Assembly: GCF_002154725.1 (NCBI RefSeq)
Contig: NZ_MTAW01000145.1
Location: 1-64,000 of the forward strand
DNA length: 64,000 nt
Source of the DNA: Nostoc sp. 106C
Lineage (GTDB): Bacteria; Cyanobacteriota; Cyanobacteriia; Cyanobacteriales; Nostocaceae
Reading direction: 5' to 3'
Shown here: positions 1 to 64,000 of the stretch, piece after piece
How the letters are laid out: each line of letters begins with the position of its first letter
Position numbering within the stretch: position 1 is the first letter of the stretch
Translations under genes and position numbers: made by a program
Notes under the pieces: model-generated
What the model was told of the DNA's origin: nothing
The model's input: the letters and a program-made list of their open reading frames with translations, nothing else
Databases searched by the model: none

Positions 1-174
1 ATAATAGTCTGTCTTGTCCTTCTTTGCTTCCACAATATTAGACCTGAATCCTTACCATTGAGAATACATGGAAGACCAAGGCTTAAGTTCTAAACCTTTT
101 GATTTTTAATTAATTAGTTTAAAAAATACCTGGTTACTTGCCAACGATTATAGCGATCGCTGTACATCTGTAAT

Positions 175-693
175 TTAAGAACTCATTGTCGCCTGATGTT
201 GCTTAAGCCAATCTCCGGCCCATTGAAACTGAACTCTAGCACGACGAGCAGCAGCCTCATCTTCGGGGCGATCGCCCACATAGCATGTATTTTCTGGGGT
301 GTGTTTGTGCCGAACCATCGCTAGCTGCAACATTCCGACTCCGGGTTTACGGTAGTATCCAGACCACTTGGTTTTACTGTGGTTATGGACATTATGGCGG
401 GTGACACGGAAACACTTCTTGCCTTCAAAGTCTGGGCAAAAGTAGATTTCTCTTAATTCTGGGAATAACTCAAGCGTGTACTGCTGTTCTTTGATGCATT
501 CTTGGATAGATTTGTAACCAGCAGCAACTCCGCCTTGATTGCTAATACCAACAATGATCCAATCATCTTTGTAAGCACCAACAGCAATGTCAGCACCCTC
601 AATAATTTGTTGGTCTTGAGGATTTTGGAAGTATTGCTTGCCGCTCAGTGGTTCTCGGATTGTGCCGTCTAAGTCTAGTAGTAATAGACTCAT
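175..693 (-). CDS. HAD-IIIA family phosphatase (polynucleotide 3'-phosphatase/GmhB-like)
   Basis: A 172-residue single-domain HAD hydrolase. All four HAD motifs are visible: DLDGT at residues 7-11 (nucleophile D7, acid/base D9), GISNQGG with S51, YRKPG with K116, and YVGDRPED with D141 and D145 for Mg2+. The short cap and the CPDFEGKKC stretch (C86, C94) with H100 and H103 resemble the HAD-IIIA branch that holds histidinol-phosphate, heptose-bisphosphate and polynucleotide 3'-phosphatases. The substrate cannot be read from the sequence. It is probably a soluble cytoplasmic enzyme. It starts at an ATG with a weak ribosome site and is not evidently in an operon. Family confident, substrate unknown. 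Confidence 0.85.
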   Translation of the reverse strand: MSLLLLDLDGTIREPLSGKQYFQNPQDQQIIEGADIAVGAYKDDWIIVGISNQGGVAAGYKSIQECIKEQQYTLELFPELREIYFCPDFEGKKCFRVTRHNVHNHSKTKWSGYYRKPGVGMLQLAMVRHKHTPENTCYVGDRPEDEAAARRARVQFQWAGDWLKQHQATMSS

Positions 694-722
694 TATTTCT
701 ATTGATAATTACCCCTTCTACT

Positions 723-923
723 TTAATATCTTAAATTGCAGACTATTACCTCACTTCTAGCTAACGGCAGGCAATACTGGGGTGCTTGTTCGTCCTCTAG
801 ATTGAATGAAGGATTAAATTGATGTGATACATTGATTACAAAAGTTTTGCCAAAAACCCTATTAATCACCAAACAAACAGAACCAATGTTAGTTGGCTGA
901 TAGATACTTTTATCCCAAAGCAA
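723..923 (-). CDS. possible small hypothetical protein, 66 aa
   Basis: An open frame of 66 codons upstream of the HAD gene and on the same strand. It begins with TTG, with no convincing ribosome site. Its composition is balanced and not low-complexity, which is the only argument in favour. I recognise no family. It may be spurious. Confidence 0.25.
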   Translation of the reverse strand: MLWDKSIYQPTNIGSVCLVINRVFGKTFVINVSHQFNPSFNLEDEQAPQYCLPLARSEVIVCNLRY

Positions 924-1273
924 GCACTTGTTAGCTAGAGGAATCCGATTTGATTATTGAAAAAATCTACGTATATTTCAAAAATCGAGGATGAATTCTA
1001 TACCAAACAACACTTTAACAACAATTTTGCTATTCATCTATTGACTGCTGAAGAGATTCGATCTGTATAAGTATTAATATTTACCTCTGATTTACCTATG
1101 GTATACCTCTAGGTGGAAATTAAACAACTAAACTTTTATATAGACATTTAGTAATTCAATATCCAAAAGCTAATAATTCCCTGCTTGCTGCTTCTGCTAA
1201 TATTTCACAACTTAATAATCTGTTATAGATTGGAGAAAGATACGCCGCTTTAAAAACTGACCAACAGATAGGG
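924..1273. other. intergenic region, AT-rich
   Basis: About 350 bases between a doubtful small gene and the TPR gene. Only very short open frames occur (for example a 17-codon one near 991). It presumably carries the promoter of the TPR gene. I see no repeat or RNA gene. Confidence 0.5.
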
Positions 1274-3367
1274 ATGGTTTTTATGAAGAGCAAAAATCCA
1301 GTCGTCTACGCTTTAGTTTTGCAAAGCGTTATGATCTTTTCACCTTTGCTGCTGTCTAATGGTAAAGTCATTGGGCAAACTACACCATCTTTATCCCCAG
1401 CAGTAACATCTACTCCGCTAATATCGAATCAAGAGCGGGAAGAATTGGTAAGACTACGAGCAGAAAAGCAAATTCGAGATGCAGCCCAATCTGATTTTGA
1501 GCGTAACTTTAGTCGTACAACCATGCTATTTAATATCTGGCTAGTTTTATTAAGCTTGTTTCCTGTGGCCGTAATTGCTTTATTTTGGCTGTTACGACGG
1601 GTAGCAATTCGGGAAATCGTTAATAAGGCTATGTCACAGCTAGAAGGCGTGGAAAATTTACAAACCCAGCTAACTCTTGTCAAGCAAGAAGCTGAAAATG
1701 CTATTCGAGAAGTTAAACAACTAACTAACGAATTAGGCAAAGAAACTGAAAATCTACAACAAAAGATTAAAATTGAGCAAGCTAATTTATCTATAATTAC
1801 ATCTGATTTGGCGACAACAAAAGATAATATAATCAATCAGCTAGAATCAGAAATTAAAATTATTCGTAATAATCTAGAAAATTTAGAGGCTGAATTTGCT
1901 GCTCAATTATCAAAATTGCAGTCTGAAACTCAAAATGAGAGTAATCTAACTATTGAGCATTTCGGCAAATCGGTATCTGATATATCAGAGCAATTATCTC
2001 AACTGTTAGTAACTGCTGAACAACAAAAAGATGTAATTATTGAAAATTTGGATAAGTCTAAAGATGAATTTACGTTACATTTATCTGAATTGCAGTCTGA
2101 TACCCAGAAAGAAAAAAATATATTTGTTAAAAGTTTAGAGAATTTACAAACAGAATTTGCTAGGCAGATTTCAGAACTACAGGTAGAAATTCAGAAACAG
2201 AAAGATATAAAGCTATCCAACATCGAGGAAACAGAAAGCCTATTCAACTCGCAAATATTGGAATTACAATCTGACACTCAACAACAAAAAGATAAAATTA
2301 TTGAAGATTTAAGAAAATTACAGTCAGAGTTTGTGAGTCAAATAGCTGAGTTACTGGTGGAGGCTGAAAACCAAAAAGCGCTAATTGTTGAAAATTTAGA
2401 AAAATCAGGCTCAGAATTTACATCTCAATTCTCAGAATTACAGTTAAATGCTCAACAACAAAAAATTCTAATTTTAGAAAAACTAGAAAAATTAGAAACG
2501 GAGTTTGTATCGCAACTTTCGGAGATACAATTAGATGCTCAACAACGCAAGGATTTAATTCTCGAAGAACTGACGGAAATTAAACCGCCATCGATTTTAG
2601 ATGAGACAAAATTTGAAGTTGACGAAAATGTTCAGGAACCGTCGCAATCACAAGAAGTATCTGTTAATGAATACATTGAACAGGGAAATCTGCTGTTTAG
2701 TGAAAAGCGCTATGCAGATGCGATCGCAGTTTACAACCAAGCAGTCAAAATCCAGCCAGATAACGCCGTTGCTTGGTTTAAACAAGGTTTAACTCTAGCC
2801 AGGTTAAAACGCTACCCAGACGCGATCGCTTCCTATGATACAGCTTTAAAAATCAATCCTAATGACCATCAAGCTTGGTGCGATCGCGGTGTTGCTTTTG
2901 GTAATTTACGCAAACATCAACAAGCTTTTGTCTCGTTTAATCAAGCCACTAAAGTCAAGCCTGATGATGCAGTTGCTTGGATGAATCGCGGCTTGGCTTT
3001 GATCGAGTTGGAAGAATACGACGAAGCGATCGCCTCTTTTGACAAAGCAATAGAAATTAAACCAGACTCCCCCAAAGTTTGGGATAAACGCGGCTATACT
3101 TTGGTGCGGCTAGGACGAGATGACGAAGCGATCGCCTCTTTTGATAAAGCACTAGAAATTAAACCAGATTATGCCAGTGCTTATTACAATAAAGCAGCCT
3201 GTTATGCATACCAAAGAAAATTAGAATTAGCTTTGGAAAATCTCCAACAGGCGATTGATTTGAACCCAAAATATCAGGAAGATGCCGCAACAGATATTGA
3301 TTTTGATGATATTGCTAAAGAGCAATCTTTTATCAAGTTAATAGGAGAGAAATTCGTTAATGAATAA
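1274..3367 (+). CDS. membrane-anchored coiled-coil protein with C-terminal TPR array
   Basis: A 697-residue protein with a modular layout. Residues 1-35 look like a signal or anchor segment. A strong transmembrane helix follows at about 84-107. Residues 120-440 form a long charged coiled coil, and from about Y467 to 680 there are some six TPR units (34-residue spacing, N-P-D/N turns). Within the coiled coil, residues 207-438 are eight exact 29-residue repeats (see the repeat entry). A second in-frame ATG at 1283 has the better-placed purine-rich sequence and may be the true start. The likely job is a scaffold at a membrane, the TPRs binding partner proteins. No enzyme domain is seen. Neighbours give no functional clue. 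Confidence 0.85.
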   Translation: MVFMKSKNPVVYALVLQSVMIFSPLLLSNGKVIGQTTPSLSPAVTSTPLISNQEREELVRLRAEKQIRDAAQSDFERNFSRTTMLFNIWLVLLSLFPVAVIALFWLLRRVAIREIVNKAMSQLEGVENLQTQLTLVKQEAENAIREVKQLTNELGKETENLQQKIKIEQANLSIITSDLATTKDNIINQLESEIKIIRNNLENLEAEFAAQLSKLQSETQNESNLTIEHFGKSVSDISEQLSQLLVTAEQQKDVIIENLDKSKDEFTLHLSELQSDTQKEKNIFVKSLENLQTEFARQISELQVEIQKQKDIKLSNIEETESLFNSQILELQSDTQQQKDKIIEDLRKLQSEFVSQIAELLVEAENQKALIVENLEKSGSEFTSQFSELQLNAQQQKILILEKLEKLETEFVSQLSEIQLDAQQRKDLILEELTEIKPPSILDETKFEVDENVQEPSQSQEVSVNEYIEQGNLLFSEKRYADAIAVYNQAVKIQPDNAVAWFKQGLTLARLKRYPDAIASYDTALKINPNDHQAWCDRGVAFGNLRKHQQAFVSFNQATKVKPDDAVAWMNRGLALIELEEYDEAIASFDKAIEIKPDSPKVWDKRGYTLVRLGRDDEAIASFDKALEIKPDYASAYYNKAACYAYQRKLELALENLQQAIDLNPKYQEDAATDIDFDDIAKEQSFIKLIGEKFVNE
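1892..2587 (+). repeat. eight in-phase 87-nt units encoding a 29-residue coiled-coil repeat
   Basis: Each unit begins with a motif like EF(A/V/T)SQ(L/I)SELQ, followed by a polar Q-Q-K-D segment and (I/L)(I/V)E-(N/K/D)LEKL. Eight units of exactly 29 residues run without insertion or deletion from residue 207 to 438. Twenty-nine residues equal two 11-residue plus one 7-residue coiled-coil periods. DNA copies have diverged, so the repeat is old and maintained at protein level. Confidence 0.85.
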
Positions 3368-3419
3368 CCGCATCTCCTAACCTTTGACTACTGTAAAGCG
3401 ATCGCTCTTCTGATGCTAC

Positions 3420-4013
3420 TTACTTCAGGTTTCTGCCTTCTTGGAGTAATTGTGCCGCAGTAACGTGAATCCCAAATTCTTCTCCTAAATGTGCTCCCAG
3501 TGTTCCGTGAACGTACAACAGTCCTAAGATTGCAATCCCTGCTAACAAATAACTCCACTGCACCTGTCTAGAGACATTTTTGCGCCAACGATAGCGCTGC
3601 AAACCTCGCCACACAGTCATAGCAACAATAATCGCCAACAGCAACAGACCACCCAAGCCATGTAAAAGCATTGTCCAATCAGCAGTTAATCCCCAATCAC
3701 TCTTGTGATTAACGGCTGGGTTTGCTAGCAATAGCTCAAAAAATCCAGCAGCAACAGTGAAAAATGTAATCGTAGCTGCTGCTAGTAAGTTATACCAGCC
3801 AACATCAAATAAACTAGTGCGCAGAGTCGCCAAACCCAGAAATTTAAAGATTTTTCGTTCTAGAGGAAAAAATGCTCCGGCAATATCAAAAGCGATCGCA
3901 ATGATGAACAAACCCAAGGTTAGATGTACCAACTGCGGATGTATGGGAATTTCGTAAGGTAATCCGTTACCATTTAGCTTCAATCCCAACTGCTCAAATA
4001 GTTGCCCGTTCAT
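3420..4013 (-). CDS. DUF2231 membrane protein (second gene of coupled pair)
   Basis: A 197-residue integral membrane protein of the DUF2231 family. Four hydrophobic helices are visible: after the IHPQLVH motif, at DVGWYNLLAAATITFF, at LLHGLGGLLLLAIIVAM, and the last before HGTLGAHLGEEFG. The conserved histidines in the first and last helices recur in the upstream partner. The ATG at 4013 overlaps the TGA of the preceding gene as ATGA, a translational-coupling junction. The open frame extends 20 codons further, but that part overlaps the upstream gene in another frame. Family function is not established; related proteins are sometimes described as quinone- or haem-associated membrane proteins, which I cannot confirm. 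Confidence 0.8.
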   Translation of the reverse strand: MNGQLFEQLGLKLNGNGLPYEIPIHPQLVHLTLGLFIIAIAFDIAGAFFPLERKIFKFLGLATLRTSLFDVGWYNLLAAATITFFTVAAGFFELLLANPAVNHKSDWGLTADWTMLLHGLGGLLLLAIIVAMTVWRGLQRYRWRKNVSRQVQWSYLLAGIAILGLLYVHGTLGAHLGEEFGIHVTAAQLLQEGRNLK

Positions 4014-4504
4014 GGCGTGACTCCCTGTTTCATCGCTTCCACCACAGGCGCTACATGCAAACCGTATACCCAAAACAGCTTACTTCCCAGATATACCTGC
4101 AAGCTAACCAAGCAAATTAAAAACGTGGCTGCACCCAGATAAGCCGGGGGAAGCTTCAGAGGATTGCGATTGCGAATCACGAATCGCCAAGCTGCGATCG
4201 CCACAACAATAGCTGCCAGCGACCAACCGACAACTGTATGAAAATTTAGAGTAGGTTGGACTGCTGCATAAGTATTCGCTATACCTGCCTCAAACTGACC
4301 AAAGATTACCGCTACAAAAATTGCGATCGCAGCAACAAACATATTCCAGAAACTTACTTCATACAAACGATGGTTGCGGGTGAAATAGCCTACTACATCA
4401 CAGAAAAAAGAAAAAAACACCATCGCAATTACAAAGTGAACAATGATCGGGTGTAACGGATCGGGGTAAGGAAGATTTTGGCTATTAAGAGGCAGGGAGG
4501 GCAT
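4010..4504 (-). CDS. DUF2231 membrane protein (first gene of coupled pair)
   Basis: A 164-residue membrane protein with the LHPIIVHF signature of DUF2231 in helix 1 and three more helices (FWNMFVAAIAIFVAV, HTVVGWSLAAIVVAI, YLGAATFLICLVSL). The ATG at 4504 is chosen because AGGAG lies at 4511-4515, seven bases upstream; the longer frame to 4525 lacks a ribosome site. Its stop overlaps the start of the next gene, so the two are probably made together and may form a heteromeric membrane complex. The partner is a distant paralogue. Function unknown. Confidence 0.8.
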   Translation of the reverse strand: MPSLPLNSQNLPYPDPLHPIIVHFVIAMVFFSFFCDVVGYFTRNHRLYEVSFWNMFVAAIAIFVAVIFGQFEAGIANTYAAVQPTLNFHTVVGWSLAAIVVAIAAWRFVIRNRNPLKLPPAYLGAATFLICLVSLQVYLGSKLFWVYGLHVAPVVEAMKQGVTP

Positions 4505-5043
4505 GAATTTCTCCTGACGGCACAAAGATAATCAACAATTACTTATGTTCACCATTACCACATCGAAACTCTGCTTCAAATTAATATTTAAATAGCTAAA
4601 AATTTATTTCTTATGCCTATTATTCAACCAATAATTTATTTTAAAATAAATCTTTCTTAAGGTAGATGTTTAAACTTTAATATGTTTCCACGTTAACATC
4701 ATTATATATTATATCTTTGTCATCAAAATGACATATAAATGACATAAATTCTGAATAGAAATAATTTATTAGAAAAAATATTTTAGTCCACCCATTAATT
4801 TAAAAATAGAAAGTATACGTCTTTAGATAGAATAAAAAACTAACCATTTTTTTATAAAAGTAAATAATAAATAATTGTTATTCTTCCACAGCTATCTTCC
4901 AAAGTTCATGAATATAAAATTAAATTACTTATGAGTTAAATATAGTTACTTTTTTAAAGTTATTCCAAAACTTGCGTAAACATTTACATTTCGGCTGCTG
5001 CTTAAAATTTTGTTGGATTAGTCTAAAAAAATTGAAATTGCTT
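4505..5043. other. AT-rich divergent intergenic region
   Basis: About 540 bases between the divergent DUF2231 pair and the SDR gene, very AT-rich and free of GCGATCGC. A short direct repeat ATGACATA occurs twice near 4727-4746. Promoters for both directions must lie here. No small gene or structured RNA is evident. Confidence 0.5.
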
Positions 5044-5856
5044 ATGAGCTATTCTCCTTATCTGCTTAAAGGTCAAAAAGCACTAATAACAGGTGCTAGT
5101 TCGGGGATTGGTGAAGCGATCGCTCGCTATTTAGCTGCATCAGGAGCAGCAGTAGTAATTAACTATCATTCTGAAGCTGAAGAAGCCCAAAAAATTGTTG
5201 ATGATATTAGAAATGCCAAAGGTGAAGCCATTGCCATTCAGGCTGATGTCAGCAAAGAAAACGAAGTTCAGGCAATGTTTAGCCAAATGTTAAAAGAGTT
5301 CGGTACTATTGACATTTTGGTAAATAACGCAGGTTTACAAAAAGATTCGCCTTTTGTAGAAATGAGCCTTAACCAATGGAATACAGTCATTGGTGTAAAC
5401 CTCACAGGACAATTTTTATGTGCGCGAGAAGCTGGGCGGAAATTCTTGCGTCGCGGTGTCCAGCCTCATATTTCATCCGCCGCTGGTAAGATTATTTGCA
5501 TTAGTTCAGTGCATGAAGTAATTCCTTGGGCTGGCCATGTCAATTATGCTGCTAGTAAAGGCGGTATTAATATGTTGATGCGGAGTATAGCTCAAGAACT
5601 TGCACCTCATAAAATTCGTGTTAATAGTATTGCCCCTGGTGCTATCAAAACTCCGATTAATAAATCAGCTTGGGATACTCCACAAGCAGAAGCAAATTTA
5701 CTAACACTGATTCCGTCTAAACGTGTGGGTGATGTAGATGATATCGCCAAAGCAGCAGTTTGGTTAGCTTCTGATGACTCCGATTATGTCAACGGTACAA
5801 CATTATTTGTAGACGGTGGCATGACTTTGTACCCAGGCTTTACGGCGAATGGTTAG
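5044..5856 (+). CDS. SDR family oxidoreductase, glucose 1-dehydrogenase-like
   Basis: A 270-residue classical short-chain dehydrogenase. TGASSGIG at 16-23 binds NAD(P), NNAG is at 94-97, and the catalytic set is S154, Y168 and K172 within YAASK. The ending DGGMTLYPGF and the ASSGIGEAIARYL start match the glucose/sugar dehydrogenase group. The frame is open 24 codons further upstream, but that leader is unlike the family, so the ATG at 5044 is preferred. It lies 265 bases before an amylo-alpha-1,6-glucosidase gene, so a role in glucose or trehalose/glycogen breakdown is plausible but inferred. Confidence 0.88.
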   Translation: MSYSPYLLKGQKALITGASSGIGEAIARYLAASGAAVVINYHSEAEEAQKIVDDIRNAKGEAIAIQADVSKENEVQAMFSQMLKEFGTIDILVNNAGLQKDSPFVEMSLNQWNTVIGVNLTGQFLCAREAGRKFLRRGVQPHISSAAGKIICISSVHEVIPWAGHVNYAASKGGINMLMRSIAQELAPHKIRVNSIAPGAIKTPINKSAWDTPQAEANLLTLIPSKRVGDVDDIAKAAVWLASDDSDYVNGTTLFVDGGMTLYPGFTANG

Positions 5857-5997
5857 TAGTTAGGCTTACACAACTGACACATCTATCTTGTGAGATAACA
5901 ATCTCAATTTAAGTTCTCTTATCTTTCTTGCCTCTCTTGTCCTTCTTGTGATTCTGCCACGGCAATTGCTTTAAGGCATCAAGTAAAAATAAGTAAT

Positions 5998-6037
5998 GCG
6001 AGCCGAAAAGCTCGCGCGGGCTTTCCGGCCTGCACTA
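5998..6037. repeat. two adjacent GC-rich hairpins in the SDR-glucosidase spacer
   Basis: GCGAGC (5998-6003) pairs perfectly with GCTCGC (6010-6015) around a CGAAAA loop. The following GCGGGC and GCCTGC can form a second stem. The GC content stands out from the flanks and looks like a dispersed palindromic element. There is no T run, so it is not a classical terminator. Confidence 0.5.
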
Positions 6038-6121
6038 CAAATATTAAATTGTTCAACTTATTTTTACACGACTCCTAAGTCTGGCGACCGAACGTACTGC
6101 CTCCTCTACCTACTACATTCT

Positions 6122-8242
6122 ATGCCCACAAAAGTTACTATCAACTCAGGTTTAATCACCATTAACGATGGTTCCTCTTTTTTAGTAACAGCTAGTGATG
6201 GTTCCGTCGATGACAATCAACCCCAAGGTTTTTTTGTTCGTGACACACGCTTAATTTCTTACTACGAGATTTCCCTGAATCGCTATAAACTTTTGCTGTT
6301 AGCCTCTAGCAACATCAGCCATCATAGTGCACTTTATCAATTTACTAATCCGCAACTGGCTACTATTAATGGTGATTTACCTTCTGGTAGTTTGCTAGTG
6401 ACAATTCGGCGTGACATTGTGGGAGGAATGCATGAAGATATCGACATTACTAACCACCATTCACAACCAGTTGAATTTCAACTGATGTTAGCGATTCGTT
6501 CGGACTTTGCAGATATCTTTGAAGTGAAAGCCAAGAATATTCTGACGCGAGGCGAGACAGCAACAACATGGAAGGATGGCATACTTTCTACCGAGTACCG
6601 TAACGGTCCTTTCTTGCGAGGTATTGTTACAGAGGCGATTTGTGCCAGTTCTAAAGTTAGCTATGCCAATGGTCGTTTAATGTTTGATGTGGCGATCGCT
6701 CCTGGTAAAACATGGCATACCTGTATTAATTTTACAGCCTTAGCCAACGGCAATGTTCTTAAACCTCAAGATACCTGTGCTGTGTCTCACAATACAATCG
6801 CTGCCCAAGTTAGAGATGAATTTTTGCTGAATGCGACAAAGTTGCGATCGTCCAATGCTGAGATTACAGCATATTATCAACAAGCACTCATCGATTTGGG
6901 AGCATTGCGAATCGAGGTAGATGACAACGGACATAAATTTTGGATGCCTGCTGCGGGTATTCCTTGGTTTGTTGCCGTCTTTGGGCGTGACTCAATCATC
7001 GCCAGCTTGCAAACGATGGCAGTGTATCACGAATTTGCCCGTGGTACTTTGGTAAGACTAGCTCAGTTACAAGCAGCTGAGTTAGATGACTGGCACGATG
7101 CCGAACCGGGTAAAATGTTGCATGAATTGCGACGGGATGAGTTAACTAAGCTACAACAATTACCGTATAATCCCTATTACGGAACCATAGATACCACCAT
7201 CCTTTGGATTGTAACTCTAGCTGAAACTTATAGCTGGAATGCCGATATTAATATGCTAAATGAGTGCCTCGCACCCTTAGAGAAGGCACTTCAGTGGATT
7301 GATAAATACGGCGACTTTGATGGCGATGGGTTTGTTGAATATTTAACTCGTTCTAAACAAGGATTACGCAATCAAGGCTGGAAAGATTCGGGCGACTCAA
7401 TGGTTTACCCAAATGGCCAGTTAGTTGAACCGCCAATAGCTTTGTGTGAAGTCCAAGGCTATGTCTACGATGCTTGGCAAAAAGCAGCTTTAATTTATGA
7501 AGTCTGGGGAGAACAAGAGCAAGCAAATAACCTACGTCAAAAAGCAGAAAAACTCTATCAACAATTTAACGATCGCTTTTGGATGGAAGATGAAGGCTTT
7601 TACTGTCTAGGCTTAGACAACAACAAGCAGCAAATTCAATCAATTACCTCAAATCCCGGACACTTACTTTGGTCTGGTATTGTACCCCAAGAACGAGCGC
7701 AAAAGCTCTTAGAGCGACTATTTCAAAAAGATATGTGGTGTGGTTGGGGTGTAAGGACTCTTTCTGCTCAAAACCCAGCTTATAACCCGATTAGTTATCA
7801 AAGGGGTAGTGTTTGGCCTCACGATAACTCAATCATTGCCTCTGGATTAAAGCGATATGGCTACCACGATGCAGCTAATCGCATTGCTGAAGGCATTTTT
7901 GCGGCTGCTAGTTATTTTCAAGCTGGGCGGATGCCAGAATTATTTGGCGGAATTGAACGCCAAGATAATAACTTTCCAGTTCCCTACCCAGATGCGAACA
8001 TCCCGCAAGCATGGGCAGCTGGCTCAATTTTCTTACTGCTGCGCACTATTTTAGGACTTGAAGCCAATGCACAAGCGCGAAAGTTAAAGGTAAAACCCTC
8101 GCTACCAGAGTGGCTACCCGATTTAGAACTGACAAATCTCGCTGTGGGAGACGCTAAGGTTGCATTGCGTTTTTGGCGAGAAAAACAACAAACGCGATGG
8201 GAAGTTACCCATTTAGAAGGTGAATTACAAGTTTATGATTAA
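6122..8242 (+). CDS. amylo-alpha-1,6-glucosidase (glycogen debranching enzyme-type)
   Basis: A 706-residue protein with a beta-rich N-terminal domain (GDE_N type, about 1-200, VRDTRLISYYEISL) and a C-terminal six-hairpin catalytic domain. Recognisable segments are PWFVAVFGRDSIIASLQ (acidic D290 region), DGDGFVEYLTRS, QGWKDSGDS, GSVWPHDNSIIASGL and QAWAAGSIFLLL, as in debranching enzymes and related glucosidases. Such enzymes hydrolyse alpha-1,6 branches or short alpha-glucosides. The ATG at 6122 is chosen because the upstream 42 codons run through the GC-rich hairpin and do not resemble the family. Its last bases overlap the convergent cupin gene by 4 nt. Confidence 0.85.
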   Translation: MPTKVTINSGLITINDGSSFLVTASDGSVDDNQPQGFFVRDTRLISYYEISLNRYKLLLLASSNISHHSALYQFTNPQLATINGDLPSGSLLVTIRRDIVGGMHEDIDITNHHSQPVEFQLMLAIRSDFADIFEVKAKNILTRGETATTWKDGILSTEYRNGPFLRGIVTEAICASSKVSYANGRLMFDVAIAPGKTWHTCINFTALANGNVLKPQDTCAVSHNTIAAQVRDEFLLNATKLRSSNAEITAYYQQALIDLGALRIEVDDNGHKFWMPAAGIPWFVAVFGRDSIIASLQTMAVYHEFARGTLVRLAQLQAAELDDWHDAEPGKMLHELRRDELTKLQQLPYNPYYGTIDTTILWIVTLAETYSWNADINMLNECLAPLEKALQWIDKYGDFDGDGFVEYLTRSKQGLRNQGWKDSGDSMVYPNGQLVEPPIALCEVQGYVYDAWQKAALIYEVWGEQEQANNLRQKAEKLYQQFNDRFWMEDEGFYCLGLDNNKQQIQSITSNPGHLLWSGIVPQERAQKLLERLFQKDMWCGWGVRTLSAQNPAYNPISYQRGSVWPHDNSIIASGLKRYGYHDAANRIAEGIFAAASYFQAGRMPELFGGIERQDNNFPVPYPDANIPQAWAAGSIFLLLRTILGLEANAQARKLKVKPSLPEWLPDLELTNLAVGDAKVALRFWREKQQTRWEVTHLEGELQVYD

Positions 8243-8703
8243 GTCTCTACTGGCTCCTGGTCAAATTGCCGCATCAACTCTATTAAAGCTTCCCGGTCTG
8301 GTGTTTGCCCATCCTTGAGGAGTTTGGCTAAACCCTCAAAATACTTTTCACGTTCTCCGGCGGGACAAAACATAATTAATAACTTCGCAGATTTTGTTGC
8401 CCGGTTAGCAAATGTGTGAGGCGTACCACGTGGAACTAATACAAATGCTCCTGGTTGACCCTGTATTGTTTGATTCCCAACCTGAATTTCTACTTCTCCC
8501 TCTACGACATAGAACATTTCTTCCATGTGGCGATGAATATGCAATATCGGCGCGGTTCCTCCTGGTGGAAGCACATTTTCAAACAATCCCAAGTGACCAT
8601 GAGTATCAGCACCAACCGCCTTGAATATGACTTCGCTATTACCAATTGTCAGGTGAGTGCCTTCTCCTGGTGCTAGTACAATTTCTTGAATGGGTAAACT
8701 CAT
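8239..8703 (-). CDS. cupin domain protein
   Basis: A 154-residue single cupin. The two motifs are HIHRHMEEMFYVVEGE (metal ligands H55, H57, E61 or E62) and PRGTPHTFAN (H96). The fold binds a divalent metal, and the family ranges from small-molecule enzymes to sensors, so the reaction cannot be assigned. The C-terminal helix (EALIELMRQFDQ) follows the barrel. The stop overlaps the 3' end of the convergent glucosidase gene by 4 bases, leaving no room for a terminator between them. Confidence 0.85.
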   Translation of the reverse strand: MSLPIQEIVLAPGEGTHLTIGNSEVIFKAVGADTHGHLGLFENVLPPGGTAPILHIHRHMEEMFYVVEGEVEIQVGNQTIQGQPGAFVLVPRGTPHTFANRATKSAKLLIMFCPAGEREKYFEGLAKLLKDGQTPDREALIELMRQFDQEPVET

Positions 8704-9061
8704 CTGAACTCCTAATTTAAGTACCCAAACCCTTTTGTTAGCAAGCGGCTATAGATTCGCTTGCTCATTTATCCAACACAAGTTTAATTTTTAAAATTCT
8801 GTGCAAGCTACTGGGAAGCATAACAGACTCCGCAATTATCTGAATCAATCGGTAGGAGGATGGAGCTAAAGCTGTAAATTTTTAACTTTAAGGCAGACAA
8901 CTCTCTCTAGCAAAGAAAAATGCTGGTTGGGCGAAACTTGCTCTAAATTAAGAGTCTTTGCAACATTGCGGAGGTTGACATTAACTTAGCGTTTTTTGCC
9001 TTCACCTAGAAGTTGTAGAGGCGTTTGTTAAAAAACAAGTTGTTTATCAGGAGGTTAAAAG
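8704..9061. other. divergent intergenic region with a hairpin
   Basis: It contains an 8-bp perfect inverted repeat AGCAAGCG (8740-8747) and CGCTTGCT (8758-8765) with a 10-base loop, 37 bases upstream of the cupin start. This could be an operator or a repeat. The right end carries the strong ribosome site AGGAGG at 9049-9054 for the next gene. Confidence 0.5.
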
Positions 9062-10180
9062 ATGGCAGCTACAAACGGGAAGCGCAAAATTCGTTACGCC
9101 GTTGTGGGATTAGGTTGGATTGCCCAGGAAACTGTGCTGCCTGCTTTTGCCGAAACTGAAAATTCACAACTAGTTGCCTTGTTTTCCGAAGACCAACTCA
9201 AGCGTGAGGAATTGGGTAAGCAGTATGGAGTCAAGGCTTATTGTTACGATGACTATGACAACTGCTTAAAAAGTGGCGAAATTGATGCAGTCTACATTGC
9301 ATTGCCCAACCATCTCCACTGCGATTACACTGTGTGGGCAGCAAACGCTAAAGTTCATGTGCTTTGCGAGAAGCCAATGGCTGTAACAGAACAAGAGTGC
9401 GAACAAATGATTCGTGCTGCTAAAGATAATCGCGTCAAGCTGATGATTGCTTATCGTCTGCATTTTGACCAAGCAAATATGCAAGCAGTAGAGCTTGCTA
9501 ATTCTGGCAAAATTGGTGAACCCCGGATTTTTAACTCAGTATTTTCGCAGCAGGTTGCGGAAGGCAACGTTCGCTTAGAGGCAATCTCTAATGGTGGTGG
9601 TACTGTTTACGATATGGGTGTGTATTGCATCAATGCTGCCCGCTATCTGTTTCGGGATGAACCAAATGAAGTTTTCGCCTTCAGTGTAAGCAAAGACGAC
9701 AAGCGCTTTGATGAAGCTGACGAAATGACAAGTGCTATTTTGCGTTTCCCAAAACAGAGATTGGCAAACTTTACTTCTAGCTTTGGTGCTGCATCAGCTT
9801 CCAGCTTAGAACTTCTTAGCACAAAAGGTAATTTACAGATGGATTCACCATATAACTATGTGGGAGAACTGAAGCATAAAATCACCATCAACAATGAGAC
9901 ACAGGAAAAATCCTATGCTGCTGGCAATCAGTTTGCCGCAGAAATTACCTATTTCTCTGACTGCATACTGAATAACAAAGAACCAGAACCATCAGGTGAA
10001 GAAGGGTTGGCAGATGTTCGGATTATTCGTGCTATTTACCAATCAGCACAAACAGGTCAGCCTGTGCAATTGGGTGAGTTTAAGCGCCAGCATCGACCAT
10101 CAGCCCAGCAAATTATTCAGCGTCCTGAGGCTGAATCGCCAGACTTAATTCATGTAGCCGATCCTACGGGTAAGTCGTAA
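9062..10180 (+). CDS. Gfo/Idh/MocA family oxidoreductase
   Basis: A 372-residue sugar-type oxidoreductase. The Rossmann motif GLGWIA is at 16-21, and LCEKPMA with catalytic K104 ends the NAD(P) domain. The C-terminal alpha/beta domain carries GGGTVYDMGVYCINAARYLF. The family oxidises or reduces sugars, inositols or biliverdin-like substrates; this sequence is nearest the glucose-fructose oxidoreductase type, but no Tat signal is present, so it is cytoplasmic. A near-perfect AGGAGG sits seven bases before the ATG, suggesting strong translation. It is followed after 37 bases by a PEBP gene, possibly co-transcribed. Confidence 0.88.
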   Translation: MAATNGKRKIRYAVVGLGWIAQETVLPAFAETENSQLVALFSEDQLKREELGKQYGVKAYCYDDYDNCLKSGEIDAVYIALPNHLHCDYTVWAANAKVHVLCEKPMAVTEQECEQMIRAAKDNRVKLMIAYRLHFDQANMQAVELANSGKIGEPRIFNSVFSQQVAEGNVRLEAISNGGGTVYDMGVYCINAARYLFRDEPNEVFAFSVSKDDKRFDEADEMTSAILRFPKQRLANFTSSFGAASASSLELLSTKGNLQMDSPYNYVGELKHKITINNETQEKSYAAGNQFAAEITYFSDCILNNKEPEPSGEEGLADVRIIRAIYQSAQTGQPVQLGEFKRQHRPSAQQIIQRPEAESPDLIHVADPTGKS

Positions 10181-10217
10181 CGAGGAACTGGGGAATAGAG
10201 GCTAGGGATTTGGAAAT

Positions 10218-10685
10218 ATGGAAATCAGAAGTTCAGCTTTCTTTATCGGCAATACGATTCCATTTAAATACACTTGCGATGGAGACGATATCTCTCCGCC
10301 AATATATTGGGAAGACCCTCCGCAAGGGACACAGAGTTTTGCTTTGATTTTAGATGACCCAGATGCACCTAAACAAACTTTTACCCACTGGGTTGTCTAC
10401 AACATACCTGCTGATAACCGCGAACTACCAGAAGGCATTACTCAAGAGCCTAAATTAAAAAATGGTGGTGTGCAAGGAAAAAACAGTTTTGGTAAGTTAG
10501 GTTTTGGGGGACCTTGCCCACCTCCGAAACACGGCGCTCATCGTTACTTTTTCAAAATCTTTGCTTTAGACCAATCGCTTGATTTACCTCCAGGTGCAAC
10601 TAAAGAAGAACTATTGCAAGCGATGGAAGGTCATGTGTTGGATAAGGCTGAAGTTATGGGTCGTTATGCTAGGGAGACTGAGTAG
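10218..10685 (+). CDS. YbhB/YbcL family Raf kinase inhibitor-like (PEBP) protein
   Basis: A 155-residue phosphatidylethanolamine-binding-protein fold. Signature segments are LILDDPDAP (44-51), THWVVYNIP (56-64) and FGGPCPPPKHGAHRYFF (97-112), which build the anion-binding pocket. Bacterial members are conserved but have no settled role. There is no signal peptide. It lies 37 bases after the oxidoreductase gene on the same strand and is followed by a long hairpin at 10705-10748. Confidence 0.88.
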   Translation: MEIRSSAFFIGNTIPFKYTCDGDDISPPIYWEDPPQGTQSFALILDDPDAPKQTFTHWVVYNIPADNRELPEGITQEPKLKNGGVQGKNSFGKLGFGGPCPPPKHGAHRYFFKIFALDQSLDLPPGATKEELLQAMEGHVLDKAEVMGRYARETE

Positions 10686-10704
10686 CGAATATAACTAATT
10701 AATT

Positions 10705-10748
10705 GGGGCATAGAGCATGGGATTTCGATACCCCATTCGCTATGCCCC
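10705..10748. terminator. long stem-loop after the PEBP gene
   Basis: GGGGCATAG (10705-10713) pairs perfectly with CTATGCCCC (10740-10748). An inner ATGGG/CCCAT stem follows after symmetric 3-base internal loops. It lies 20 bases after the PEBP stop. No T run follows, so it may instead be a dispersed palindromic repeat or an mRNA-stabilising hairpin. Confidence 0.5.
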
Positions 10749-10803
10749 ATACTAGAGATGAGACGACAACTAGTTGAAGTGCAGTAAAGACAAGAATGAA
10801 ATT

Positions 10804-10986
10804 CTAAATAGCTGTATCTTCTCTGCCTATCTGTTGGCGAATGGTATCAATAGCTGCATTAATACCAGCCAGCCTGGACTCTAAATCATCTCGCATCCAA
10901 GTTAGGAATTTTAGTTTATGCTCTAAGCGAGATTTGCGCGAAATAGGTTCGCCACCATAACAGTAATTGCCCCAAAAAGGAAACAT
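10804..10986 (-). CDS. small coiled-coil hypothetical protein, 60 aa
   Basis: A 60-residue acidic/basic helical protein. A short aromatic N-terminus (MFPFWGNYCYGGE) precedes a predicted amphipathic helix, residues 22-55, with heptad-like leucines and isoleucines. AGAGG stands about six bases before the ATG, which supports a real gene. No family recognised; it may be a small adaptor or regulator. It is alone on its strand here. Confidence 0.55.
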   Translation of the reverse strand: MFPFWGNYCYGGEPISRKSRLEHKLKFLTWMRDDLESRLAGINAAIDTIRQQIGREDTAI

Positions 10987-11315
10987 AGTTAGCCTCTCTA
11001 TTTAGCCGAGTAACAGTGCAGAATTTTGCACCACCACATTACATTCTGGCTAATCACAATCAGACAGATGGTGTAACGACCGATCCATTTCTTGCGTGTT
11101 TAGCGAACTCTAGCCTTTCTATAAGATGTAAGGACAAAACTAACAAAAATAGCAATTTTTTAAAAAATTTATAATTAACCGTCCATAAGCGCCGATAAAG
11201 TTGATTTAAGCAAAAAGTGTACTTAACAAAAATTAAGGTAGTATAGCTGCTCAAACAGTTGAAGTTCGCCACAGTGGAGATAGCAGTTTTTATCTCAGTT
11301 TTCCTGGCAACTTAA
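10987..11315. other. intergenic region upstream of the Rieske fusion gene
   Basis: About 330 bases between divergent genes. A 70-codon minus-strand frame (11060-11272) has no ribosome site or family resemblance and is discounted. Promoters for both neighbours must lie here. No repeats seen. Confidence 0.45.
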
Positions 11316-13076
11316 ATGACTCAAATATCTGAAGCTCCAACCCATATAGACCAATATGTTCGTGTTGCTAAACTTGCAGATGTTCAAAAAGCAGGTAGCT
11401 TATTGGTTCGCAGCGAAAACCACACCATAGCGCTGTTTTATTCTCATAATCAAGTCTATGCAATTGATAACCGTTGCCCTCACATGGGCTTTCCTCTTCA
11501 CGGTAGTACTTGCAAAGATGGTATTGTTACCTGTCCGTGGCACTATGCCCGCTTCGACCTTGCTAGTGGCGGAACGTTCGATTCCTGGGCTGATGATGTC
11601 CCCGCCTTTCCTGTTGAAATTCGCGATGAGGAAGTTTGGGTAAATCTTGCCCCTCCAGCTAACCTCCATGCTCACCACCGCCAGCGTCTTCAAGATGGTT
11701 TGGAACAGAGTATTTCGTTAGTGATAGCTAAATCAACCGTCGCCTTACTAGACATGGGGACGGATCCTACTGAACCATTCCAAATGGGATTGGAATTTGG
11801 CGTTCGTTATAACAAGGCGGGATGGAGTACAGGCTTAACCATTCACACTTGCATGATGAATCTACTGCCTTATCTTGATGCAGAAGACAAACCCCGCGCT
11901 CTTTTTCAGGGACTTTCAGCGGTAGCTAATGACAGCGCGGGTGCGCCACCTCAGTTTGTGGTTCACCCATTGCCCAATTCCAATGTTGACTTAAGTACCC
12001 TGAAAAGCTGGTTTTGCCAGTTTATTGAGGTACGGGATAGTGAAGCGGCGCAAAGGTGTTTGGTAACAGCAATACGCATCGGGGCTACTTCCGAGCAAAT
12101 TGCAGATATGCTGTTCACGGCTGCTACAGACCATCGCTACATCGATATTGGTCATACAATCGACTTCATCAATAAGGCGTTGGAAGCACTTGATGCTGTT
12201 GGCTGGCAAGGAGCAGAGTTAGTTTTAGCGAGTCTAGTTTCTGGTTTAGCAAATGCTTCTCGCATGGAAGAGTCAAATTCTTGGCGCTACCCTGTAGATT
12301 TGGTGGCAATTTTGGCGTCTACTTTTGAGCAGCTACCTACAGCATTAGCTACAGGACAATCTCGACGGGGAACTTGGTCTGGTCAAGACGAATTAGTACC
12401 AATTTTACTAGGTGAAGATCCACAAGCGATCGCCAACTCTCTACTCAATGCCCTGCAATCGGGTTGTACTGAGGAGCAGTTAGCTAGTGTAGTTAGTTAT
12501 ACTGCTGCTCTGCGTGTAGCTCGTTTCCACACCAATAACGACTTTAGCGACTGGAATTCTGCACACCATCCATTCACCTTTGCCAATGCAGTGCATCAAG
12601 GATTGCGACGAGTGCCTTCAATGGAACTGCTGCGAGGTGTGTTTGATGCTGCTATGAGCGTCTATTTAAATCGGTTCTTGAATGTGCCACCAGCAAGACT
12701 TCCAGAACCAAAAGACCTCGTACAAAATCCCGAAGAATTGCTCAAGCAACTACCAGATTTATTGGATCGTCAGCAGCAAGTAAATGAGGCTGGTAAGTTA
12801 GTGGCTCGTTATTTGTACAGTGGTGGTGCTGTTGAACGACTGATGGCAATGTTGGGTAAATTGATGCTGCGAGAAAATCGTGATTTTCATGTGATTCAAG
12901 AAATAGAAGCAGCTTTTCGGCAATATACCCTGTTGGATCAAACTGCTGGTATTCACGTACTGGTAGCGGCAGCACGGTATTTAGCAGCACATTCACCCAC
13001 AATGCGATCGCAAGGGCAGACCTATCAAATCGCTGATAGATTACACAAAGGCGATCGGTTATTTGAGGAGTCTTAA
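11316..13076 (+). CDS. Rieske [2Fe-2S] domain fused to a large uncharacterised helical domain
   Basis: A 586-residue protein. Residues 12-110 are a Rieske ferredoxin-type domain with both cluster-binding boxes, CPH (C54, H56) and CPWH (C73, H76), closest to the small soluble ferredoxin components of oxygenases or nitrite reductases. The remaining 470 residues are mostly alpha-helical and carry a histidine-rich stretch, HTNNDF...HHPF...VHQG, at 405-427, plus H177 and H280. That is suggestive of a metal site, but I cannot name the family. The Rieske part probably delivers electrons to the C-terminal part in cis. It stands alone, with lpxD 117 bases downstream. Confidence 0.8.
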   Translation: MTQISEAPTHIDQYVRVAKLADVQKAGSLLVRSENHTIALFYSHNQVYAIDNRCPHMGFPLHGSTCKDGIVTCPWHYARFDLASGGTFDSWADDVPAFPVEIRDEEVWVNLAPPANLHAHHRQRLQDGLEQSISLVIAKSTVALLDMGTDPTEPFQMGLEFGVRYNKAGWSTGLTIHTCMMNLLPYLDAEDKPRALFQGLSAVANDSAGAPPQFVVHPLPNSNVDLSTLKSWFCQFIEVRDSEAAQRCLVTAIRIGATSEQIADMLFTAATDHRYIDIGHTIDFINKALEALDAVGWQGAELVLASLVSGLANASRMEESNSWRYPVDLVAILASTFEQLPTALATGQSRRGTWSGQDELVPILLGEDPQAIANSLLNALQSGCTEEQLASVVSYTAALRVARFHTNNDFSDWNSAHHPFTFANAVHQGLRRVPSMELLRGVFDAAMSVYLNRFLNVPPARLPEPKDLVQNPEELLKQLPDLLDRQQQVNEAGKLVARYLYSGGAVERLMAMLGKLMLRENRDFHVIQEIEAAFRQYTLLDQTAGIHVLVAAARYLAAHSPTMRSQGQTYQIADRLHKGDRLFEES

Positions 13077-13193
13077 TTTCTCAGTGTCCTCTGTGGTTAA
13101 TTTATTTCTGGGAAATCCCTAAATTATGAACATCTTGCTGACAAAGAGCGACAATTATCTTGCCTTCATAGATGATTCATGAAATAAATAACA

Positions 13194-14237
13194 ATGAAAT
13201 TCAGCGAAATTGTTAGCCGACTTGGAAACATCGTTACCGACCATAGTCTTACCACCAATCAAAACGATGACCCAGATATTACAGGGTTAGCAGCTATTGA
13301 TGAAGCTACCAGCGGTACTCTCAGCTATGTAGAAGGGCCAAAATTTTTTTCTTGGGTAAGTAAGACAAATGCTAGTGCATTAATTTTGCCTCAGGACAAA
13401 ACATTACAATTGCAGGCACAAGAACGTGGTGTTGTCTGGATAGCCACACCAGAACCGCGATTGTTATTTGCTAAAGCGATCGCACTCTTCTACCAACCAT
13501 ACCGTCCGACTGCGGAAATTCATTCAACTGCTGTAATTCACCCCACCGCAGAAATTGGTAGCGATGTTTATATTGGCCCTCATGTGGTAATTCAGCCACG
13601 GGTGAAAATTGGCAATGGTGCAATTATTCATCCTAATGTGGTGATTTACCCAGATGCTATCATCGGCGATCGCACTACTTTACACGCCAACTGTACCATT
13701 CACGAACGCACTCAAATTGGTGCAGATTGTGTCATTCATAGTGGTACCGTCATTGGTGCAGAAGGTTTTGGCTTTGTTCCTACCCGTACTGGTTGGGTAA
13801 AAATGGAACAATCTGGTTACACTGTTTTAGAAGATCGGGTAGAAGTTGGCTGCAACAGCGCCATTGACCGCCCAGCCGTCGGAGAAACACGCATAGGTCG
13901 AGATACAATAATTGACAACTTAGTTCAAATAGGTCATGGTTGCAAAATTGGTGCTGGCTGTGCAATAGCTGGTCAAGCTGGGATGGCCGGAGGCGTACAA
14001 ATTGGCAATCGCGTGATCTTGGCTGGACAAACAGGAATTGCCAATCAAGTCAAAATTGGTGACGGTGCGATCGCATCTGCTCAAGCTGGCATTCATAACG
14101 ATGTTGCACCTGGAGAAATTATCTCTGGTACTCCCGCCATTCCCCACAAAGTATATCTAAAAGTATGTGCCATTTATAACCGCCTGCCAGAAATGTATAA
14201 GTTGCTCAAACAACTGCAACGCCAAGAACAAAAATAA
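13194..14237 (+). CDS. lpxD: UDP-3-O-acylglucosamine N-acyltransferase LpxD
   Basis: A 347-residue LpxD, the third enzyme of lipid A synthesis, which N-acylates UDP-3-O-acyl-glucosamine using acyl-ACP in the cytoplasm. The N-terminal uridine-binding domain (1-100) leads into a left-handed beta helix of hexapeptide repeats (IHPTAEIGSDVYIGPH onwards, 115-300). The catalytic histidine is H248 in VQIGHGCKIG, and EGFGF at 190-194 is a family hallmark. The C-terminal helix binds ACP. Length is normal. The usual partners lpxA, lpxC and fabZ are not in this window. Confidence 0.93.
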   Translation: MKFSEIVSRLGNIVTDHSLTTNQNDDPDITGLAAIDEATSGTLSYVEGPKFFSWVSKTNASALILPQDKTLQLQAQERGVVWIATPEPRLLFAKAIALFYQPYRPTAEIHSTAVIHPTAEIGSDVYIGPHVVIQPRVKIGNGAIIHPNVVIYPDAIIGDRTTLHANCTIHERTQIGADCVIHSGTVIGAEGFGFVPTRTGWVKMEQSGYTVLEDRVEVGCNSAIDRPAVGETRIGRDTIIDNLVQIGHGCKIGAGCAIAGQAGMAGGVQIGNRVILAGQTGIANQVKIGDGAIASAQAGIHNDVAPGEIISGTPAIPHKVYLKVCAIYNRLPEMYKLLKQLQRQEQK

Positions 14238-14340
14238 GGAGTTAACCATACTCAGTGCTAAGTAATAAATGAGAATCCTCCCTCAGTACTCAGCACTATC
14301 CATTAGACTTCTTGCAAAAATCCGAATAAGAATAAAAAAA

Positions 14341-14400
14341 CCACAGATAAACGCAGATGAACACCGATATTTATCTGTGTTTATCTGTGTTTATCTGTGG
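14341..14400. repeat. palindromic repeat built from CCACAGATAAACRCAGAT units
   Basis: The left arm starts CCACAGATAAACGCAGATGA and the right arm is its near-perfect reverse complement, ending TTATCTGTGG, over 60 bases. Each arm consists of shorter ATCTGTGTTT-like units. Elements of this type are scattered through Nostocales genomes, and a related one lies at 42768-42836. Confidence 0.7.
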
Positions 14401-14732
14401 TTCGATATTCAAAAAATTGACTTATGCAAGAGACTTCATGAGTGCAACTCACAAGGAACAATGAAAATGTTTTTTCCTCCTGCCTCCTGCCTCCTGCCTT
14501 ATTTTCAAGGCAGGTCTGTTGATAACTCTTTTCTGGGAAGCACTACTACCCTAAGTAGGGTTTCCCCTAATAACTAAATTTTTGTTTTATTTCAATATAT
14601 AGACATAGGCGATCGCAAAGCGCTAACCAAAAAAATAATTCTTGGTTTTTCACGATTTCCTTTGCTAAATTACCAATTACTCGAATCCCAAATTTAGTTA
14701 ATAGTACTGGTTCTCTGGAGGTTAATCAACTT
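14401..14732. other. repeat-rich spacer between lpxD and hsp20
   Basis: It contains a short tandem tract of CCTGCCT heptamers (about 14477-14499), the kind of heptameric STRR common in heterocystous cyanobacteria, and an AT-rich promoter-like stretch before hsp20. A 102-codon frame crossing the repeats is discounted. No CIRCE element is seen upstream of the heat-shock gene. Confidence 0.5.
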
Positions 14733-15224
14733 ATGGTATTAGTTCGTTGGCAACCCTTCTCAGAAATGGAAAGTCTTCGGCGTCAAATGGATAGAATGTT
14801 TGACGAATTAGGGGGAGTTAACTCTCAAGCTACACAAACTTGGACTCCAGCAATTGAATTGCAAGATACTAACGAAAGCCTGATTTTGCGAGCCGAAATT
14901 CCAGGAATTGAAGGTAAAGACTTAGATGTTCATGTAACAAGAGAAGCAGTTTCTATTGCTGGTGAAACCCGGCTACAACGGAACACAGATGAACGCGGTT
15001 ATTTCCGTTCTGAATTCCGCTATGGTAAATTCCAAAGGATAGTTCCTTTACCTGTTCCCATTCAGAACGATCGAGTACAAGCCGAGTTTAAGAATGGGAT
15101 TTTGACATTAACACTGCCTAAGGTAGAAGAAGTCAAACAAAAAGTAGTCAAAATTAATTTGGCTGAGAACAAAGGAGCGTTCGCAGGCTCAGAATCGAAA
15201 GAAACAGTTGATGTCTGGTCTTAA
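14733..15224 (+). CDS. Hsp20/alpha-crystallin small heat-shock protein
   Basis: A 163-residue small heat-shock protein. The alpha-crystallin domain runs from about 38 to 143 and ends in the diagnostic NGILTLTLPK (121-130). The C-terminal KINL corresponds to the I-x-I/L tail that bridges subunits in the oligomer. It is an ATP-independent holdase that keeps unfolding proteins soluble; the cyanobacterial HspA also associates with thylakoids. A GGAGG ribosome site precedes the ATG. It is monocistronic, with a bidirectional hairpin at 15284-15315 downstream. Confidence 0.9.
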   Translation: MVLVRWQPFSEMESLRRQMDRMFDELGGVNSQATQTWTPAIELQDTNESLILRAEIPGIEGKDLDVHVTREAVSIAGETRLQRNTDERGYFRSEFRYGKFQRIVPLPVPIQNDRVQAEFKNGILTLTLPKVEEVKQKVVKINLAENKGAFAGSESKETVDVWS

Positions 15225-15283
15225 CTTGACCAATAGCAAAATTTGCGATCGCCTTTAACCAAACTCATTAATATAAACACTTA

Positions 15284-15315
15284 AAATTAGGGTAGGCAAA
15301 TAGCCACCCTAATTT
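15284..15315. terminator. bidirectional hairpin between convergent genes
   Basis: AAATTAGGGT (15284-15293) pairs with ACCCTAATTT (15306-15315). GGC/GCC extends the stem past a one-base bulge, leaving an AAATA loop. It sits between the convergent hsp20 and CCG-domain genes and can serve both directions. The T tracts are short. Confidence 0.65.
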
Positions 15316-15357
15316 GCTTATTGACTACACTCAGCAATAGGTACTCAGGACTCTTCA

Positions 15358-16263
15358 TTAAAAGCCTAATTTTTCTAACACTGGTTTTGTCGAAACAATG
15401 TGACGTTCCAAACCCAATTCTTTTGGACTAACTCCTAACGCTAAAGCAATTAATTGGGGTAAATGTAACACTGGTAAACCCAGTTTCTTTTCAATTACCT
15501 TTTCGACCTCTGGCTGACGAGAATCTAAATTGAGATGGCATAGAGGACAAGGCGTAACTAAACAATCAGCACCAGCAGCCAAAGCGTCTTGAATATGCAT
15601 CCCCGCCATCTTAAAAGATTGGGTAGTGGCGTAGCTGGCTAAAGGCCAACCACAACATTGGGTACGACCTCGATAATAAATTGGTTCTGCACCTACTGCC
15701 CGAAAAACATTTTCCATCGCTTCTGGTCGGAAAGGGTCATCATAGGGCATGGCTTGTTGAGCGCGGAGGAGGTAGCAACCATAAAACGCCGCACATTTTA
15801 GTCCAGTCAACTTGCGGGTGACACGTTTGGTAATTTCTTCCAAACCATAATCTGTTACCAAAGCATAGAGAAGATGTTTAACTTCTGTACTACCGCGATA
15901 TGGTAAACAGCCTTCTTTCGCCAGCAAACCATTAACTTGCTCAATATATTCCGGTTTTTTTGTCTGACATTGTTTCAGACGTTCATCGACATGACCGATA
16001 ACACCTTGACAAGTGCTGCAATGGGTAAGTAAGGGTAAATTTAACTCTTCTGCTAAAGCAATATTCCGGGCATTAACAGTATCTTCTAATAGTTGAGAAT
16101 CTTCTTTAAACGTGCCCGAACCGCAGCAAGCAGCTTTTTTCAGTTCAATAAGTTGAATGCCTAATGCTTGGGTTAAAGCTTGAGTTGATTGGTAAAGCTC
16201 CCGACAAGCACCTTGGGCAACACAACCAGGAAAATAAGCGTATTTCAGTGTTTGAGATAGCAT
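15358..16263 (-). CDS. CCG-domain Fe-S protein, HdrB / SdhE-like
   Basis: A 301-residue protein with two cysteine-rich CCG domains. The first has C14, C46-C47 (AACCGSG) and CSTC at 82-85; the second has CCGWPLA and TPCPLCH. This is the subunit-B architecture of heterodisulfide reductase and of the archaeal/cyanobacterial-type succinate dehydrogenase E subunit, where the cysteines hold an unusual [4Fe-4S] or zinc centre. The expected redox partners (FAD or Fe-S subunits) are not adjacent. The ATG at 16263 is preferred over an in-frame TTG at 16287. It probably takes part in quinone- or thiol-linked electron transfer; the exact substrate is unknown. Confidence 0.8.
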   Translation of the reverse strand: MLSQTLKYAYFPGCVAQGACRELYQSTQALTQALGIQLIELKKAACCGSGTFKEDSQLLEDTVNARNIALAEELNLPLLTHCSTCQGVIGHVDERLKQCQTKKPEYIEQVNGLLAKEGCLPYRGSTEVKHLLYALVTDYGLEEITKRVTRKLTGLKCAAFYGCYLLRAQQAMPYDDPFRPEAMENVFRAVGAEPIYYRGRTQCCGWPLASYATTQSFKMAGMHIQDALAAGADCLVTPCPLCHLNLDSRQPEVEKVIEKKLGLPVLHLPQLIALALGVSPKELGLERHIVSTKPVLEKLGF

Positions 16264-16673
16264 ATAAGTATATTTGTTTGAGGGCAACAGCTCTCAAAAA
16301 TCAATTTTTGATCTTCCCTTGCCAGTGTAGCTTGCAAGGCTATGTATCCGGATTTGGACATTGTAAAAAAAATCAGTAAGAATTGCAAAATAGACACATG
16401 TTTACAGCGTATGCGTAGGCGTAGCCCGTCGTAGACATCGCTTTGCGGTTTCTGTTGCCTAACCTTGCTTTCTCTAACGTTGGGCAACATTAGGGACTAT
16501 CGCATAGGGCACTCTATGACCCAACCATTCCACAAAAGAATGGCAAAAGGGTTTGCTGTCAGAAAATTCTTCGGCAGTATACGGGCGATCGCGCTTTCCG
16601 ATAAGATGTATATGCTCAAAACAATGTCGCCGATAAAGAGCAGATCGTAGCAACTGGTTAAGGACTTTTATCT
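16264..16673. other. divergent spacer between CCG gene and acpP
   Basis: It holds a GC-rich dispersed element near 16413-16441 (separate entry) and the acpP promoter region. Open frames of 61-81 codons crossing this spacer lack ribosome sites and are discounted. Confidence 0.5.
16413..16448. repeat. Nostoc-type dispersed short repeat
   Basis: It begins GCGTAGGCGTAGCCCGTCG and continues with TAGACATCGCTTTGCGG. The GCGTAGCCCGTCGyAGACATCGC pattern is one I associate with intergenic repeats copied many times in Nostoc and Anabaena genomes. It has no coding content. Confidence 0.55.
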
Positions 16674-16925
16674 ATGAGCCAAACGGAAGTTTTTGAAAGA
16701 GTTAAGAAAGTCGTCGCTGAACAACTGGGTGTTGAGGCTGAAACTATCAGACCACAATCCACGTTTATTGACGATTTAGGAGCTGATTCCCTAGATATTG
16801 TGGAACTAGTAATGGCTTTTGAAGAAGAATTTGATATTGAAATTCCCGATGAAGCCGCCGAAAAGATTTTATCGGTTCAAGAGGCAGTGGATTATATCAA
16901 CAGCAAAGCTGCTGCATCTGCCTGA
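16674..16925 (+). CDS. acpP: acyl carrier protein
   Basis: An 83-residue ACP. The DLGADSLD motif places the phosphopantetheine-bearing serine at S39, and the helix-2 acidic face ([17 protein letters not shown]) docks fatty-acid synthase partners. It carries growing acyl chains in type II fatty-acid synthesis and supplies LpxD. The length and acidic composition are typical. fabF follows after 119 bases on the same strand, the usual acpP-fabF arrangement. Confidence 0.96.
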
Positions 16926-17044
16926 AAAGCTATTGGGGTCGAGGCTTGGGAATTGGGGAGCAGGAAAAACTCCATTCCCTGGTTTCTAGTCCCTAATATC
17001 TAGTACTCCCTTTTTGCTGCTTTCTCGCCACCTTTAACTTAGTC

Positions 17045-18292
17045 ATGACAGATTATAAACGTAAACGCGTTGTGGTAACTGGTGTTGGCGCGATTACACC
17101 AATTGGCAACACACCAGCTGAGTATTGGCAAGGATTGTTGAGTGGTCGTAATGGCATTGATTACATCACCTCTTTTGATGCATCTCGCCATGATTGCCGC
17201 ATTGCTGGTGAGGTAAAAAACTTCGATCCACATGATTACTTGGACCGCAAAGAAGCCAAGCGCATGGATCGGTTTTCCCAATTTGGGGTTTCGGCTGCAA
17301 AACAAGCTGTATCTGACGCACGTTTAGCAATTGATGAACTGAATGCAGAACAAGTGGGCGTCATTATTGGTTCTGGCATTGGTGGACTGAAGGTTTTAGA
17401 AGACCAGCAAACAGTTTACCTCAACCGTGGACCCGATCGCTGTAGTCCGTTCATGATTCCGATGATGATCGCCAATATGGCAGCCGGATTAACAGCTATT
17501 CATACCGGAGCTAAAGGTCCCAATTCTTGTTCTGTGACTGCTTGCGCCGCTGGTTCTAATGCCATAGGGGACGCTTTTCGCCAGATTCAATGGGGGTATG
17601 CCCAGGCGATGATTTGCGGAGGGTGCGAAGCGGCGATTACACCCTTGGGTGTAGCTGGATTTGCCGCAGCAAGGGCACTTTCGACTCGCAATGACCCGGC
17701 TAATGCTTGCCGTCCGTTTGACCGCGATCGCGATGGATTTGTCATGGGTGAAGGTGCGGGAATTTTGCTGCTAGAAGAACTAGAACACGCCCTGAATCGA
17801 GGCGCTCGCATTTATGCGGAAATGGTCGGTTATGGGATGACCTGTGATGCCTATCATATGACCTCCCCAGTCCCCGGGGGGTTAGGAGCAGCCAGAGCCA
17901 TAGAATTAGCGCTGAAGGATGGGGGGCTAACCCCAGAGATGGTGAACTATATCAATGCTCACGGCACTAGCACCCCAGCTAATGATTCAACCGAAACCTC
18001 CGCGATGAAGAAGGCCTTAGGCGACCACGCCTATAAGGTAGCCATCAGCTCTACCAAATCGATGACAGGTCATCTTTTGGGTGGTTCTGGAGGTATTGAA
18101 GCCGTAGCAACAGTACTGGCCGTCGCCAACGATCAAGTTCCACCAACAATCAATCTAGAAAATCCCGATCCAGATTGTGATTTAGATTACATTGCTCACG
18201 CTAGCCGTGCTCAAAACGTCCAAGTGGCACTATCTAATTCTTTTGGGTTCGGCGGTCACAATGTCACGCTAGCCTTTAAGAAGTACGTCTAA
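17045..18292 (+). CDS. fabF: 3-oxoacyl-[acyl-carrier-protein] synthase II
   Basis: A 415-residue beta-ketoacyl-ACP synthase II. The Cys-His-His triad is visible: C167 in VTACAAGSN, H306 in NAHGTSTP and H343 in KSMTGHLLG, with K338. It elongates acyl-ACP with malonyl-ACP, including the palmitoleate-to-vaccenate step. It is adjacent to acpP, whose product is its substrate carrier. About 290 bases separate it from tkt, so a separate tkt promoter is likely. No anomalies. Confidence 0.96.
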   Translation: MTDYKRKRVVVTGVGAITPIGNTPAEYWQGLLSGRNGIDYITSFDASRHDCRIAGEVKNFDPHDYLDRKEAKRMDRFSQFGVSAAKQAVSDARLAIDELNAEQVGVIIGSGIGGLKVLEDQQTVYLNRGPDRCSPFMIPMMIANMAAGLTAIHTGAKGPNSCSVTACAAGSNAIGDAFRQIQWGYAQAMICGGCEAAITPLGVAGFAAARALSTRNDPANACRPFDRDRDGFVMGEGAGILLLEELEHALNRGARIYAEMVGYGMTCDAYHMTSPVPGGLGAARAIELALKDGGLTPEMVNYINAHGTSTPANDSTETSAMKKALGDHAYKVAISSTKSMTGHLLGGSGGIEAVATVLAVANDQVPPTINLENPDPDCDLDYIAHASRAQNVQVALSNSFGFGGHNVTLAFKKYV

Positions 18293-18581
18293 AAATCTCC
18301 AATTCATCAGCTGGTCGCTCTGCTGAAAGTTGGTGGCAAAAGTATCATCAATATCATTTCCAACTAAACCAAGGGTTCAAAACGACCCATTTATTAGCTG
18401 GATTTATCACCGCAACCTCAAGATATCCCGCTTGTCCATCAACAATTGGGAATGGGATGATGAGGATAGGGGGAAAGTGAAAACAACAAGGCAATAAAGT
18501 GGGAAAAAATTTATGCCCCTTTTTGTCTCCCCGGTAAGTGAGCTACCAAGAGTGCTAACCCGTCGTTAAAAACAAGAGATT

Positions 18582-20594
18582 ATGGCTGTTGCAACCCAAT
18601 CCCTCGAAGAACTTTCTATTAACTCGATTCGCTTTTTGGCTGTTGATGCCGTAGAAAAAGCAAAATCGGGACACCCAGGGCTGCCGATGGGCGCTGCTCC
18701 TATGGCTTTTGTCGTTTGGGATCGCTTTATGCGGTTTAACCCCAAAAATCCCAAGTGGTTTAACCGCGATCGCTTTATCCTATCTGCCGGTCATGGCTCA
18801 ATGTTGCAGTATGCCCTGCTCTACCTCTATGGTTACGACAGCGTCACCATTGAGGACATCAAGCAATTCCGTCAGTGGGAATCCAAAACCCCCGGACACC
18901 CCGAAAACTTCATGACTGCTGGTGTAGAAGTTACTACCGGTCCACTGGGTCAAGGTATTGCCAATGGAGTTGGTTTCGCAATCGCAGAAGCTCACCTCGC
19001 TGCTAAGTTCAACAAACCCGATGCCAAAATTGTCGACCATTACACCTATGTAATTTTAGGTGATGGTTGCAACATGGAAGGTGTTTCTGGTGAAGCTTGT
19101 TCTTTCGCAGGGCATTTGGGATTAGGCAAACTCATCGCTCTGTACGACGACAACCACATCTCCATTGATGGTTCTACAGATGTAGCATTCACCGAAGATG
19201 TTTCTAAGCGATTTGAAGCATACGGTTGGCACGTCCAACACGTTGAAGATGGTAATACCGATTTGGATGCGATCGCCAAAGCAATTGAAGCAGCCAAAGC
19301 TGTCACCGATAAGCCTTCCTTCATCAAAGTTACAACTACCATCGGTTACGGTTCCCCCAACAAAGCCAACACCGCTGGTGTTCACGGTGCAGCCTTGGGT
19401 ACAGATGAAGTCGCATTAACTCGGAAAAATTTGGGTTGGGAATATGAACCTTTCGTAGTTCCTCAAGACGCACTCAACCACACCCGCAAAGCAGTTGAGC
19501 GTGGCGCTGGCTACGAATCCGACTGGAACAAAGCTTATGCTGAGTACAAAGCTAAGTATCCCCAAGAAGCAGCTGAATTTGAACGTTACATCAGCGGCAA
19601 ATTGCCTGATGGTTGGGATAAGGTACTACCCACCTACACCCCCGAAGACAAAGGACTGCCCACCCGCAAACACTCAGAAACTTGTCTCAACAAACTGGCA
19701 GCAGTTTTACCAGAGTTAATCGGTGGTTCCGCTGACTTAACCCACTCCAACTTGACCGAAATCAAGGGTAAGGGCGACTTCCAAAAAGGACAATACCAAA
19801 ATCCCAACATCCACTATGGAGTACGGGAACATGGTATGGGTGCAATTGTGAATGGTATAGCGTTGCACGGTTCCGGCTTAATTCCCTACGGCGCTACCTT
19901 CCTCATCTTCACAGATTATATGCGGGCACCGATCCGCTTATCTGCTTTGTCCCAAGCCGGTGGCATTTGGGTAATGACTCACGACTCCATTGGACAAGGT
20001 GAAGACGGACCAACCCACCAACCCATAGAAACACTGGCTTCCCTGCGTGCTATTCCTAACCTCACAGTTATTCGCCCCGCAGACGGAACAGAAACTTCCG
20101 GTGCATACAAAGTAGCAATTGAAAGAGCAAAGGCAAATGCTCCTACTTTGTTGGCGTTCACCCGTCAAAATGTCCCCAATTTGGCAGGTACATCAATTGA
20201 AGGTGTAACCAAGGGTGGATACATAGTAGTGGATAGCGACGGTACACCAGATATTATCCTCATTGGTACTGGTTCAGAATTGAGCCTCGCCGTTACCGCT
20301 GCTGAAAAACTCACAGCCGAAGGTAAGAAAGTTCGTGTGGTTTCCTTACCTTCTTGGGATTTATTTGAAGCACAAGGTACAGCTTACAAAGAATCTGTCC
20401 TACCAAAAGCTGTCACCAAGCGTTTAGCTGTAGAAGCTGGTTCTAGTTTCGGCTGGCACAAGTATATCGGAACCGAAGGCGATATTGTCAGCATCGATCG
20501 CTTTGGTGCTTCCGCCCCAGGCAACGTTTGTTTAGAGAAGTTTGGCTTTAGTGTTGATAATGTATTAGCTAAAGCGAAAGCATTGTTGGGTTAA
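18582..20594 (+). CDS. tktA: transketolase (bacterial/plant type)
   Basis: A 670-residue transketolase that moves two-carbon ketol units in the Calvin-Benson and pentose phosphate cycles, using thiamine diphosphate. Recognisable segments: [13 protein letters not shown] (substrate/TPP histidine), the TPP motif starting [22 protein letters not shown], and [12 protein letters not shown] in the pyrimidine-binding domain. Length is typical of the main photosynthetic enzyme. It ends at a strong intrinsic terminator. A second, distinct transketolase lies at 47591-49489. Confidence 0.96.
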
Positions 20595-20627
20595 TAATAA
20601 CAGCATATTCTCTTAATTTTCTTGTGG

Positions 20628-20654
20628 GGTGGGCATCTTGCCCGCCTTTTTTTT
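20628..20654 (+). terminator. intrinsic terminator of tktA
   Basis: GGTGGGCA (20628-20635), a TCT loop and TGCCCGCC (20639-20646, one G-U pair) are followed by eight T residues. It is the clearest Rho-independent terminator in the window, 33 bases after the tktA stop. Confidence 0.9.
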
Positions 20655-20718
20655 ACGCAGAGGAACGTGGAGCAGAGAAATTATAATTGGGGTAATTAGT
20701 AAAAAATGAGAGAAAATT

Positions 20719-20994
20719 ATGCAGGAAGTTTCTGGAGACAAAGAAGTTCTTTTGGAGAGAATCTCAAAAATTGTAGAACATTTGATGCAAAAAGATACTA
20801 GCTATCACTATTATTTAGATAAAAATAAAGCTATTAAAATGATATTTAAATACTATTCTGAAAAAGTTTCTATAGAGGAACTAAAGGCTATATCTGATTT
20901 TGAATTAACAGGATGGGTTGAGGGACATATGATGACTCTTCTATTGATTGAAGGAGAAGATGATATAGACTTGAAAGCAACGCCTTATGGTTAA
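20719..20994 (+). CDS. hypothetical protein, 91 aa
   Basis: A 91-residue, mostly helical, charged protein with no recognised domain, signal or membrane segment. Notable are the tract YHYYLDKNKAIKMIFKYY at the centre and an acidic IEGEDDIDLKA tail. AT-rich codon use resembles the following IetAS-like pair more than tktA. It may belong to an accessory insertion starting here, although 160 bases separate it from the ATPase gene. Confidence 0.6.
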   Translation: MQEVSGDKEVLLERISKIVEHLMQKDTSYHYYLDKNKAIKMIFKYYSEKVSIEELKAISDFELTGWVEGHMMTLLLIEGEDDIDLKATPYG

Positions 20995-21153
20995 ATATGC
21001 TAAATTCCTGAGAAGAAAAATGCTTTATGGTTTATATAATTTAATATAATGATTGGGGACAAGGCGATCGCGTTATAATTTGCGATGCACTATATTTATG
21101 TAGTACAATAGTACCAAATTGGTAAAAAATTACTATTTATACTGAGAGGCAGT

Positions 21154-22155
21154 ATGAAAGCAGAGCTTCTCAAAAGATTTTTTAGAGCGATCGCTAGTTC
21201 AGATCAAAAAGCGATTGATAAGCTTACATATCTAGTGATTGAGGAAGAACGGAGTAAGGGACACTCTCTCTTAGCTGACCAGTTAGAAAATATTACTAAA
21301 AAGAGCCAGAAAGATAAGTCTACCAACTCAATCAAACCTCCTTCTTCAGTACCGGAAAACTTACAGGCTTTAACTGAATTACCAACTAGTAAACGATTTA
21401 ATCTTCCCTTGGTAACTATTATACCAAGGGAGAAATTACGCCATCACATGGTGTTGCCTGAAAATATTGAGAAGCGTTTTCGTCGGATTGAACGCGAATA
21501 TGCAGCCAGAGATAGGTTGGCTCATCATGGACTACGTTACAGACAAAAAATTCTTCTTTATGGTCCTCCTGGCTGTGGAAAGACACTGGGAGCAGAACGT
21601 TTAGCTTGGAATACAGGTTTACCACTTCTGAAAGTGCGGTTTGATGCAATGGTGTCGTCTTTTTTAGGCGAAACTGCAAGCAATTTGAGACTTGTTTTTG
21701 AGGATGCATCAAAAAATCCATGTTTATTATTTCTTGATGAATGTGACTCAATTGCTAAATCACGTGAAGACTCTCAGGAAGTAGGAGAAATTAAGCGAGT
21801 AGTAAATACATTTTTGCAAATCTTGGATGAATATCAACCGTCTTCGGGGCTTTTGGTAGCAGCAACAAATCTGAATAAATCTTTAGATACTGCTCTTTGG
21901 AGAAGATTTGATGACTTAATTGCAGTACCCAAACCAGGAGAACAAGAGCTAGAATTTATACTAAAGGAAACACTATCTGCAATTGAAATTGGATCTATCA
22001 ACTGGTCAAGGATAATTGAGCAGATGAAAGGTTTTTCTGCGGCTCAAGCTGTGAGAGTTGCTCAAGATGCAGCTAAACGAGCAATCCTGGAGCGAGAGGA
22101 GCTAGTGATTCAAGAACACTTAGAAGAAGCGATCGCAGAAATTAAAGTTTCCTAA
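21154..22155 (+). CDS. AAA+ ATPase, IetA-like partner of subtilisin protease
   Basis: A 333-residue ATPase. A helical N-terminus (1-85) is followed by an AAA+ core: Walker A GPPGCGKT at 137-144, Walker B LLFLDE at 191-196, sensor-1 ATN and the arginine-finger-like ALWRRFDD. The nearest overall type is the FtsH/spastin-like AAA group seen in IetA. It is followed 28 bases later by a subtilisin-like protease gene. That AAA plus S8 pairing defines the IetAS system, described first as a plasmid incompatibility/exclusion module and later listed among phage-defence systems. Inferred role: energy-dependent sensor or regulator of the protease. GAGAGG precedes the ATG. Confidence 0.85.
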   Translation: MKAELLKRFFRAIASSDQKAIDKLTYLVIEEERSKGHSLLADQLENITKKSQKDKSTNSIKPPSSVPENLQALTELPTSKRFNLPLVTIIPREKLRHHMVLPENIEKRFRRIEREYAARDRLAHHGLRYRQKILLYGPPGCGKTLGAERLAWNTGLPLLKVRFDAMVSSFLGETASNLRLVFEDASKNPCLLFLDECDSIAKSREDSQEVGEIKRVVNTFLQILDEYQPSSGLLVAATNLNKSLDTALWRRFDDLIAVPKPGEQELEFILKETLSAIEIGSINWSRIIEQMKGFSAAQAVRVAQDAAKRAILEREELVIQEHLEEAIAEIKVS

Positions 22156-22183
22156 TATTAAATTTTGCTGTCTGGATAAGTAA

Positions 22184-24811
22184 ATGGTTGAAAGTTCTCA
22201 GGTTTTTCCACATATCCGCCTTAGGCTGACAACAGAAGGAAGTGCTGCATCGCCACCGGGAGGAGGAGGAAAAAAGAATCCCATAACACTCGTTAATCTG
22301 AGTAATCGCCAAGGACATGGAGGTAAACTCAAAAGTTCGGTAGACTCTTTGATATTTGATTGGCAAGTAACTCAAGAAGAAAGAGAGCAAGAAGGTAAGC
22401 CGTCACTTAAATCTCGACGGATTATCTTACAGATTGACCCTGGTTCTTTTAATCCAGATGGTTTAAAAGCATATGGCATTGAATTGATTGCTGAGACAGA
22501 AGATGGATATATTATCGGTGCATCAGCAGATTTAGAACTTAGTGAGCTACAAGAAAAGATAAAAAAATTTATTAATGAAAAGCATGGTGGAAATACAGTA
22601 GCCCAAATATGGGAGATAATAGATGGACAAAAAAAGCCAGAATTAATTCTTTCTCCAAATTTATACACTGAATTGTATGAGAACTGGATACCTATAAAAG
22701 AAGAACAAATATATACTGTTGATGTAGGTGTAGCTTGTGTAGGTACTGAAATAAAACTACCTAATTATCCCAAACGGCAACCTAATGATACTAATGATAG
22801 TTTTGTAAAAAAGGTTAATGATTGGATTCAAAAACGTGAGTTAACAGAGGAAGAGTGGGAAGAAATATCTTGGGAAAGGCAAGATGAATTTGAGGAGCTT
22901 ATTAAATTTTATAAAGGTAATATTATCAAAGGTTTTCAAGATGAAGGGGGTGAGCTTGGCACAGTTCGTTTACCTGATAGTTTCTCTTGTCGAATTCAAA
23001 TTACAGGAAAAGGCTTAAAAGATTTAGTTGAAAATTTTCCTTACATTTTTGAAATTAGTGAGCCAGATCAGTTTTTTGAAATGCTTAATCAGGAAAAATT
23101 ACCTGTTTATAGCACTCCGATTTTTAAACTGGAACCACCAGAGTCTAATGCTCCCAAAGTATGCGTGATAGACAGCGGAATTCAAGAAATGCATTCTTTG
23201 CTAAAGGTAGCAATTGATTCACAAAACTCAACTTGTTGGGTTCCTGGCGAAACTGGTAGAACTCCTGATTATGTAAAAAATGGTGGACATGGAACAAGGG
23301 TAGCTGGTGCATTACTTTATCCACGAAAAATACCTCTTAGTGGTAAAGAAAAAGCTATTTGCTGGATACAAAATGCTAGAGTGCTTGATGCCGATTGCTA
23401 CCTACCTGTTCAAGTATTTCCACCTCAGTTATTGGAAGATATCATAGAGTTTTATTATGATTTAACATCAACCAGAATTTTTAATCACTCTATAACTGGT
23501 CAAGCGCCATGTCTTACTCGATATATGAGTGCATGGGCATCAACTATTGATAATTTAACATGGCAAAAAGATATCCTTGTCATTGTAGCAGCAGGTAATT
23601 TACCTAGAGTTCCCCATTCTAAAAAACCTGTTACAAGATTGTCTATTAGAGAACATTATTCTGCAAATAGGCTATACCCGGATTATCTGCTAGAAGATTC
23701 ATGTAGAATAGCTAACCCTGCACAGAGTTTTCAAGCTTTAACAGTTGGTTCTATTGCTTCAAATTCTTATAATTCACCACCATATTCTTCGATTGCACAA
23801 AAGGATCAACCTTCAGCTTTTTCATGTTCTGGGTTAGGAATTTGGAATACTATTAAGCCAGAAGTAGTTGAGTATGGTGGAGATTTAGTGAAAGATGAAG
23901 GTACACCACCAAATATTACTTCCTCTAAAGATGTTTGTCCCGAATTAGTCCGGTCAACTTTGTATGGTGGCCCGGCCGTTGCTGCTGACAATATTGGGAC
24001 ATCATTTGCAGCACCAAAAGTAAGTCATATTGCTGCACGTCTAGCTGCTGAGTTACCAAGTGAAAGTTGCCTTCTATACCGTGCATTAATAGTACAATCA
24101 GCAAGATGGCCAGAATGGGCAATGGCAGATCATGTAAATAAATTGCACGTTCTTCGTCAAATTGGTTACGGACTTCCCAATGTTGATCGAGCGTTGGGTA
24201 ATTCTCCCAATCGAATCACTTTGATGACAACAGGAGAACGCCGTATTGTAGCTAAACAAGCTCATGTTTATCAAGTCAAACTTCCAGAACAATTACGTTC
24301 TCAAGGGGAATCGCTGGAGATTCTCTTAGAAGTTACTTTGTCATATAAAGCACAACCGCGTCGAACCCGCAGAAATCGCCGAAAATATCTTTCAACTTGG
24401 CTGGACTGGGACTGTAGTAAGAAAGGTGAAGATCCAGAGAGGTTTCTAGAAAGAATTTTAAAAGAGTATGATGCTCCAGAAGATGCTGAAAAGGGGGATA
24501 AAGGTTTCCAATGGACTCTTGGTAAAAGATCAAAAAACCACGGGAAAATTGAGGGTGTTTCTAGAAGTGCAGGAACCCTTCAGAAAGATTGGACAGTTGT
24601 AAATTCATTTGAACTTACAGAAGCATTTTCTATTGCAGTTGTTGGACATGAAGGTTGGAATAACGATCCAGAAGCTAACGTTCCATACTCTCTAGTTGTG
24701 AGCTTTGAAGCTATACAAGCTGATATTCCAATTTATACGCCTTTTGTTGAAGCTCAAGTTGAACTAGAAATTCAGCCATTGGTAGAAATTCAATCAACTG
24801 TAGGTAGCTGA
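22184..24811 (+). CDS. subtilisin-like S8 serine protease, IetS-like
   Basis: An 875-residue protein with an S8 protease core. The triad is D330 (VCVIDSGIQ), H369 (GGHGTRVAG) and S607 (GTSFAAPKVSH), with NHSITG near the oxyanion region. Residues 1-300 are a long N-terminal domain, beginning HIRLRLTTEGSA, with no signal peptide, so the enzyme is probably cytoplasmic, unlike secreted subtilisins. Residues 680-875 form a C-terminal beta-type extension. It is probably translated with the upstream ATPase from one mRNA. Function in IetAS-type systems is exclusion of plasmids or phage; the target proteins are unknown. Confidence 0.87.
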   Translation: MVESSQVFPHIRLRLTTEGSAASPPGGGGKKNPITLVNLSNRQGHGGKLKSSVDSLIFDWQVTQEEREQEGKPSLKSRRIILQIDPGSFNPDGLKAYGIELIAETEDGYIIGASADLELSELQEKIKKFINEKHGGNTVAQIWEIIDGQKKPELILSPNLYTELYENWIPIKEEQIYTVDVGVACVGTEIKLPNYPKRQPNDTNDSFVKKVNDWIQKRELTEEEWEEISWERQDEFEELIKFYKGNIIKGFQDEGGELGTVRLPDSFSCRIQITGKGLKDLVENFPYIFEISEPDQFFEMLNQEKLPVYSTPIFKLEPPESNAPKVCVIDSGIQEMHSLLKVAIDSQNSTCWVPGETGRTPDYVKNGGHGTRVAGALLYPRKIPLSGKEKAICWIQNARVLDADCYLPVQVFPPQLLEDIIEFYYDLTSTRIFNHSITGQAPCLTRYMSAWASTIDNLTWQKDILVIVAAGNLPRVPHSKKPVTRLSIREHYSANRLYPDYLLEDSCRIANPAQSFQALTVGSIASNSYNSPPYSSIAQKDQPSAFSCSGLGIWNTIKPEVVEYGGDLVKDEGTPPNITSSKDVCPELVRSTLYGGPAVAADNIGTSFAAPKVSHIAARLAAELPSESCLLYRALIVQSARWPEWAMADHVNKLHVLRQIGYGLPNVDRALGNSPNRITLMTTGERRIVAKQAHVYQVKLPEQLRSQGESLEILLEVTLSYKAQPRRTRRNRRKYLSTWLDWDCSKKGEDPERFLERILKEYDAPEDAEKGDKGFQWTLGKRSKNHGKIEGVSRSAGTLQKDWTVVNSFELTEAFSIAVVGHEGWNNDPEANVPYSLVVSFEAIQADIPIYTPFVEAQVELEIQPLVEIQSTVGS

Positions 24812-24872
24812 GGCGTTCGCACTCCACACACGAAACTAATACCAATTTGAAAAATGATTCCTACATATGTAT

Positions 24873-24945
24873 GTTGGGTTGAGTAACGAAACCAAGGCCA
24901 GCAAAAAAGCTAGATTTTGTTGAGTTGAATGCAGTAAAACCCAAC
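24873..24945. repeat. inverted-repeat remnant, GTTGGGTT / AACCCAAC
   Basis: GTTGGGTT (24873-24880) and AACCCAAC (24938-24945) flank about 57 bases. TTGGGTT-containing palindromes are common intergenic repeats in Nostoc. There is no open frame of note. Confidence 0.4.
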
Positions 24946-24974
24946 CTAAACATCTAAAATCTATACCCAAAATA

Positions 24975-25017
24975 AAAACCCTTACCTCTATCAAAAAAGA
25001 TTGAAGGCAAGGGTTTT
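24975..25017 (-). terminator. terminator of the aarF/ubiB gene
   Basis: AAAACCCTTACCT (24975-24987) pairs, with one mismatch, with AGGCAAGGGTTTT (25005-25017). Read on the minus strand, the stem is followed by TTTTTATTTT. It lies 18 bases beyond the kinase stop codon. Confidence 0.8.
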
Positions 25018-25035
25018 GAGACAAAAGAATTAGAC

Positions 25036-27105
25036 TTACACTCTTGCAGGTAAAGATAACCTTGCAGGTTGGTCTAACTTCCGACCTTGAATATTATTAG
25101 CATCTTCCGCCGCTAACAAATCCCGAATTAATTTAGCTATGGCTTTTTGCAGCAAGCGGCTAGTAATTTGCTGACCTAAAAGCTGTACTCCTGGATTTAT
25201 TATTAATTGAGCAAGTTGGGGAGCAAGCTGCACTGGATCAAAGCCACGGGTATCTCGAAGAATATTCAAGATACGTTTGATATGCTCTAAGGTTTGTTGT
25301 TGTTCAATTGTCGCTGCGGGAGTTTCGTTAATAGCTGTTATTCCTACCTGTTCGCGCAGTAGATAAGTGAAGTTATGCAAGACATTTTTACCTAAAGCAT
25401 TGATTCCATTAATAAATTCATCTACCAATTTGTCGCGAATGAAACTACCGCGTTCGGAAGCGAGAAAGTCTACTCCTTGATTTACTACCAAATTTAAGTC
25501 GTAGTCTTCATTACCCCGAGCATTTCGTAATAAGTTCTCCAAGCGATTCCAACGGAATTTACCTTCTTTAAAGAGTAAATCTTGTAGCGATGCTCTGAGT
25601 GCTGGTGCTGGATCTGTTAACAGGCGTTTCGCTACGTAAGGATAAGCTTCGCTAAGGACTTTAAAGTTGGGATCTATATATATAGCAATCCCTTCCAAAG
25701 TTACCAGAGAACGAATAATTAAAGCGTAGTAGGGAGGTACGCGGAAAGGATACTCATACATCAAAGCCGATAGTTCATCGGTGATGCTTTTAATGTTCAA
25801 CTCTGCAACGCTAGCACCTTGGGCTTCAGCAAAGACTTTGGCAAAGGCGGGAATAATTGGTGTTAAATCGGTTTCTGGTGATAAGAAATCTAGCTTAACG
25901 TAGTCTTTAGCTAAACCTTCAAAGTCACGGTTAACGACGTGGACGATCGCCTCTATTAAACCATAACGCTGAGGTGGCTTAATCTCGCTCATCATCCCAA
26001 AGTCAAGATAAGCTAATTTGCCATCCAAGGTTGCTAATAAATTACCTGGGTGAGGGTCAGCGTGGAAAAATCCATGTTCTAGCAACTGACGCAGCGAACA
26101 CTGGACACCCACTTCGATTAAATAACGGGCATCTATGCCTTTGGCTTTAATTTCTGCGGCTTGGGTTAATTTAATACCGTTAATCCACTCCATCGTCAAC
26201 ACGCGACGATTGGTGTATTCCCAGTAAATTTTCGGTACGTATACATCTTTCATATGACCATATAACTGGAAAAAACGCTCGGCATTTTCTCCTTCGTGTA
26301 TATAGTCCATCTCTTCAAAAATGCGATCGCCTAATTCATCAAGAATACCGACTAAATCGCTGCGTACCCGTTTAAAGGTTTTCTTTGCCCACCCTGCTAG
26401 GCGACGTAATATATATAAGTCAATGGTAATCCCTTCTCTTAAGTCGGGACGCTGAACTTTTACTGCTACTTCCTCACCAGTTTTCAGCTTACCTTTGTAA
26501 ACTTGCCCCAAAGAAGCAGCTGCAATTGGTTCTGGTGAAAGTTCACTATAAATTTCCTCTGGCGGTGCGCCTAGTTCTTCTTCAATAAACTGGTAAGCAA
26601 TTTCGTTGGGAAAAGGTGGTAACTGGTCTTGTAACTTGGTAAGTTCTTCCAAAAATGCGGGAGGAACCAAATCAGGTCTTGTAGATAAAGCCTGTCCAAT
26701 TTTGATATACGCAGGCCCCAGTCGCGTTAATAATTCTCTAAGTTGAGCAGCTCGGCGGCGGTCATTTTTTACCACAATTCCCCGTTTGCTATCCCACCAT
26801 AACCCCAAAGCAAAGGAGAGAGTTGGCCCCAAGACAGCAAAAATTCGCCCTAAAACCTGTAGGGGTCTTTGTTGATAATGCGCCGAAATCTCTACCGGAT
26901 CGTAACGCGTCATCTCATATTGAACCTGTGTCGTCAAGGCTCTCTGTTGTTGGGCTGCTATCAGTCTTGGCGATCTAACAACCAAGCCTTGTGTACCATC
27001 TTCTGGCACTACTTCAGCAATATGTATGTCGTCACGGCGGTTGTTGCTACCGCCATTGTCCTCCTCGATCGGTCGGGAAGTTGGGGGAAGTGTTTTCACA
27101 ATCAT
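25036..27105 (-). CDS. AarF/UbiB (ABC1/ADCK) family atypical kinase
   Basis: A protein of 689 residues from the ATG at 27105 (an in-frame GTG at 27117 would add four). The UbiB hallmarks are in order: KIGQALSTRPDLVPP (KxGQ motif), the alanine-rich nucleotide loop AAASLGQVYKG, the lysine in VAVKVQRP, and HADPHPGNLL followed by LDFGMMSEI, the catalytic and metal-binding loops. The family supports ubiquinone or plastoquinone/tocopherol lipid metabolism through ATPase rather than protein-kinase activity; cyanobacterial and plastid ABC1K members act at thylakoids and plastoglobules. The C-terminal 200 residues are a poorly conserved helical extension usual in cyanobacteria. Confidence 0.9.
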   Translation of the reverse strand: MIVKTLPPTSRPIEEDNGGSNNRRDDIHIAEVVPEDGTQGLVVRSPRLIAAQQQRALTTQVQYEMTRYDPVEISAHYQQRPLQVLGRIFAVLGPTLSFALGLWWDSKRGIVVKNDRRRAAQLRELLTRLGPAYIKIGQALSTRPDLVPPAFLEELTKLQDQLPPFPNEIAYQFIEEELGAPPEEIYSELSPEPIAAASLGQVYKGKLKTGEEVAVKVQRPDLREGITIDLYILRRLAGWAKKTFKRVRSDLVGILDELGDRIFEEMDYIHEGENAERFFQLYGHMKDVYVPKIYWEYTNRRVLTMEWINGIKLTQAAEIKAKGIDARYLIEVGVQCSLRQLLEHGFFHADPHPGNLLATLDGKLAYLDFGMMSEIKPPQRYGLIEAIVHVVNRDFEGLAKDYVKLDFLSPETDLTPIIPAFAKVFAEAQGASVAELNIKSITDELSALMYEYPFRVPPYYALIIRSLVTLEGIAIYIDPNFKVLSEAYPYVAKRLLTDPAPALRASLQDLLFKEGKFRWNRLENLLRNARGNEDYDLNLVVNQGVDFLASERGSFIRDKLVDEFINGINALGKNVLHNFTYLLREQVGITAINETPAATIEQQQTLEHIKRILNILRDTRGFDPVQLAPQLAQLIINPGVQLLGQQITSRLLQKAIAKLIRDLLAAEDANNIQGRKLDQPARLSLPARV

Positions 27106-27655
27106 GAAGAATGCCACCGGTCGAATTGATTATGTTAAGCATTGTAACAATATGTTTAGCATCAAGCACCCCGATTTAGTTAGAGGAAGTGGTTTTCTGT
27201 AAAGGAGATCGGGATTTATCTGTTCCAGTTTCCTCTGACTTCAGAAATTGGATTGTAATAATAGCAAACCACTATATTTGCTTGCATCTCTCATATTGAG
27301 AAAAAAATTGTTGTTTAACTCCAAACTAAAAAGGCAATCACAGCAGTTTTCAGTTGAGCGAAACAGCAGAAGTGAAACGCCAAAAGACCTTTATTATCAG
27401 TTTGTGTACTATTTTCAATGGTATCTTTATTTTTGCCACGCTTGTACTAGAAGTCTGTACGGTAGTTACTACCAAGCCAGCAGCCCTGTCCACATCTATA
27501 AGACTTGTTGACTTCCGCGTACCTGTACTGAGTTTGCTAAACTTAAATGGGCTTGCTACTTCTATAATAGTGGCTCATGCTGGTTGCTAAACGCTCATGC
27601 CTAGTCCTAAAAGTTGTAACTATTCGGCATCTGCCCTCATGGAGAATTTGGCTTG
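27106..27655. other. divergent intergenic region aarF-recN
   Basis: About 550 bases. Overlapping plus-strand frames of 78 and 87 codons (27248-27590) start without ribosome sites and resemble nothing I know. Promoters for both genes must lie here. I see no structured RNA. Confidence 0.45.
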
Positions 27656-29401
27656 ATGTTGCTTTGCCTGCGAATTGAAAACTTTGCCCTAATTGACCAA
27701 CTAGAACTGGAATTTGGCGCTGGACTGAACGTATTAACAGGTGAAACCGGCGCGGGAAAATCGATTATTCTGGATGCTATTGATGCTGCCCTCGGAGGTA
27801 AGGTATCTAGTCGCGTCATTCGCACTGGAACTAGCCGAGCGATGGTAGAAGCTACTTTTAAATCTAACGCTACTTTAGCGGCTTGGTTGAACGAACAAGA
27901 AATTGATTCCATAGATGAAAACTCTGTAATCATCAGTCGAGAAATTGCTGCCACGGCTAGTAATATCCGGAGTAGATCGCGGGTGAATGGTGTGTTGGTG
28001 AATCGGCAGATGATGGGGGGATTTCGCGATCGCTTGGTGGAAATTACTGCCCAAGGCCAAACTGTACAAGTGGGACAATCCGCCCAAGTCCGTGATTGGT
28101 TGGATTTGCATGGTGGCGATTCTTTAATGCAGCAACGTCAAGCGATCGCGACTGTATTTGCTGTGTATCAACAAGCACGCCTAGCATTAGAAAAACGCCG
28201 GACATCAGAACGGGAACGTTTACAACAACTAGATTTACTCACCTATCAAGTGCAGGAATTGGGTGCGGTAAATCTTAGCGATGCCAACGAATTAGAGCAG
28301 TTATTACAAGAACGGGAACGCCTGAATCATGTAGTAGATTTGCAACAGATGAGCTACAAGGTCTATCAGGCTTTGTATCAAAACGATAACGAAGCCCCAG
28401 CCGCCGCAGATTTATTGGGAGACAGCGAAGCCACATTAAATGACATGGTGGAGTATGATGCCCAACTGCAACCGCTATTAGATTTGGTGCGGGATGCCCA
28501 AGCGACATTAATGGAAGTGGGTAGGCAAATTAATGCTTATGGCGAAGATTTAGAAGCCGATCCTCAGCGTTTAGAGGAAGTAGAAGAGCGAATTCGGGAA
28601 TTAAAGCAGATTTGTCGCAAATATGGCCCGACACTCCAAGAAGCGATCGCCTACTATCAAAAAATCCAAGGTGAATTAGCCGAACTCAACGACAGCGAAC
28701 AATCTATCGAAAGTTTAGAACAGCAAGAACAAGCAAGTTTGGCAAAACTTACCCAAGCTTGTCATAAGTTAACGCAGTTGCGTTGTACAGCAGCTAACGA
28801 TTTAGAATCGCGATTGATTGCTGAACTTAAACCCCTAGCGATGGAAAAGGTGCAATTTAAAGTAGAGATTGTACCTACTTCTCCAACTGCTACAGGTGCG
28901 GACAAAATTACATTTATGTTTAGTCCTAACCCCGGAGAACCACTCCAACCTTTAACAGAAATTGCTTCCGGTGGGGAAATGAGCCGCTTTTTACTAGCGC
29001 TGAAAGCTTGTGTTTCCCAAGCCGATGCAGCAGGGACAATGGTATTTGATGAAATTGATGTGGGTGTGTCGGGAAGAGTCGCCCAAGCGATCGCGGAAAA
29101 ATTACACCAGCTAAGCCAACGTTCACAAGTATTATGTGTTACGCACCAACCTTTAGTAGCTGCTATGGCAGACCGCCATTTCCGGGTGGATAAGCAAATT
29201 ATCAATCAAAGTAAAGGTAATAAAGCTAACAACGGTAGCGGCGAGCAACGTACCGTAGTGCGCGTCACCGCTTTGGATAATTTAACAACTCGCCGGGATG
29301 AACTAGCGCAGTTGGCTGGGGGGAAATCAGCTACAGACGCGATCGCTTTTGCAGAATCTCTGTTATTGCAAGCTGCTAATCATCGGCGCGGCGAGCAGTA
29401 A
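27656..29401 (+). CDS. recN: DNA repair protein RecN
   Basis: A 581-residue SMC-like ATPase for double-strand break repair. Walker A GETGAGKS is at 29-36, a coiled-coil arm covers about 150-380, and the C-terminal half has the ABC signature ASGGEMSRFLLAL and Walker B MVFDEIDVGVSG. It is thought to tether DNA ends and recruit RecA. The ATG at 27656 follows a GGAG; an in-frame TTG lies three bases upstream. Length is typical. Confidence 0.95.
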   Translation: MLLCLRIENFALIDQLELEFGAGLNVLTGETGAGKSIILDAIDAALGGKVSSRVIRTGTSRAMVEATFKSNATLAAWLNEQEIDSIDENSVIISREIAATASNIRSRSRVNGVLVNRQMMGGFRDRLVEITAQGQTVQVGQSAQVRDWLDLHGGDSLMQQRQAIATVFAVYQQARLALEKRRTSERERLQQLDLLTYQVQELGAVNLSDANELEQLLQERERLNHVVDLQQMSYKVYQALYQNDNEAPAAADLLGDSEATLNDMVEYDAQLQPLLDLVRDAQATLMEVGRQINAYGEDLEADPQRLEEVEERIRELKQICRKYGPTLQEAIAYYQKIQGELAELNDSEQSIESLEQQEQASLAKLTQACHKLTQLRCTAANDLESRLIAELKPLAMEKVQFKVEIVPTSPTATGADKITFMFSPNPGEPLQPLTEIASGGEMSRFLLALKACVSQADAAGTMVFDEIDVGVSGRVAQAIAEKLHQLSQRSQVLCVTHQPLVAAMADRHFRVDKQIINQSKGNKANNGSGEQRTVVRVTALDNLTTRRDELAQLAGGKSATDAIAFAESLLLQAANHRRGEQ

Positions 29402-29529
29402 TTTGATTTATTGGAATCATAAAGCAAATTGGAAGAGTTGACGAGATTTTATCAAGAATAACAAGAAGTAACCATAAAATAAAAATTTATAGGAATTAAA
29501 TTGGTTATTTATTCTTGAAAGTACTGGCT

Positions 29530-30873
29530 ATGAATATAAAATCCAATCAAAATAATCCATTTTATTTTGGCGGTGCTGTTTCCCCAGATAAGTTTATGGG
29601 ACGCAGATCTGATATTAATGCCGCATTTGATGTAATTTACAATCGGATGTATTTAGCAATTCAAGGCAGTAGTGGGATGGGTAAATCGTCATTGCTACGA
29701 TATATTGCTGCGCCAGAAACTTGGAAAACGAAAAATCTTGATACATCTCAAGTATTTATTATTTTTTTCAATTGTTCGGAAATTTTACCTTCTTTCACCG
29801 CTATTGGCTTTTGGGAAAAGGTATTGAGTTCCTTAAAAAAACAAGTTGAAGATAACGAAGCATTGCAGCTTGCGATTGAGCAAATATTGGCGCAAGGAAC
29901 CTACAGCGTTAATGAGTTACGCTATATGTTAGCTGAAATTGGTAAAGCAAATAAATTCCTACTGCTGTTACTAGATAATTTTGATGTTGCTCTGTATCCC
30001 AATGCTATCTATACCGAAGACGACATGCGCTCATTTTTGAGCAATCTTCGGAATCTAGCCAGTCATGGTCAAGAAAAAGATTATCTGTGTGTGATTCTAA
30101 CTTCCTTAAAGCGTCTATCAGAAATGGGGCCAGAAATCACACCAGGTACATCCCCTTGGAATAATCACTATACTTATCGTTACCTCAAGCCTCTTAAACA
30201 GCAAGAAGTATCAAATTGGCTGCAAAATGTGTCAGCGCAATATTCTCTTCCTTGGTTAATAGATTTGCAAGCAGGAATACAGGAAATTTCTGGAGGTAAT
30301 CCAGCACTGCTACAAAGCGCTGGTTTTTTGCTCTATAGAGCTTGGCGAGATGGAGATATTGCAACAGTAGTGGACTTTGCTAGAGAATTTGAGAAAGTAA
30401 ATCGGCAATACTTTAGTATCGCTTGGAAATTATCAACTGATGACGAAAAAAGTATACTGAAATTTCTTGCTCTGTCTCGCTTGGAAGGTCGTCTAAATCA
30501 CAAACGTAAGTACACTCTAGATGGAGTCGATATTATTCTCAGCCAAAAGGACAGACAGTTACGCGAATTAGAAGAGCGAGGTATTATCCGTTGTTATCTA
30601 GATATAGATGACAGTGAACAAGGAGATTATGTGTTTACCTCATCGATTATGGAATGGTGGGTGATCAAAGAACTAGAAAATAGTCAAAATCAGCCAGATT
30701 TAGCAGAGCGTGAGCTAGTTTTTCTTAATCTTAGTAGTAAGCAGATTGAGCAGATGAAATCTATTATGAAGCAGGTATGGCAGTATAAAGATACGATTCA
30801 ATCTGTGGCTGGATGGATGGGAAAACTGGGAGGTGCTTTTGTGAAAGGAGTTATTGGGCAAAGTCCAGCGTAA
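29530..30873 (+). CDS. STAND-like P-loop NTPase
   Basis: A 447-residue NTPase (an in-frame TTG at 29515 would add five residues). It opens with the NPFYFGG...FMGRRSDI motif typical of STAND-type ATPases, followed by Walker A GSSGMGKSS at 46-54, Walker B LLLLLDNFD and a helical C-terminal half with a winged-helix-like LEGRLNHKRKYTLDGVDIILSQ segment. It ends in a conserved module (LSSKQIEQMKSIMKQVWQYKD) that is also the end of the next protein. No effector domain is recognisable. The next gene starts 28 bases later, so the two are probably an operon. Role unknown; related STAND proteins act in signalling or defence. Confidence 0.75.
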   Translation: MNIKSNQNNPFYFGGAVSPDKFMGRRSDINAAFDVIYNRMYLAIQGSSGMGKSSLLRYIAAPETWKTKNLDTSQVFIIFFNCSEILPSFTAIGFWEKVLSSLKKQVEDNEALQLAIEQILAQGTYSVNELRYMLAEIGKANKFLLLLLDNFDVALYPNAIYTEDDMRSFLSNLRNLASHGQEKDYLCVILTSLKRLSEMGPEITPGTSPWNNHYTYRYLKPLKQQEVSNWLQNVSAQYSLPWLIDLQAGIQEISGGNPALLQSAGFLLYRAWRDGDIATVVDFAREFEKVNRQYFSIAWKLSTDDEKSILKFLALSRLEGRLNHKRKYTLDGVDIILSQKDRQLRELEERGIIRCYLDIDDSEQGDYVFTSSIMEWWVIKELENSQNQPDLAERELVFLNLSSKQIEQMKSIMKQVWQYKDTIQSVAGWMGKLGGAFVKGVIGQSPA

Positions 30874-30901
30874 ACTAGTCAGAAACCAACAGGTAATCTC
30901 T

Positions 30902-33757
30902 ATGACAACAGGTCTAATCAATCCATATATTACTGGTACTCCAATTAACAATAAGAAAAAGTTTTTTGGACGGGATGACCTGTTCCGTTTTATTGAAGAT
31001 AACTTACTTCAAGGTGCATCTGTAATTCTTCTGCATGGTCAACGACGGATTGGTAAATCCTCTGTTTTGGCGCAGATTCCTCACTTTTTGAGTCATTTAA
31101 AACAGTTTATTTTTATACCGTTGTCTCTGGAAGGTCAAAGTCAAAGCTCGTTGGCAGATATCTTACATCATCTAGCAACAGGCATTGTGAGATATCTGAA
31201 TTTACCTGAAGAACAAGTAAAGATCCCAACAAAGCTTACGCTAGAATCAAAACCAACGGTCTTTACTACCGATTTTTTTATTCAAATTTATGAAGCTTTA
31301 GGCGATCGCAAACCAGTTCTACTATTAGATGAATTTGATACAGTTGGCGATCGCAACGATCAAACAACCACTGAGGATTTCTTTCGCCATCTCCAGTCAC
31401 TCATTCTCACCCAACCTACAAGATTTTGTCTAATTCCAGTCGTCGGACGGCGGTTGGACGACTTGGAAACCTTAGTGAGTTTATTTCGCCAAGCACCACG
31501 TAAAGAAGTTGGTTTGCTAGAGAAAAATCATACCGAACGTCTGATTACCAAACCAGCTGAAGGCATTTTAGAATACGACCCCCTAGCAATTGAGCATATT
31601 TGGCTAGTTACCGCAGGACATCCCTATTTTACTCAGGTATTATGCAGTGTGCTATTTGAAAAAGCTCGGGATAAATATGAAGATGAAGTAGCAGACTGGC
31701 AAAAGATTAGTACAGAAGATGTCGATCAGAATATTGATGAAGCAATTGAAAGAGCCGACAACGGTTTAGCATGGTTTCGTCAAGGATTACCGATTGCAGA
31801 ACGGGTAGTATTTGCGGCTATTGCTGAAATGCAAAAACGCTCCCGTCCCGATCCTTGGAAACTACTAACAGACCAAGGTGTAATTGTAACCCATGAGCTA
31901 GAAGAGGCGTTAGAAACCCTAAAAACAGGTGGGTTTATTACAGAGAGAGAGCTTTCTGAATTATCCCGCGATCGCCCTTATTCTTATGCAATTACGGTGG
32001 AATTAGTCCGTTGCTGGTTCATTAAAAGGCACTCTCTACGCACAGAGATTTTAGAATTAGATAAGCTGCATCCAGAGATTATTCCCTTGTATCAAGAAGG
32101 GAAGGAATTACACGAACAAGGGGATATTATTGAAGCAATAAGGTTGTATGAACAAGTTTTACAAGTTAACCCAAACCACTTTGGCGCTTTATCTGGAATG
32201 GCTTCTGCTTGTTTAGAAGATGAGCAATTTAGCCAGGCTGTTGAACTTTATACAAGAGTCTGCAAAGTAGACGATCTGAGTGTACGCTACAGGGAGGCTT
32301 TTGTAAAATCGCTCTTAGGTTATGGGCGCGACCTCAAAGAAAAAGGCGACCTCGCACAAGCTAGAACCCAGTTTGCAAGAGCGCTAGAGTTAGAACCAGA
32401 AAATAGACGCGCACAGCAGCGACTCTGGGAAGTCGAAGCTCAATTAGAGCAAGAACAAGAGCATATTAGCGAAACTTTACAAACCTTACGCAATCCTTTT
32501 TATGTTGGCGCTCCTGTCCCACCAGAGTATTTTGTCGGGCGAAGGTCTGCAATTGCAGTAGCATTCGATCAAATCTACAATCGCGGTCATCTAGCTATCT
32601 GGGGGAATACAGGTATAGGGAAATCTTCATTTCTGCAATTTTTAGCGTCTCCTCAAGTTTGGCAAGAACATGGACTTAATATTGATGAAGCAATTATCGT
32701 TAGCCTGAATTGTTCATTGATCGTTCCTTTTACACCTGATGCTTTTTGGCAAGAATTTTTAAGCCTTCTGCAAGAACAACTCGGTGATGAAAATTTCTTA
32801 CAAACTGATATTGATAAATTTTTAAATTCAGAAGAAGTCACAATTAGAAATATTCGCCAAATACTGCAAAAAACGGGGCAAAGAAATCGGTTTTTGCTAC
32901 TGTTGTTAGACAACTATGAAGATGCTCTTTCTCCTAACAAAAACTATACTGAAGCTGAAATGCAGGTATTCTTAAGTGAGTTTCGCAATCTCGCCATTCA
33001 TAGTAAAGAACGTTATTATTTGTCAACTGTTGTCACCTCTAGGAAACGGCTAACTGAACTTGGACCGGAAGTATATCCGTCGTCATCACCCTGGTATAAC
33101 CATTACTTGTTTCTGAGCCTCCAACCTTTTAATAATAGAGAAATAAGTGAATTGATCAGCCTTATGCCTGCTGAATTGAATCTGCTTCCAGAGTTAAGGC
33201 AGGTCATTCAAGAGATGTGTGGAGGATACCCAGCCTTGCTTCAAAATGCTGGCTATTTGATTTATAACATTTGGCGTAATGGGCAGATACTGAATATTGA
33301 AACCTTTGCACAAGAGTTCTATAAAGCTACTAAACATATCTTCCAAGATTGGTGGTTATCCTTTAATGAAACCGAACAAATATTGTTAATGTTAATTGCT
33401 TTATCTCGTTTACAAGGTCGTCTCAATCAACGACGATACGACTTGAGCGATATTGACATAGTTTTCAGTCAGCAGCAGCGAGCACTTAGTAATCTAGAAG
33501 AGCAGGGCTTTATTAGACGTGCAGAACAACAAGGAAACATTCTTTACCAATTCACCTCATCAATGATGGAATTTTGGGTACTGAAGGAAATTGAAAGTAG
33601 CGATGACGGCGGGCTTGCTCAAAGGCAGAGAGTTGTTCTAAACTTAATGAGCCGGAAGCAGGTAGAGCAAATTCAGTCAGCTTTTAGATGGCTTTGGCAA
33701 AACAAAGATGCCTCTGAATCATTTATGACTTGGATAGGGCGTAAATTAGCAGATTAG
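30902..33757 (+). CDS. double P-loop STAND-like NTPase with central TPRs
   Basis: A 951-residue protein with two NTPase modules. Module 1 has the NPY...FFGRDDL start, Walker A GQRRIGKSS at 46-54 and Walker B VLLLDEFD, and resembles archaeal-type ATPases. A TPR stretch follows at about 395-540. From about 545 module 2, NPFYVGAPVPPEYFVGRRS with Walker A GNTGIGKS at 568-575 and LLLLLDNYED, is a close paralogue of the whole preceding protein, down to the C-terminal MSRKQVEQIQSAFRWLWQNKD. The start at 30902 follows an AGGT; upstream codons overlap the previous gene. The tandem arrangement suggests duplication and fusion. Function unknown. Confidence 0.78.
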   Translation: MTTGLINPYITGTPINNKKKFFGRDDLFRFIEDNLLQGASVILLHGQRRIGKSSVLAQIPHFLSHLKQFIFIPLSLEGQSQSSLADILHHLATGIVRYLNLPEEQVKIPTKLTLESKPTVFTTDFFIQIYEALGDRKPVLLLDEFDTVGDRNDQTTTEDFFRHLQSLILTQPTRFCLIPVVGRRLDDLETLVSLFRQAPRKEVGLLEKNHTERLITKPAEGILEYDPLAIEHIWLVTAGHPYFTQVLCSVLFEKARDKYEDEVADWQKISTEDVDQNIDEAIERADNGLAWFRQGLPIAERVVFAAIAEMQKRSRPDPWKLLTDQGVIVTHELEEALETLKTGGFITERELSELSRDRPYSYAITVELVRCWFIKRHSLRTEILELDKLHPEIIPLYQEGKELHEQGDIIEAIRLYEQVLQVNPNHFGALSGMASACLEDEQFSQAVELYTRVCKVDDLSVRYREAFVKSLLGYGRDLKEKGDLAQARTQFARALELEPENRRAQQRLWEVEAQLEQEQEHISETLQTLRNPFYVGAPVPPEYFVGRRSAIAVAFDQIYNRGHLAIWGNTGIGKSSFLQFLASPQVWQEHGLNIDEAIIVSLNCSLIVPFTPDAFWQEFLSLLQEQLGDENFLQTDIDKFLNSEEVTIRNIRQILQKTGQRNRFLLLLLDNYEDALSPNKNYTEAEMQVFLSEFRNLAIHSKERYYLSTVVTSRKRLTELGPEVYPSSSPWYNHYLFLSLQPFNNREISELISLMPAELNLLPELRQVIQEMCGGYPALLQNAGYLIYNIWRNGQILNIETFAQEFYKATKHIFQDWWLSFNETEQILLMLIALSRLQGRLNQRRYDLSDIDIVFSQQQRALSNLEEQGFIRRAEQQGNILYQFTSSMMEFWVLKEIESSDDGGLAQRQRVVLNLMSRKQVEQIQSAFRWLWQNKDASESFMTWIGRKLAD

Positions 33758-33919
33758 GAAGTATTATTCCTTTTTGATCCATTGATGTAGGTGTTCGGGA
33801 AGTTTAGCCCAAGCGAATCTTATTCAGCGTTGTTGTATAATGCCATGAGTCGTTTTACTTGATGTGAACGCCATAAATTAAGTTACCGTGCAGCGTGAAC
33901 TAGGTTTAGCAAGTGGCAA

Positions 33920-34111
33920 ATGATTAAACTCGATCAGTTTTTAAAGTTGGTAAGTATAGCCTCCACTGGAGGACAAGCCAAGCTAATGATTCTTGATGGT
34001 TATGTCAAAGTCAATGGCATCGTTGAAACCCGACGAGGGCGGAAGTTAGTATCAGGAGATCAAGTAACAATAGAAGGGAAAACTTTTGATGTTGGGGAAA
34101 TAATAGGGTAA
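33920..34111 (+). CDS. S4-domain RNA-binding protein, YbcJ/YaaA-like
   Basis: A 63-residue protein that is essentially one S4 domain: KLDQFLKLVSIASTGGQAK, then ILDGYVKVNGIVETRRGRKLVSGDQV. Short S4 proteins bind structured RNA such as rRNA. The start codon overlaps the TGA of a tiny upstream frame (ATGA). It is convergent with the HD-domain gene, 12 bases apart. Confidence 0.88.
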   Translation: MIKLDQFLKLVSIASTGGQAKLMILDGYVKVNGIVETRRGRKLVSGDQVTIEGKTFDVGEIIG

Positions 34112-34123
34112 GAGGCTATTCAA

Positions 34124-34675
34124 TTATACTTGATCGATAAACAACTTATAATCTTGAATTTTGCTAGCCAAACGTGAAGCTAGAAAATCACTTGCATCCT
34201 TCAAAGCTTCATAAATCTGAATACCTTCTTCTCGATATCGAGTAATTTTTTCTAGATTCCAATAATGCGGTGGTGCTTGTAGATTACTAATTCTATCTGC
34301 CAACTTTACCATCCATATTTCTTTTGGTTGTTGTTTGATTCTTTGTAAGCTATCTTCCATTTGAAGATGTTTGTCTAAATTTTTATCTTTAGTCAATGCA
34401 AGTACACCCTTAGCTACTGCTTCACCAAATTCAGCTTTTATTTGCTCATAAGTTGTATGAGTATCTTCGATGGAGTCATGTAAAAGCGCACATTGAATTG
34501 CCAGATTTCCGTCGGTTTCTTTCTCCACACTTAAGGCAGCAATTACTTCCATGCTCACAAAACTTAAGTGCATGATGTAAGGTATTTCTGAACCTGGCAT
34601 TTTTTGACCTTGGTGTGCTTGTGCTGCAAATTTATAGCTTTTAATATAACTTTCTTGTGACCAATTTCGTTTCAT
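34124..34675 (-). CDS. HD-domain protein, small alarmone hydrolase (MESH1/SpoT-HD-like)
   Basis: A protein of 183 residues from the ATG at 34675. It is one HD-superfamily domain of the (p)ppGpp-hydrolase type. Numbering from an in-frame TTG two codons earlier, ligands are H38, H68-D69 (LLHDSIEDT, with E72-D73 beside them) and D129 (KLADRISNL). No synthetase domain, TGS or ACT region is present, so if it acts on alarmones it can only hydrolyse them. A GAGAG-rich sequence precedes the start. It follows a zinc-ribbon gene by some 18 bases on the same strand. It could also hydrolyse another nucleotide. Confidence 0.8.
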   Translation of the reverse strand: MKRNWSQESYIKSYKFAAQAHQGQKMPGSEIPYIMHLSFVSMEVIAALSVEKETDGNLAIQCALLHDSIEDTHTTYEQIKAEFGEAVAKGVLALTKDKNLDKHLQMEDSLQRIKQQPKEIWMVKLADRISNLQAPPHYWNLEKITRYREEGIQIYEALKDASDFLASRLASKIQDYKLFIDQV

Positions 34676-34693
34676 ATACAAGCTCTCTCTAAT

Positions 34694-34897
34694 TTAATCA
34701 TCTGGAAACTGCCAAGATGAAATACTTTCTACATTTGTGCTATTGCATTTAATACAAGTAACATCAAATGTCGAATCCATCCACTCATAACCACAAACAC
34801 GACAATGACAGAAAATATTATTGCGGTTTGCATCTTTTATCCCTTGATGCCATTGTTGTAGTTGGTTAAGATTTTGAAATGGAAAATTCTCAGACAT
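34694..34897 (-). CDS. small zinc-ribbon protein
   Basis: A 67-residue protein from the ATG at 34897. A helical N-terminus precedes a four-cysteine ribbon, CRVCGYEW ... CIKCNSTNV, with an extra C-x-C just before it. The frame is open to 35041, but that extension is hydrophobic and unlike a ribbon protein. It lies just upstream of the HD-domain gene and is probably co-transcribed. Zinc ribbons of this size usually bind nucleic acid or act as adaptors; the role is unknown. Confidence 0.65.
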   Translation of the reverse strand: MSENFPFQNLNQLQQWHQGIKDANRNNIFCHCRVCGYEWMDSTFDVTCIKCNSTNVESISSWQFPDD

Positions 34898-35385
34898 TCT
34901 AATTAGCCTTTTTATCAGTTCTTGAAAGACAGAGTTAAAAAATTTTGAGCTTAATTTTATTCTGTCTAGGGTGGCTGATATAACCATTGAACATGAATTA
35001 TACTTGAGTTCGCTAAAATCTGCGATCGCAAAAATTTTCATAACGATCAGTACTAATCAATCGCATTCTGCCCAATGAGTTAGTGGTTATCAATCAAAAT
35101 ATTAAACTTATACCATGTACACACCCTTACTCAACCCATAGTAAGAGTGTAATTTTACATTCAGAGCCTACGATTAAGAATTAGGAAATCAAATTTTAGT
35201 AGATGTGCTTTTCCACTCATGGGCTTGGGTGCCAAGCCATATCAAGCAGCAAGGTAATGTTGGGGTATTCCTAAACAACTTGAGACGAAGAGTGCTTCAT
35301 ATTGCCAAAATTGATTTTTTCCGAAGTAACAACACTTAAATTTTTTTTGCCTATCTACGCTCTACACAATAGGAAGTTTGACAAA
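34898..35385. other. intergenic region with a terminator-like hairpin
   Basis: About 490 bases. ACACCCTTACT (35121-35131) pairs with AGTAAGAGTGT (35140-35150), one mismatch and an 8-base loop, followed by AATTTT. Otherwise it shows no gene or repeat; the promoter of the following exported protein must lie at the right end. Confidence 0.5.
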
Positions 35386-35940
35386 ATGCAGAGTTTTCAA
35401 CTTTTCCATCAATTTAGCAAGTGGCAATTTTCTAAATTACTTGGACAGGCAGTAGCTTTAGGGATAGGTGCTAGTATTTTATTCTTAAGTCCCAATGCTA
35501 ATGCTGCCGAGCAAGTTGTTTTAAAGTATGGGAATTTTCAAGGGCCAATCTCTGTGAAAGAATTGAGTCAGTTTGTAGAAACTGGCAAAACTACCCCCAC
35601 ACTGAGGGCTTATTTGCAGGCGGCTCAACAAAACCCTGCAATAGCTCGTAAGGCACTGACAGCTGGAATAAAAGCCGATCGTAACTTATTAAATAACCTA
35701 CTTTCTAGCTGGGCAGGGCCTATTTTAGTAAACCAAATTGGCGAGGTAGTTCATCCTCCTGCACAGCAATTAGACGAGCAGGCGTTGCGAAGCGCTTTAA
35801 GTACATCTATTAGTCAAAATGGTGAAGTTACGTTGCTTGGAGCCATTCGTAACTATCCTAATGCTGCTGTTGAAATTGAAGGCGATCGCCTGATTCCTGT
35901 TTATGAACGGTTAAGTAACATGGCGAAAATCTTTAACTAA
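35386..35940 (+). CDS. exported DUF1400-type protein
   Basis: A protein of 184 residues from the ATG at 35386, which follows AGGAAG by nine bases. A signal peptide (QAVALGIGASILFLSPNANA, cleavage before AEQ) precedes a helical domain starting VVLKYGNFQGPISVKELSQFVETG. This is the DUF1400 module found at the N-terminus of cyanobacterial secreted alpha/beta-hydrolase-like proteins. Here only that module is present, without a hydrolase domain. Probably periplasmic; function unknown. Confidence 0.75.
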   Translation: MQSFQLFHQFSKWQFSKLLGQAVALGIGASILFLSPNANAAEQVVLKYGNFQGPISVKELSQFVETGKTTPTLRAYLQAAQQNPAIARKALTAGIKADRNLLNNLLSSWAGPILVNQIGEVVHPPAQQLDEQALRSALSTSISQNGEVTLLGAIRNYPNAAVEIEGDRLIPVYERLSNMAKIFN

Positions 35941-36092
35941 ACTTAATTTAATGCCAGCTTGAGATAGCTACTATTGCTTCAAATAGCACATCCAGAGGTA
36001 ATGTCAACAAAGTCTGTAGGTACTTCAGTTGCATAATTCGCATCTGCAAAACCTAAATTCTATTGCTAACCTATATAGCGATAGATAAAAAG

Positions 36093-36422
36093 ATGAAATT
36101 TCTCATCAGGCTTACTGGCTTGGCTTTGATAGTTTTTGGCATCAAGGTTTTGGCAAGTAGTGTAATTTTCTCTGGATACTTTATTCCTAGTTTGCCTGTA
36201 ATGGTTTTGACAGTATCAGGAATATTGATTTTAAAGTACGGCGGACAGAATCGTAATTATGCTTGGCTATTGATTGCTGGTAGTTTGACTTATGCCATCA
36301 TGAGTAGCGTAATTTTTATTGCTCCGATCTCACTTGTCTCATTTGGCTTGGCATTGATGGCAGTAAGTATTGGCTACACGATGCTCTCCACTGGTAAAGT
36401 TAAATTGCAACTATTACCATAG
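36093..36422 (+). CDS. small membrane protein, four helices
   Basis: A 109-residue hydrophobic protein with four predicted transmembrane helices (LTGLALIVFGIKVLASSVIF, LPVMVLTVSGILIL, YAWLLIAGSLTYAIMSSVIF, LVSFGLALMAVSIGYTML) and short loops. The ATG at 36093 is preferred over an in-frame TTG at 36063. No family recognised. It is flanked by other small exported or membrane proteins on the same strand. Confidence 0.7.
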   Translation: MKFLIRLTGLALIVFGIKVLASSVIFSGYFIPSLPVMVLTVSGILILKYGGQNRNYAWLLIAGSLTYAIMSSVIFIAPISLVSFGLALMAVSIGYTMLSTGKVKLQLLP

Positions 36423-36643
36423 GTGGAGTTAGCTTGCTACTGGCAATCGAAACCAGACTCTGCGGTGTGAAAAATCACTATTTCCTTAAAGATGGGTTGG
36501 GTTCATCAATGTATCATTTCTCAGTCCAGCATTGACTTGTGGATACCTCAAACAATAATTTTCCTTAACTGAAGTATGTTGTGAATGCTTGACTGCCTGG
36601 ATTATTTGCAATTAATCTATGTATTGGTTCAACAGAAAGGAGT

Positions 36644-36687
36644 GTAAATAAGCATACTTAGATACAGGGAGCAAGCAAGTATAAACT
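36644..36687 (+). promoter_or_regulatory. possible NtcA-type promoter
   Basis: GTA-N8-TAC (36644-36657) is followed 24 bases later by TAAACT (36682-36687), fitting the TAN3T -10 box. This is the spacing of NtcA-activated promoters in cyanobacteria. The start codon at 36712 lies 24 bases further. Half-sites of this length occur by chance, so the call rests on the combined spacing. Confidence 0.35.
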
Positions 36688-36711
36688 ACCAGCAAAGTTA
36701 AGGATAAACAA

Positions 36712-37251
36712 TTGAAACAACAGCAAATCATCCTGGGAAGCATCACCGCCACCTTATCTGCACTAGCACTTGGATATTTTGGCGTTCAATACTTTGAGAA
36801 AACCACCATGTATACAGTTGCTGGCGCAATGCTGGGACTTGGTGCAACTTCACAAGTTACCCAATTCAAGTCAAAATCTAAATTCCAACCGTCAAAGCAA
36901 TCACCACCACCCTCTTTTCCTTTAACTCCTGTTATTCCAGACTCTCCACAGCCAACACAACCAAATTCTCAATCAATTGAACAAAAGATTGAGCATCATA
37001 TAACTCCTGTTATTCAGGACTCTCCACAGCCAATACAATTAAATTCTCAATCAATTGAACAAAAGATTGAGCATCATATACATCCTGCTATTCAAGATTC
37101 TCCACAGCCAATACAACCTAATTCTCGGTCAATCACACAAAAGACTGAGCATCAGATTGAGATTATTGAATCAGACTCTAGTAAAGTATTAATTGCTGAA
37201 ATTGATCCAATAATTGAACGCTTTGTCACACTAGGTTTGGATGAATTTTAA
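36712..37251 (+). CDS. membrane-anchored protein with three 26-residue repeats
   Basis: A 179-residue protein starting at TTG, with AAGGA upstream. Residues 5-50 form one or two hydrophobic segments (IILGSITATLSALALGYFGVQYF; MYTVAGAMLGLGATSQV). Residues 72-149 are three tandem copies of a 26-residue proline/glutamine-rich unit (DSPQPIQxNSQSIEQKIEHHI), and an acidic tail follows. Function unknown; the repeat looks like an extended spacer or binding linker. A possible NtcA-type promoter precedes it, and a perfect hairpin ends the unit. Confidence 0.7.
   Translation: MKQQQIILGSITATLSALALGYFGVQYFEKTTMYTVAGAMLGLGATSQVTQFKSKSKFQPSKQSPPPSFPLTPVIPDSPQPTQPNSQSIEQKIEHHITPVIQDSPQPIQLNSQSIEQKIEHHIHPAIQDSPQPIQPNSRSITQKTEHQIEIIESDSSKVLIAEIDPIIERFVTLGLDEF
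36925..37158 (+). repeat. three tandem 78-nt units inside a coding region
   Basis: Three in-frame 78-base copies, highly similar at DNA level, encode the 26-residue unit of the membrane-anchored protein. Their near-identity points to recent expansion or ongoing homogenisation. Confidence 0.85.
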
Positions 37252-37256
37252 ATTAA

Positions 37257-37282
37257 TAGAGGGCGGCTTTTATCGCCCTCTA
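37257..37282. terminator. bidirectional hairpin between convergent genes
   Basis: TAGAGGGCG (37257-37265) pairs perfectly with CGCCCTCTA (37274-37282) around a GCTTTTAT loop. It sits six bases after one stop codon and 15 bases from the opposing one. Confidence 0.75.
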
Positions 37283-37296
37283 CGATAATTCATGAA

Positions 37297-40128
37297 TTAA
37301 AAATTTGAATTAATTATGTTAGCAAAGTAATTTAATGTTGCTGGATTAGCAGTAATTAATTCTTGCGTTTTGACTTCTTTTTCAGATAAGCGATCGCCTG
37401 AATTTATATTCGTTTCTAAACTCTCTTCCCAAGTCAACTCTTTAATTCCCAGTAATTTAGCGAAAGCATTGGTTGTCGCTGGAAAATTTAATAGAAATTC
37501 TCTAATTTTCAATTCATTATCGCTAAGTGCTGGTGCAGCCTCAACTCGCTTGACTTGTTCTTTATTTTCTGGCTGCGGCTTTGACCACGCAGGAACCCAG
37601 TTATTAAAACCAGGCAATGTATTAGGAAAATTACTAGCTGCTTCTTTGATTAATCCTTGCAAAATTTGGGCATGGGGTCGCAGCTTAAGAATGAGGCTGG
37701 GTAACCAAGGTAATAATATTTTATCGGGAACTGTGGCAAATAATTTACTCAGAAGTTCCACAACAAATTTACTAATTCGGGGTGCAAAAGTCAGAGATAA
37801 GATAAAACCGTTTAAGTATTCGGGGAAAGATTTAATTAACATTTCATTGTTAATCACCTCATCAAAGAATTCCCGAATTTCTTCTAGTTTTCGTAGTGTC
37901 AGCAACCATTCAGTTGTCCACAATAAACCTATTTTGGCGGGGTCGTCTAAACCTTGACTGGATTGTTTGACACCAATTAATAATTGACTGCGATTACAAC
38001 CTAGAGATAATGCCAAACTTTCAAGGGTAAAAATAAAATTCAACATCCCAGCAATTTGTTCAGGCGTTGTTCCTCTATCAGCAAAAGCCTGGGGTAGTAA
38101 TGTGGCGTAATGTCCGTAGCCAGTGGTAACAAAGCGCTCTATCCATTCTGGTAAGCCTGTGGGTGTGGCGCGGTAATAATGTACTAACCGCCGGACTCGC
38201 TCAAATACTTGTGGCGCATCGCTGACACCAGTTTCTTGTTTGAGGAGAGAAATCGCGTGTTCTCCGAGTTCTTGAGTTAATCTCAGACTACGAGCGTATA
38301 AAATGCTATCTTCCGTGGCTTTGAGGACATCGCTGGTTTGAGCTTGGGGAGAGAAAGCTGTCTGCTTGAGTCGCTGTTCGATAACTTGCTCGATGCTCAC
38401 ACCTTCGTAACCGAGCATAATAATATCGCGCTGGTATTTACCGATGCGAATTTCCCAAGATTCTTGAATTGGTTTTGAACCGAGACTGCGATCACCCATA
38501 ATGGGTTTAACAATGCGATCGCTTAACAAATAATACAATCGCCACAGCACATCGGAACATGGTAGAAGTTCCGGTTGCTGTTTAAAATCCATTAAGGCGC
38601 GTTGGTTGGTTTGTGCAAGTAAGTTGACTCCCAATGGTTGCAGCCTATCGTAAACATCTTGGGCTAAGGGAGGTAAAGAAGCATAACCAACCGTACCAAT
38701 GCGATCGCCTCCGAGTAAGATTTGGCAAAGTTGGTAAATATTGCGTTTTTTGGGAGTGCGGTCTTTTTCGAGACAAGTTATGGCTGCATCCTGGAAATCG
38801 TAAGGTGTGGGGTGCATCCGGTTTCGCATCCCAGCTAGCAACATTGAGGTTTGATAAATAGCGATTGAGTCTGCGGTACTAGCTAAATAGGCATTTTTCC
38901 GCGCTAATCCTACAATATCAGCGCACCATTGCAATAATTGTTCCGTATCTGCGGCTGCTAATTCTGGGGGACGAGTTAAAAAGGCTGTGAGGTTGGAGTT
39001 TGTGGCTTTGGCTGCAACTTGACTTTGCTGCTTTTTACTAGCTTTCTCTTCTTTATTTAAAGAAAATCCCTTCAATCCCGTAATCTTGAGATTCTTTTTC
39101 CAATTGGCTTCCGCTAGGGATACTGTACCCGCGGGGTGATGAAATTGGTATTCAATTGCAGCAAAACTAGAAGGAATCAGGCCGTATAACCATTTAGTTT
39201 GGCTACGTTCAGGGATTTCCCAAACATTATTATTAGTAACGCTATATTCTTCTACATCGCTAGCTGAGTGCGCTGCACCACATATATAGATAGCTTCCGA
39301 CGGTGCAATTTTATTCGCCGCCATGTGTTTTTTCATGCAAGTCCACATATAGCGTTCGCGCTGACGGTCGATTTCAATATCGTGGTTGCGGGTTCCTAAG
39401 CGGCGCATCAAGCTACCGATGAGGAACATCACCTGGCGATATGTTTCGTAATCTGCGCCAATAATTGCTGTTTCTACATACTCATCCCACCATTCCGAAA
39501 AGTGGCGAGTATTGGAATTGCGTAGTAAAAAGGTTAAAAATTGGTCAAAGGTGGGAACAAGGCTACCTACTTCCACACCAATCGCCGAACCGTGCATTTT
39601 GGCTTCATCGCTGGCGGGTTCCTCCGATTCTGCCACAGGTTTTTTATCGGGAGGTTCCCACTGGAAGACAAAATCAACCGCTCTATCAACAAATACTAAC
39701 TTAGTTTCCGGGTTTTGGAGTGCAAATGCGATCGCTTGATATTCTGCGGAAGCTTCGGTAATGGGTGCTACCACACTCAAAGGCATGATTTTGGGGGAAA
39801 AACTCTCAGATTCAGCAGCGAAGGCTTGTAAAGCTACGGGTAATTTACAATCGCGCAAATTCTCGACGGTGTTTTGTAAGTCTTCGCACAATTCCAAGTA
39901 GATTACTTTCGGCGGCTTCTCCCTTAACCGTCGTACCATCTGCAAAGCGGAGGATGGTGAATGGTGACACACCGGGAAAATTTCTAGAGGTTCGTTGCTG
40001 GCTTTTTCTACATCTGTCATTAAAGCTATCAGCATTTCGCTTAAAGGTTGAGCATCAGTAGCGAATTTTTCCGCAGCGTTGAGGAGTTGTTCTTGAAGTG
40101 CTTTGAATGCAGTTGGTAAGGTAACCAT
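37297..40128 (-). CDS. DUF5682 family protein (YehM-like), MoxR-vWA cluster
   Basis: A 943-residue protein. The N-terminal 330 residues have the DUF5682 pattern: IFPVCHHSPSSALQMVRRLREKPPKVIYLELCEDL near the start, and later YICGAAHSASDVEEY. This region is reminiscent of TraB/EreA-like folds with conserved His and Glu. The remainder is helical. DUF5682 proteins are encoded with MoxR ATPase, vWA and SWIM proteins, as in the E. coli yehL-M-P-Q cluster; no activity is established. Here two Uma2 genes separate it from the MoxR gene, so co-transcription is uncertain. There is no signal peptide. Confidence 0.8.
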   Translation of the reverse strand: MVTLPTAFKALQEQLLNAAEKFATDAQPLSEMLIALMTDVEKASNEPLEIFPVCHHSPSSALQMVRRLREKPPKVIYLELCEDLQNTVENLRDCKLPVALQAFAAESESFSPKIMPLSVVAPITEASAEYQAIAFALQNPETKLVFVDRAVDFVFQWEPPDKKPVAESEEPASDEAKMHGSAIGVEVGSLVPTFDQFLTFLLRNSNTRHFSEWWDEYVETAIIGADYETYRQVMFLIGSLMRRLGTRNHDIEIDRQRERYMWTCMKKHMAANKIAPSEAIYICGAAHSASDVEEYSVTNNNVWEIPERSQTKWLYGLIPSSFAAIEYQFHHPAGTVSLAEANWKKNLKITGLKGFSLNKEEKASKKQQSQVAAKATNSNLTAFLTRPPELAAADTEQLLQWCADIVGLARKNAYLASTADSIAIYQTSMLLAGMRNRMHPTPYDFQDAAITCLEKDRTPKKRNIYQLCQILLGGDRIGTVGYASLPPLAQDVYDRLQPLGVNLLAQTNQRALMDFKQQPELLPCSDVLWRLYYLLSDRIVKPIMGDRSLGSKPIQESWEIRIGKYQRDIIMLGYEGVSIEQVIEQRLKQTAFSPQAQTSDVLKATEDSILYARSLRLTQELGEHAISLLKQETGVSDAPQVFERVRRLVHYYRATPTGLPEWIERFVTTGYGHYATLLPQAFADRGTTPEQIAGMLNFIFTLESLALSLGCNRSQLLIGVKQSSQGLDDPAKIGLLWTTEWLLTLRKLEEIREFFDEVINNEMLIKSFPEYLNGFILSLTFAPRISKFVVELLSKLFATVPDKILLPWLPSLILKLRPHAQILQGLIKEAASNFPNTLPGFNNWVPAWSKPQPENKEQVKRVEAAPALSDNELKIREFLLNFPATTNAFAKLLGIKELTWEESLETNINSGDRLSEKEVKTQELITANPATLNYFANIINSNF

Positions 40129-40243
40129 AGTTTAGGAGATAGGCGTAAATAAAGTTAACTCGTGGGAGTCGTCATTTGTCATTTGTGCGATATTTTAGAT
40201 TTCTCATAATATAAATACAGCCCATGTCAGAATCGGAGGCTTT

Positions 40244-40786
40244 ATGTCACTGACACTTGAAGATTTAGAGAAAATACAGCAACAGTACCCCGACTATCGG
40301 ATGGAACTAGTTAAGGGTAATATTATTGTCATGAGTCCATCAGGATACGAATCAGATGAAGTTGCTGCTACGATGGTGTCTCAGTTATACAACTGGGTTA
40401 AGCCGCGTAAGCTAGGAAGAATAACAGCTTCTAGTGCTGGTTTTAGATTGCCAAACTCAGATTTGCGTGCATCAGATGCTTCATTTGTTTTAGCCGAACG
40501 TTTGCGTCGCAGTCCCAAATCTTTTGCTCAATTGGCTCCTGATTTAACTGTTGAGGTCAAGTCTCCCAGCGATAATTTAGAGGATATAAGAACTAAGATT
40601 CAAGAATTTCTGAGTTTGGGAACTAAAGTCGGAATTTTGCTTAATCCTGATGAGCAAATTGTGGAAGTTTACAATTTGGGAAAAGAGGTAATTGTACTTA
40701 ACAATGGCGATGTACTAACGGTTCCCGAACTGCTTCCAGGTTGGGAAGTACCAGTTGCAGATTTATGGCCTGTAGAGTTTGATTAA
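40244..40786 (+). CDS. Uma2 family (DUF820) PD-(D/E)XK endonuclease-like protein
   Basis: A 180-residue protein with the restriction-endonuclease-like core: E21 in RMELVKG, then PDLTVEVKSPSD with D100, E104 and K106. The motif set is complete, so it may be catalytically competent. This family is greatly expanded in cyanobacteria, with no settled function, and is often suspected of mobility. It is oriented against the surrounding MoxR cluster, suggesting later insertion. The start follows a GGAGG. Confidence 0.87.
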   Translation: MSLTLEDLEKIQQQYPDYRMELVKGNIIVMSPSGYESDEVAATMVSQLYNWVKPRKLGRITASSAGFRLPNSDLRASDASFVLAERLRRSPKSFAQLAPDLTVEVKSPSDNLEDIRTKIQEFLSLGTKVGILLNPDEQIVEVYNLGKEVIVLNNGDVLTVPELLPGWEVPVADLWPVEFD

Positions 40787-40827
40787 GAAGGCATACACAT
40801 CGTTTATTCAAATTTCTACCTGATTTT

Positions 40828-41490
40828 CTATGATGATTTGGCTAACTGTTCCCTTACCCATTGCCGCACATGACGAATTAAACTTGTTTCACCCATCGTT
40901 AAACTTAACTCCAAAAACTTCATCAACACAACAGCATTAAACATCGGCAACACTAACGACATTTCACGGGGTTGGTAGTCATTATTAACTAAACTCAAAA
41001 TTGTCAAAATCTCACGATCAAAACGCCATACTTCCGGCACACCCAACGCCGCATAAATCCCCATCCGATTCATCGAACTGCTGGTACTATCAACTTCAAT
41101 TGCCAAATCTGGAGGTGGATCAATTGTCAAATCAATTACATCTTTACCGCGCACAGCTAACTCATTTTGAATGTAATAACATTCATCTGGTTCTAAACCC
41201 TTGCGTAAATCTTCTCGTGTCCAAGTTGTAGAACCTAAGCTACGAATTTCAATTCCTATCTCTTCTGTAGTAACTTCGACAAAACGACCAAGTAGTTTCT
41301 TAAAAGTTTCGTGTGGTGGTAGCGGCATCATAATCTCCAAAGTGCCATCATCATAAGTTAGTCGCGTTCCTGGTTGTGACTCCAAATCTCGCACTAAATT
41401 CTGATAGGTATCCCAGTGAATGCCTTGAAGTATGGTGATGTTTGTAGGTAATGATTTTGCCAAAGGTGTATCGGAAGCGGCAATAGTCAT
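40828..41490 (-). CDS. Uma2 family (DUF820) endonuclease-like protein
   Basis: A 220-residue paralogue of a different Uma2 subgroup: YDDGTLEIMMPLPPHE, then PPDLAIEVDSTSSS (D128, E132). The position usually held by the motif lysine is aspartate (D134), as in a common cyanobacterial subgroup. GGAG precedes the ATG. It is in the same direction as the MoxR gene, whose stop lies 83 bases upstream, so it may be read with that operon. Its function in the cluster is unknown and may be accidental. Confidence 0.85.
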   Translation of the reverse strand: MTIAASDTPLAKSLPTNITILQGIHWDTYQNLVRDLESQPGTRLTYDDGTLEIMMPLPPHETFKKLLGRFVEVTTEEIGIEIRSLGSTTWTREDLRKGLEPDECYYIQNELAVRGKDVIDLTIDPPPDLAIEVDSTSSSMNRMGIYAALGVPEVWRFDREILTILSLVNNDYQPREMSLVLPMFNAVVLMKFLELSLTMGETSLIRHVRQWVREQLAKSS

Positions 41491-41572
41491 AGTTTTCTCC
41501 TTTAGCTCTAAATATTCAGTTCTTTGAGATATTCACTCATCTTAACGCGCACCTCTGTTAGAGATTTATTGC

Positions 41573-42736
41573 TTAAAATAACCCCATTGCTTGTTTCCCA
41601 CCTTCGAGAAAGGCTTCCCATTCACCTTTGTTTTCTTTACTACGCTTCTCTACAACTGCGTGCCAAAACTGATTCATCACTGAAATATCTTCCGGTTGAC
41701 GACGCACCAAAGTACCCACCAATGATTTGGCTAATGCACCAGCTTCTAAATTGGTAGCGCCAAAATAACGGCTATGTAAAATCGCATCTTCTAAAACACC
41801 GATTTGTTCTGCTGTGGAAAGCGCCGACTCTAAACGCTGGTCGTCGGAACTGGCGGCTGCACTGGTTTCGCGCAAATCGGCAAAGGTTTGCAACAATACA
41901 TCCAATAGCGTTGGTGGCACATCCACCTCAAAGCCGTGACGGTTCATTAACTCTTTGGTGCGGAAAAGGATAATTTCTTTTTCTTGCTTCTTGTTCGTCA
42001 CCACAGGCATATGTACAAAATTAAACCGCCGCTTCAACGCTGAGGAAAGTTCATTTACACCCCTATCTCGGCTGTTGGCTGTGGCAATTACATTAAACCC
42101 CGGTTGAGCAAAAGCCACATTATCATCTCTAAGTTCAGGAATCGAAATATACTTTTCACTCAGTATTGATATCAGTGCATCTTGCACATCAGAAGTACAG
42201 CGTGTCAATTCCTCAAATCTGCCCATTGCCCCACTGTGCATGGCTGTCATAATTGGTGAGGGAATCAAAGAATCGCGGGATTGACCAGCTGCAATTACCA
42301 TCGCCACGTTCCAAGAATACTTAATTTGGTCTTCTGTAGTTCCCGCCGTTCCTTGAACTACATACGTTGAATTCCCAGAAATCGCCGCCGCTAGTAATTC
42401 TGCTAACCAGCTTTTACCTGTACCAGGGTCGCCAATCAACAATAAACCCCGGTCAGAAGCTAAAGTGACAATAGCACGTTCGGCGATCGCACTATCTCCG
42501 TACCATTTCTGCTCAATTTGGCGGTCAAGTTTTTGCGATGGCGTACTTCCCAACACGAAAGTCCTTACCATTTGCGGCGACAGTCGCCAAGAAAATGGTC
42601 TTGCACCTTTATCAATTGAGGCTAAATATTCCAACTCGTCTGCATATTTCATTTCCGCCGGTTGGCGCAGCATTACAGCATTATCTTTCGTATCGCTACT
42701 TGCACTATTTGTAGTATTACTCTTAGCCCTTGCCAT
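41573..42736 (-). CDS. MoxR-family AAA+ ATPase (YehL-like)
   Basis: A 387-residue AAA+ protein. Walker A GDPGTGKS is at 102-109, sensor-1 ATANSRDRG ends at N221 and following, and arginines R236-R237 follow in LKRRF. The Walker B position reads GRFEELTR (E175-E176) instead of the usual hDEhNR. MoxR ATPases act as chaperones that assemble or activate partners together with a vWA protein, which is encoded next to it. A clear GGAG ribosome site precedes the ATG. It fits the YehL subfamily by neighbourhood and motif. Substrate unknown. Confidence 0.88.
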   Translation of the reverse strand: MARAKSNTTNSASSDTKDNAVMLRQPAEMKYADELEYLASIDKGARPFSWRLSPQMVRTFVLGSTPSQKLDRQIEQKWYGDSAIAERAIVTLASDRGLLLIGDPGTGKSWLAELLAAAISGNSTYVVQGTAGTTEDQIKYSWNVAMVIAAGQSRDSLIPSPIMTAMHSGAMGRFEELTRCTSDVQDALISILSEKYISIPELRDDNVAFAQPGFNVIATANSRDRGVNELSSALKRRFNFVHMPVVTNKKQEKEIILFRTKELMNRHGFEVDVPPTLLDVLLQTFADLRETSAAASSDDQRLESALSTAEQIGVLEDAILHSRYFGATNLEAGALAKSLVGTLVRRQPEDISVMNQFWHAVVEKRSKENKGEWEAFLEGGKQAMGLF

Positions 42737-42767
42737 TTTTATCTCCTAATTATTCTCTGTAATTTTT

Positions 42768-42836
42768 CTCTGCGTTCTCTGCGCCTCTGCGGTTAGAAAA
42801 TAATTTTTGAACCACAGAGACGCAGGGGACACAGAG
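42768..42836. repeat. palindromic repeat inside the MoxR-vWA operon
   Basis: CTCTGCGTTCTCTGCGCCTC and seven more bases (to 42794) form an imperfect 27-base inverted repeat with 42810-42836, which starts AACCACAGAGACGCAGGGG. It is the same style as the element at 14341-14400. It fills most of the 108-base spacer between two genes that must be expressed together, so it may act as an mRNA hairpin. Confidence 0.7.
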
Positions 42837-42844
42837 GTAAGAAG

Positions 42845-44266
42845 TTAATTAACAATTACTTTTTTTAATTCCTGAATTAACTTCTTCGGACTACCAGTTA
42901 AAATCGGCATACCCAACTCCTTCAACTTGTCGCGGAACCATTGATTCACACTGAAATATCCTGAACTTGTCACCGCACCCACGGGGATAAAATGCAATCC
43001 CGACTCCTTCAGCGATTTAATATAGTCAAATAAAACTTGGTCGCTACCACCTTCGTAAAAGTCAGAAATTAACACCATCGCCGTATTTTTTGGTTCTAAA
43101 ATCTTTTGTGCGGCTTCTTGCAATGCAAGGTAAATATGTGTTCCTCCACCTAAGTTAGTCCGCAATAAGACTTCAAATGGGTCATGTACCCAAGCTGTTA
43201 AATCAATTACTTGAGTATCAAACGCTAACAAATGCACTTCCACATTTGGAAGTCCAGCAAAAATCGAAGCGAGGATAGTACATTGCACCATCGCATCAAC
43301 CATTGAACCTGATTGGTCAACAACTACAATCATGCGAGTTGGTGTTTTCTTCTTGGCTGTGTGGTGGTAGTAAAGCCTATCAACAAATAATCTTTGTTCT
43401 TCTGGGTTCCAGTTAGTGAGATTCTTCCATATCGTTCGTTTTAAATCTAAGTTGCGAAATATCCGTTTCGGCGGTACTGAATAATCAATTTTGCCCGCCA
43501 CAGCTTGCGCTACTTGTAACCGCAGCACTTGGGCGAGTTCGTCTACATACTCCTGAATCAACCGTTTGGCGTTTTTCAGCGCATTTCCTGACAAATTCGC
43601 TTTTTCGCGTAAAAGCTGTTCTACCAAAGCCATTGATGGCGTAAGTTGACTAGCTAACCTGTCATCTTTAAGAACTTCGTGTAAAGCCATGCGATGAATT
43701 AATTCACCTTCCAAAGCTTTGAGAGTGGCGCGGAGTTGTTCTTCTGTGACGGTGAAACCACCACCAGTACCAGAACCCGCACCCATACCGCCACCGTTAC
43801 CACTACCTTGATTTTGATTACCTGGATTTTTCCCGATACTCGGCCCGTTCCCACGTAAACTTCCCGGTTGACAGCCCAAGGCTTTTTCTAAAAATCCGAC
43901 ATCTTTCAGCCATTGGGCGTATTGTTGGGCGGTGACAACTCCTGTTTGGGTGTTGGGACCGAAAGAATTTAGCAGTAATTTGGAGAAAACTAGGGCGCGG
44001 CGCAGGGTGGCGGTTTCTGCTTCGGTGGCTGCGTCGTCTTGGGGAATAATTGGATTATTAAAATCTGCTTCTAATTCTGGGTAGCGGTGCAGTAAGTGTT
44101 CGATGCTGATATTAGGGTCGAGGATTAATTGCGGTAAATTTAACTCGCCGACAACTTCAGTCGCCATGTTTTCAAAATTTGCTCCCTGTTCGCTGAAGCC
44201 AAACATACTAGTTAGCAAGCGCCAGTATACAACTTGACGGCGTTGGGCAATTTGTTCTGTATCCAT
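42845..44266 (-). CDS. vWA domain protein (YehP-like)
   Basis: A protein of 473 residues from the ATG at 44266, which follows GAGG by eight bases. The vWA domain occupies the C-terminal third, with MIDAS residues DQSGSM at 317-322, a downstream LGGGTH threonine and ISDFYEGG aspartate. The N-terminal part is helical, with a glycine-rich linker (about 150-175) between. In MoxR-vWA pairs the vWA protein is the partner or substrate adaptor of the ATPase. It is the third gene of the minus-strand cluster, ten bases from the preceding gene. Confidence 0.88.
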   Translation of the reverse strand: MDTEQIAQRRQVVYWRLLTSMFGFSEQGANFENMATEVVGELNLPQLILDPNISIEHLLHRYPELEADFNNPIIPQDDAATEAETATLRRALVFSKLLLNSFGPNTQTGVVTAQQYAQWLKDVGFLEKALGCQPGSLRGNGPSIGKNPGNQNQGSGNGGGMGAGSGTGGGFTVTEEQLRATLKALEGELIHRMALHEVLKDDRLASQLTPSMALVEQLLREKANLSGNALKNAKRLIQEYVDELAQVLRLQVAQAVAGKIDYSVPPKRIFRNLDLKRTIWKNLTNWNPEEQRLFVDRLYYHHTAKKKTPTRMIVVVDQSGSMVDAMVQCTILASIFAGLPNVEVHLLAFDTQVIDLTAWVHDPFEVLLRTNLGGGTHIYLALQEAAQKILEPKNTAMVLISDFYEGGSDQVLFDYIKSLKESGLHFIPVGAVTSSGYFSVNQWFRDKLKELGMPILTGSPKKLIQELKKVIVN

Positions 44267-44276
44267 GATATTTTCC

Positions 44277-45662
44277 TCAACCCTTACGCAGTAGCCGACT
44301 AGAACGTTCTTGTAGAATTCCCACGACGCTACCTTTAATTGAATCTTTCTTCGCAATTACTGACGCTGCGGTTTGTCCTGTATATATTGTTTTGTTTTTA
44401 ACTGTTACTGCTAAAGGTTGAACTGTCCATTTCCCAGCATCGAAGCGTAATAAACCGAAGATTTGCTGAGATTTGGCGATCGCATCTAAATTTAATTCTG
44501 ATAAACTGCTGATACGTTCGTTAGCAATGCTGAGTTCTCCTGCATCACCCCAACTTAAAACAACATTTTCGTCATTTTTGACGACTTTATATTTACTGAG
44601 AAATATCGGTTCGGCAAGTTGGATGGGATGGCGATCGCTCGCTGCAACTGTAGAATAAACTAGGCTATTCGCTGGGTTCTCAGCAAAAAATTTCGATGCT
44701 CGCTCCATCAAATTATAATTTTGACCAAGTTCTCCTTGACCTTGCCAGAGTAAATCTCCGGTAGGTAGCAAAGGTACATCTTTAATTTGCAATATGCGAG
44801 TTTGCGCGAAAGCATCAAGCAAAGCAGTTGCATTGGGAAATAATAACCAAATTTGCTCGTTATTGATTGCATCTACCTTGTAAGCTGATTGGGTAACTCG
44901 CACCAACTGAGTTTGATTATTTGCATCTAACAACCCATAAGCTGTAAAGCTAACTAAATTTGCGTGTTGGCGTAAATCTAAACCTAAAATTTCTAAGTTT
45001 CCTGATATTGGCTGCGATTTTGGTAAATTAGCTGGGCGTAATGTTCCTATCATTGCCTGTGTCCACAAGTCAACCCAACGGTATGTAGGAATTGCTTGGC
45101 TATCAACCACCGGCACCTGACGCATTAATTCATTAAAATATCCCGTTAGTAATGCAGCTTGTCGTATTAATAAAGGTTCCGCTTGGATTTGTTCGAGTGT
45201 CCCCGCAAAATCAACTAAAGTTGCTGTATCTAGACGCGCATAGCCTACTAAAGCAATTTCCATTAACCAGTGACGCACACTTGCTAAAAGAACTTTGGCA
45301 TTATTTGGTGCTTCGCTTGATTCTTCAGACTCTACCTCAGCAATTTCTGTACGTCCTAACAAACTTCGCATTTGAGATTGTAATGTATCAAATAGCGCTC
45401 CTTGAATGGCAGCACGCACACTCGCTAAAACGGAAAAATGCTTATCTACAAACTCATTTGAGCTAATTGCTACAACAGCATCAGCCAATGTTTGCTGTAA
45501 CGGAGTGCCAGTAAATACACGCTCAAAAGCCTTCAGAGTTTGGAGATGTTGATCGTCTAGATTGGCAAAGCCAGTAATAAAACACTCATCTAAACCAGCA
45601 ATCAACTCGAATACTACTTGATTGCTTTCGCCTAATTGATGCAACGCGCCAGGGAAAGCCAT
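44277..45662 (-). CDS. uncharacterised protein of the MoxR-vWA-SWIM cluster
   Basis: A 461-residue soluble protein without a signal peptide. The N-terminal half is helical (LADAVVAISSNEFVDKHFSVLASVRAAIQGALF); the second half is mixed beta, with ENVVLSWGDAGELSIANERISS. No family motif is recognised directly. It lies between the SWIM gene and the vWA gene. In E. coli the SWIM protein YehQ is much longer than the SWIM protein here, so this gene may correspond to the rest of a split YehQ-type protein (inference). Ten bases separate it from the vWA start, consistent with coupling. Confidence 0.7.
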   Translation of the reverse strand: MAFPGALHQLGESNQVVFELIAGLDECFITGFANLDDQHLQTLKAFERVFTGTPLQQTLADAVVAISSNEFVDKHFSVLASVRAAIQGALFDTLQSQMRSLLGRTEIAEVESEESSEAPNNAKVLLASVRHWLMEIALVGYARLDTATLVDFAGTLEQIQAEPLLIRQAALLTGYFNELMRQVPVVDSQAIPTYRWVDLWTQAMIGTLRPANLPKSQPISGNLEILGLDLRQHANLVSFTAYGLLDANNQTQLVRVTQSAYKVDAINNEQIWLLFPNATALLDAFAQTRILQIKDVPLLPTGDLLWQGQGELGQNYNLMERASKFFAENPANSLVYSTVAASDRHPIQLAEPIFLSKYKVVKNDENVVLSWGDAGELSIANERISSLSELNLDAIAKSQQIFGLLRFDAGKWTVQPLAVTVKNKTIYTGQTAASVIAKKDSIKGSVVGILQERSSRLLRKG

Positions 45663-45723
45663 GTGATAGCAATCCTAATTTAAATATAGGGACAAGGGGG
45701 CAGAGGGGCAGGAGAGAAATAAC

Positions 45724-45753
45724 AAATGACTATTGACCAATGACAAATGACAA
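45724..45753. repeat. short CAAATGAC-type tandem tract
   Basis: Repeated AATGACnAnTGAC/CAAATGAC units lie between the SWIM gene and the next gene of the cluster. A matching GTCATTTGTCATTTGT tract occurs near 40172. Such tracts are frequent intergenic repeats in Nostoc. Confidence 0.45.
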
Positions 45754-46224
45754 TTAAACAAACCAACTCATTTCAGGTAGCGGAGAATTTGACGTTTCCA
45801 ATTCCAAGTAACGCAGGTAATTTAAAAAGCGGCTAAAAACTTCACTTGCAGGTTCTTTTTTTACCGTACCGCGACGATTGATAATGTCGCCAACAGAAGT
45901 AATTTGACTGACATCACCTGGAACCTTGAGATAATTAATTACTTGATCGAAACCATAAGCTGCGATCGCTTCCTTCATCACAGCTTGCAAATGCTTACAG
46001 GGATAGCCTCCCAAACCCCCACAAGGACGGTTATTATTTGTACTGCAATAAAAATCTAGCGTCCCTGCTTCAAAAAAAGAAACGTAAACCCGTTCAATAT
46101 CAGAACCGCTAGAAACTACTCCCTGTACACGATGATTAAATAACTCAACAAACGGAACCTGCTTCACATCCCGCTTGGTTGCAGCATTTTTCTGGCTGGA
46201 AGCTGTAAACGATGAATCAGGCAT
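45754..46224 (-). CDS. SWIM-type zinc-finger protein (YehQ N-terminus-like)
   Basis: A 156-residue protein, the first gene of the minus-strand cluster. The zinc-binding pattern is C60, C68, C76 and H78 in DFYCSTNN...CGGLGGYPCKHLQ, a SWIM finger with a wide first spacing. SWIM domains bind DNA or proteins. The C-terminal 60 residues are helical. Adjacency to the MoxR, vWA and DUF5682 genes supports assignment to a YehLMPQ-like system. The next gene starts 91 bases downstream. Confidence 0.75.
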   Translation of the reverse strand: MPDSSFTASSQKNAATKRDVKQVPFVELFNHRVQGVVSSGSDIERVYVSFFEAGTLDFYCSTNNNRPCGGLGGYPCKHLQAVMKEAIAAYGFDQVINYLKVPGDVSQITSVGDIINRRGTVKKEPASEVFSRFLNYLRYLELETSNSPLPEMSWFV

Positions 46225-46897
46225 AACGTAATAATCCCAATTTGGCGAAACTTTGAAATCGTCAAATAATCCGTGAGAACGTTAGCAAAATCTATGATTT
46301 AAAATCGAGAATCCAACATGATATTAGCCCACTTACCATGCTCATCTGTAAATTTTACATATAGCCACCATAAAAATACGTAAAATCCTGTCTCTTTGCA
46401 AAAGTTATTATTTGGGCGGAATGGCAATAGGCGATGTCTAGCTTACGCACTTGCAAATCTAAAATCTCTAAGGAAAACGCATCTAAAAATCAAGCACTCG
46501 CTTTCTAGCTTGTTTTATGCTTACGAGTCCTTGTTAAGAAACTTTGAGAGTAGCCATAATTTTTGATTGGATTTGACCCAACATAAATTGAAATTACCGA
46601 GTATCACCTCAGCTTTCCTATTACTCTAAGTAGATAAAAATAGGAAATCAAAAAAAGCAATAATGGTCAACTACCAATACTCATACCATTTCACCTTAAT
46701 AATGATACAAATACGCGGATAAAGGTTTAGCAATGCTAAACCCCTACGAAAAATTTATGTGTATCAGGATTTTCGTGAATTGGTATCACACCAAATTGCA
46801 ATCAAAAGTAGTATCTTTCATTGCAACCCTAACGTCTTGTAGGGCAGCAATCTCATCAATTTTAAGCTAATACAACAGATAGTAACTTAGTAGAGAT
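46225..46897. other. intergenic region upstream of the SWIM-vWA-MoxR cluster
   Basis: About 670 bases containing the probable cluster promoter at the left end. A perfect hairpin GGTTTAGC-AAT-GCTAAACC occurs at 46724-46742, the kind found in dispersed Nostoc repeats. No open frame with a ribosome site. Confidence 0.5.
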
Positions 46898-47113
46898 TTA
46901 AGTCAATTTATAAAAGATATTAGGGTCTAAATCAGGAGGAAATGCAAAAACTTCTTTGCCTGATAACATTATTGTTTTTTGGTAAAGTGCAACTGCTTTT
47001 AACAGATAACAGTGCTTAATTGGCACCCATTGTTCATCATTGTGAAAATAGATGACAACACGTTCTAATGAGTACTTTTCTAGTGGTAAAGAAGTTTTCC
47101 AAGGAGAAATCAT
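46898..47113 (-). CDS. hypothetical protein, 71 aa
   Basis: A 71-residue open frame with an ATG start, balanced composition and no low-complexity sequence (IYFHNDEQWVPIKHCYLL, then GKEVFAFPPDLDP). No family recognised, no signal or membrane segment, and only a weak ribosome site. Isolated between repeats; plausible but unproven. Confidence 0.4.
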   Translation of the reverse strand: MISPWKTSLPLEKYSLERVVIYFHNDEQWVPIKHCYLLKAVALYQKTIMLSGKEVFAFPPDLDPNIFYKLT

Positions 47114-47357
47114 TTTTTGTTACTAAAGAAAGTTTTAAATAATACATTAATAGTAATTATAAAATGAGTATTTTCTGGATTATAATTAGCAAAACTATCT
47201 AAAGTAGCAATTTATATATATCAAAAGACGTAAATTTAAGCTGTTGTTAAATGATATATATTTGGCAACCTAAGTAAGTAGCTTGAATTAATATAATAAA
47301 TACTTATTTAAAGATTGTGTTTCTTACCAATTAATATCTTTTTGCAGTTTGGTATTT

Positions 47358-47493
47358 GCATCGACCTGCAATGCTAATGCATTGCTCTGCAATGCTAATA
47401 CATCGCTCTGCAATGCTAATGCATCGACCTGCAATGCTAATGCATCGCCCTGCAATGTTAATGCATCGCTCTGTAATGTTAATGCATCGACAG
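47358..47493. repeat. 21-nt tandem repeat, about 6.5 copies
   Basis: Six full units with the pattern GCATCGnyCTGCAATGCTAA plus one base, with few substitutions, run contiguously from 47358 to 47483, followed by a partial unit. There are no spacers, so it is not CRISPR. The period is a multiple of 3, which leaves the frame open and creates an apparent cysteine/asparagine-rich peptide I do not believe in. It lies beyond the 3' end of the second transketolase gene. Confidence 0.9.
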
Positions 47494-47505
47494 ACAAATT
47501 ATATT

Positions 47506-47530
47506 GCCCGCAAGCTTCTAGCCTGCGGGC
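47506..47530 (-). terminator. hairpin downstream of the second transketolase
   Basis: GCCCGCA (47506-47512) pairs with TGCGGGC (47524-47530) around an 11-base loop, 61 bases beyond the transketolase stop. On the minus strand an AT-rich but not T-rich stretch follows, so termination efficiency is uncertain. Confidence 0.5.
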
Positions 47531-47590
47531 GGTTGTTGAGTGTCCGAGAGAACTATATTTTTGTCAGTGTTAACAAGGACATCATGGATG

Positions 47591-49489
47591 TTATTCTGTT
47601 GGCACCCAACTAGCTTGTTGAACAAGCGATCGCACTGCTTCGACAATGGCATCGGCATCAATGCGGGCGGCATGAAGTAGTTCTTCAGGAGTGCCCGATC
47701 CTGGCATATCTTGTACGGCTAGCTTGACAAAGTTTAGTGGCAATTCACCATAGCTAGGAGCAGCGCCCACACCTACAAAAGCATCAAGAACAGCAGCACC
47801 TAGTCCGCCTTCACTCCAGTGATCTTCTACTACAATGAGTTTGCCATCTGTGTCACGGGCGGCTTGGTGCAGGGTTGCAGCATCAATTGGCTTGAGAGAG
47901 TAAGCATCAATGATCCGCACTGCAATGTCTTCTTGTTTCAGGCGATCGTAAGCTTTGAGTGCTTCATGTACTGTAATCCCGGCTGCAATTACCGCTACTT
48001 GATCGCGATCGGAACTGCGAACAACTTTGCTACCACCAACTGCAAAATCTTCATCAGATGGATAAAGAACAGGTGTGCTTTCACGGGTTGTGCGCAGATA
48101 AACAATGCCATCAAGATCTACCATTTCGGCTACAAGTTTGGCAGTCTGATTAGCATCGCAGGGGTAAAGCACGGTGCTGCTCCAAACTGCGCGCAAACAA
48201 GCTAAATCTTCCAATGCCATTTGGGAAGGGCCATCTTGACCAATTGAGACTCCCGCATGGGAACCAACAAGTTTAATATCAGCGCGAGAGATCGCAGCCA
48301 TGCGGATAAAATCGTAAGCTCGACTTAAGAACGCTGCAAAGGTGGAAGCAAAAGGTTTGTACTGGCGCACTTGTAATCCTACTGCTGCGGCTACCATTTG
48401 CTGCTCGGCAATGTACATCTCAAAATAGCGATCGGGGTAAGTTTTGGCAAACTCTTCGGCGTAGGTGGAGTTGCTCACTTCTCCATCTAAAGCAACCACA
48501 TCCGGTCGGGATGCGCCTAAAGCTTTCAAAGCATCCCCGTAGGCTTTACGAGTTGCAACTAAATCACCTTCTTGGTATACAGGAAGCTGGAGAGCTTGAG
48601 TTTGAGCAGTTGTAGCTGTTTGAACCTCCGAGTTCGGTTGTTCAACCTGAATAATTATTTGGCGTTCTCCTCCCAATTCAGCGATCGCATTTTTGGCATC
48701 ATCGGGTTTTAATGCTTTACCATGCCAACCGCCAATATCTTCTAAATGAGCTACACCCTTGCCTTTTTTTGTCCGAGCCACAATAAGTGTAGGAAAATCG
48801 AGGTTATCGACTGCTTCTGCGTAGGCTTGGTCAATTTCTTCTAAGTTGTGACCGTCTATTTCAATTGTTTTCCAGCCGAAAGCCCGAGCGCGATCGCAGT
48901 ATACTTGAGTGTTCCAACCTAACATTGTTTCGCCGCGCTGGCCCAAGCGGTTGACATCAAGGATAGCGATTAAATTTGCCAGTTTGTAGTGGGTGGCGTG
49001 TTCAAAAGCTTCCCAAATCGAACCTTCAGCCATTTCACTATCCCCAAGCAAAACCCAAGTATGATATGGTAGCTTGTCTAAATATTCGCCAGCTAAAGCA
49101 ACGCCAACGGCAACTGGTAATCCTTGACCAAGGGAACCAGTTGCCACATCTACCCAAGGTAGTACTGGAGTAGGGTGTCCTTCTAAGCGACTGCCATATT
49201 TTCGTAGTGACATCAACTCGTGATCGTCAATTACTCCTGCGGCACGATACATTGCATACAATAGCGGTGCTGCATGTCCTTTTGAGAAGATGAGGTGGTC
49301 GTTGTTGCGATCGCTTGGATTGCTGAAGTCGTAGTGGAGATACTTCGCAAGCAGCACTGCCATTAAGTCAGCAGCAGACATAGAAGAAGTGGGATGACCC
49401 GAGCCAGCAGCCGTGGTAGCACGAATACTATCAACCCGCAATTGTTGTGCCAACTCATGCCATGCTTGCAATTGTTCAACGGTAGCCAT
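47591..49489 (-). CDS. second transketolase, animal/TKTL-type
   Basis: A 632-residue transketolase of the shorter class. It has GSGHPTSSMSAADLMAVL, the TPP motif region GDSEMAEGSIWEA, NRLGQRGET and SHAGVSIGQDGPSQMALEDLA. These features resemble animal transketolases and DXS-like fusions rather than the 670-residue enzyme at 18582-20594. It transfers C2 ketol units with thiamine diphosphate. Having both types in one genome suggests a specialised role (for example heterotrophic or dark carbon flow) and possible acquisition. Monocistronic, flanked by repeat-rich spacers. Confidence 0.9.
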   Translation of the reverse strand: MATVEQLQAWHELAQQLRVDSIRATTAAGSGHPTSSMSAADLMAVLLAKYLHYDFSNPSDRNNDHLIFSKGHAAPLLYAMYRAAGVIDDHELMSLRKYGSRLEGHPTPVLPWVDVATGSLGQGLPVAVGVALAGEYLDKLPYHTWVLLGDSEMAEGSIWEAFEHATHYKLANLIAILDVNRLGQRGETMLGWNTQVYCDRARAFGWKTIEIDGHNLEEIDQAYAEAVDNLDFPTLIVARTKKGKGVAHLEDIGGWHGKALKPDDAKNAIAELGGERQIIIQVEQPNSEVQTATTAQTQALQLPVYQEGDLVATRKAYGDALKALGASRPDVVALDGEVSNSTYAEEFAKTYPDRYFEMYIAEQQMVAAAVGLQVRQYKPFASTFAAFLSRAYDFIRMAAISRADIKLVGSHAGVSIGQDGPSQMALEDLACLRAVWSSTVLYPCDANQTAKLVAEMVDLDGIVYLRTTRESTPVLYPSDEDFAVGGSKVVRSSDRDQVAVIAAGITVHEALKAYDRLKQEDIAVRIIDAYSLKPIDAATLHQAARDTDGKLIVVEDHWSEGGLGAAVLDAFVGVGAAPSYGELPLNFVKLAVQDMPGSGTPEELLHAARIDADAIVEAVRSLVQQASWVPTE

Positions 49490-50136
49490 GATTAATCTCC
49501 TACAAAAATAGGGGCTAGGGGATGAGAAATCTTCGCACTCAGAGAAAGAGCTTATAACCAGGTTGAATACGCCTCACAAAGCACGCAGTGATTTGAGTAT
49601 TTGCCTTTTTGAGCCTGTCTTATAAACCTATGTGTTGCATATTCAGCCTTTAACAACACAATTGCTATCTCAAAACTTTGAGTTTCTGACTTATTTTAAA
49701 AAATGAAAACAATCTTCATTCTCTGAATATAGCTAAGTATAAGAATCCTAAATTATTTGTGAAAAACTTTAAGCAGTCTATGGTGGATAGTGCCCACCAT
49801 ATTTACTTGGATTTCAAAAATCAATAGGAAGCCCATCGTATACACATCGTAATTAAGAAGTGCGATTCTTTCCTCTAACAAATGGTAGAGTAATCAGGTA
49901 TAAATTATTTAATTATGCAAATGCTTATCAAATTCCGATCCAAGTGCGGAAACATCCGCTTTGTTTGAGTATTCCTCGCTGTAACTTACTCTGAATGAGG
50001 CAATCCAGATTAATTTTTAATAAATTATGTAATACAAATCACTATTGAAAACACAAATACTTCAAAGTTTGATATTAGAAGTAGCAAGCTCATTCTTAAC
50101 CTCAAAATCTTCAGAATGAATGAGCTATAGAGCTAA
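49490..50136. other. intergenic region upstream of the second transketolase
   Basis: About 650 AT-rich bases. A perfect 8-bp stem TATGGTGG/CCACCATA lies at 49779-49801. A weaker AGCTCATT/AATGAGCT pair (50087-50126) just after the small gene below could be its terminator. I find no open frame or tRNA. Confidence 0.45.
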
Positions 50137-50301
50137 TTACCATAACATCATTGGCAAACCAGCAATTACAGAAGCAATACCTGTCCAAATCGAGAAGCGC
50201 CCGATATCTGCTTCATCTAATGCAACACCCATTTGAGTCATCGCTGCCAATAATGCTGCCAATATAACTATAAACAAGCTGGCATATCCCAAGTTAATCA
50301 T
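50137..50301 (-). CDS. small membrane protein, 54 aa
   Basis: A 54-residue frame beginning MINLGYASLFIVILAALLAA and ending GLPMMLW. The ATG at 50301 is preceded by GAGGA at a good distance. Two hydrophobic helices (about 5-22 and 38-53) flank a short acidic loop (LDEADIGRFS). The clean ribosome site, the amphipathic loop and absence of overlap with other genes support a real gene. Family not recognised. It is divergent from the CDF transporter gene, 242 bases away. Confidence 0.65.
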   Translation of the reverse strand: MINLGYASLFIVILAALLAAMTQMGVALDEADIGRFSIWTGIASVIAGLPMMLW

Positions 50302-50543
50302 GATTCATCCTCATCATTTCATGACATTTCTAGCTTCTCAGAGTATTTGCATTTCAAATAATCAATACTCTAACCTCATAAAATAATGGCGATTATTTTC
50401 TCTAACTTCTGCTATACGGATGGCAAATTCTCTATTTCTTTCTATTTAAAGAAAGAGATTGATGTTAAGTTAAGTTAGTGGTGATTAGCACAAAAATTCT
50501 AGAAACTAGCGTTAAGAAGCAGGCTGTTATTTAGGTATCAAGG

Positions 50544-51470
50544 ATGGCACATAATCATAGTCATAGTCATCATCATCATCATGAACATGGCACTAATAAC
50601 TACAGCCGCGCTTTCATGATTGGTATTATCCTGAATTTGGGATTTGTAATTATTGAAGCAGTTTATGGATACTTAGCTCACTCTCTGGCTCTGCTTGCTG
50701 ATGCAGGCCACAATATGAGTGATGTATTAGGACTGCTACTTGCTTGGGGTGCAAGTTTTCTGGGTAGCCGACCCCCAAGCCAACGCTATACCTATGGTCT
50801 GCGACGTTCCTCAATCTTAGCGGCTTTGATTAATGCGATCGCGCTTTTGTTAGTCATGGGCGGAATTGCTTGGGAAGCGCTGCAACGCTTTCACACACCC
50901 GCATCTGTAGGAGGAAATACAGTCATCGCTGTTGCGATGGTAGGAATTTTCATCAATACGATCACTGCACTGATGTTTATGTCCGGTCGCAAACACGACT
51001 TAAACATTCGCGGCGCATTCTTACACATGGCTGCTGATGCTGGAGTTTCTTTAGGAGTTGTATTAGCTGGTATCGCCATTGTTTTCACAGGCTGGCTATG
51101 GTTTGACCCAGTTGTGAGCTTGATTATCGTTGCTGTGGTGGTATTTGGAACTTGGCAGTTATTGAAAGATTCGGTGAATCTAGCATTAGATGCTGTCCCA
51201 GAGGGAATTGAGCCATTAGCAGTTCAAACTTATCTATCAGAACTTCCTGGTGTTACCCAAATCCACGATTTACACATTTGGGCAATGAGTACAACTGAAA
51301 CAGCCTTAACTGCTCACTTGGTGATGTCCTCTGGTCATCCTGGTGATGATTTTCTCGTCCAAACTTGTAAAGAACTGCACGACCATTTCGGCATTGAACA
51401 TTCTACTTTACAAATAGAAATTGGCGATTCCAATCAAACCTGTGCTTTGGCTTCTCACCATAAAGTCTGA
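50544..51470 (+). CDS. cation diffusion facilitator (zinc/cobalt efflux), CzcD-like
   Basis: A 308-residue CDF transporter. A histidine-rich N-terminus (HNHSHSHHHHHEHG) binds metal, then six helices follow. The metal-site motifs HNMSD in helix 2 and HMAADAG in helix 5 are intact, with a cytoplasmic C-terminal domain (ALDAVPEGIEP). It exports Zn2+ and similar divalent ions in exchange for protons. A stretch upstream may carry a metal-responsive promoter, but I see no clear operator. Two bases separate it from the convergent protease gene. Confidence 0.92.
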   Translation: MAHNHSHSHHHHHEHGTNNYSRAFMIGIILNLGFVIIEAVYGYLAHSLALLADAGHNMSDVLGLLLAWGASFLGSRPPSQRYTYGLRRSSILAALINAIALLLVMGGIAWEALQRFHTPASVGGNTVIAVAMVGIFINTITALMFMSGRKHDLNIRGAFLHMAADAGVSLGVVLAGIAIVFTGWLWFDPVVSLIIVAVVVFGTWQLLKDSVNLALDAVPEGIEPLAVQTYLSELPGVTQIHDLHIWAMSTTETALTAHLVMSSGHPGDDFLVQTCKELHDHFGIEHSTLQIEIGDSNQTCALASHHKV

Positions 51471-51472
51471 CC

Positions 51473-52768
51473 TTAAGGCTGGGTATTAGTTGGCGATGGC
51501 AGCGGCTCAGGTCTGACTGTCAATTGCAAAGTCTGTCCATTGCGTTGTACTTCGATTGGCAAGTTCTTACCTATACCACTGTTTTGAAGTATTTGTAGAA
51601 TTTCATCAGCTTTGGTAACTGGTTGATTGTTAATTCTTTGGATGACATCTCCTGCACGCAATCCGGCTCTATCAGCTGGCGAACGAGGAACTACACGAGC
51701 AATTAAAATTCCTTGATCTGCTTGAATGTGAATATTAGTATTAGGAGAATTATTGAGTCTTTGTTTAATTTCTGGCGTTAGAGCTAGCATTTCGATACCT
51801 AAATACGGGTATTCAACTTTGCCCTTACTAATCAATTGCTGACTAATTCTTTGAGCCGTATCGATAGGAATGGCAAAGCCGATACCTTCAGCACCTTGAA
51901 TAATTGCTGTGTTAATTCCTATTACTTGACCGCGCGCATTGAGTAAAGGCCCGCCTGAATTACCAGGATTAATTGCTGCATCAGTTTGAATATAGCTAGC
52001 TGGTCTGGTAGAAAGGTTTAAAGAACGGTTAATCGCACTAATCACACCGACGGTTACAGTTTGTTGCAAACCCAAGGGATTACCAATTGCGATCGCCCAT
52101 TGTCCTGGTCGCACTGAGTCAGAATTTGCGATTTCTACTGTTGGGAGATTATTACCAGGAATCTGGACAACTGCAACATCGCTTACAGGATCGTTACCCA
52201 ACACTTTGCCTTGAACAGTACGACCATCAGAAAATGACACCGTTACTGTATCAGCATTGTTGACAACATGAGCGTTGGTAAGAATTCGCCCATTGGGATC
52301 GATAACAAAACCAGAACCAAGACCGCGCACAACTCGCTCTTGAGGCTGTGTTGGTACAGCTTCACCAAAAAACCGCCGCAAGAATGGATCGTTCAACCCA
52401 CCAGGTAGCTGTGGCGCTTGAGTTGTCACAGTTCGAGAAGTATTAATTTGAACTACTGCTGGTTCGACTTTTTCTACAACTGCTACCACAAAATTGTTGT
52501 CTTCAGCAGTTGGAGTAAGAGAGCGATCGCTTTGATTAGCTGTCTGTTGAACTGTGGGTGTTGGGGTAGAAGCAACCAGAGGACTAACTTCTCTAGATAC
52601 ATCTGTTGTACAACTACTTAAAAATCCGGCTGTTATTCCTAAACAAGGTACTAGTAAGTAAGTTATTGGTTGTTGAAAAAAAAGCTTGATCATTGATACT
52701 GTTTGCTTAGTTGACAAAATGTTCAAATTTAATAAATTCGACCCCAAATGTTTTGCTTGATGTTGCAT
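51473..52768 (-). CDS. HtrA/Deg-family trypsin-like serine protease with PDZ domain
   Basis: A 431-residue protease. The catalytic triad is H167 (LTNAHVV), D197 (VSDVAVV) and S271 (NPGNSGGPLL), followed by one PDZ domain (about 315-415, GILIARVVPRSPADRAGLRAGDVI). The N-terminal hydrophobic segment ends in LSSC with C53 as a possible lipoprotein cysteine, which would anchor it to a periplasmic membrane face. In-frame ATGs exist at residues 1 and 26; the second gives a more usual signal. It matches the cyanobacterial HhoA/HhoB/HtrA group, which clears damaged envelope proteins. Confidence 0.92.
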   Translation of the reverse strand: MQHQAKHLGSNLLNLNILSTKQTVSMIKLFFQQPITYLLVPCLGITAGFLSSCTTDVSREVSPLVASTPTPTVQQTANQSDRSLTPTAEDNNFVVAVVEKVEPAVVQINTSRTVTTQAPQLPGGLNDPFLRRFFGEAVPTQPQERVVRGLGSGFVIDPNGRILTNAHVVNNADTVTVSFSDGRTVQGKVLGNDPVSDVAVVQIPGNNLPTVEIANSDSVRPGQWAIAIGNPLGLQQTVTVGVISAINRSLNLSTRPASYIQTDAAINPGNSGGPLLNARGQVIGINTAIIQGAEGIGFAIPIDTAQRISQQLISKGKVEYPYLGIEMLALTPEIKQRLNNSPNTNIHIQADQGILIARVVPRSPADRAGLRAGDVIQRINNQPVTKADEILQILQNSGIGKNLPIEVQRNGQTLQLTVRPEPLPSPTNTQP

Positions 52769-52841
52769 ATTTTTAGTAGATACTAATGATTAATTTTTGT
52801 TATAAAAATAATGTAAATATCGCTTGTTTAATTTGGTGTTC

Positions 52842-53849
52842 TCATTGTCCGTCGATTTCAGAATCTACTTTGCCGTTCCCATCATTAGAGGAACGCATTT
52901 GAGCAAGCAACCTTAGAGAATCACTGATCCGGTGAGGTTTGGGTAATTCACCTTTTCCTGCTGGCCATCCTTCACGCTGACGGGAACGATCGCCATCTGT
53001 CTCTTCGGTTTGGTCATGAAATAAAATCTGTGTCGTGGGAAAAGGCAAGTCTATGCCGTTTTCGACGAGCTTTTTCTTAATTGCACATAGTACGCGATCG
53101 CGTGAAATAAGATCATCTGCCCTGCGTGGTGGTTTAATCCACCAGCGTGCGCGTATATTAACAGTACTTTCAGCTAGTTCCATTACCAATACATCAGGAG
53201 CAGGGTCTTTTAATACCTGATCTACGCTATGCATTGCTTCTAAAATTAATTGCTTGGCTCGGTCAATATCATCACCATAACCAATACCGACATCGTACTG
53301 TAAACGGCGGCTTTCAAAGGCGGTATTTACGGTTATAGAATTGGTGAATAACTCGGAGTTAGGAATCACAATTCGGCGACCATCATAAGTTTTGATTGTG
53401 GTCGCGCGTGTTTCAATATTTTCTACAGTTCCCTCAAAATCTTTAAAGACGATCTGATCGTCTATTCGGAACGGTTCAGTTAGCAGAATTAAAATACCAG
53501 CTAAAAAGTTTTGCAAAATATCGCGGAAAGCAAAACCAATTGCTACCCCGCTGATTCCCAAAAGTTGCACTAAATCACCTGCTCTAAATGTGGGGATAAC
53601 AATTGATAAAGCCACAAATAGACCCACCAGTATTGTTGTACCCTGTGCTAACCTTCCTAGTACCAATCCTAGATTTCTAGCGTAGCGACGGTTACGAGTT
53701 AATCGTTTAACTGATTTTTTAATTGCTCCAGCAATCAAGAAAAATATGAGAAAAACAATTAAAGCTAGCACAAGCTTAGGCAACAGTGTAACAAATCCAT
53801 TGATCATGGATTGAACTTCTTTCCAGGCTAATGATATCTCTGCACTCAC
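52842..53849 (-). CDS. MscS-type small-conductance mechanosensitive channel
   Basis: A 335-residue protein. Hydrophobic helices (FVTLLPKLVLALIVFLIFFLIAG; TTILVGLFVALSIVI) lead to the pore-lining TM3 (VAIGFAFRDILQNFLAGILIL) and the beta domain starting LTEPFRIDDQIVFKDFEGTVENIETRATTIKTYDGRRIVIPN, the MscS signature. It releases ions on hypo-osmotic shock from the inner membrane. The C-terminal 50 residues are charged and variable. Start ATG; no operon partner evident. Confidence 0.93.
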   Translation of the reverse strand: MSAEISLAWKEVQSMINGFVTLLPKLVLALIVFLIFFLIAGAIKKSVKRLTRNRRYARNLGLVLGRLAQGTTILVGLFVALSIVIPTFRAGDLVQLLGISGVAIGFAFRDILQNFLAGILILLTEPFRIDDQIVFKDFEGTVENIETRATTIKTYDGRRIVIPNSELFTNSITVNTAFESRRLQYDVGIGYGDDIDRAKQLILEAMHSVDQVLKDPAPDVLVMELAESTVNIRARWWIKPPRRADDLISRDRVLCAIKKKLVENGIDLPFPTTQILFHDQTEETDGDRSRQREGWPAGKGELPKPHRISDSLRLLAQMRSSNDGNGKVDSEIDGQ

Positions 53850-53899
53850 GATCTTTACTTACTCATCATTAATTACGAAACTAGTAAAATTCTTTATTC

Positions 53900-54010
53900 T
53901 CAAGCGAGTTTGCTAAGGATAAAAGCTGCAAGAAATCCAAAGACGACGAGCAGTCCTGCAAAATCATGAGCTTGCTCAAAGGCTTCTGGAATTATGGTGT
54001 CTGTAATCGT
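53900..54010 (-). pseudogene. C-terminal stump of a ZIP-family metal transporter
   Basis: A 36-residue minus-strand frame, TITDTIIPEAFEQAHDFAGLL..., ends in FLAAFILSKLA and a TGA. The DTIIPEAFE segment followed by a last glycine-rich helix is the C-terminus of ZIP metal transporters. The frame is closed by TAA at 54011-54013 with no start codon, and no further ZIP sequence is visible upstream. It reads as a deletion remnant near a CDF transporter gene. Confidence 0.6.
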
Positions 54011-54018
54011 TTATAGTG

Positions 54019-54047
54019 ATTGACCTTTTTACTTCTAAGAGGTCAAT
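54019..54047. repeat. inverted repeat ATTGACC / GGTCAAT
   Basis: A perfect 7-bp inverted repeat with a 15-base loop, right at the break point of the ZIP remnant. It could be the terminator of the SDR gene read on the minus strand, or a scar of the rearrangement. Confidence 0.4.
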
Positions 54048-54126
54048 AATATTGTATGAAGCGATGCTCACAAAAACAATCTGTTGTGCTGGTTTAGTTT
54101 TTAGCAAGAAAATCTTTACTTTAACT

Positions 54127-54915
54127 TCAGGTTGGTTTGACTCTGCTAGCTATCCAATAAAATAATGTAGGTAAATATCTTTTAAAATACACTAACAAAA
54201 CATCAGAACCGCCAATATATACTTCTGGCTTTTTTTGATAAATAGATTTCAAGATTTTCTGAGCACAAATTTCAGCATTCATGCCTTTTTCTTGCCCTTC
54301 ATCCATTTTTCCATACAAACTTCCATCATATTTTAAAGCATTGCGTGAGATATTGGTTTTAATTCTTCCTGGGCACACAATGGTAATAAAAATTTTATGT
54401 TCTGGCTTTAATTCCAACTGCAATGTTTCAAAAAAACCATGCAAGGCGTGTTTTGAAGCTGCATAAGCCGAACGTAATGGAAAGCCAACTTTGCCAGCTA
54501 TACTTGAAATTACCGCAATTTGTCCACCACCATTGGCAATCATAAATGGCAAAATTATTTTAGTAATATTGATAGTACCAAAATAATTGACTTCCATAAT
54601 TGTCCTGTCAACTATTGTTTGGGTCTCAACTACTAAAGAACGTTGGCTAACACCTGCATTATTTACCAAAATATCGATTTTGCCATAATAATTTATAGCA
54701 GTATTTGCTGCCTTTTCTACCGATGTCGAATCTGAAATATCAAAGGCAATAACCAAACACTCGCTACTAATATTTTGTTTAACCCTGAGCAATTCATCTT
54801 CCTTTCTTGATGAAATAATTAACTTTGCACCTTGATTGGCAAATTGATAAGCTAATGCTTCGCCAATACCAGATGATGCTCCAGTAATCCAAACAACTTT
54901 GTCAAGAAAAAGCAT
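54127..54915 (-). CDS. SDR family oxidoreductase
   Basis: A 262-residue classical short-chain dehydrogenase: TGASSGIG at 11-18, NNAG at 85-88, catalytic S138, Y151 and K155 (YAASKHA). The long C-terminal extension with helix-forming residues (VYIGGSDVLLVYFKRYLPTLFYWIASRVK) is typical of membrane-associated DHRS7-like or acylglycerone-type reductases that act on lipophilic substrates. The substrate is unknown. It lies 27 bases after the start-distal end of pcxA on the same strand and may be co-transcribed. Confidence 0.88.
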   Translation of the reverse strand: MLFLDKVVWITGASSGIGEALAYQFANQGAKLIISSRKEDELLRVKQNISSECLVIAFDISDSTSVEKAANTAINYYGKIDILVNNAGVSQRSLVVETQTIVDRTIMEVNYFGTINITKIILPFMIANGGGQIAVISSIAGKVGFPLRSAYAASKHALHGFFETLQLELKPEHKIFITIVCPGRIKTNISRNALKYDGSLYGKMDEGQEKGMNAEICAQKILKSIYQKKPEVYIGGSDVLLVYFKRYLPTLFYWIASRVKPT

Positions 54916-54942
54916 TTATCTATACAAATTTATGATTGGCAA

Positions 54943-56238
54943 TTATTCATTCATCTCTTTGAAGGTAGCTAATGCTGAAGGAGACAAACGACTGAGATAG
55001 CGAAATATCCAGTATTTAAATATAGTATCTAAAATTACAGGAAATGTCGCAATAAACAAAAATATGGCGCTTCTGTTAGCTGGTAGACCTAAATGTTCTG
55101 CGAAACCTTCTAGTAAAACTTCCCATCCATGCGGTGAGTGAAATCCTACAAATATATCCGTGAACAAAATAATTAAAAAAGCCTTGGCACTATCACTAAG
55201 ACCATAGACAATATCATCTATAAAAGACTTAACAATTACAATTTCTTTTTTGCTCATAGCAACTACAACACCAAAAGCAACTAGTGAAAGCAAATCAGCA
55301 AATACATTGCTAATAGCACTATTGCTCTCATGACTGAATTCCTCAGCTATCTCAATAGCTTTATCACGAATTTGTTCTTGAACTCCTTCAGAAGAAAGTG
55401 CTGGTGCGTTATGTAATAAACTTTCCAATTTCAGTCGGTTCTCAAAACTCTTCAATTCGCTCAAAGCTTTTTCTTCCATATCTGTATTAAGAAAAAGTTG
55501 AGATGTTGTTTCGCCTCTAGTTCTTTCTACTAAAGGGCTTATTAATAATTGCTTAGAAAAATGTTGAGTTAAGAGTGGCACAAGAATTAAAATTAAGAAA
55601 AATCTCAATGCAATTCTTGTTCTCTTTCGCGAAATCTGATAATCTCTAACAAATTGTTCTTCTGCTTGCGGAGACAAGTCTGCTTGAATTTTATTAATTG
55701 TTCTGCCTATAGACCGAGGTAAAAATCCAGTTTTTTGGCTAAGTGAGGGAACTTTATGAATTTTTATATTGGATGAATCTACTTTCTTATTGATTTCATT
55801 ATTATTAATTTGCAGTGGCTCAGAAATTGGTACTATGGCACTGCTACTAATTTGTTCATCTCTAGGAGTATACTTGGATATTACTTCATCAATGAACTGT
55901 AGTTTATCTAAAATTGCACTATTGGAGACATCCAACATTGAGCGACTTAAACGAAATTCTGCTAGCCTAATTTTAATAATAGTTAAATTCTTCTTCAGGT
56001 AACCTTGCCAATAAGACATGACATTTTCGGTATATTTTCCTGATGAAGCAGAAATTTTTTGGCTACCAAAATGCTCAATTTCAATGTTTCTAATTATCTG
56101 AGCAGCCTCGTAAGCTTCTAAGAGTGCTCTTTCTGGTGTATCTTCAAGCCATTGCTTTACTTTGCTTATGTAGTCTTTGAGTTTTTGGCGTAGTAACCCT
56201 GTGTTTTTTGTAAAGAATGAAGCTTTCATTTCCGACAT
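54943..56238 (-). CDS. pcxA: proton extrusion protein PcxA (CemA/CotA homologue)
   Basis: A 431-residue inner-membrane protein. The C-terminal domain is diagnostic of CemA/PcxA, with FADLLSLVAFGVVVAMSKKE and then DDIVYGLSDSAKAFLIILFTDIFVGFHS. There are four predicted helices, while the N-terminal 190 residues are a soluble coiled-coil extension that chloroplast CemA lacks. It supports light-induced Na+-dependent proton extrusion linked to inorganic carbon uptake. Length fits cyanobacterial PcxA. A second ATG at 56229 is possible. Confidence 0.93.
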   Translation of the reverse strand: MSEMKASFFTKNTGLLRQKLKDYISKVKQWLEDTPERALLEAYEAAQIIRNIEIEHFGSQKISASSGKYTENVMSYWQGYLKKNLTIIKIRLAEFRLSRSMLDVSNSAILDKLQFIDEVISKYTPRDEQISSSAIVPISEPLQINNNEINKKVDSSNIKIHKVPSLSQKTGFLPRSIGRTINKIQADLSPQAEEQFVRDYQISRKRTRIALRFFLILILVPLLTQHFSKQLLISPLVERTRGETTSQLFLNTDMEEKALSELKSFENRLKLESLLHNAPALSSEGVQEQIRDKAIEIAEEFSHESNSAISNVFADLLSLVAFGVVVAMSKKEIVIVKSFIDDIVYGLSDSAKAFLIILFTDIFVGFHSPHGWEVLLEGFAEHLGLPANRSAIFLFIATFPVILDTIFKYWIFRYLSRLSPSALATFKEMNE

Positions 56239-57450
56239 TTTTTAGTCAATGTACTGAATTTAACTAAAAGCAATAGTAATAGCTAATTGAGAAAATCGCC
56301 ACCAATAATCTATATCCTGTTGCCTATTATATAAACTCTTAATTCTGAGTGTACACCTATTAGAAGGTTAGGTACAAGAAACACAAACTTTGGATAATTT
56401 TAAATTTAGTTATGTTCGCCTTATCAAAGAAAACTTACCTACTTCCAATTTCATCCAATCCCGGAGTAAAGAGTAAGTTTAGCAATGTATAGCCGAGATG
56501 AATATATAAATTAAGTCTCCAGGTAGATATAATATTTACCGTATTCTGATTTATAAATACAATCTCCCAATTGGCTATATCTACGAGTCTCGGCAAGTAA
56601 TGAATAACACATCAGATTTTTATCCGTAGTATAAATGGTTAAATATTTTTAACTAATACCTATTAAATTTGTATTTCAATAGTACGTATACAATATGTAA
56701 ATTCTGTGTCATTCCTGTGACATTAAGTTTATTCAGCCTCAGCTAGACAAGTTAATAAAATTTATTTCTGTGATTAGCAAGGATTATCTGATGTGTTTAT
56801 TTCTGGCTTTTTAAAAAATGACTTAATCATTTTCTTATAATCTAATTTAGGCTATTAAAAATAGTTAACTTGATATAACTGCCCTATTCATTTATGAAAA
56901 AAGGTATTGTATATTCTTCTTTCCTACTCCCTGTTCTCTGCCTCAAAGAGTAATTTCACAACTCCTACACAGATTGCTATAGAAATGCAATAATTATATT
57001 AATTGTCAAGTTAAGTTAATAATTTTGTATATTCTTGTTATTAAACACAACATTTCTTCCAAAATATTGCATTATATTGCAGCATTTATTATATTAATTA
57101 TGATTTCCCGAATAGTTTTTTTGAGCGTTGCAGAATGCTATTATTCTATTTAACAACCTATCTCAAAGAATAAACGCATCATTACCAAACCGGAGTATTG
57201 GTTAATTTCTATTAACCTTTTTCTACGAAATTGTCTGCCTTCTTTGAATCTCTAATTAAGTTAGTAGCTCGTCAAGATAGTTAATTAATCTTACATTTGC
57301 TTTACTTAAATAATCCTGAATTGTAATACCAATTCTTTGTGAAACCACACATTAACGCTGCGTGTTTTAGCTTTGCTATGTTGTTGAAACTGAAATGGTT
57401 ATGACGAAGAAATTAAGTATTACTACTAAATTACTACGAACTAAAAAATC
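56239..57450. other. long AT-rich divergent intergenic region
   Basis: About 1.2 kb without a convincing gene. Only very short frames exist (for example a 19-codon one at 56894). At the right end a 21-codon basic frame (57395-57460) overlaps the start of the pentapeptide gene. Because of its length it may hide a small RNA, but I see no strong hairpin or conserved RNA signature. GCGATCGC sites are absent. Confidence 0.45.
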
Positions 57451-58020
57451 ATGGATGTGAAAGAACTTCTAACTAGGTATGCAGCAGGAGAAAGAAGCTT
57501 TAACGGTTTAGAACTGCCAGAAGCAGATCTGCGGGGAGCTAATTTAGGTGGTGTAGATTTTGGTAGAGTTAACCTCCAAGGAGCTAACCTCACAGGTGCA
57601 TCCTTAAGTGGGGCTAATTTGAGTCAAGCAAATCTTAGAGGTGCAAAACTACATAGAGCGAATTTATCTGAAGTCATCCTAAGTGGAGCTGACTTACGCC
57701 AAGCGGCGCTGACAACTGCCAACCTCAATGAATCAGATCTTAGCGGTGCGTGTTTAAATGATGCAGACTTGTGTGATGCTAGTTTGCACATGGCATCACT
57801 CAGCGCAGCAAATTTGCAGGGTGCGAATTTGAGTGGGGCAAAAATGGGTGGAGTGAGGATGTGGAAAGCAAATTTGCAATGGGCAGATTTAAGTGGGGCT
57901 GACTTAAGCGAAGCAAACCTGAGCGAGGCAAACTTGACTGGGGCGAATCTCAATGCCACAGATATGAGTGAAACATTTATGACGGGAACAATTATGCCTG
58001 ATGGCTTTATCCATCAGTAA
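57451..58020 (+). CDS. pentapeptide-repeat protein
   Basis: A 189-residue protein. After a 20-residue N-terminal helix (VKELLTRYAAGERSFNGLEL) almost the whole chain is A(D/N)Lxx pentapeptides, about 30 in tandem, forming a right-handed quadrilateral beta helix. There is no signal peptide or membrane anchor, so it is cytoplasmic. Such proteins are numerous in cyanobacteria; some mimic DNA and protect gyrase, most are unassigned. No ribosome site precedes the ATG, and a short upstream frame overlaps it. Confidence 0.92.
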   Translation: MDVKELLTRYAAGERSFNGLELPEADLRGANLGGVDFGRVNLQGANLTGASLSGANLSQANLRGAKLHRANLSEVILSGADLRQAALTTANLNESDLSGACLNDADLCDASLHMASLSAANLQGANLSGAKMGGVRMWKANLQWADLSGADLSEANLSEANLTGANLNATDMSETFMTGTIMPDGFIHQ

Positions 58021-58320
58021 ATTATCCTTATTTAACACAGTGTCTATGGGTAGTTGCCAATTTCCGCAGTTTGGGTTTCTGCATTCACCTAGATTAACCA
58101 AGCGATCGCAGGTTCACTAGAGTAATAGTTAGTATTCTCCTAGGAGTTCGTAAATGCTTTGTGAACCACTAAGACACTAAGACACAAAGAAGAAAATAGT
58201 TTTTTCTCTTAAAATTTGGTTTATTGATTATCTTCACAATTAGTTACAAATAGGCGCTCAAAATTACACAGTTGATAGGAAGATATGTCAGAATTCTAAA
58301 ATCATTAGACTGCTGGAACT
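58021..58320. other. spacer with short direct repeats
   Basis: Three hundred bases holding a GAACCACTAAGACACTAAGA tract (about 58161-58180), the half-unit of a repeat family common in Nostoc. No gene is seen. Confidence 0.4.
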
Positions 58321-59508
58321 ATGAATTTGAGCCTGTGCATGATTGTGAAAAATGAAGCAGCGACACTGCCTAAATGTCTCAGCAGTGTGAAAAATGTAGT
58401 AGATGAAATTGTCGTTTTAGATACAGGTTCGAGCGATCGCACTCCAGAAATCGCTACAGCACATGGCGCAAAAGTCCATCACTTCCAATGGAATAATAAC
58501 TTCAGTACGGCTCGTAATGAAGCTCTAAAATATGTCACAGGTGATTGGATTTTGGTGTTAGATGCAGATGAGACATTAAAGCCAGAAATTGTGCCACAGA
58601 TTCGTTCTGCTATCCAAAGTGAAGAATACCTACTGATTAATTTAATTCGGCATGAGGTAGGTGCAGAACAGTCCCCATATTCTTTGGTTTCCAGACTTTT
58701 TCGCCATCACCCAGAAATTCGGTTTTCCCGCCCTTACCATGCTTTAGTTGATGACAGCATATCGGAGATTTTAAAGAAAGAACCTCACTGGCAGATCGGC
58801 TACTTACAAGGAGTAGCAATTCTGCACAAAGGTTACCAAAAAACTGCGATCGCTCAAGGTAATAAATATGCTAAAGCCCAAGCAGCAATGGAACAGTTTA
58901 TTGCTAGTCATCCTTACGATCCTTATGTTTGTAGTAAGTTGGGAGCTTTATATGTAGAAACTGGGAAAATTAAGGAAGGGGTAGAACTGCTAAAAAGAGG
59001 AGTTAGGACTAGTCAAGAAAACTACGAGATATTGTATGAACTCCATTACCATTTAGGCATTGCCTACAGTAGGTTACACAATCCTCAACAGGCTAGCATC
59101 CACTATCAAGCTGCAATTAAGTTACCTATTTACCCCATTCTTAAGTTAGGAGCATATAACAATCTTGGTAACTTACTTAAAGCAGCCGGAGACTTAAAAA
59201 ATTCCAAAAAAGCTTATCAAACAACTTTAAAAATTGACCCGAATTTTGCTGCCGGACATTACAATCTTGGGATGACATTGAAAGCTATGGGTTTATTTAC
59301 AGATGCGATCGCTTGTTACCAAAAAGCAATCAAGTTAAACCCCAGCTATGCAGAAGCTTATCAAAATTTGGGTGTAGTGCAGCTAAAAGTTGGCAATCAC
59401 CAAGCTAGCTTAACAGCTTTTAAAAATGCGATCGCCTTGCACCAAGAACATAACCCTGAAGAAGCGAAAAGACTTCGTCAGGGTTTGCAAGAGATGGGGT
59501 TAATGTGA
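58321..59508 (+). CDS. family 2 glycosyltransferase fused to TPR repeats
   Basis: A 395-residue protein. The N-terminal 190 residues are a GT-A glycosyltransferase: SLCMIVKNEAATLPKCL, EIVVLDTGSSDRT for nucleotide binding, and ILVLDADE carrying the DxD metal motif. The remainder is TPR repeats (GAYNNLGNLLKAAGDLKNSKKAYQ and similar). This build matches the cyanobacterial SunS/WaaE-like group of tetratricopeptide glycosyltransferases. It probably modifies a cell-surface polysaccharide or a protein; the acceptor is unknown. Not in an evident operon. Confidence 0.88.
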   Translation: MNLSLCMIVKNEAATLPKCLSSVKNVVDEIVVLDTGSSDRTPEIATAHGAKVHHFQWNNNFSTARNEALKYVTGDWILVLDADETLKPEIVPQIRSAIQSEEYLLINLIRHEVGAEQSPYSLVSRLFRHHPEIRFSRPYHALVDDSISEILKKEPHWQIGYLQGVAILHKGYQKTAIAQGNKYAKAQAAMEQFIASHPYDPYVCSKLGALYVETGKIKEGVELLKRGVRTSQENYEILYELHYHLGIAYSRLHNPQQASIHYQAAIKLPIYPILKLGAYNNLGNLLKAAGDLKNSKKAYQTTLKIDPNFAAGHYNLGMTLKAMGLFTDAIACYQKAIKLNPSYAEAYQNLGVVQLKVGNHQASLTAFKNAIALHQEHNPEEAKRLRQGLQEMGLM

Positions 59509-59585
59509 GCAGGGAAGGGAGATGAGGGGGATGAGAGGGACAAGGAAGCAGAGGAGAAATAACTAATCTTACTCAATGCCGGCAG

Positions 59586-59723
59586 TTGCTACCCTGCGGG
59601 AACGCTTTCAGCGAACAAGCCGACGGCACTTCCTACAAGTCGGGGAACCCGCCCAACAGAGTGCCTTGGAAACCCGTCCAACGCACTGCCTCCCCAATGC
59701 CCCATGCCCAATGCCCAATAATA
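59586..59723. repeat. GC-rich dispersed repeat with CCCAATG heptamers
   Basis: A GC-rich block (GCTACCCTGCGGGAACGC onwards) ends in heptamer-like CCCAATG-CCCCATG-CCCAATG-CCCAATA (about 59693-59720), abutting the aminotransferase stop codon. It matches the style of Nostoc STRR and dispersed intergenic repeats. Confidence 0.55.
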
Positions 59724-60890
59724 CTAAATCCTAGATCTGACAAACTTTTCCAATCTATCCATTCCCTTTTCAATAGTTGCCATATCTGTGGCGTAGGAAA
59801 GACGAATGTTGTCATCAGCACCAAAGGCAATTCCAGGAATTACTGCAACTTGATGTTCTTCTATAAGAGCATCACAAAATTCTAAGGATTTTAGACCTGT
59901 TTTGCTGATGTCAGGAAAAAGGTAAAAAGCACCATCAGGTTTTGCAGTACTCAATCCTGGAATAGCGTTGAGTCTGTCTAGCATTACCTGTCGCCGTTTA
60001 GCGAACGCCTGGCGCATTTCTTCTACACAGTCTTGGGAACTTTCCAAGGCCGCGATCGCACCATATTGAGCAAAGGTGCACACATTAGATGTACTATGCC
60101 CTTGAATAGTACTTGTGGCTTTAATTATTTCCACTGGCCCTGCCAAATAGCCAATACGCCACCCTGTCATCGAGTAAGCTTTAGCAAACCCGTTGCTAAT
60201 CAAGGTACGGGCGAAAATTTCCTTCCCTAAAGAACCAATGCTAATATGCTCTGCACCATCGTAGAGAATCTTCTCGTAAATTTCGTCAGAGACAACAAAG
60301 ATATCTGCATCAACTACTACTTCCGCCAGTGCTTTAATTTCTGCTGGCGTATATACCATACCCGTAGGGTTAGATGGCGAATTGAGGATAAATAGCTTGG
60401 TTTTTGGCGTAATCGATTTTCGGAGTTGTTCTGGAGTAATTTTATAACCAGTTGAGGCATCTGTAGGCACAATCACCGAGACTCCACCAACCAAAGTCAC
60501 CATTTCGGGGTAACTTAGCCAGTAGGGAGCCGGGATAATTACTTCATCTCCGGTATCGATCAGGGCCACGATCAAGTTGTACAGAGAATGCTTTCCACCG
60601 TTAGTGACGATGACATTTTCTGCTTTATAATCTAGACCATTATCAGCTTTGAGCTTGCGGGCGATCGCTTCCCTTAACTTTGGCTCTCCTGCGGCTGCGC
60701 CATATTTGGTTTTGCCTTCATCCAAAGCTTTTGCTGCTGCTGCCTTGATATGCGCTGGGGTATCAAAATCTGGTTCTCCAGCGCTAAAACTACAAACGTC
60801 CACACCCTCTGCTTTCATTGCCTTAGCTTTAGCTGCGATCGCTAAGGTTAAAGAGGGTGTTACCTGACTTACTCGTGCTGCCAGCTTCAT
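59724..60890 (-). CDS. pyridoxal-phosphate-dependent aspartate aminotransferase (class I)
   Basis: A protein of 388 residues from the ATG at 60890, whose N-terminus ([17 protein letters not shown]) is the family-typical start; upstream codons are not. Motifs: [28 protein letters not shown] and the PLP lysine in [17 protein letters not shown]. It transfers amino groups between aspartate and 2-oxoglutarate; the subgroup Ib may also take prephenate. Widely conserved and probably constitutive. Confidence 0.92.
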
Positions 60891-61268
60891 TCTTAAATTT
60901 ATTTGGCGAATCTCTAACTTATTTAACAATATCCCACAATCTTGATCGAGAATTGTCTTTTCAGAATTCCTTAGTCAGCCTAGTTAGCAAATGCTGGCAT
61001 CTCAAAATTTCTTATAGAGTCTAGTTTGTAAATATTTGTACCAGTTAAATGTAACAGTTTTTTCTGGTTTAAATTTCCTAACGTACTTTGCTATCTACGG
61101 CTGTGGCTATGTTAGTAATATTTCAATAACAGTGAAAAAGCAAGTAAGTAAAACAAAATGCTACCGCAGTTAGTATATTCTTTACCTGAAATAGCAGCAG
61201 ACTAACTAGCGATTTTCTAATTATCTAAATATTTCGGCTATTCTGGGATGGTTCTAAATAGTATCACT
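60891..61268. other. intergenic region between aminotransferase and dioxygenase
   Basis: About 380 AT-rich bases with no open frame or repeat I can support. It should contain the aminotransferase promoter. Confidence 0.4.
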
Positions 61269-62150
61269 TTAGAAAGCAAAAGCTGGGGCACATAGCCTGA
61301 TATAAATTTCTCGTTTTTCATCTGAGAAAGCTCTTCTTCCATGAAGTACTCTTGTATTATCAATCATCAAGATATCCCCTTTCTGCCACGCAATCTCTGT
61401 GGTTATTCTCTCAGCAATTTCATTTACTTCAGACATAACTTCCTCAGATATCTCTGAATCGTCTTCAAATCTAATAAGGTTTGAATATAACTGCTTGGCT
61501 GGCAATAAGCTATTGATAAAAACCCGATATTTTCTACATCTGCTGGGTATAATTGCCGGACTGATGTATTCAGTAAGTATTGATTTATCTTCGTATATTG
61601 TTAATTTAATATCATTATGTCTACATATTTCTTGTAGTTGATTTAGATTATCGATTTTGTATTTTTGCTGCCAAGCTTCTTCATTCATAGGCACAGTAAA
61701 CTTGAGCTTCTTATTACTGAATAACTCTTTGGTAGAATTACTAAGCTCATTAAATAATTGCCTGCCATCACAAACTATTGTTTCACCTTTTTCTGCGGCT
61801 GGATTAGCACAGAAAAACCACAACATCAGTGGTACGTTTTTCTGATAATACATTTCTCCATGCAGCTTAATCTCAAAATTAAAATCATTTACGCTTAAAA
61901 CTGTTTTATCATTCTTAATAATTCTTCTATTAAATGCTCCTCCTGAATAATCCATAAAATCAGTACTTAATAAGTTGCTAAACTCTGTAAATATTTCGGT
62001 ATTCGTTTCAAATCCTCTAAAAAGCAATACTCCATATGATTTAAATAAGCTGATAATTTCTTCTTGAGCTAATTGGAAAATGCTATTACTATCAATACTA
62101 ATAATTTGTTGACCTATACTGTTTGATATTGGCTGTAGCAGGAGGTTCAT
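61269..62150 (-). CDS. TauD/TfdA (SyrP-like) Fe(II)/2-oxoglutarate dioxygenase
   Basis: A 293-residue dioxygenase. The 2-His-1-carboxylate iron site is H97, E99 (KLHGEMYY) and H270 (RVLHGRR), with R280 or R285 for 2-oxoglutarate. The carboxylate is Glu rather than Asp, as in the SyrP/clavaminate-synthase-like branch that hydroxylates amino acids in peptide or antibiotic biosynthesis. No NRPS or PKS gene is nearby in this window. A perfect GGAGG lies just upstream of the start. Its AT-rich codon use differs from the housekeeping genes. Confidence 0.87.
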   Translation of the reverse strand: MNLLLQPISNSIGQQIISIDSNSIFQLAQEEIISLFKSYGVLLFRGFETNTEIFTEFSNLLSTDFMDYSGGAFNRRIIKNDKTVLSVNDFNFEIKLHGEMYYQKNVPLMLWFFCANPAAEKGETIVCDGRQLFNELSNSTKELFSNKKLKFTVPMNEEAWQQKYKIDNLNQLQEICRHNDIKLTIYEDKSILTEYISPAIIPSRCRKYRVFINSLLPAKQLYSNLIRFEDDSEISEEVMSEVNEIAERITTEIAWQKGDILMIDNTRVLHGRRAFSDEKREIYIRLCAPAFAF

Positions 62151-62425
62151 AGTAATTAATAAAAATTGACTAAACTTTTCATTTGTCTAGAATTAGCCCT
62201 ATATAATTTAACATAAACTTATTTACTAAAAGTAGAATATTATATGGTAATTCCTACCAATAACATAAATATTATTAATATAATTTAAATTTATAGACAT
62301 TCAATCTACTTTTAAAAGTCTCATTTAAATTAGGCTCTAACTCGATCAGTTAAGATGTGAGCTATAAATAAGACATCAGTGTTATTATTGGTGTCCTAAA
62401 ACCGAAGCAGATTAGGACAAATAAA

Positions 62426-62953
62426 GTGAAGAATCAAGCATTGAAGCTAGCTACAGGATTAGCACTTATATGTACTAGCGTAGCTATCAATACTGGCATA
62501 GCTAATCAAATGGTCTTAGCAAAATCAAAAAATCCAGAAAAGTGTAATATTTATGCTTACGTGAATGTCTCAGCTTCGCAAGCTTTAAATGTGCGCAGTG
62601 GAGCAAGTAGCAACAATAAAGTTTTAGGGCAAGTACCTGTTAATGATACTGTTCAGGTTGTTGGTTTTTTGCCAAATTGGGCAAAGATTACTAATGCTAG
62701 TGGTGGTTTTAAAGGAACTGGGTGGGTATCTTTGGCAAAGTTAGGTCTATCGACAAGAGGCTATGGTACTAAAGGTGTGAAGCTTTATGCCAAAACTAAT
62801 CAGAAAAGCCAGGTAATCGTACGAGTCCCACCTAATACAAATGTTAAATTATTAGGCTGTCAGGGAGGATGGGCATTGGTTGAATATAAAGCTATTAAAG
62901 GTTGGTTGGTAAGAGAAGATCAATGTGGTGCTGCTCTTACCAGTTGTTCTTGA
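62426..62953 (+). CDS. exported protein with two bacterial SH3 domains
   Basis: A 175-residue protein starting at GTG with AGGA upstream. The signal peptide (LATGLALICTSVAINTGIANQMVLA) is followed by two SH3-type repeats, one with ALNVRSGASSNNKVLGQVP and one with VKLYAKTNQKSQVIVRVP. Three cysteines near the end may form disulfides in the periplasm. Such modules bind peptidoglycan or cell-wall peptides. No catalytic domain is fused. Confidence 0.85.
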   Translation: MKNQALKLATGLALICTSVAINTGIANQMVLAKSKNPEKCNIYAYVNVSASQALNVRSGASSNNKVLGQVPVNDTVQVVGFLPNWAKITNASGGFKGTGWVSLAKLGLSTRGYGTKGVKLYAKTNQKSQVIVRVPPNTNVKLLGCQGGWALVEYKAIKGWLVREDQCGAALTSCS

Positions 62954-63094
62954 TATCTTACCAGTACACGCCAGTGATGATGGCGCTGCACTATCAAATT
63001 TTAGTTTGTTGTGGCGATCGCCATCCTGATGCAGAATTATATTTTGCATTCATTGCAACAGATGCGATCGCCTTTTTTCAAATCTGAACTAGCT

Positions 63095-64000
63095 TTAAAA
63101 AACCTCAAAAACGTTAGAATTTCCGTACCCTGACTTTAAACCACCGCCTGCAACCCAAATTTCCCCACCATAGACTACAGGGAAAATGCCATGCCTAGCG
63201 GTTGACATAGGTGTACCAACTCGCCAAGTATTGGTTTGTGGGTTGTAAATATCAACGCGATCATAAACATGATTGCTAGTTGCACCTCCACCATTTTGAG
63301 TTTCGCCACCCATCACATAAAACTCACCGTTGAGATAAGCAGCTTTACCTGTCCCACCTCGTGCTTGTGGCAGAGGTTTGAGAGATGAGCCAGCATCCAG
63401 GCTAGATATCCAGGTGTTCGTTGCAGGATCGTAGATTTCCACAGTATTGAAGCCATTGGCTACAACATTCGCGCCATCACGACCACCAAATACATATAGC
63501 TTACTGCCATCCGTACCTGATGCTGAGTGGTTAAGGCCCTGTTTCATAGGTGCTAACACCGTCCAAGTATTAGTTGACGGGTTGTATTTAGCTACTTGAT
63601 TAGTCGTAGAAGAACCAATAATTCCACCAGCTACATATATTTCCCCATTAATTACAGCAGATGAACTAGAGCCTGCTGCAAAAGGCATATTAGCACCTAA
63701 ACTCCACTTGTTAGTGGCTGGATCGTAGATTTGTACCTTGCCATCGGCACCACCACCTAACCCTCCTAGTAGATAGAGTTTTCCATTTAAAACTTCGGCT
63801 GCTTGGTGATTGCCTACGAATGGTCTAATAGCTACAGTACTCCAGGTTCCAGTCGCCACATTGTAAGCAAGGGTGGCATTATTAGCTTCACCTACAACAT
63901 AAACTATGCCGTTAATTACTCCCGAACTCACTTCACCTAAGGATATGGGCATTTTTGCAGCCGAATCCCAAACACCTGGAGTTGTTGAAGGATTCCCGGA
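63095..64000 (-). CDS. Kelch-repeat protein (5' end outside the window)
   Basis: The frame is still open at the right edge (PGVWDSAAKMPISLG...), so at least 301 residues are present and the gene starts beyond 64000. The visible part is a run of Kelch units (GGLGG, VYIYD-type PATNKWS, GGRDG, GGETQNGG, GGGLKSG) at about 48-residue spacing, enough for six blades of a beta propeller. Most such bacterial proteins are extracellular binding modules; the missing N-terminus will tell. The stop is TAA at 63095. Confidence 0.85.
   Translation of the reverse strand, partial: SGNPSTTPGVWDSAAKMPISLGEVSSGVINGIVYVVGEANNATLAYNVATGTWSTVAIRPFVGNHQAAEVLNGKLYLLGGLGGGADGKVQIYDPATNKWSLGANMPFAAGSSSSAVINGEIYVAGGIIGSSTTNQVAKYNPSTNTWTVLAPMKQGLNHSASGTDGSKLYVFGGRDGANVVANGFNTVEIYDPATNTWISSLDAGSSLKPLPQARGGTGKAAYLNGEFYVMGGETQNGGGATSNHVYDRVDIYNPQTNTWRVGTPMSTARHGIFPVVYGGEIWVAGGGLKSGYGNSNVFEVF

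Follow-up and report, generated by a model that had tools for sequence, protein, structure and literature searches.

The window analyzed here (i.e., the whole stretch of 64,000 nucleotides), part of a Nostoc chromosome, contains, on one strand, a gene for an AAA ATPase followed after a gap of 28 bp by a gene for a subtilisin-type protease. The features of this pair are as follows.

21102..21115, + strand: putative operator AGTACAATAGTACC overlapping a -10 box, starting 52 bp before the ietA start
21154..22155, + strand: ietA-like gene, AAA ATPase, 333 aa (PADLOC IetA and Pfam AAA matches)
22184..24811, + strand: ietS-like gene, intracellular S8 (subtilisin-type) protease, 875 aa (PADLOC IetS and Pfam matches, conserved active site)
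22184..23125, + strand: IetS N-terminal domain (residues 1-314), the fastest-diverging and locally exchanged part by identity and dS profiles
23147..24172, + strand: IetS catalytic domain (residues 322-663, from the Pfam match) with D330, H369, N472, and S607
24173..24808, + strand: IetS C-terminal domain (residues 664-875) with the conserved motif RRTRRNRRKYLSTWLDW at 726-742 (R726, R727, and R729 in 75 of 75 proteases)

Four PADLOC IetA models match the ATPase (best 1.6e-83), as does the Pfam AAA model (PF00004, 5.1e-31). Its AAA core resembles that of p97/Cdc48 and is accompanied by an N-terminal segment and a poorly conserved linker (about residues 51-75); by profile, p97/Cdc48/VAT are the nearest solved structures (about 1e-74). 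Walker A (GPPGCGKT) begins at residue 137 and Walker B (LDECD) occupies residues 194-198. K143, D195, E196, R250, and R251 are invariant in all 79 aligned ATPases, members that, like the aligned proteases, were picked for full length. In the same 79 sequences, the pore-loop position is F or Y, mostly followed by L or F and then by an invariant Gly; we take these aromatic-hydrophobic-Gly residues to be the pore loop and R250/R251 to be the arginine fingers.

The protease is matched by eight PADLOC IetS models (best 1.2e-60, over residues 316-842) and by Pfam Peptidase_S8 (PF00082, 1e-28, residues 322-663), and its catalytic triad and oxyanion Asn (D330/H369/S607 and N472) do not vary among the 75 aligned proteases. 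Its first 60 residues hold no hydrophobic N-terminal segment (maximum 19-residue Kyte-Doolittle mean, -0.06). The N-terminal domain of the window protease has no Pfam match at 0.01 and a best PDB E value of 0.16, and sequence searches revealed no convincing relatives of either the N- or the C-terminal region. The genome loci of relatives were fetched via two peptide patterns, one of them YLSTW, so that conservation is inflated at both places. Length filters left 74 of the 89 related loci in alignment A2 and 78 in A3, to which the window was added; A6 and A7 comprise 48 and 33 of the 74 loci in A2. A sequence-only reading had described a 333-aa ATPase and an 875-aa protease 28 bases apart on one strand, with intact Walker A/B motifs and D330-H369-S607 triad, no signal peptide, and an unassigned protease N-terminal domain, all of which these data bear out.

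The flanking features are the following.

18582..20594, + strand: transketolase, flanking landmark (upstream neighbor in 14 of 45 cyanobacterial loci examined)
20626..20648, + strand: terminator-like hairpin 3' of transketolase, between it and the pair (10-bp stem and T tract)
20719..20994, + strand: 91-aa ORF of the transketolase locus, outside the pair (present in genomes G002 and G004, without the pair)

We rejected a place for the pair within a transketolase operon, given the terminator-like hairpin in between (four such sites were found vs 2.5 expected). The 91-aa ORF was rejected as a third component, since it stays with transketolase in the pair-less G002 and G004; where the pair is missing, the sequence departs in the final codons of this ORF. 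A simple insertion between tktA and aarF was likewise rejected: among the loci searched, aarF adjoins the pair in this genome and in Nostoc sp. T09 alone. The two genes tkt and aarF lie apart or on different contigs in G001-G005, which leaves the 3' side of tkt as the durable landmark; aarF flanks the pair only after local rearrangement. From AT-rich codons and the neighboring 91-aa ORF, the sequence-only reading had suggested an accessory insertion between tktA and aarF. Presence is indeed patchy: the pair occurs in 3 of 8 genomes of the genus, and the site measures 3.9 kb with the pair in one relative vs 140 bp in two empty genomes. The 91-aa ORF, however, does not belong to the insertion, and the tktA/aarF boundary is not supported as the insertion site. 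The two genes are AT-rich only mildly (ietA 39.1% and ietS 37.8% GC, compared with 40.5% for the window). Neither a transposase nor an integrase ORF is present in the G003 insert. In the rest of the window, PADLOC hits are confined to RecN and to two small candidates located at 40-41.5 kb, and no structured RNA reaches the gathering threshold in the 18-28 kb interval. Set A8 holds 41 of the 44 window ORFs, with ietA, ietS, and transketolase left out.

The putative operator upstream of ietA is an inverted repeat (AGTAC-N4-GTACT) with one mismatch in the window. Of 51 cyanobacterial upstream regions, 25 agree with this pattern, which was picked after the sequences were seen, in at least 8 of its 10 positions, compared with a mean of 3.6 and a maximum of 8 in shuffles (n = 200). 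The overlapping -10 match comes from a scan in which the number of promoter-like sites is at chance level, and we regard the palindromic promoter element of ietA as a lead.

On sequence grounds, the pair is of the IetAS type, and so akin to pairs known from plasmid exclusion and phage defense, and belongs to a distinct long-protease clade. Its scores fall well below the curated NCBIfam cut-offs (IteA NF042959, 235.3 vs 510 bits; IteS NF042956, 114.1 vs 900 bits), and it is therefore not filed under these equivalogs; none of the stretches matched by the PADLOC or NCBIfam IetS models begins before protease residue 280. In IetA/IetS of the Agrobacterium plasmid pTiC58 (Yamamoto et al. 2009, as cited in PMC5006074), the AAA ATPase gene is also directly followed by the S8 protease gene, the triad and Walker motifs are conserved, and the ATPase is 35% identical to that of the window. 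The pTiC58 protease, in contrast, is only about 24-26% identical (25.6% by tblastn) over residues 261-871, its N-terminal third is hardly alignable, and it lacks the arginine-rich RRTRR motif of the window IetS. The IetAS-like assignment proposed from the sequence alone is supported by these identities and by the PADLOC matches to both genes.

A second comparison is offered by SgiA/SgiT (S026/S025) of Salmonella genomic island 1 (SGI1), for which PMC5006074 describes an AAA antitoxin together with a subtilisin toxin, ATPase first. This likeness comes from the published description rather than from sequence, and the SGI1 pair, unlike that of the window, sits on an integrative mobilizable element. 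According to PMC5006074, where the pair was studied as a stabilization system, the protease alone lowered transformants 100- to 1000-fold, an effect absent with the ATPase present, and post-segregational killing was not seen when the operon was driven by its native promoter. Closer relatives occur on Synechocystis and Leptolyngbya plasmids, with proteases 54-56% identical over 98-100% of their length and the ATPase gene directly upstream (8 bp overlap in the three loci read). They differ from the window pair in being plasmid-borne, and on two Leptolyngbya plasmids they lie between HmaB and HmaC genes. The IetAS mechanism was described as unknown in 2025 (PMC11878078), and our literature searches found no mechanism paper.

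Across 243 genomes of the order, an IetA match was found in 56 and an IetS match in 53, so that the family is not universal. Of the 89 related loci fetched, 86 carry IetA in the same orientation as IetS and upstream of it, the three exceptions being L087, whose protease is N-terminally truncated, and L116 and L124, which stop at a contig edge. Among plasmid records, 434 have any match and 12 have one with ≥80% coverage. Among 50,697 phage records, four matches turned up, all weak and partial. Nine loci lie in contigs labeled viral, a label taken as given.

Close IetA homologs (E < 1e-110) occur at 38 loci in the 243 genomes. Both genes are full length at 25 of these, as judged from match tables (five, i.e., the window, L055, L056, L170, and L171, were also read as ORFs). 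In 10 loci, IetA is full or nearly full and IetS is broken, a relic, or absent; in one, IetS is intact and IetA is altered (AAA core kept, two copies); one has a truncated IetA and no IetS, and one lies at a contig end. Beyond the 38, two loci lack IetA and retain just an IetS that is truncated or a relic. This order of decay is suggestive of a toxin restrained by the ATPase, but the asymmetry (10 vs 1) is weak once gene length is considered (p = 0.15, compared with 0.012 by sign test). Adding four cases of distant IetAS types gives 14 vs 1 (p = 0.053); for these types, the loci read were those with an absent or short protease match. Two loci run against a strict need of IetS for IetA, both lacking part of the IetS N-terminus: at L159, the catalytic and C-terminal parts remain in frame and IetA is missing, and on the plasmid of L042, parB is immediately followed by a gene for an 851-aa IetS, IetA being absent from the 12 kb read.

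Collectively, the window pair is probably an IetAS-type two-gene toxin-antitoxin/defense module. We infer that the genes form one operon, in which IetS would be a soluble intracellular subtilisin whose activity harms the cell, and IetA an ATP-driven AAA unfoldase that engages IetS and holds it inactive. The restraint would be upset by an invader, whether a phage or a competing plasmid, that the variable N-terminal domain of IetS senses or that occupies IetA, and freed IetS would then cut host or invader proteins, so that infection is stopped or the plasmid excluded; the window copy may have anti-phage activity. The faster divergence and local exchange of the N-terminal domain raise the likelihood of a sensor role somewhat. 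In favor of such a module are the PADLOC matches, the near-constant pairing, purifying selection (dN/dS between the window and L065, 0.041 for IetA and 0.156 for IetS), the company of plasmids and HmaB/HmaC, and the SGI1 toxicity. Against it stand the NCBIfam scores below cut-off, the length-weakened decay asymmetry, L159 and L042, the lack of post-segregational killing by SGI1, and the housekeeping genes that adjoin the window pair.

Near-constant pairing would also fit an ATP-dependent protease in which IetA, as in Clp or FtsH, feeds substrates to IetS and phage or plasmid proteins are degraded with the host unharmed. The p97-type unfoldase residues of IetA, including the pore-loop position, are in line with this, IetA is far better conserved than IetS, like a machine with changing clients, and the subtilase tripeptidyl peptidase II assembles into a giant complex. 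We nevertheless consider this unlikely, as the SGI1 protease is toxic alone and counteracted by its ATPase (PMC5006074), the opposite of an activating ATPase, and the more frequent survival of full IetA over IetS, a weak asymmetry, is by itself left unexplained.

Still less probable is a maintenance (addiction or incompatibility) module of mobile DNA that is now chromosomal and has no anti-phage role. Relatives do occur on plasmids, that of L042 directly after repA/parA/parB genes, and the stabilization work on SGI1 (PMC5006074) points the same way; however, the tkt-linked cyanobacterial group is a chromosomal resident in several families, the G003 insert carries no mobility gene of the two kinds sought, and repeated loss shows that it is tolerated. 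Purifying selection and a conserved place 3' of transketolase in several families might suggest a housekeeping intracellular protease with a dedicated chaperone and no conflict role, but this is very improbable for genes that have no match in most genomes of the order and that are often decayed, exchanged by recombination, and found on plasmids.

Returning to the toxin-antitoxin/defense module, our data reveal a further property, new here: the protease has repeatedly been replaced by another version beside an unchanged IetA. In three pairs of loci with neighboring ATPases, the proteases are only 72-74% identical in alignable DNA, and the exchange breakpoints fall within the first 50 protease codons. 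We lean slightly toward reading this as a polymorphic immune locus with a constant ATPase and two or more interchangeable protease lineages that diverged long ago and replace each other in situ through recombination where ietA meets ietS, with the N-terminal domain also exchanged on its own.

The long-protease branch extends over many filamentous cyanobacteria and other phyla, and current models cover it only partly. If the locus is indeed polymorphic in this way, IetA would restrain proteases generally, accommodating 40% divergence in its partner, and arms-race selection would act on IetS, which would serve as a sensor or be what phage inhibitors target. The exchange of proteases opens a direct test of these roles, in which control of toxicity and phage specificity can be compared behind one IetA.

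The pair comprises two genes separated by 28 bases on one strand, an arrangement that a reading of the open reading frames (ORFs) bore out exactly as the sequence-only reading had placed it:

21154-22155, forward strand: AAA ATPase, ietA-like (Pfam AAA, 5.1e-31)
22184-24811, forward strand: S8 protease, ietS-like (Pfam Peptidase_S8, 1e-28, residues 322-663)

The Pfam search revealed no second domain in the protease at 0.1, and a hydrophobic leader is absent, in agreement with the earlier view that it has no signal peptide. The Walker motifs and the Asp-His-Ser triad, previously described as intact, proved invariant in alignments whose rows were chosen for full length: D330, H369, N472, and S607 in all 75 proteases, and Walker A Lys143, Walker B Asp195/Glu196, and Arg250/Arg251 in all 79 ATPases. 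The ATPase pore-loop position is F or Y, followed mostly by L or F (58 and 21 of 79) and then by an invariant Gly.

PADLOC models for both IetA (1.6e-83) and IetS (1.2e-60) matched, which upholds the original IetAS-like assignment. The NCBI equivalogs of the anti-phage pair (spelled IteA/IteS) match well short of their cut-offs (235 of 510 bits and 114 of 900), and in both model sets the best match stretch begins at protease residue 280 or later. Identity to the pTiC58 counterparts is 35% for the ATPase and 24-26% for the protease, whose N-terminal third barely aligns and whose RRTRR motif is missing from the pTiC58 protease. Profile searches placed p97/Cdc48 and VAT as the nearest solved structures of the ATPase and found no solved relative of the protease at 1e-10; for its first 314 and last 210 residues, the best structure hits had E values of 0.16 and 0.35, and none was convincing even with the limit raised to 10. 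Based on these model scores, the pTiC58 comparison, and the structure profiles, the pair is, as far as sequence comparison goes, of the IetAS kind and belongs to a separate clade in which the front of the protease is longer and distinct.

Several relatives have an ATPase 92-95% identical to that of the window, next to a protease that is merely 58-72% identical. In the ATPase tree, 13 ATPases, including those of loci L086 and L096, are set apart from the rest by a branch with support 82 (not starred), and a clade without these two was rejected (p 0.0006). In the protease tree, L086 and L096 group with Spirulina proteases (support 100), and forcing the 13, a set picked after inspection of the ATPase tree, together was rejected (p 6e-87). 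In addition, three pairs of ATPases that are neighbours on the tree (supports 97, 88, and 94) have differing protease types. Their DNA is 94% identical to about protease codon 47 and 72% beyond, where alignable, for L072/L102; 91% to codon 17 and then 74% for L067/L086; and 93% to codon 13 and then 72% for L070/L096. Codons 826-850 are closer again (84% for L067/L086, 94% for L070/L096), a generally conserved stretch in which renewed likeness need not mark a right breakpoint. Internal patches were also observed: between the window and L093, codons 101-430 carry 0.349 synonymous differences per site, against 0.152 in the rest of the gene (codons 141-390 form the best segment; 0 of 1000 permutations as extreme), and L071 and L091 show a drop across protease codons 76-325. 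Since the trees conflict and the DNA displays breakpoints and internal patches, the protease, chiefly its front, has, to judge from these alignments, been traded while the ATPase remained. Given its divergence and exchange, we infer that the N-terminal domain may be the sensor.

For the relative on SGI1, one study (PMC5006074) reports that the protease alone lowered transformants 100- to 1000-fold, that the ATPase abolished this effect, and that plasmid-free cells were not killed when the operon was driven by its native promoter; the mechanism of IetAS is called unknown in a 2025 paper (PMC11878078). In view of the transformant results, we favour, by analogy, a mechanism in which the protease would be a toxin held back by the ATPase as an ATP-driven unfoldase, and an invader would release it from this restraint. 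The main rival is that the unfoldase would feed the protease, with no toxicity involved.

A toxin and its antitoxin might be expected to decay unequally. In a set of 89 loci, made up of the 80 best among 197 genome loci and 9 on viral contigs, the ATPase lies upstream of the protease in 86; of the exceptions, L087 has a truncated protease and two run out at a contig edge. A further sample, 243 genomes from the order, shares some species with the first set; its unusual loci were read individually. It yielded 38 loci whose ATPase is a close one (E below 1e-110). Both genes are full length in 25 of them (from search tables, five re-read as ORFs), and in 10 (L154, L155, L156, L161, L162, L163, L164, L058, L172, and L168) the ATPase is full or nearly full and the protease broken, a relic, or absent; in two of these ten the sole damage is a frameshift or stop close to a single point, possibly a sequencing error, and L156 stops 0.8 kb further on. 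One further locus is at a contig end, L157 has a truncated ATPase and no protease, and L158 has an intact protease with two ATPase copies, their N-terminal part out of frame. In L158 (G198:C52), the ATPase core is tandemly duplicated, and the frame is lost in both copies at the linker between the N-terminal segment and the AAA core. Outside the 38, L159 and L160 hold a truncated protease or relic, and a search there found no ATPase; the ATPase is also kept in four more distant-type cases (L165, L166, L169, and L063, the last from a draw of 58 relatives), a type whose loci were read in part only. With gene length considered, the asymmetry gives p 0.15, and adding the four distant cases lowers this to 0.053; the asymmetry fits the toxin and antitoxin expectation and is only suggestive because the protease is 2.6 times longer. 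Against a strict rule of protease with ATPase counts plasmid locus L042 (Planctomyces sp. SH-PL62), where an 851-aa protease of the clade, its N-terminus shortened, comes straight after repA/parA/parB genes, and no ATPase gene was found within the 12 kb read.

The pair had been proposed as an accessory insertion; it is present in three of the eight genomes of the genus, its own counted. Among the 58 relatives (own counted), 11 have a protease match, fragments included, and 11 an ATPase match. Genomes G003 and G004 have DNA flanks that are 96.5% (286 bp) and 97.7% (2361 bp) identical, between which lie 3.9 kb with the pair in G003 versus 140 bp in G004, with G002 in agreement. No target duplication was seen by eye at these junctions, and no transposase was found among G003 insert ORFs of at least 90 aa. 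The left junction falls in the last codons of a 91-aa ORF, which does not belong to the insertion as had been supposed: it remains beside transketolase in genomes without the pair (in G003 this link is inferred, as the contig ends between the two). In empty sites L053 and L051, the stretch from the 91-aa ORF to the next gene has, where the pair would be, a short and imperfect inverted repeat, GTGTGTTAGGCGCT ... AGCGCCTAACGCAC, which may be a small repeat element. The described position between tktA and aarF holds for the own genome and Nostoc sp. T09, where aarF at the right flank stems from a local rearrangement. Transketolase is directly upstream in 14 of the 45 cyanobacterial loci that contain an ATPase preceded by 2.2 kb or more of sequence, from Nostoc to Lyngbya and Trichodesmium. 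On the ATPase tree, this label (15 rows, window included) changes 8 times, compared with a shuffled mean of 13.0 and 0 of 500 as low, a clustering that kinship of close relatives could alone produce. We interpret the pair as long established beside tkt in filamentous cyanobacteria, often lost and at times moved; alternatively, this place may be a preferred site of insertion.

The upstream region contains a putative promoter element:

21102-21115: palindrome AGTAC-N4-GTACT, one mismatch in the window, 52 bp before the ATPase start, over a -10-like hexamer

Of 51 cyanobacterial upstream regions, 25 match the palindrome at 8 or more of its 10 positions, including some that do not adjoin transketolase; 200 shuffles gave a mean of 3.6 such regions and a maximum of 8, and 1 of 33 other upstream regions matched. 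Because the pattern was derived from the same, mutually related sequences that were counted, it is a lead that perhaps points to autoregulation.

On two Leptolyngbya plasmids, the pair is flanked by HmaB (7.6e-70 and 3.5e-71) and HmaC (3.6e-97 and, for a partial HmaC sequence, 2.6e-17) genes. At L165 (G187:C98), a solitary distant-type IetA lies between an ApeA N-terminal plus HEPN gene and a 1350-aa helicase-like gene. The window pair's neighbours are housekeeping genes, and the remaining traced PADLOC matches in the window are RecN and, at 40.2-41.5 kb, a couple of small candidate genes. Other genes in the window are as follows:

29515-33757, forward strand: tandem pair of STAND/NACHT-like NTPases (TPR repeats in the second)
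37297-46224, reverse strand: DUF5682 protein (943 aa), MoxR-like AAA_5 ATPase, VWA/CoxE protein, and two ORFs with no Pfam match
40244-41490: two small ORFs inside the DUF5682 cluster (PADLOC PDC-S03, 3.2e-11; PDC-S17, 4.3e-43)
47591-49489, reverse strand: second, shorter transketolase-like ORF (632 aa)

Clusters of the DUF5682/MoxR-like/VWA type have been proposed as conflict systems; the PADLOC search gave no match for the DUF5682 protein at 1e-10 or for the other four at 1e-8.

Collectively, the pair is real and was rightly recognised as IetAS-type, a kind already known; the new part is the clade and its protease exchange.
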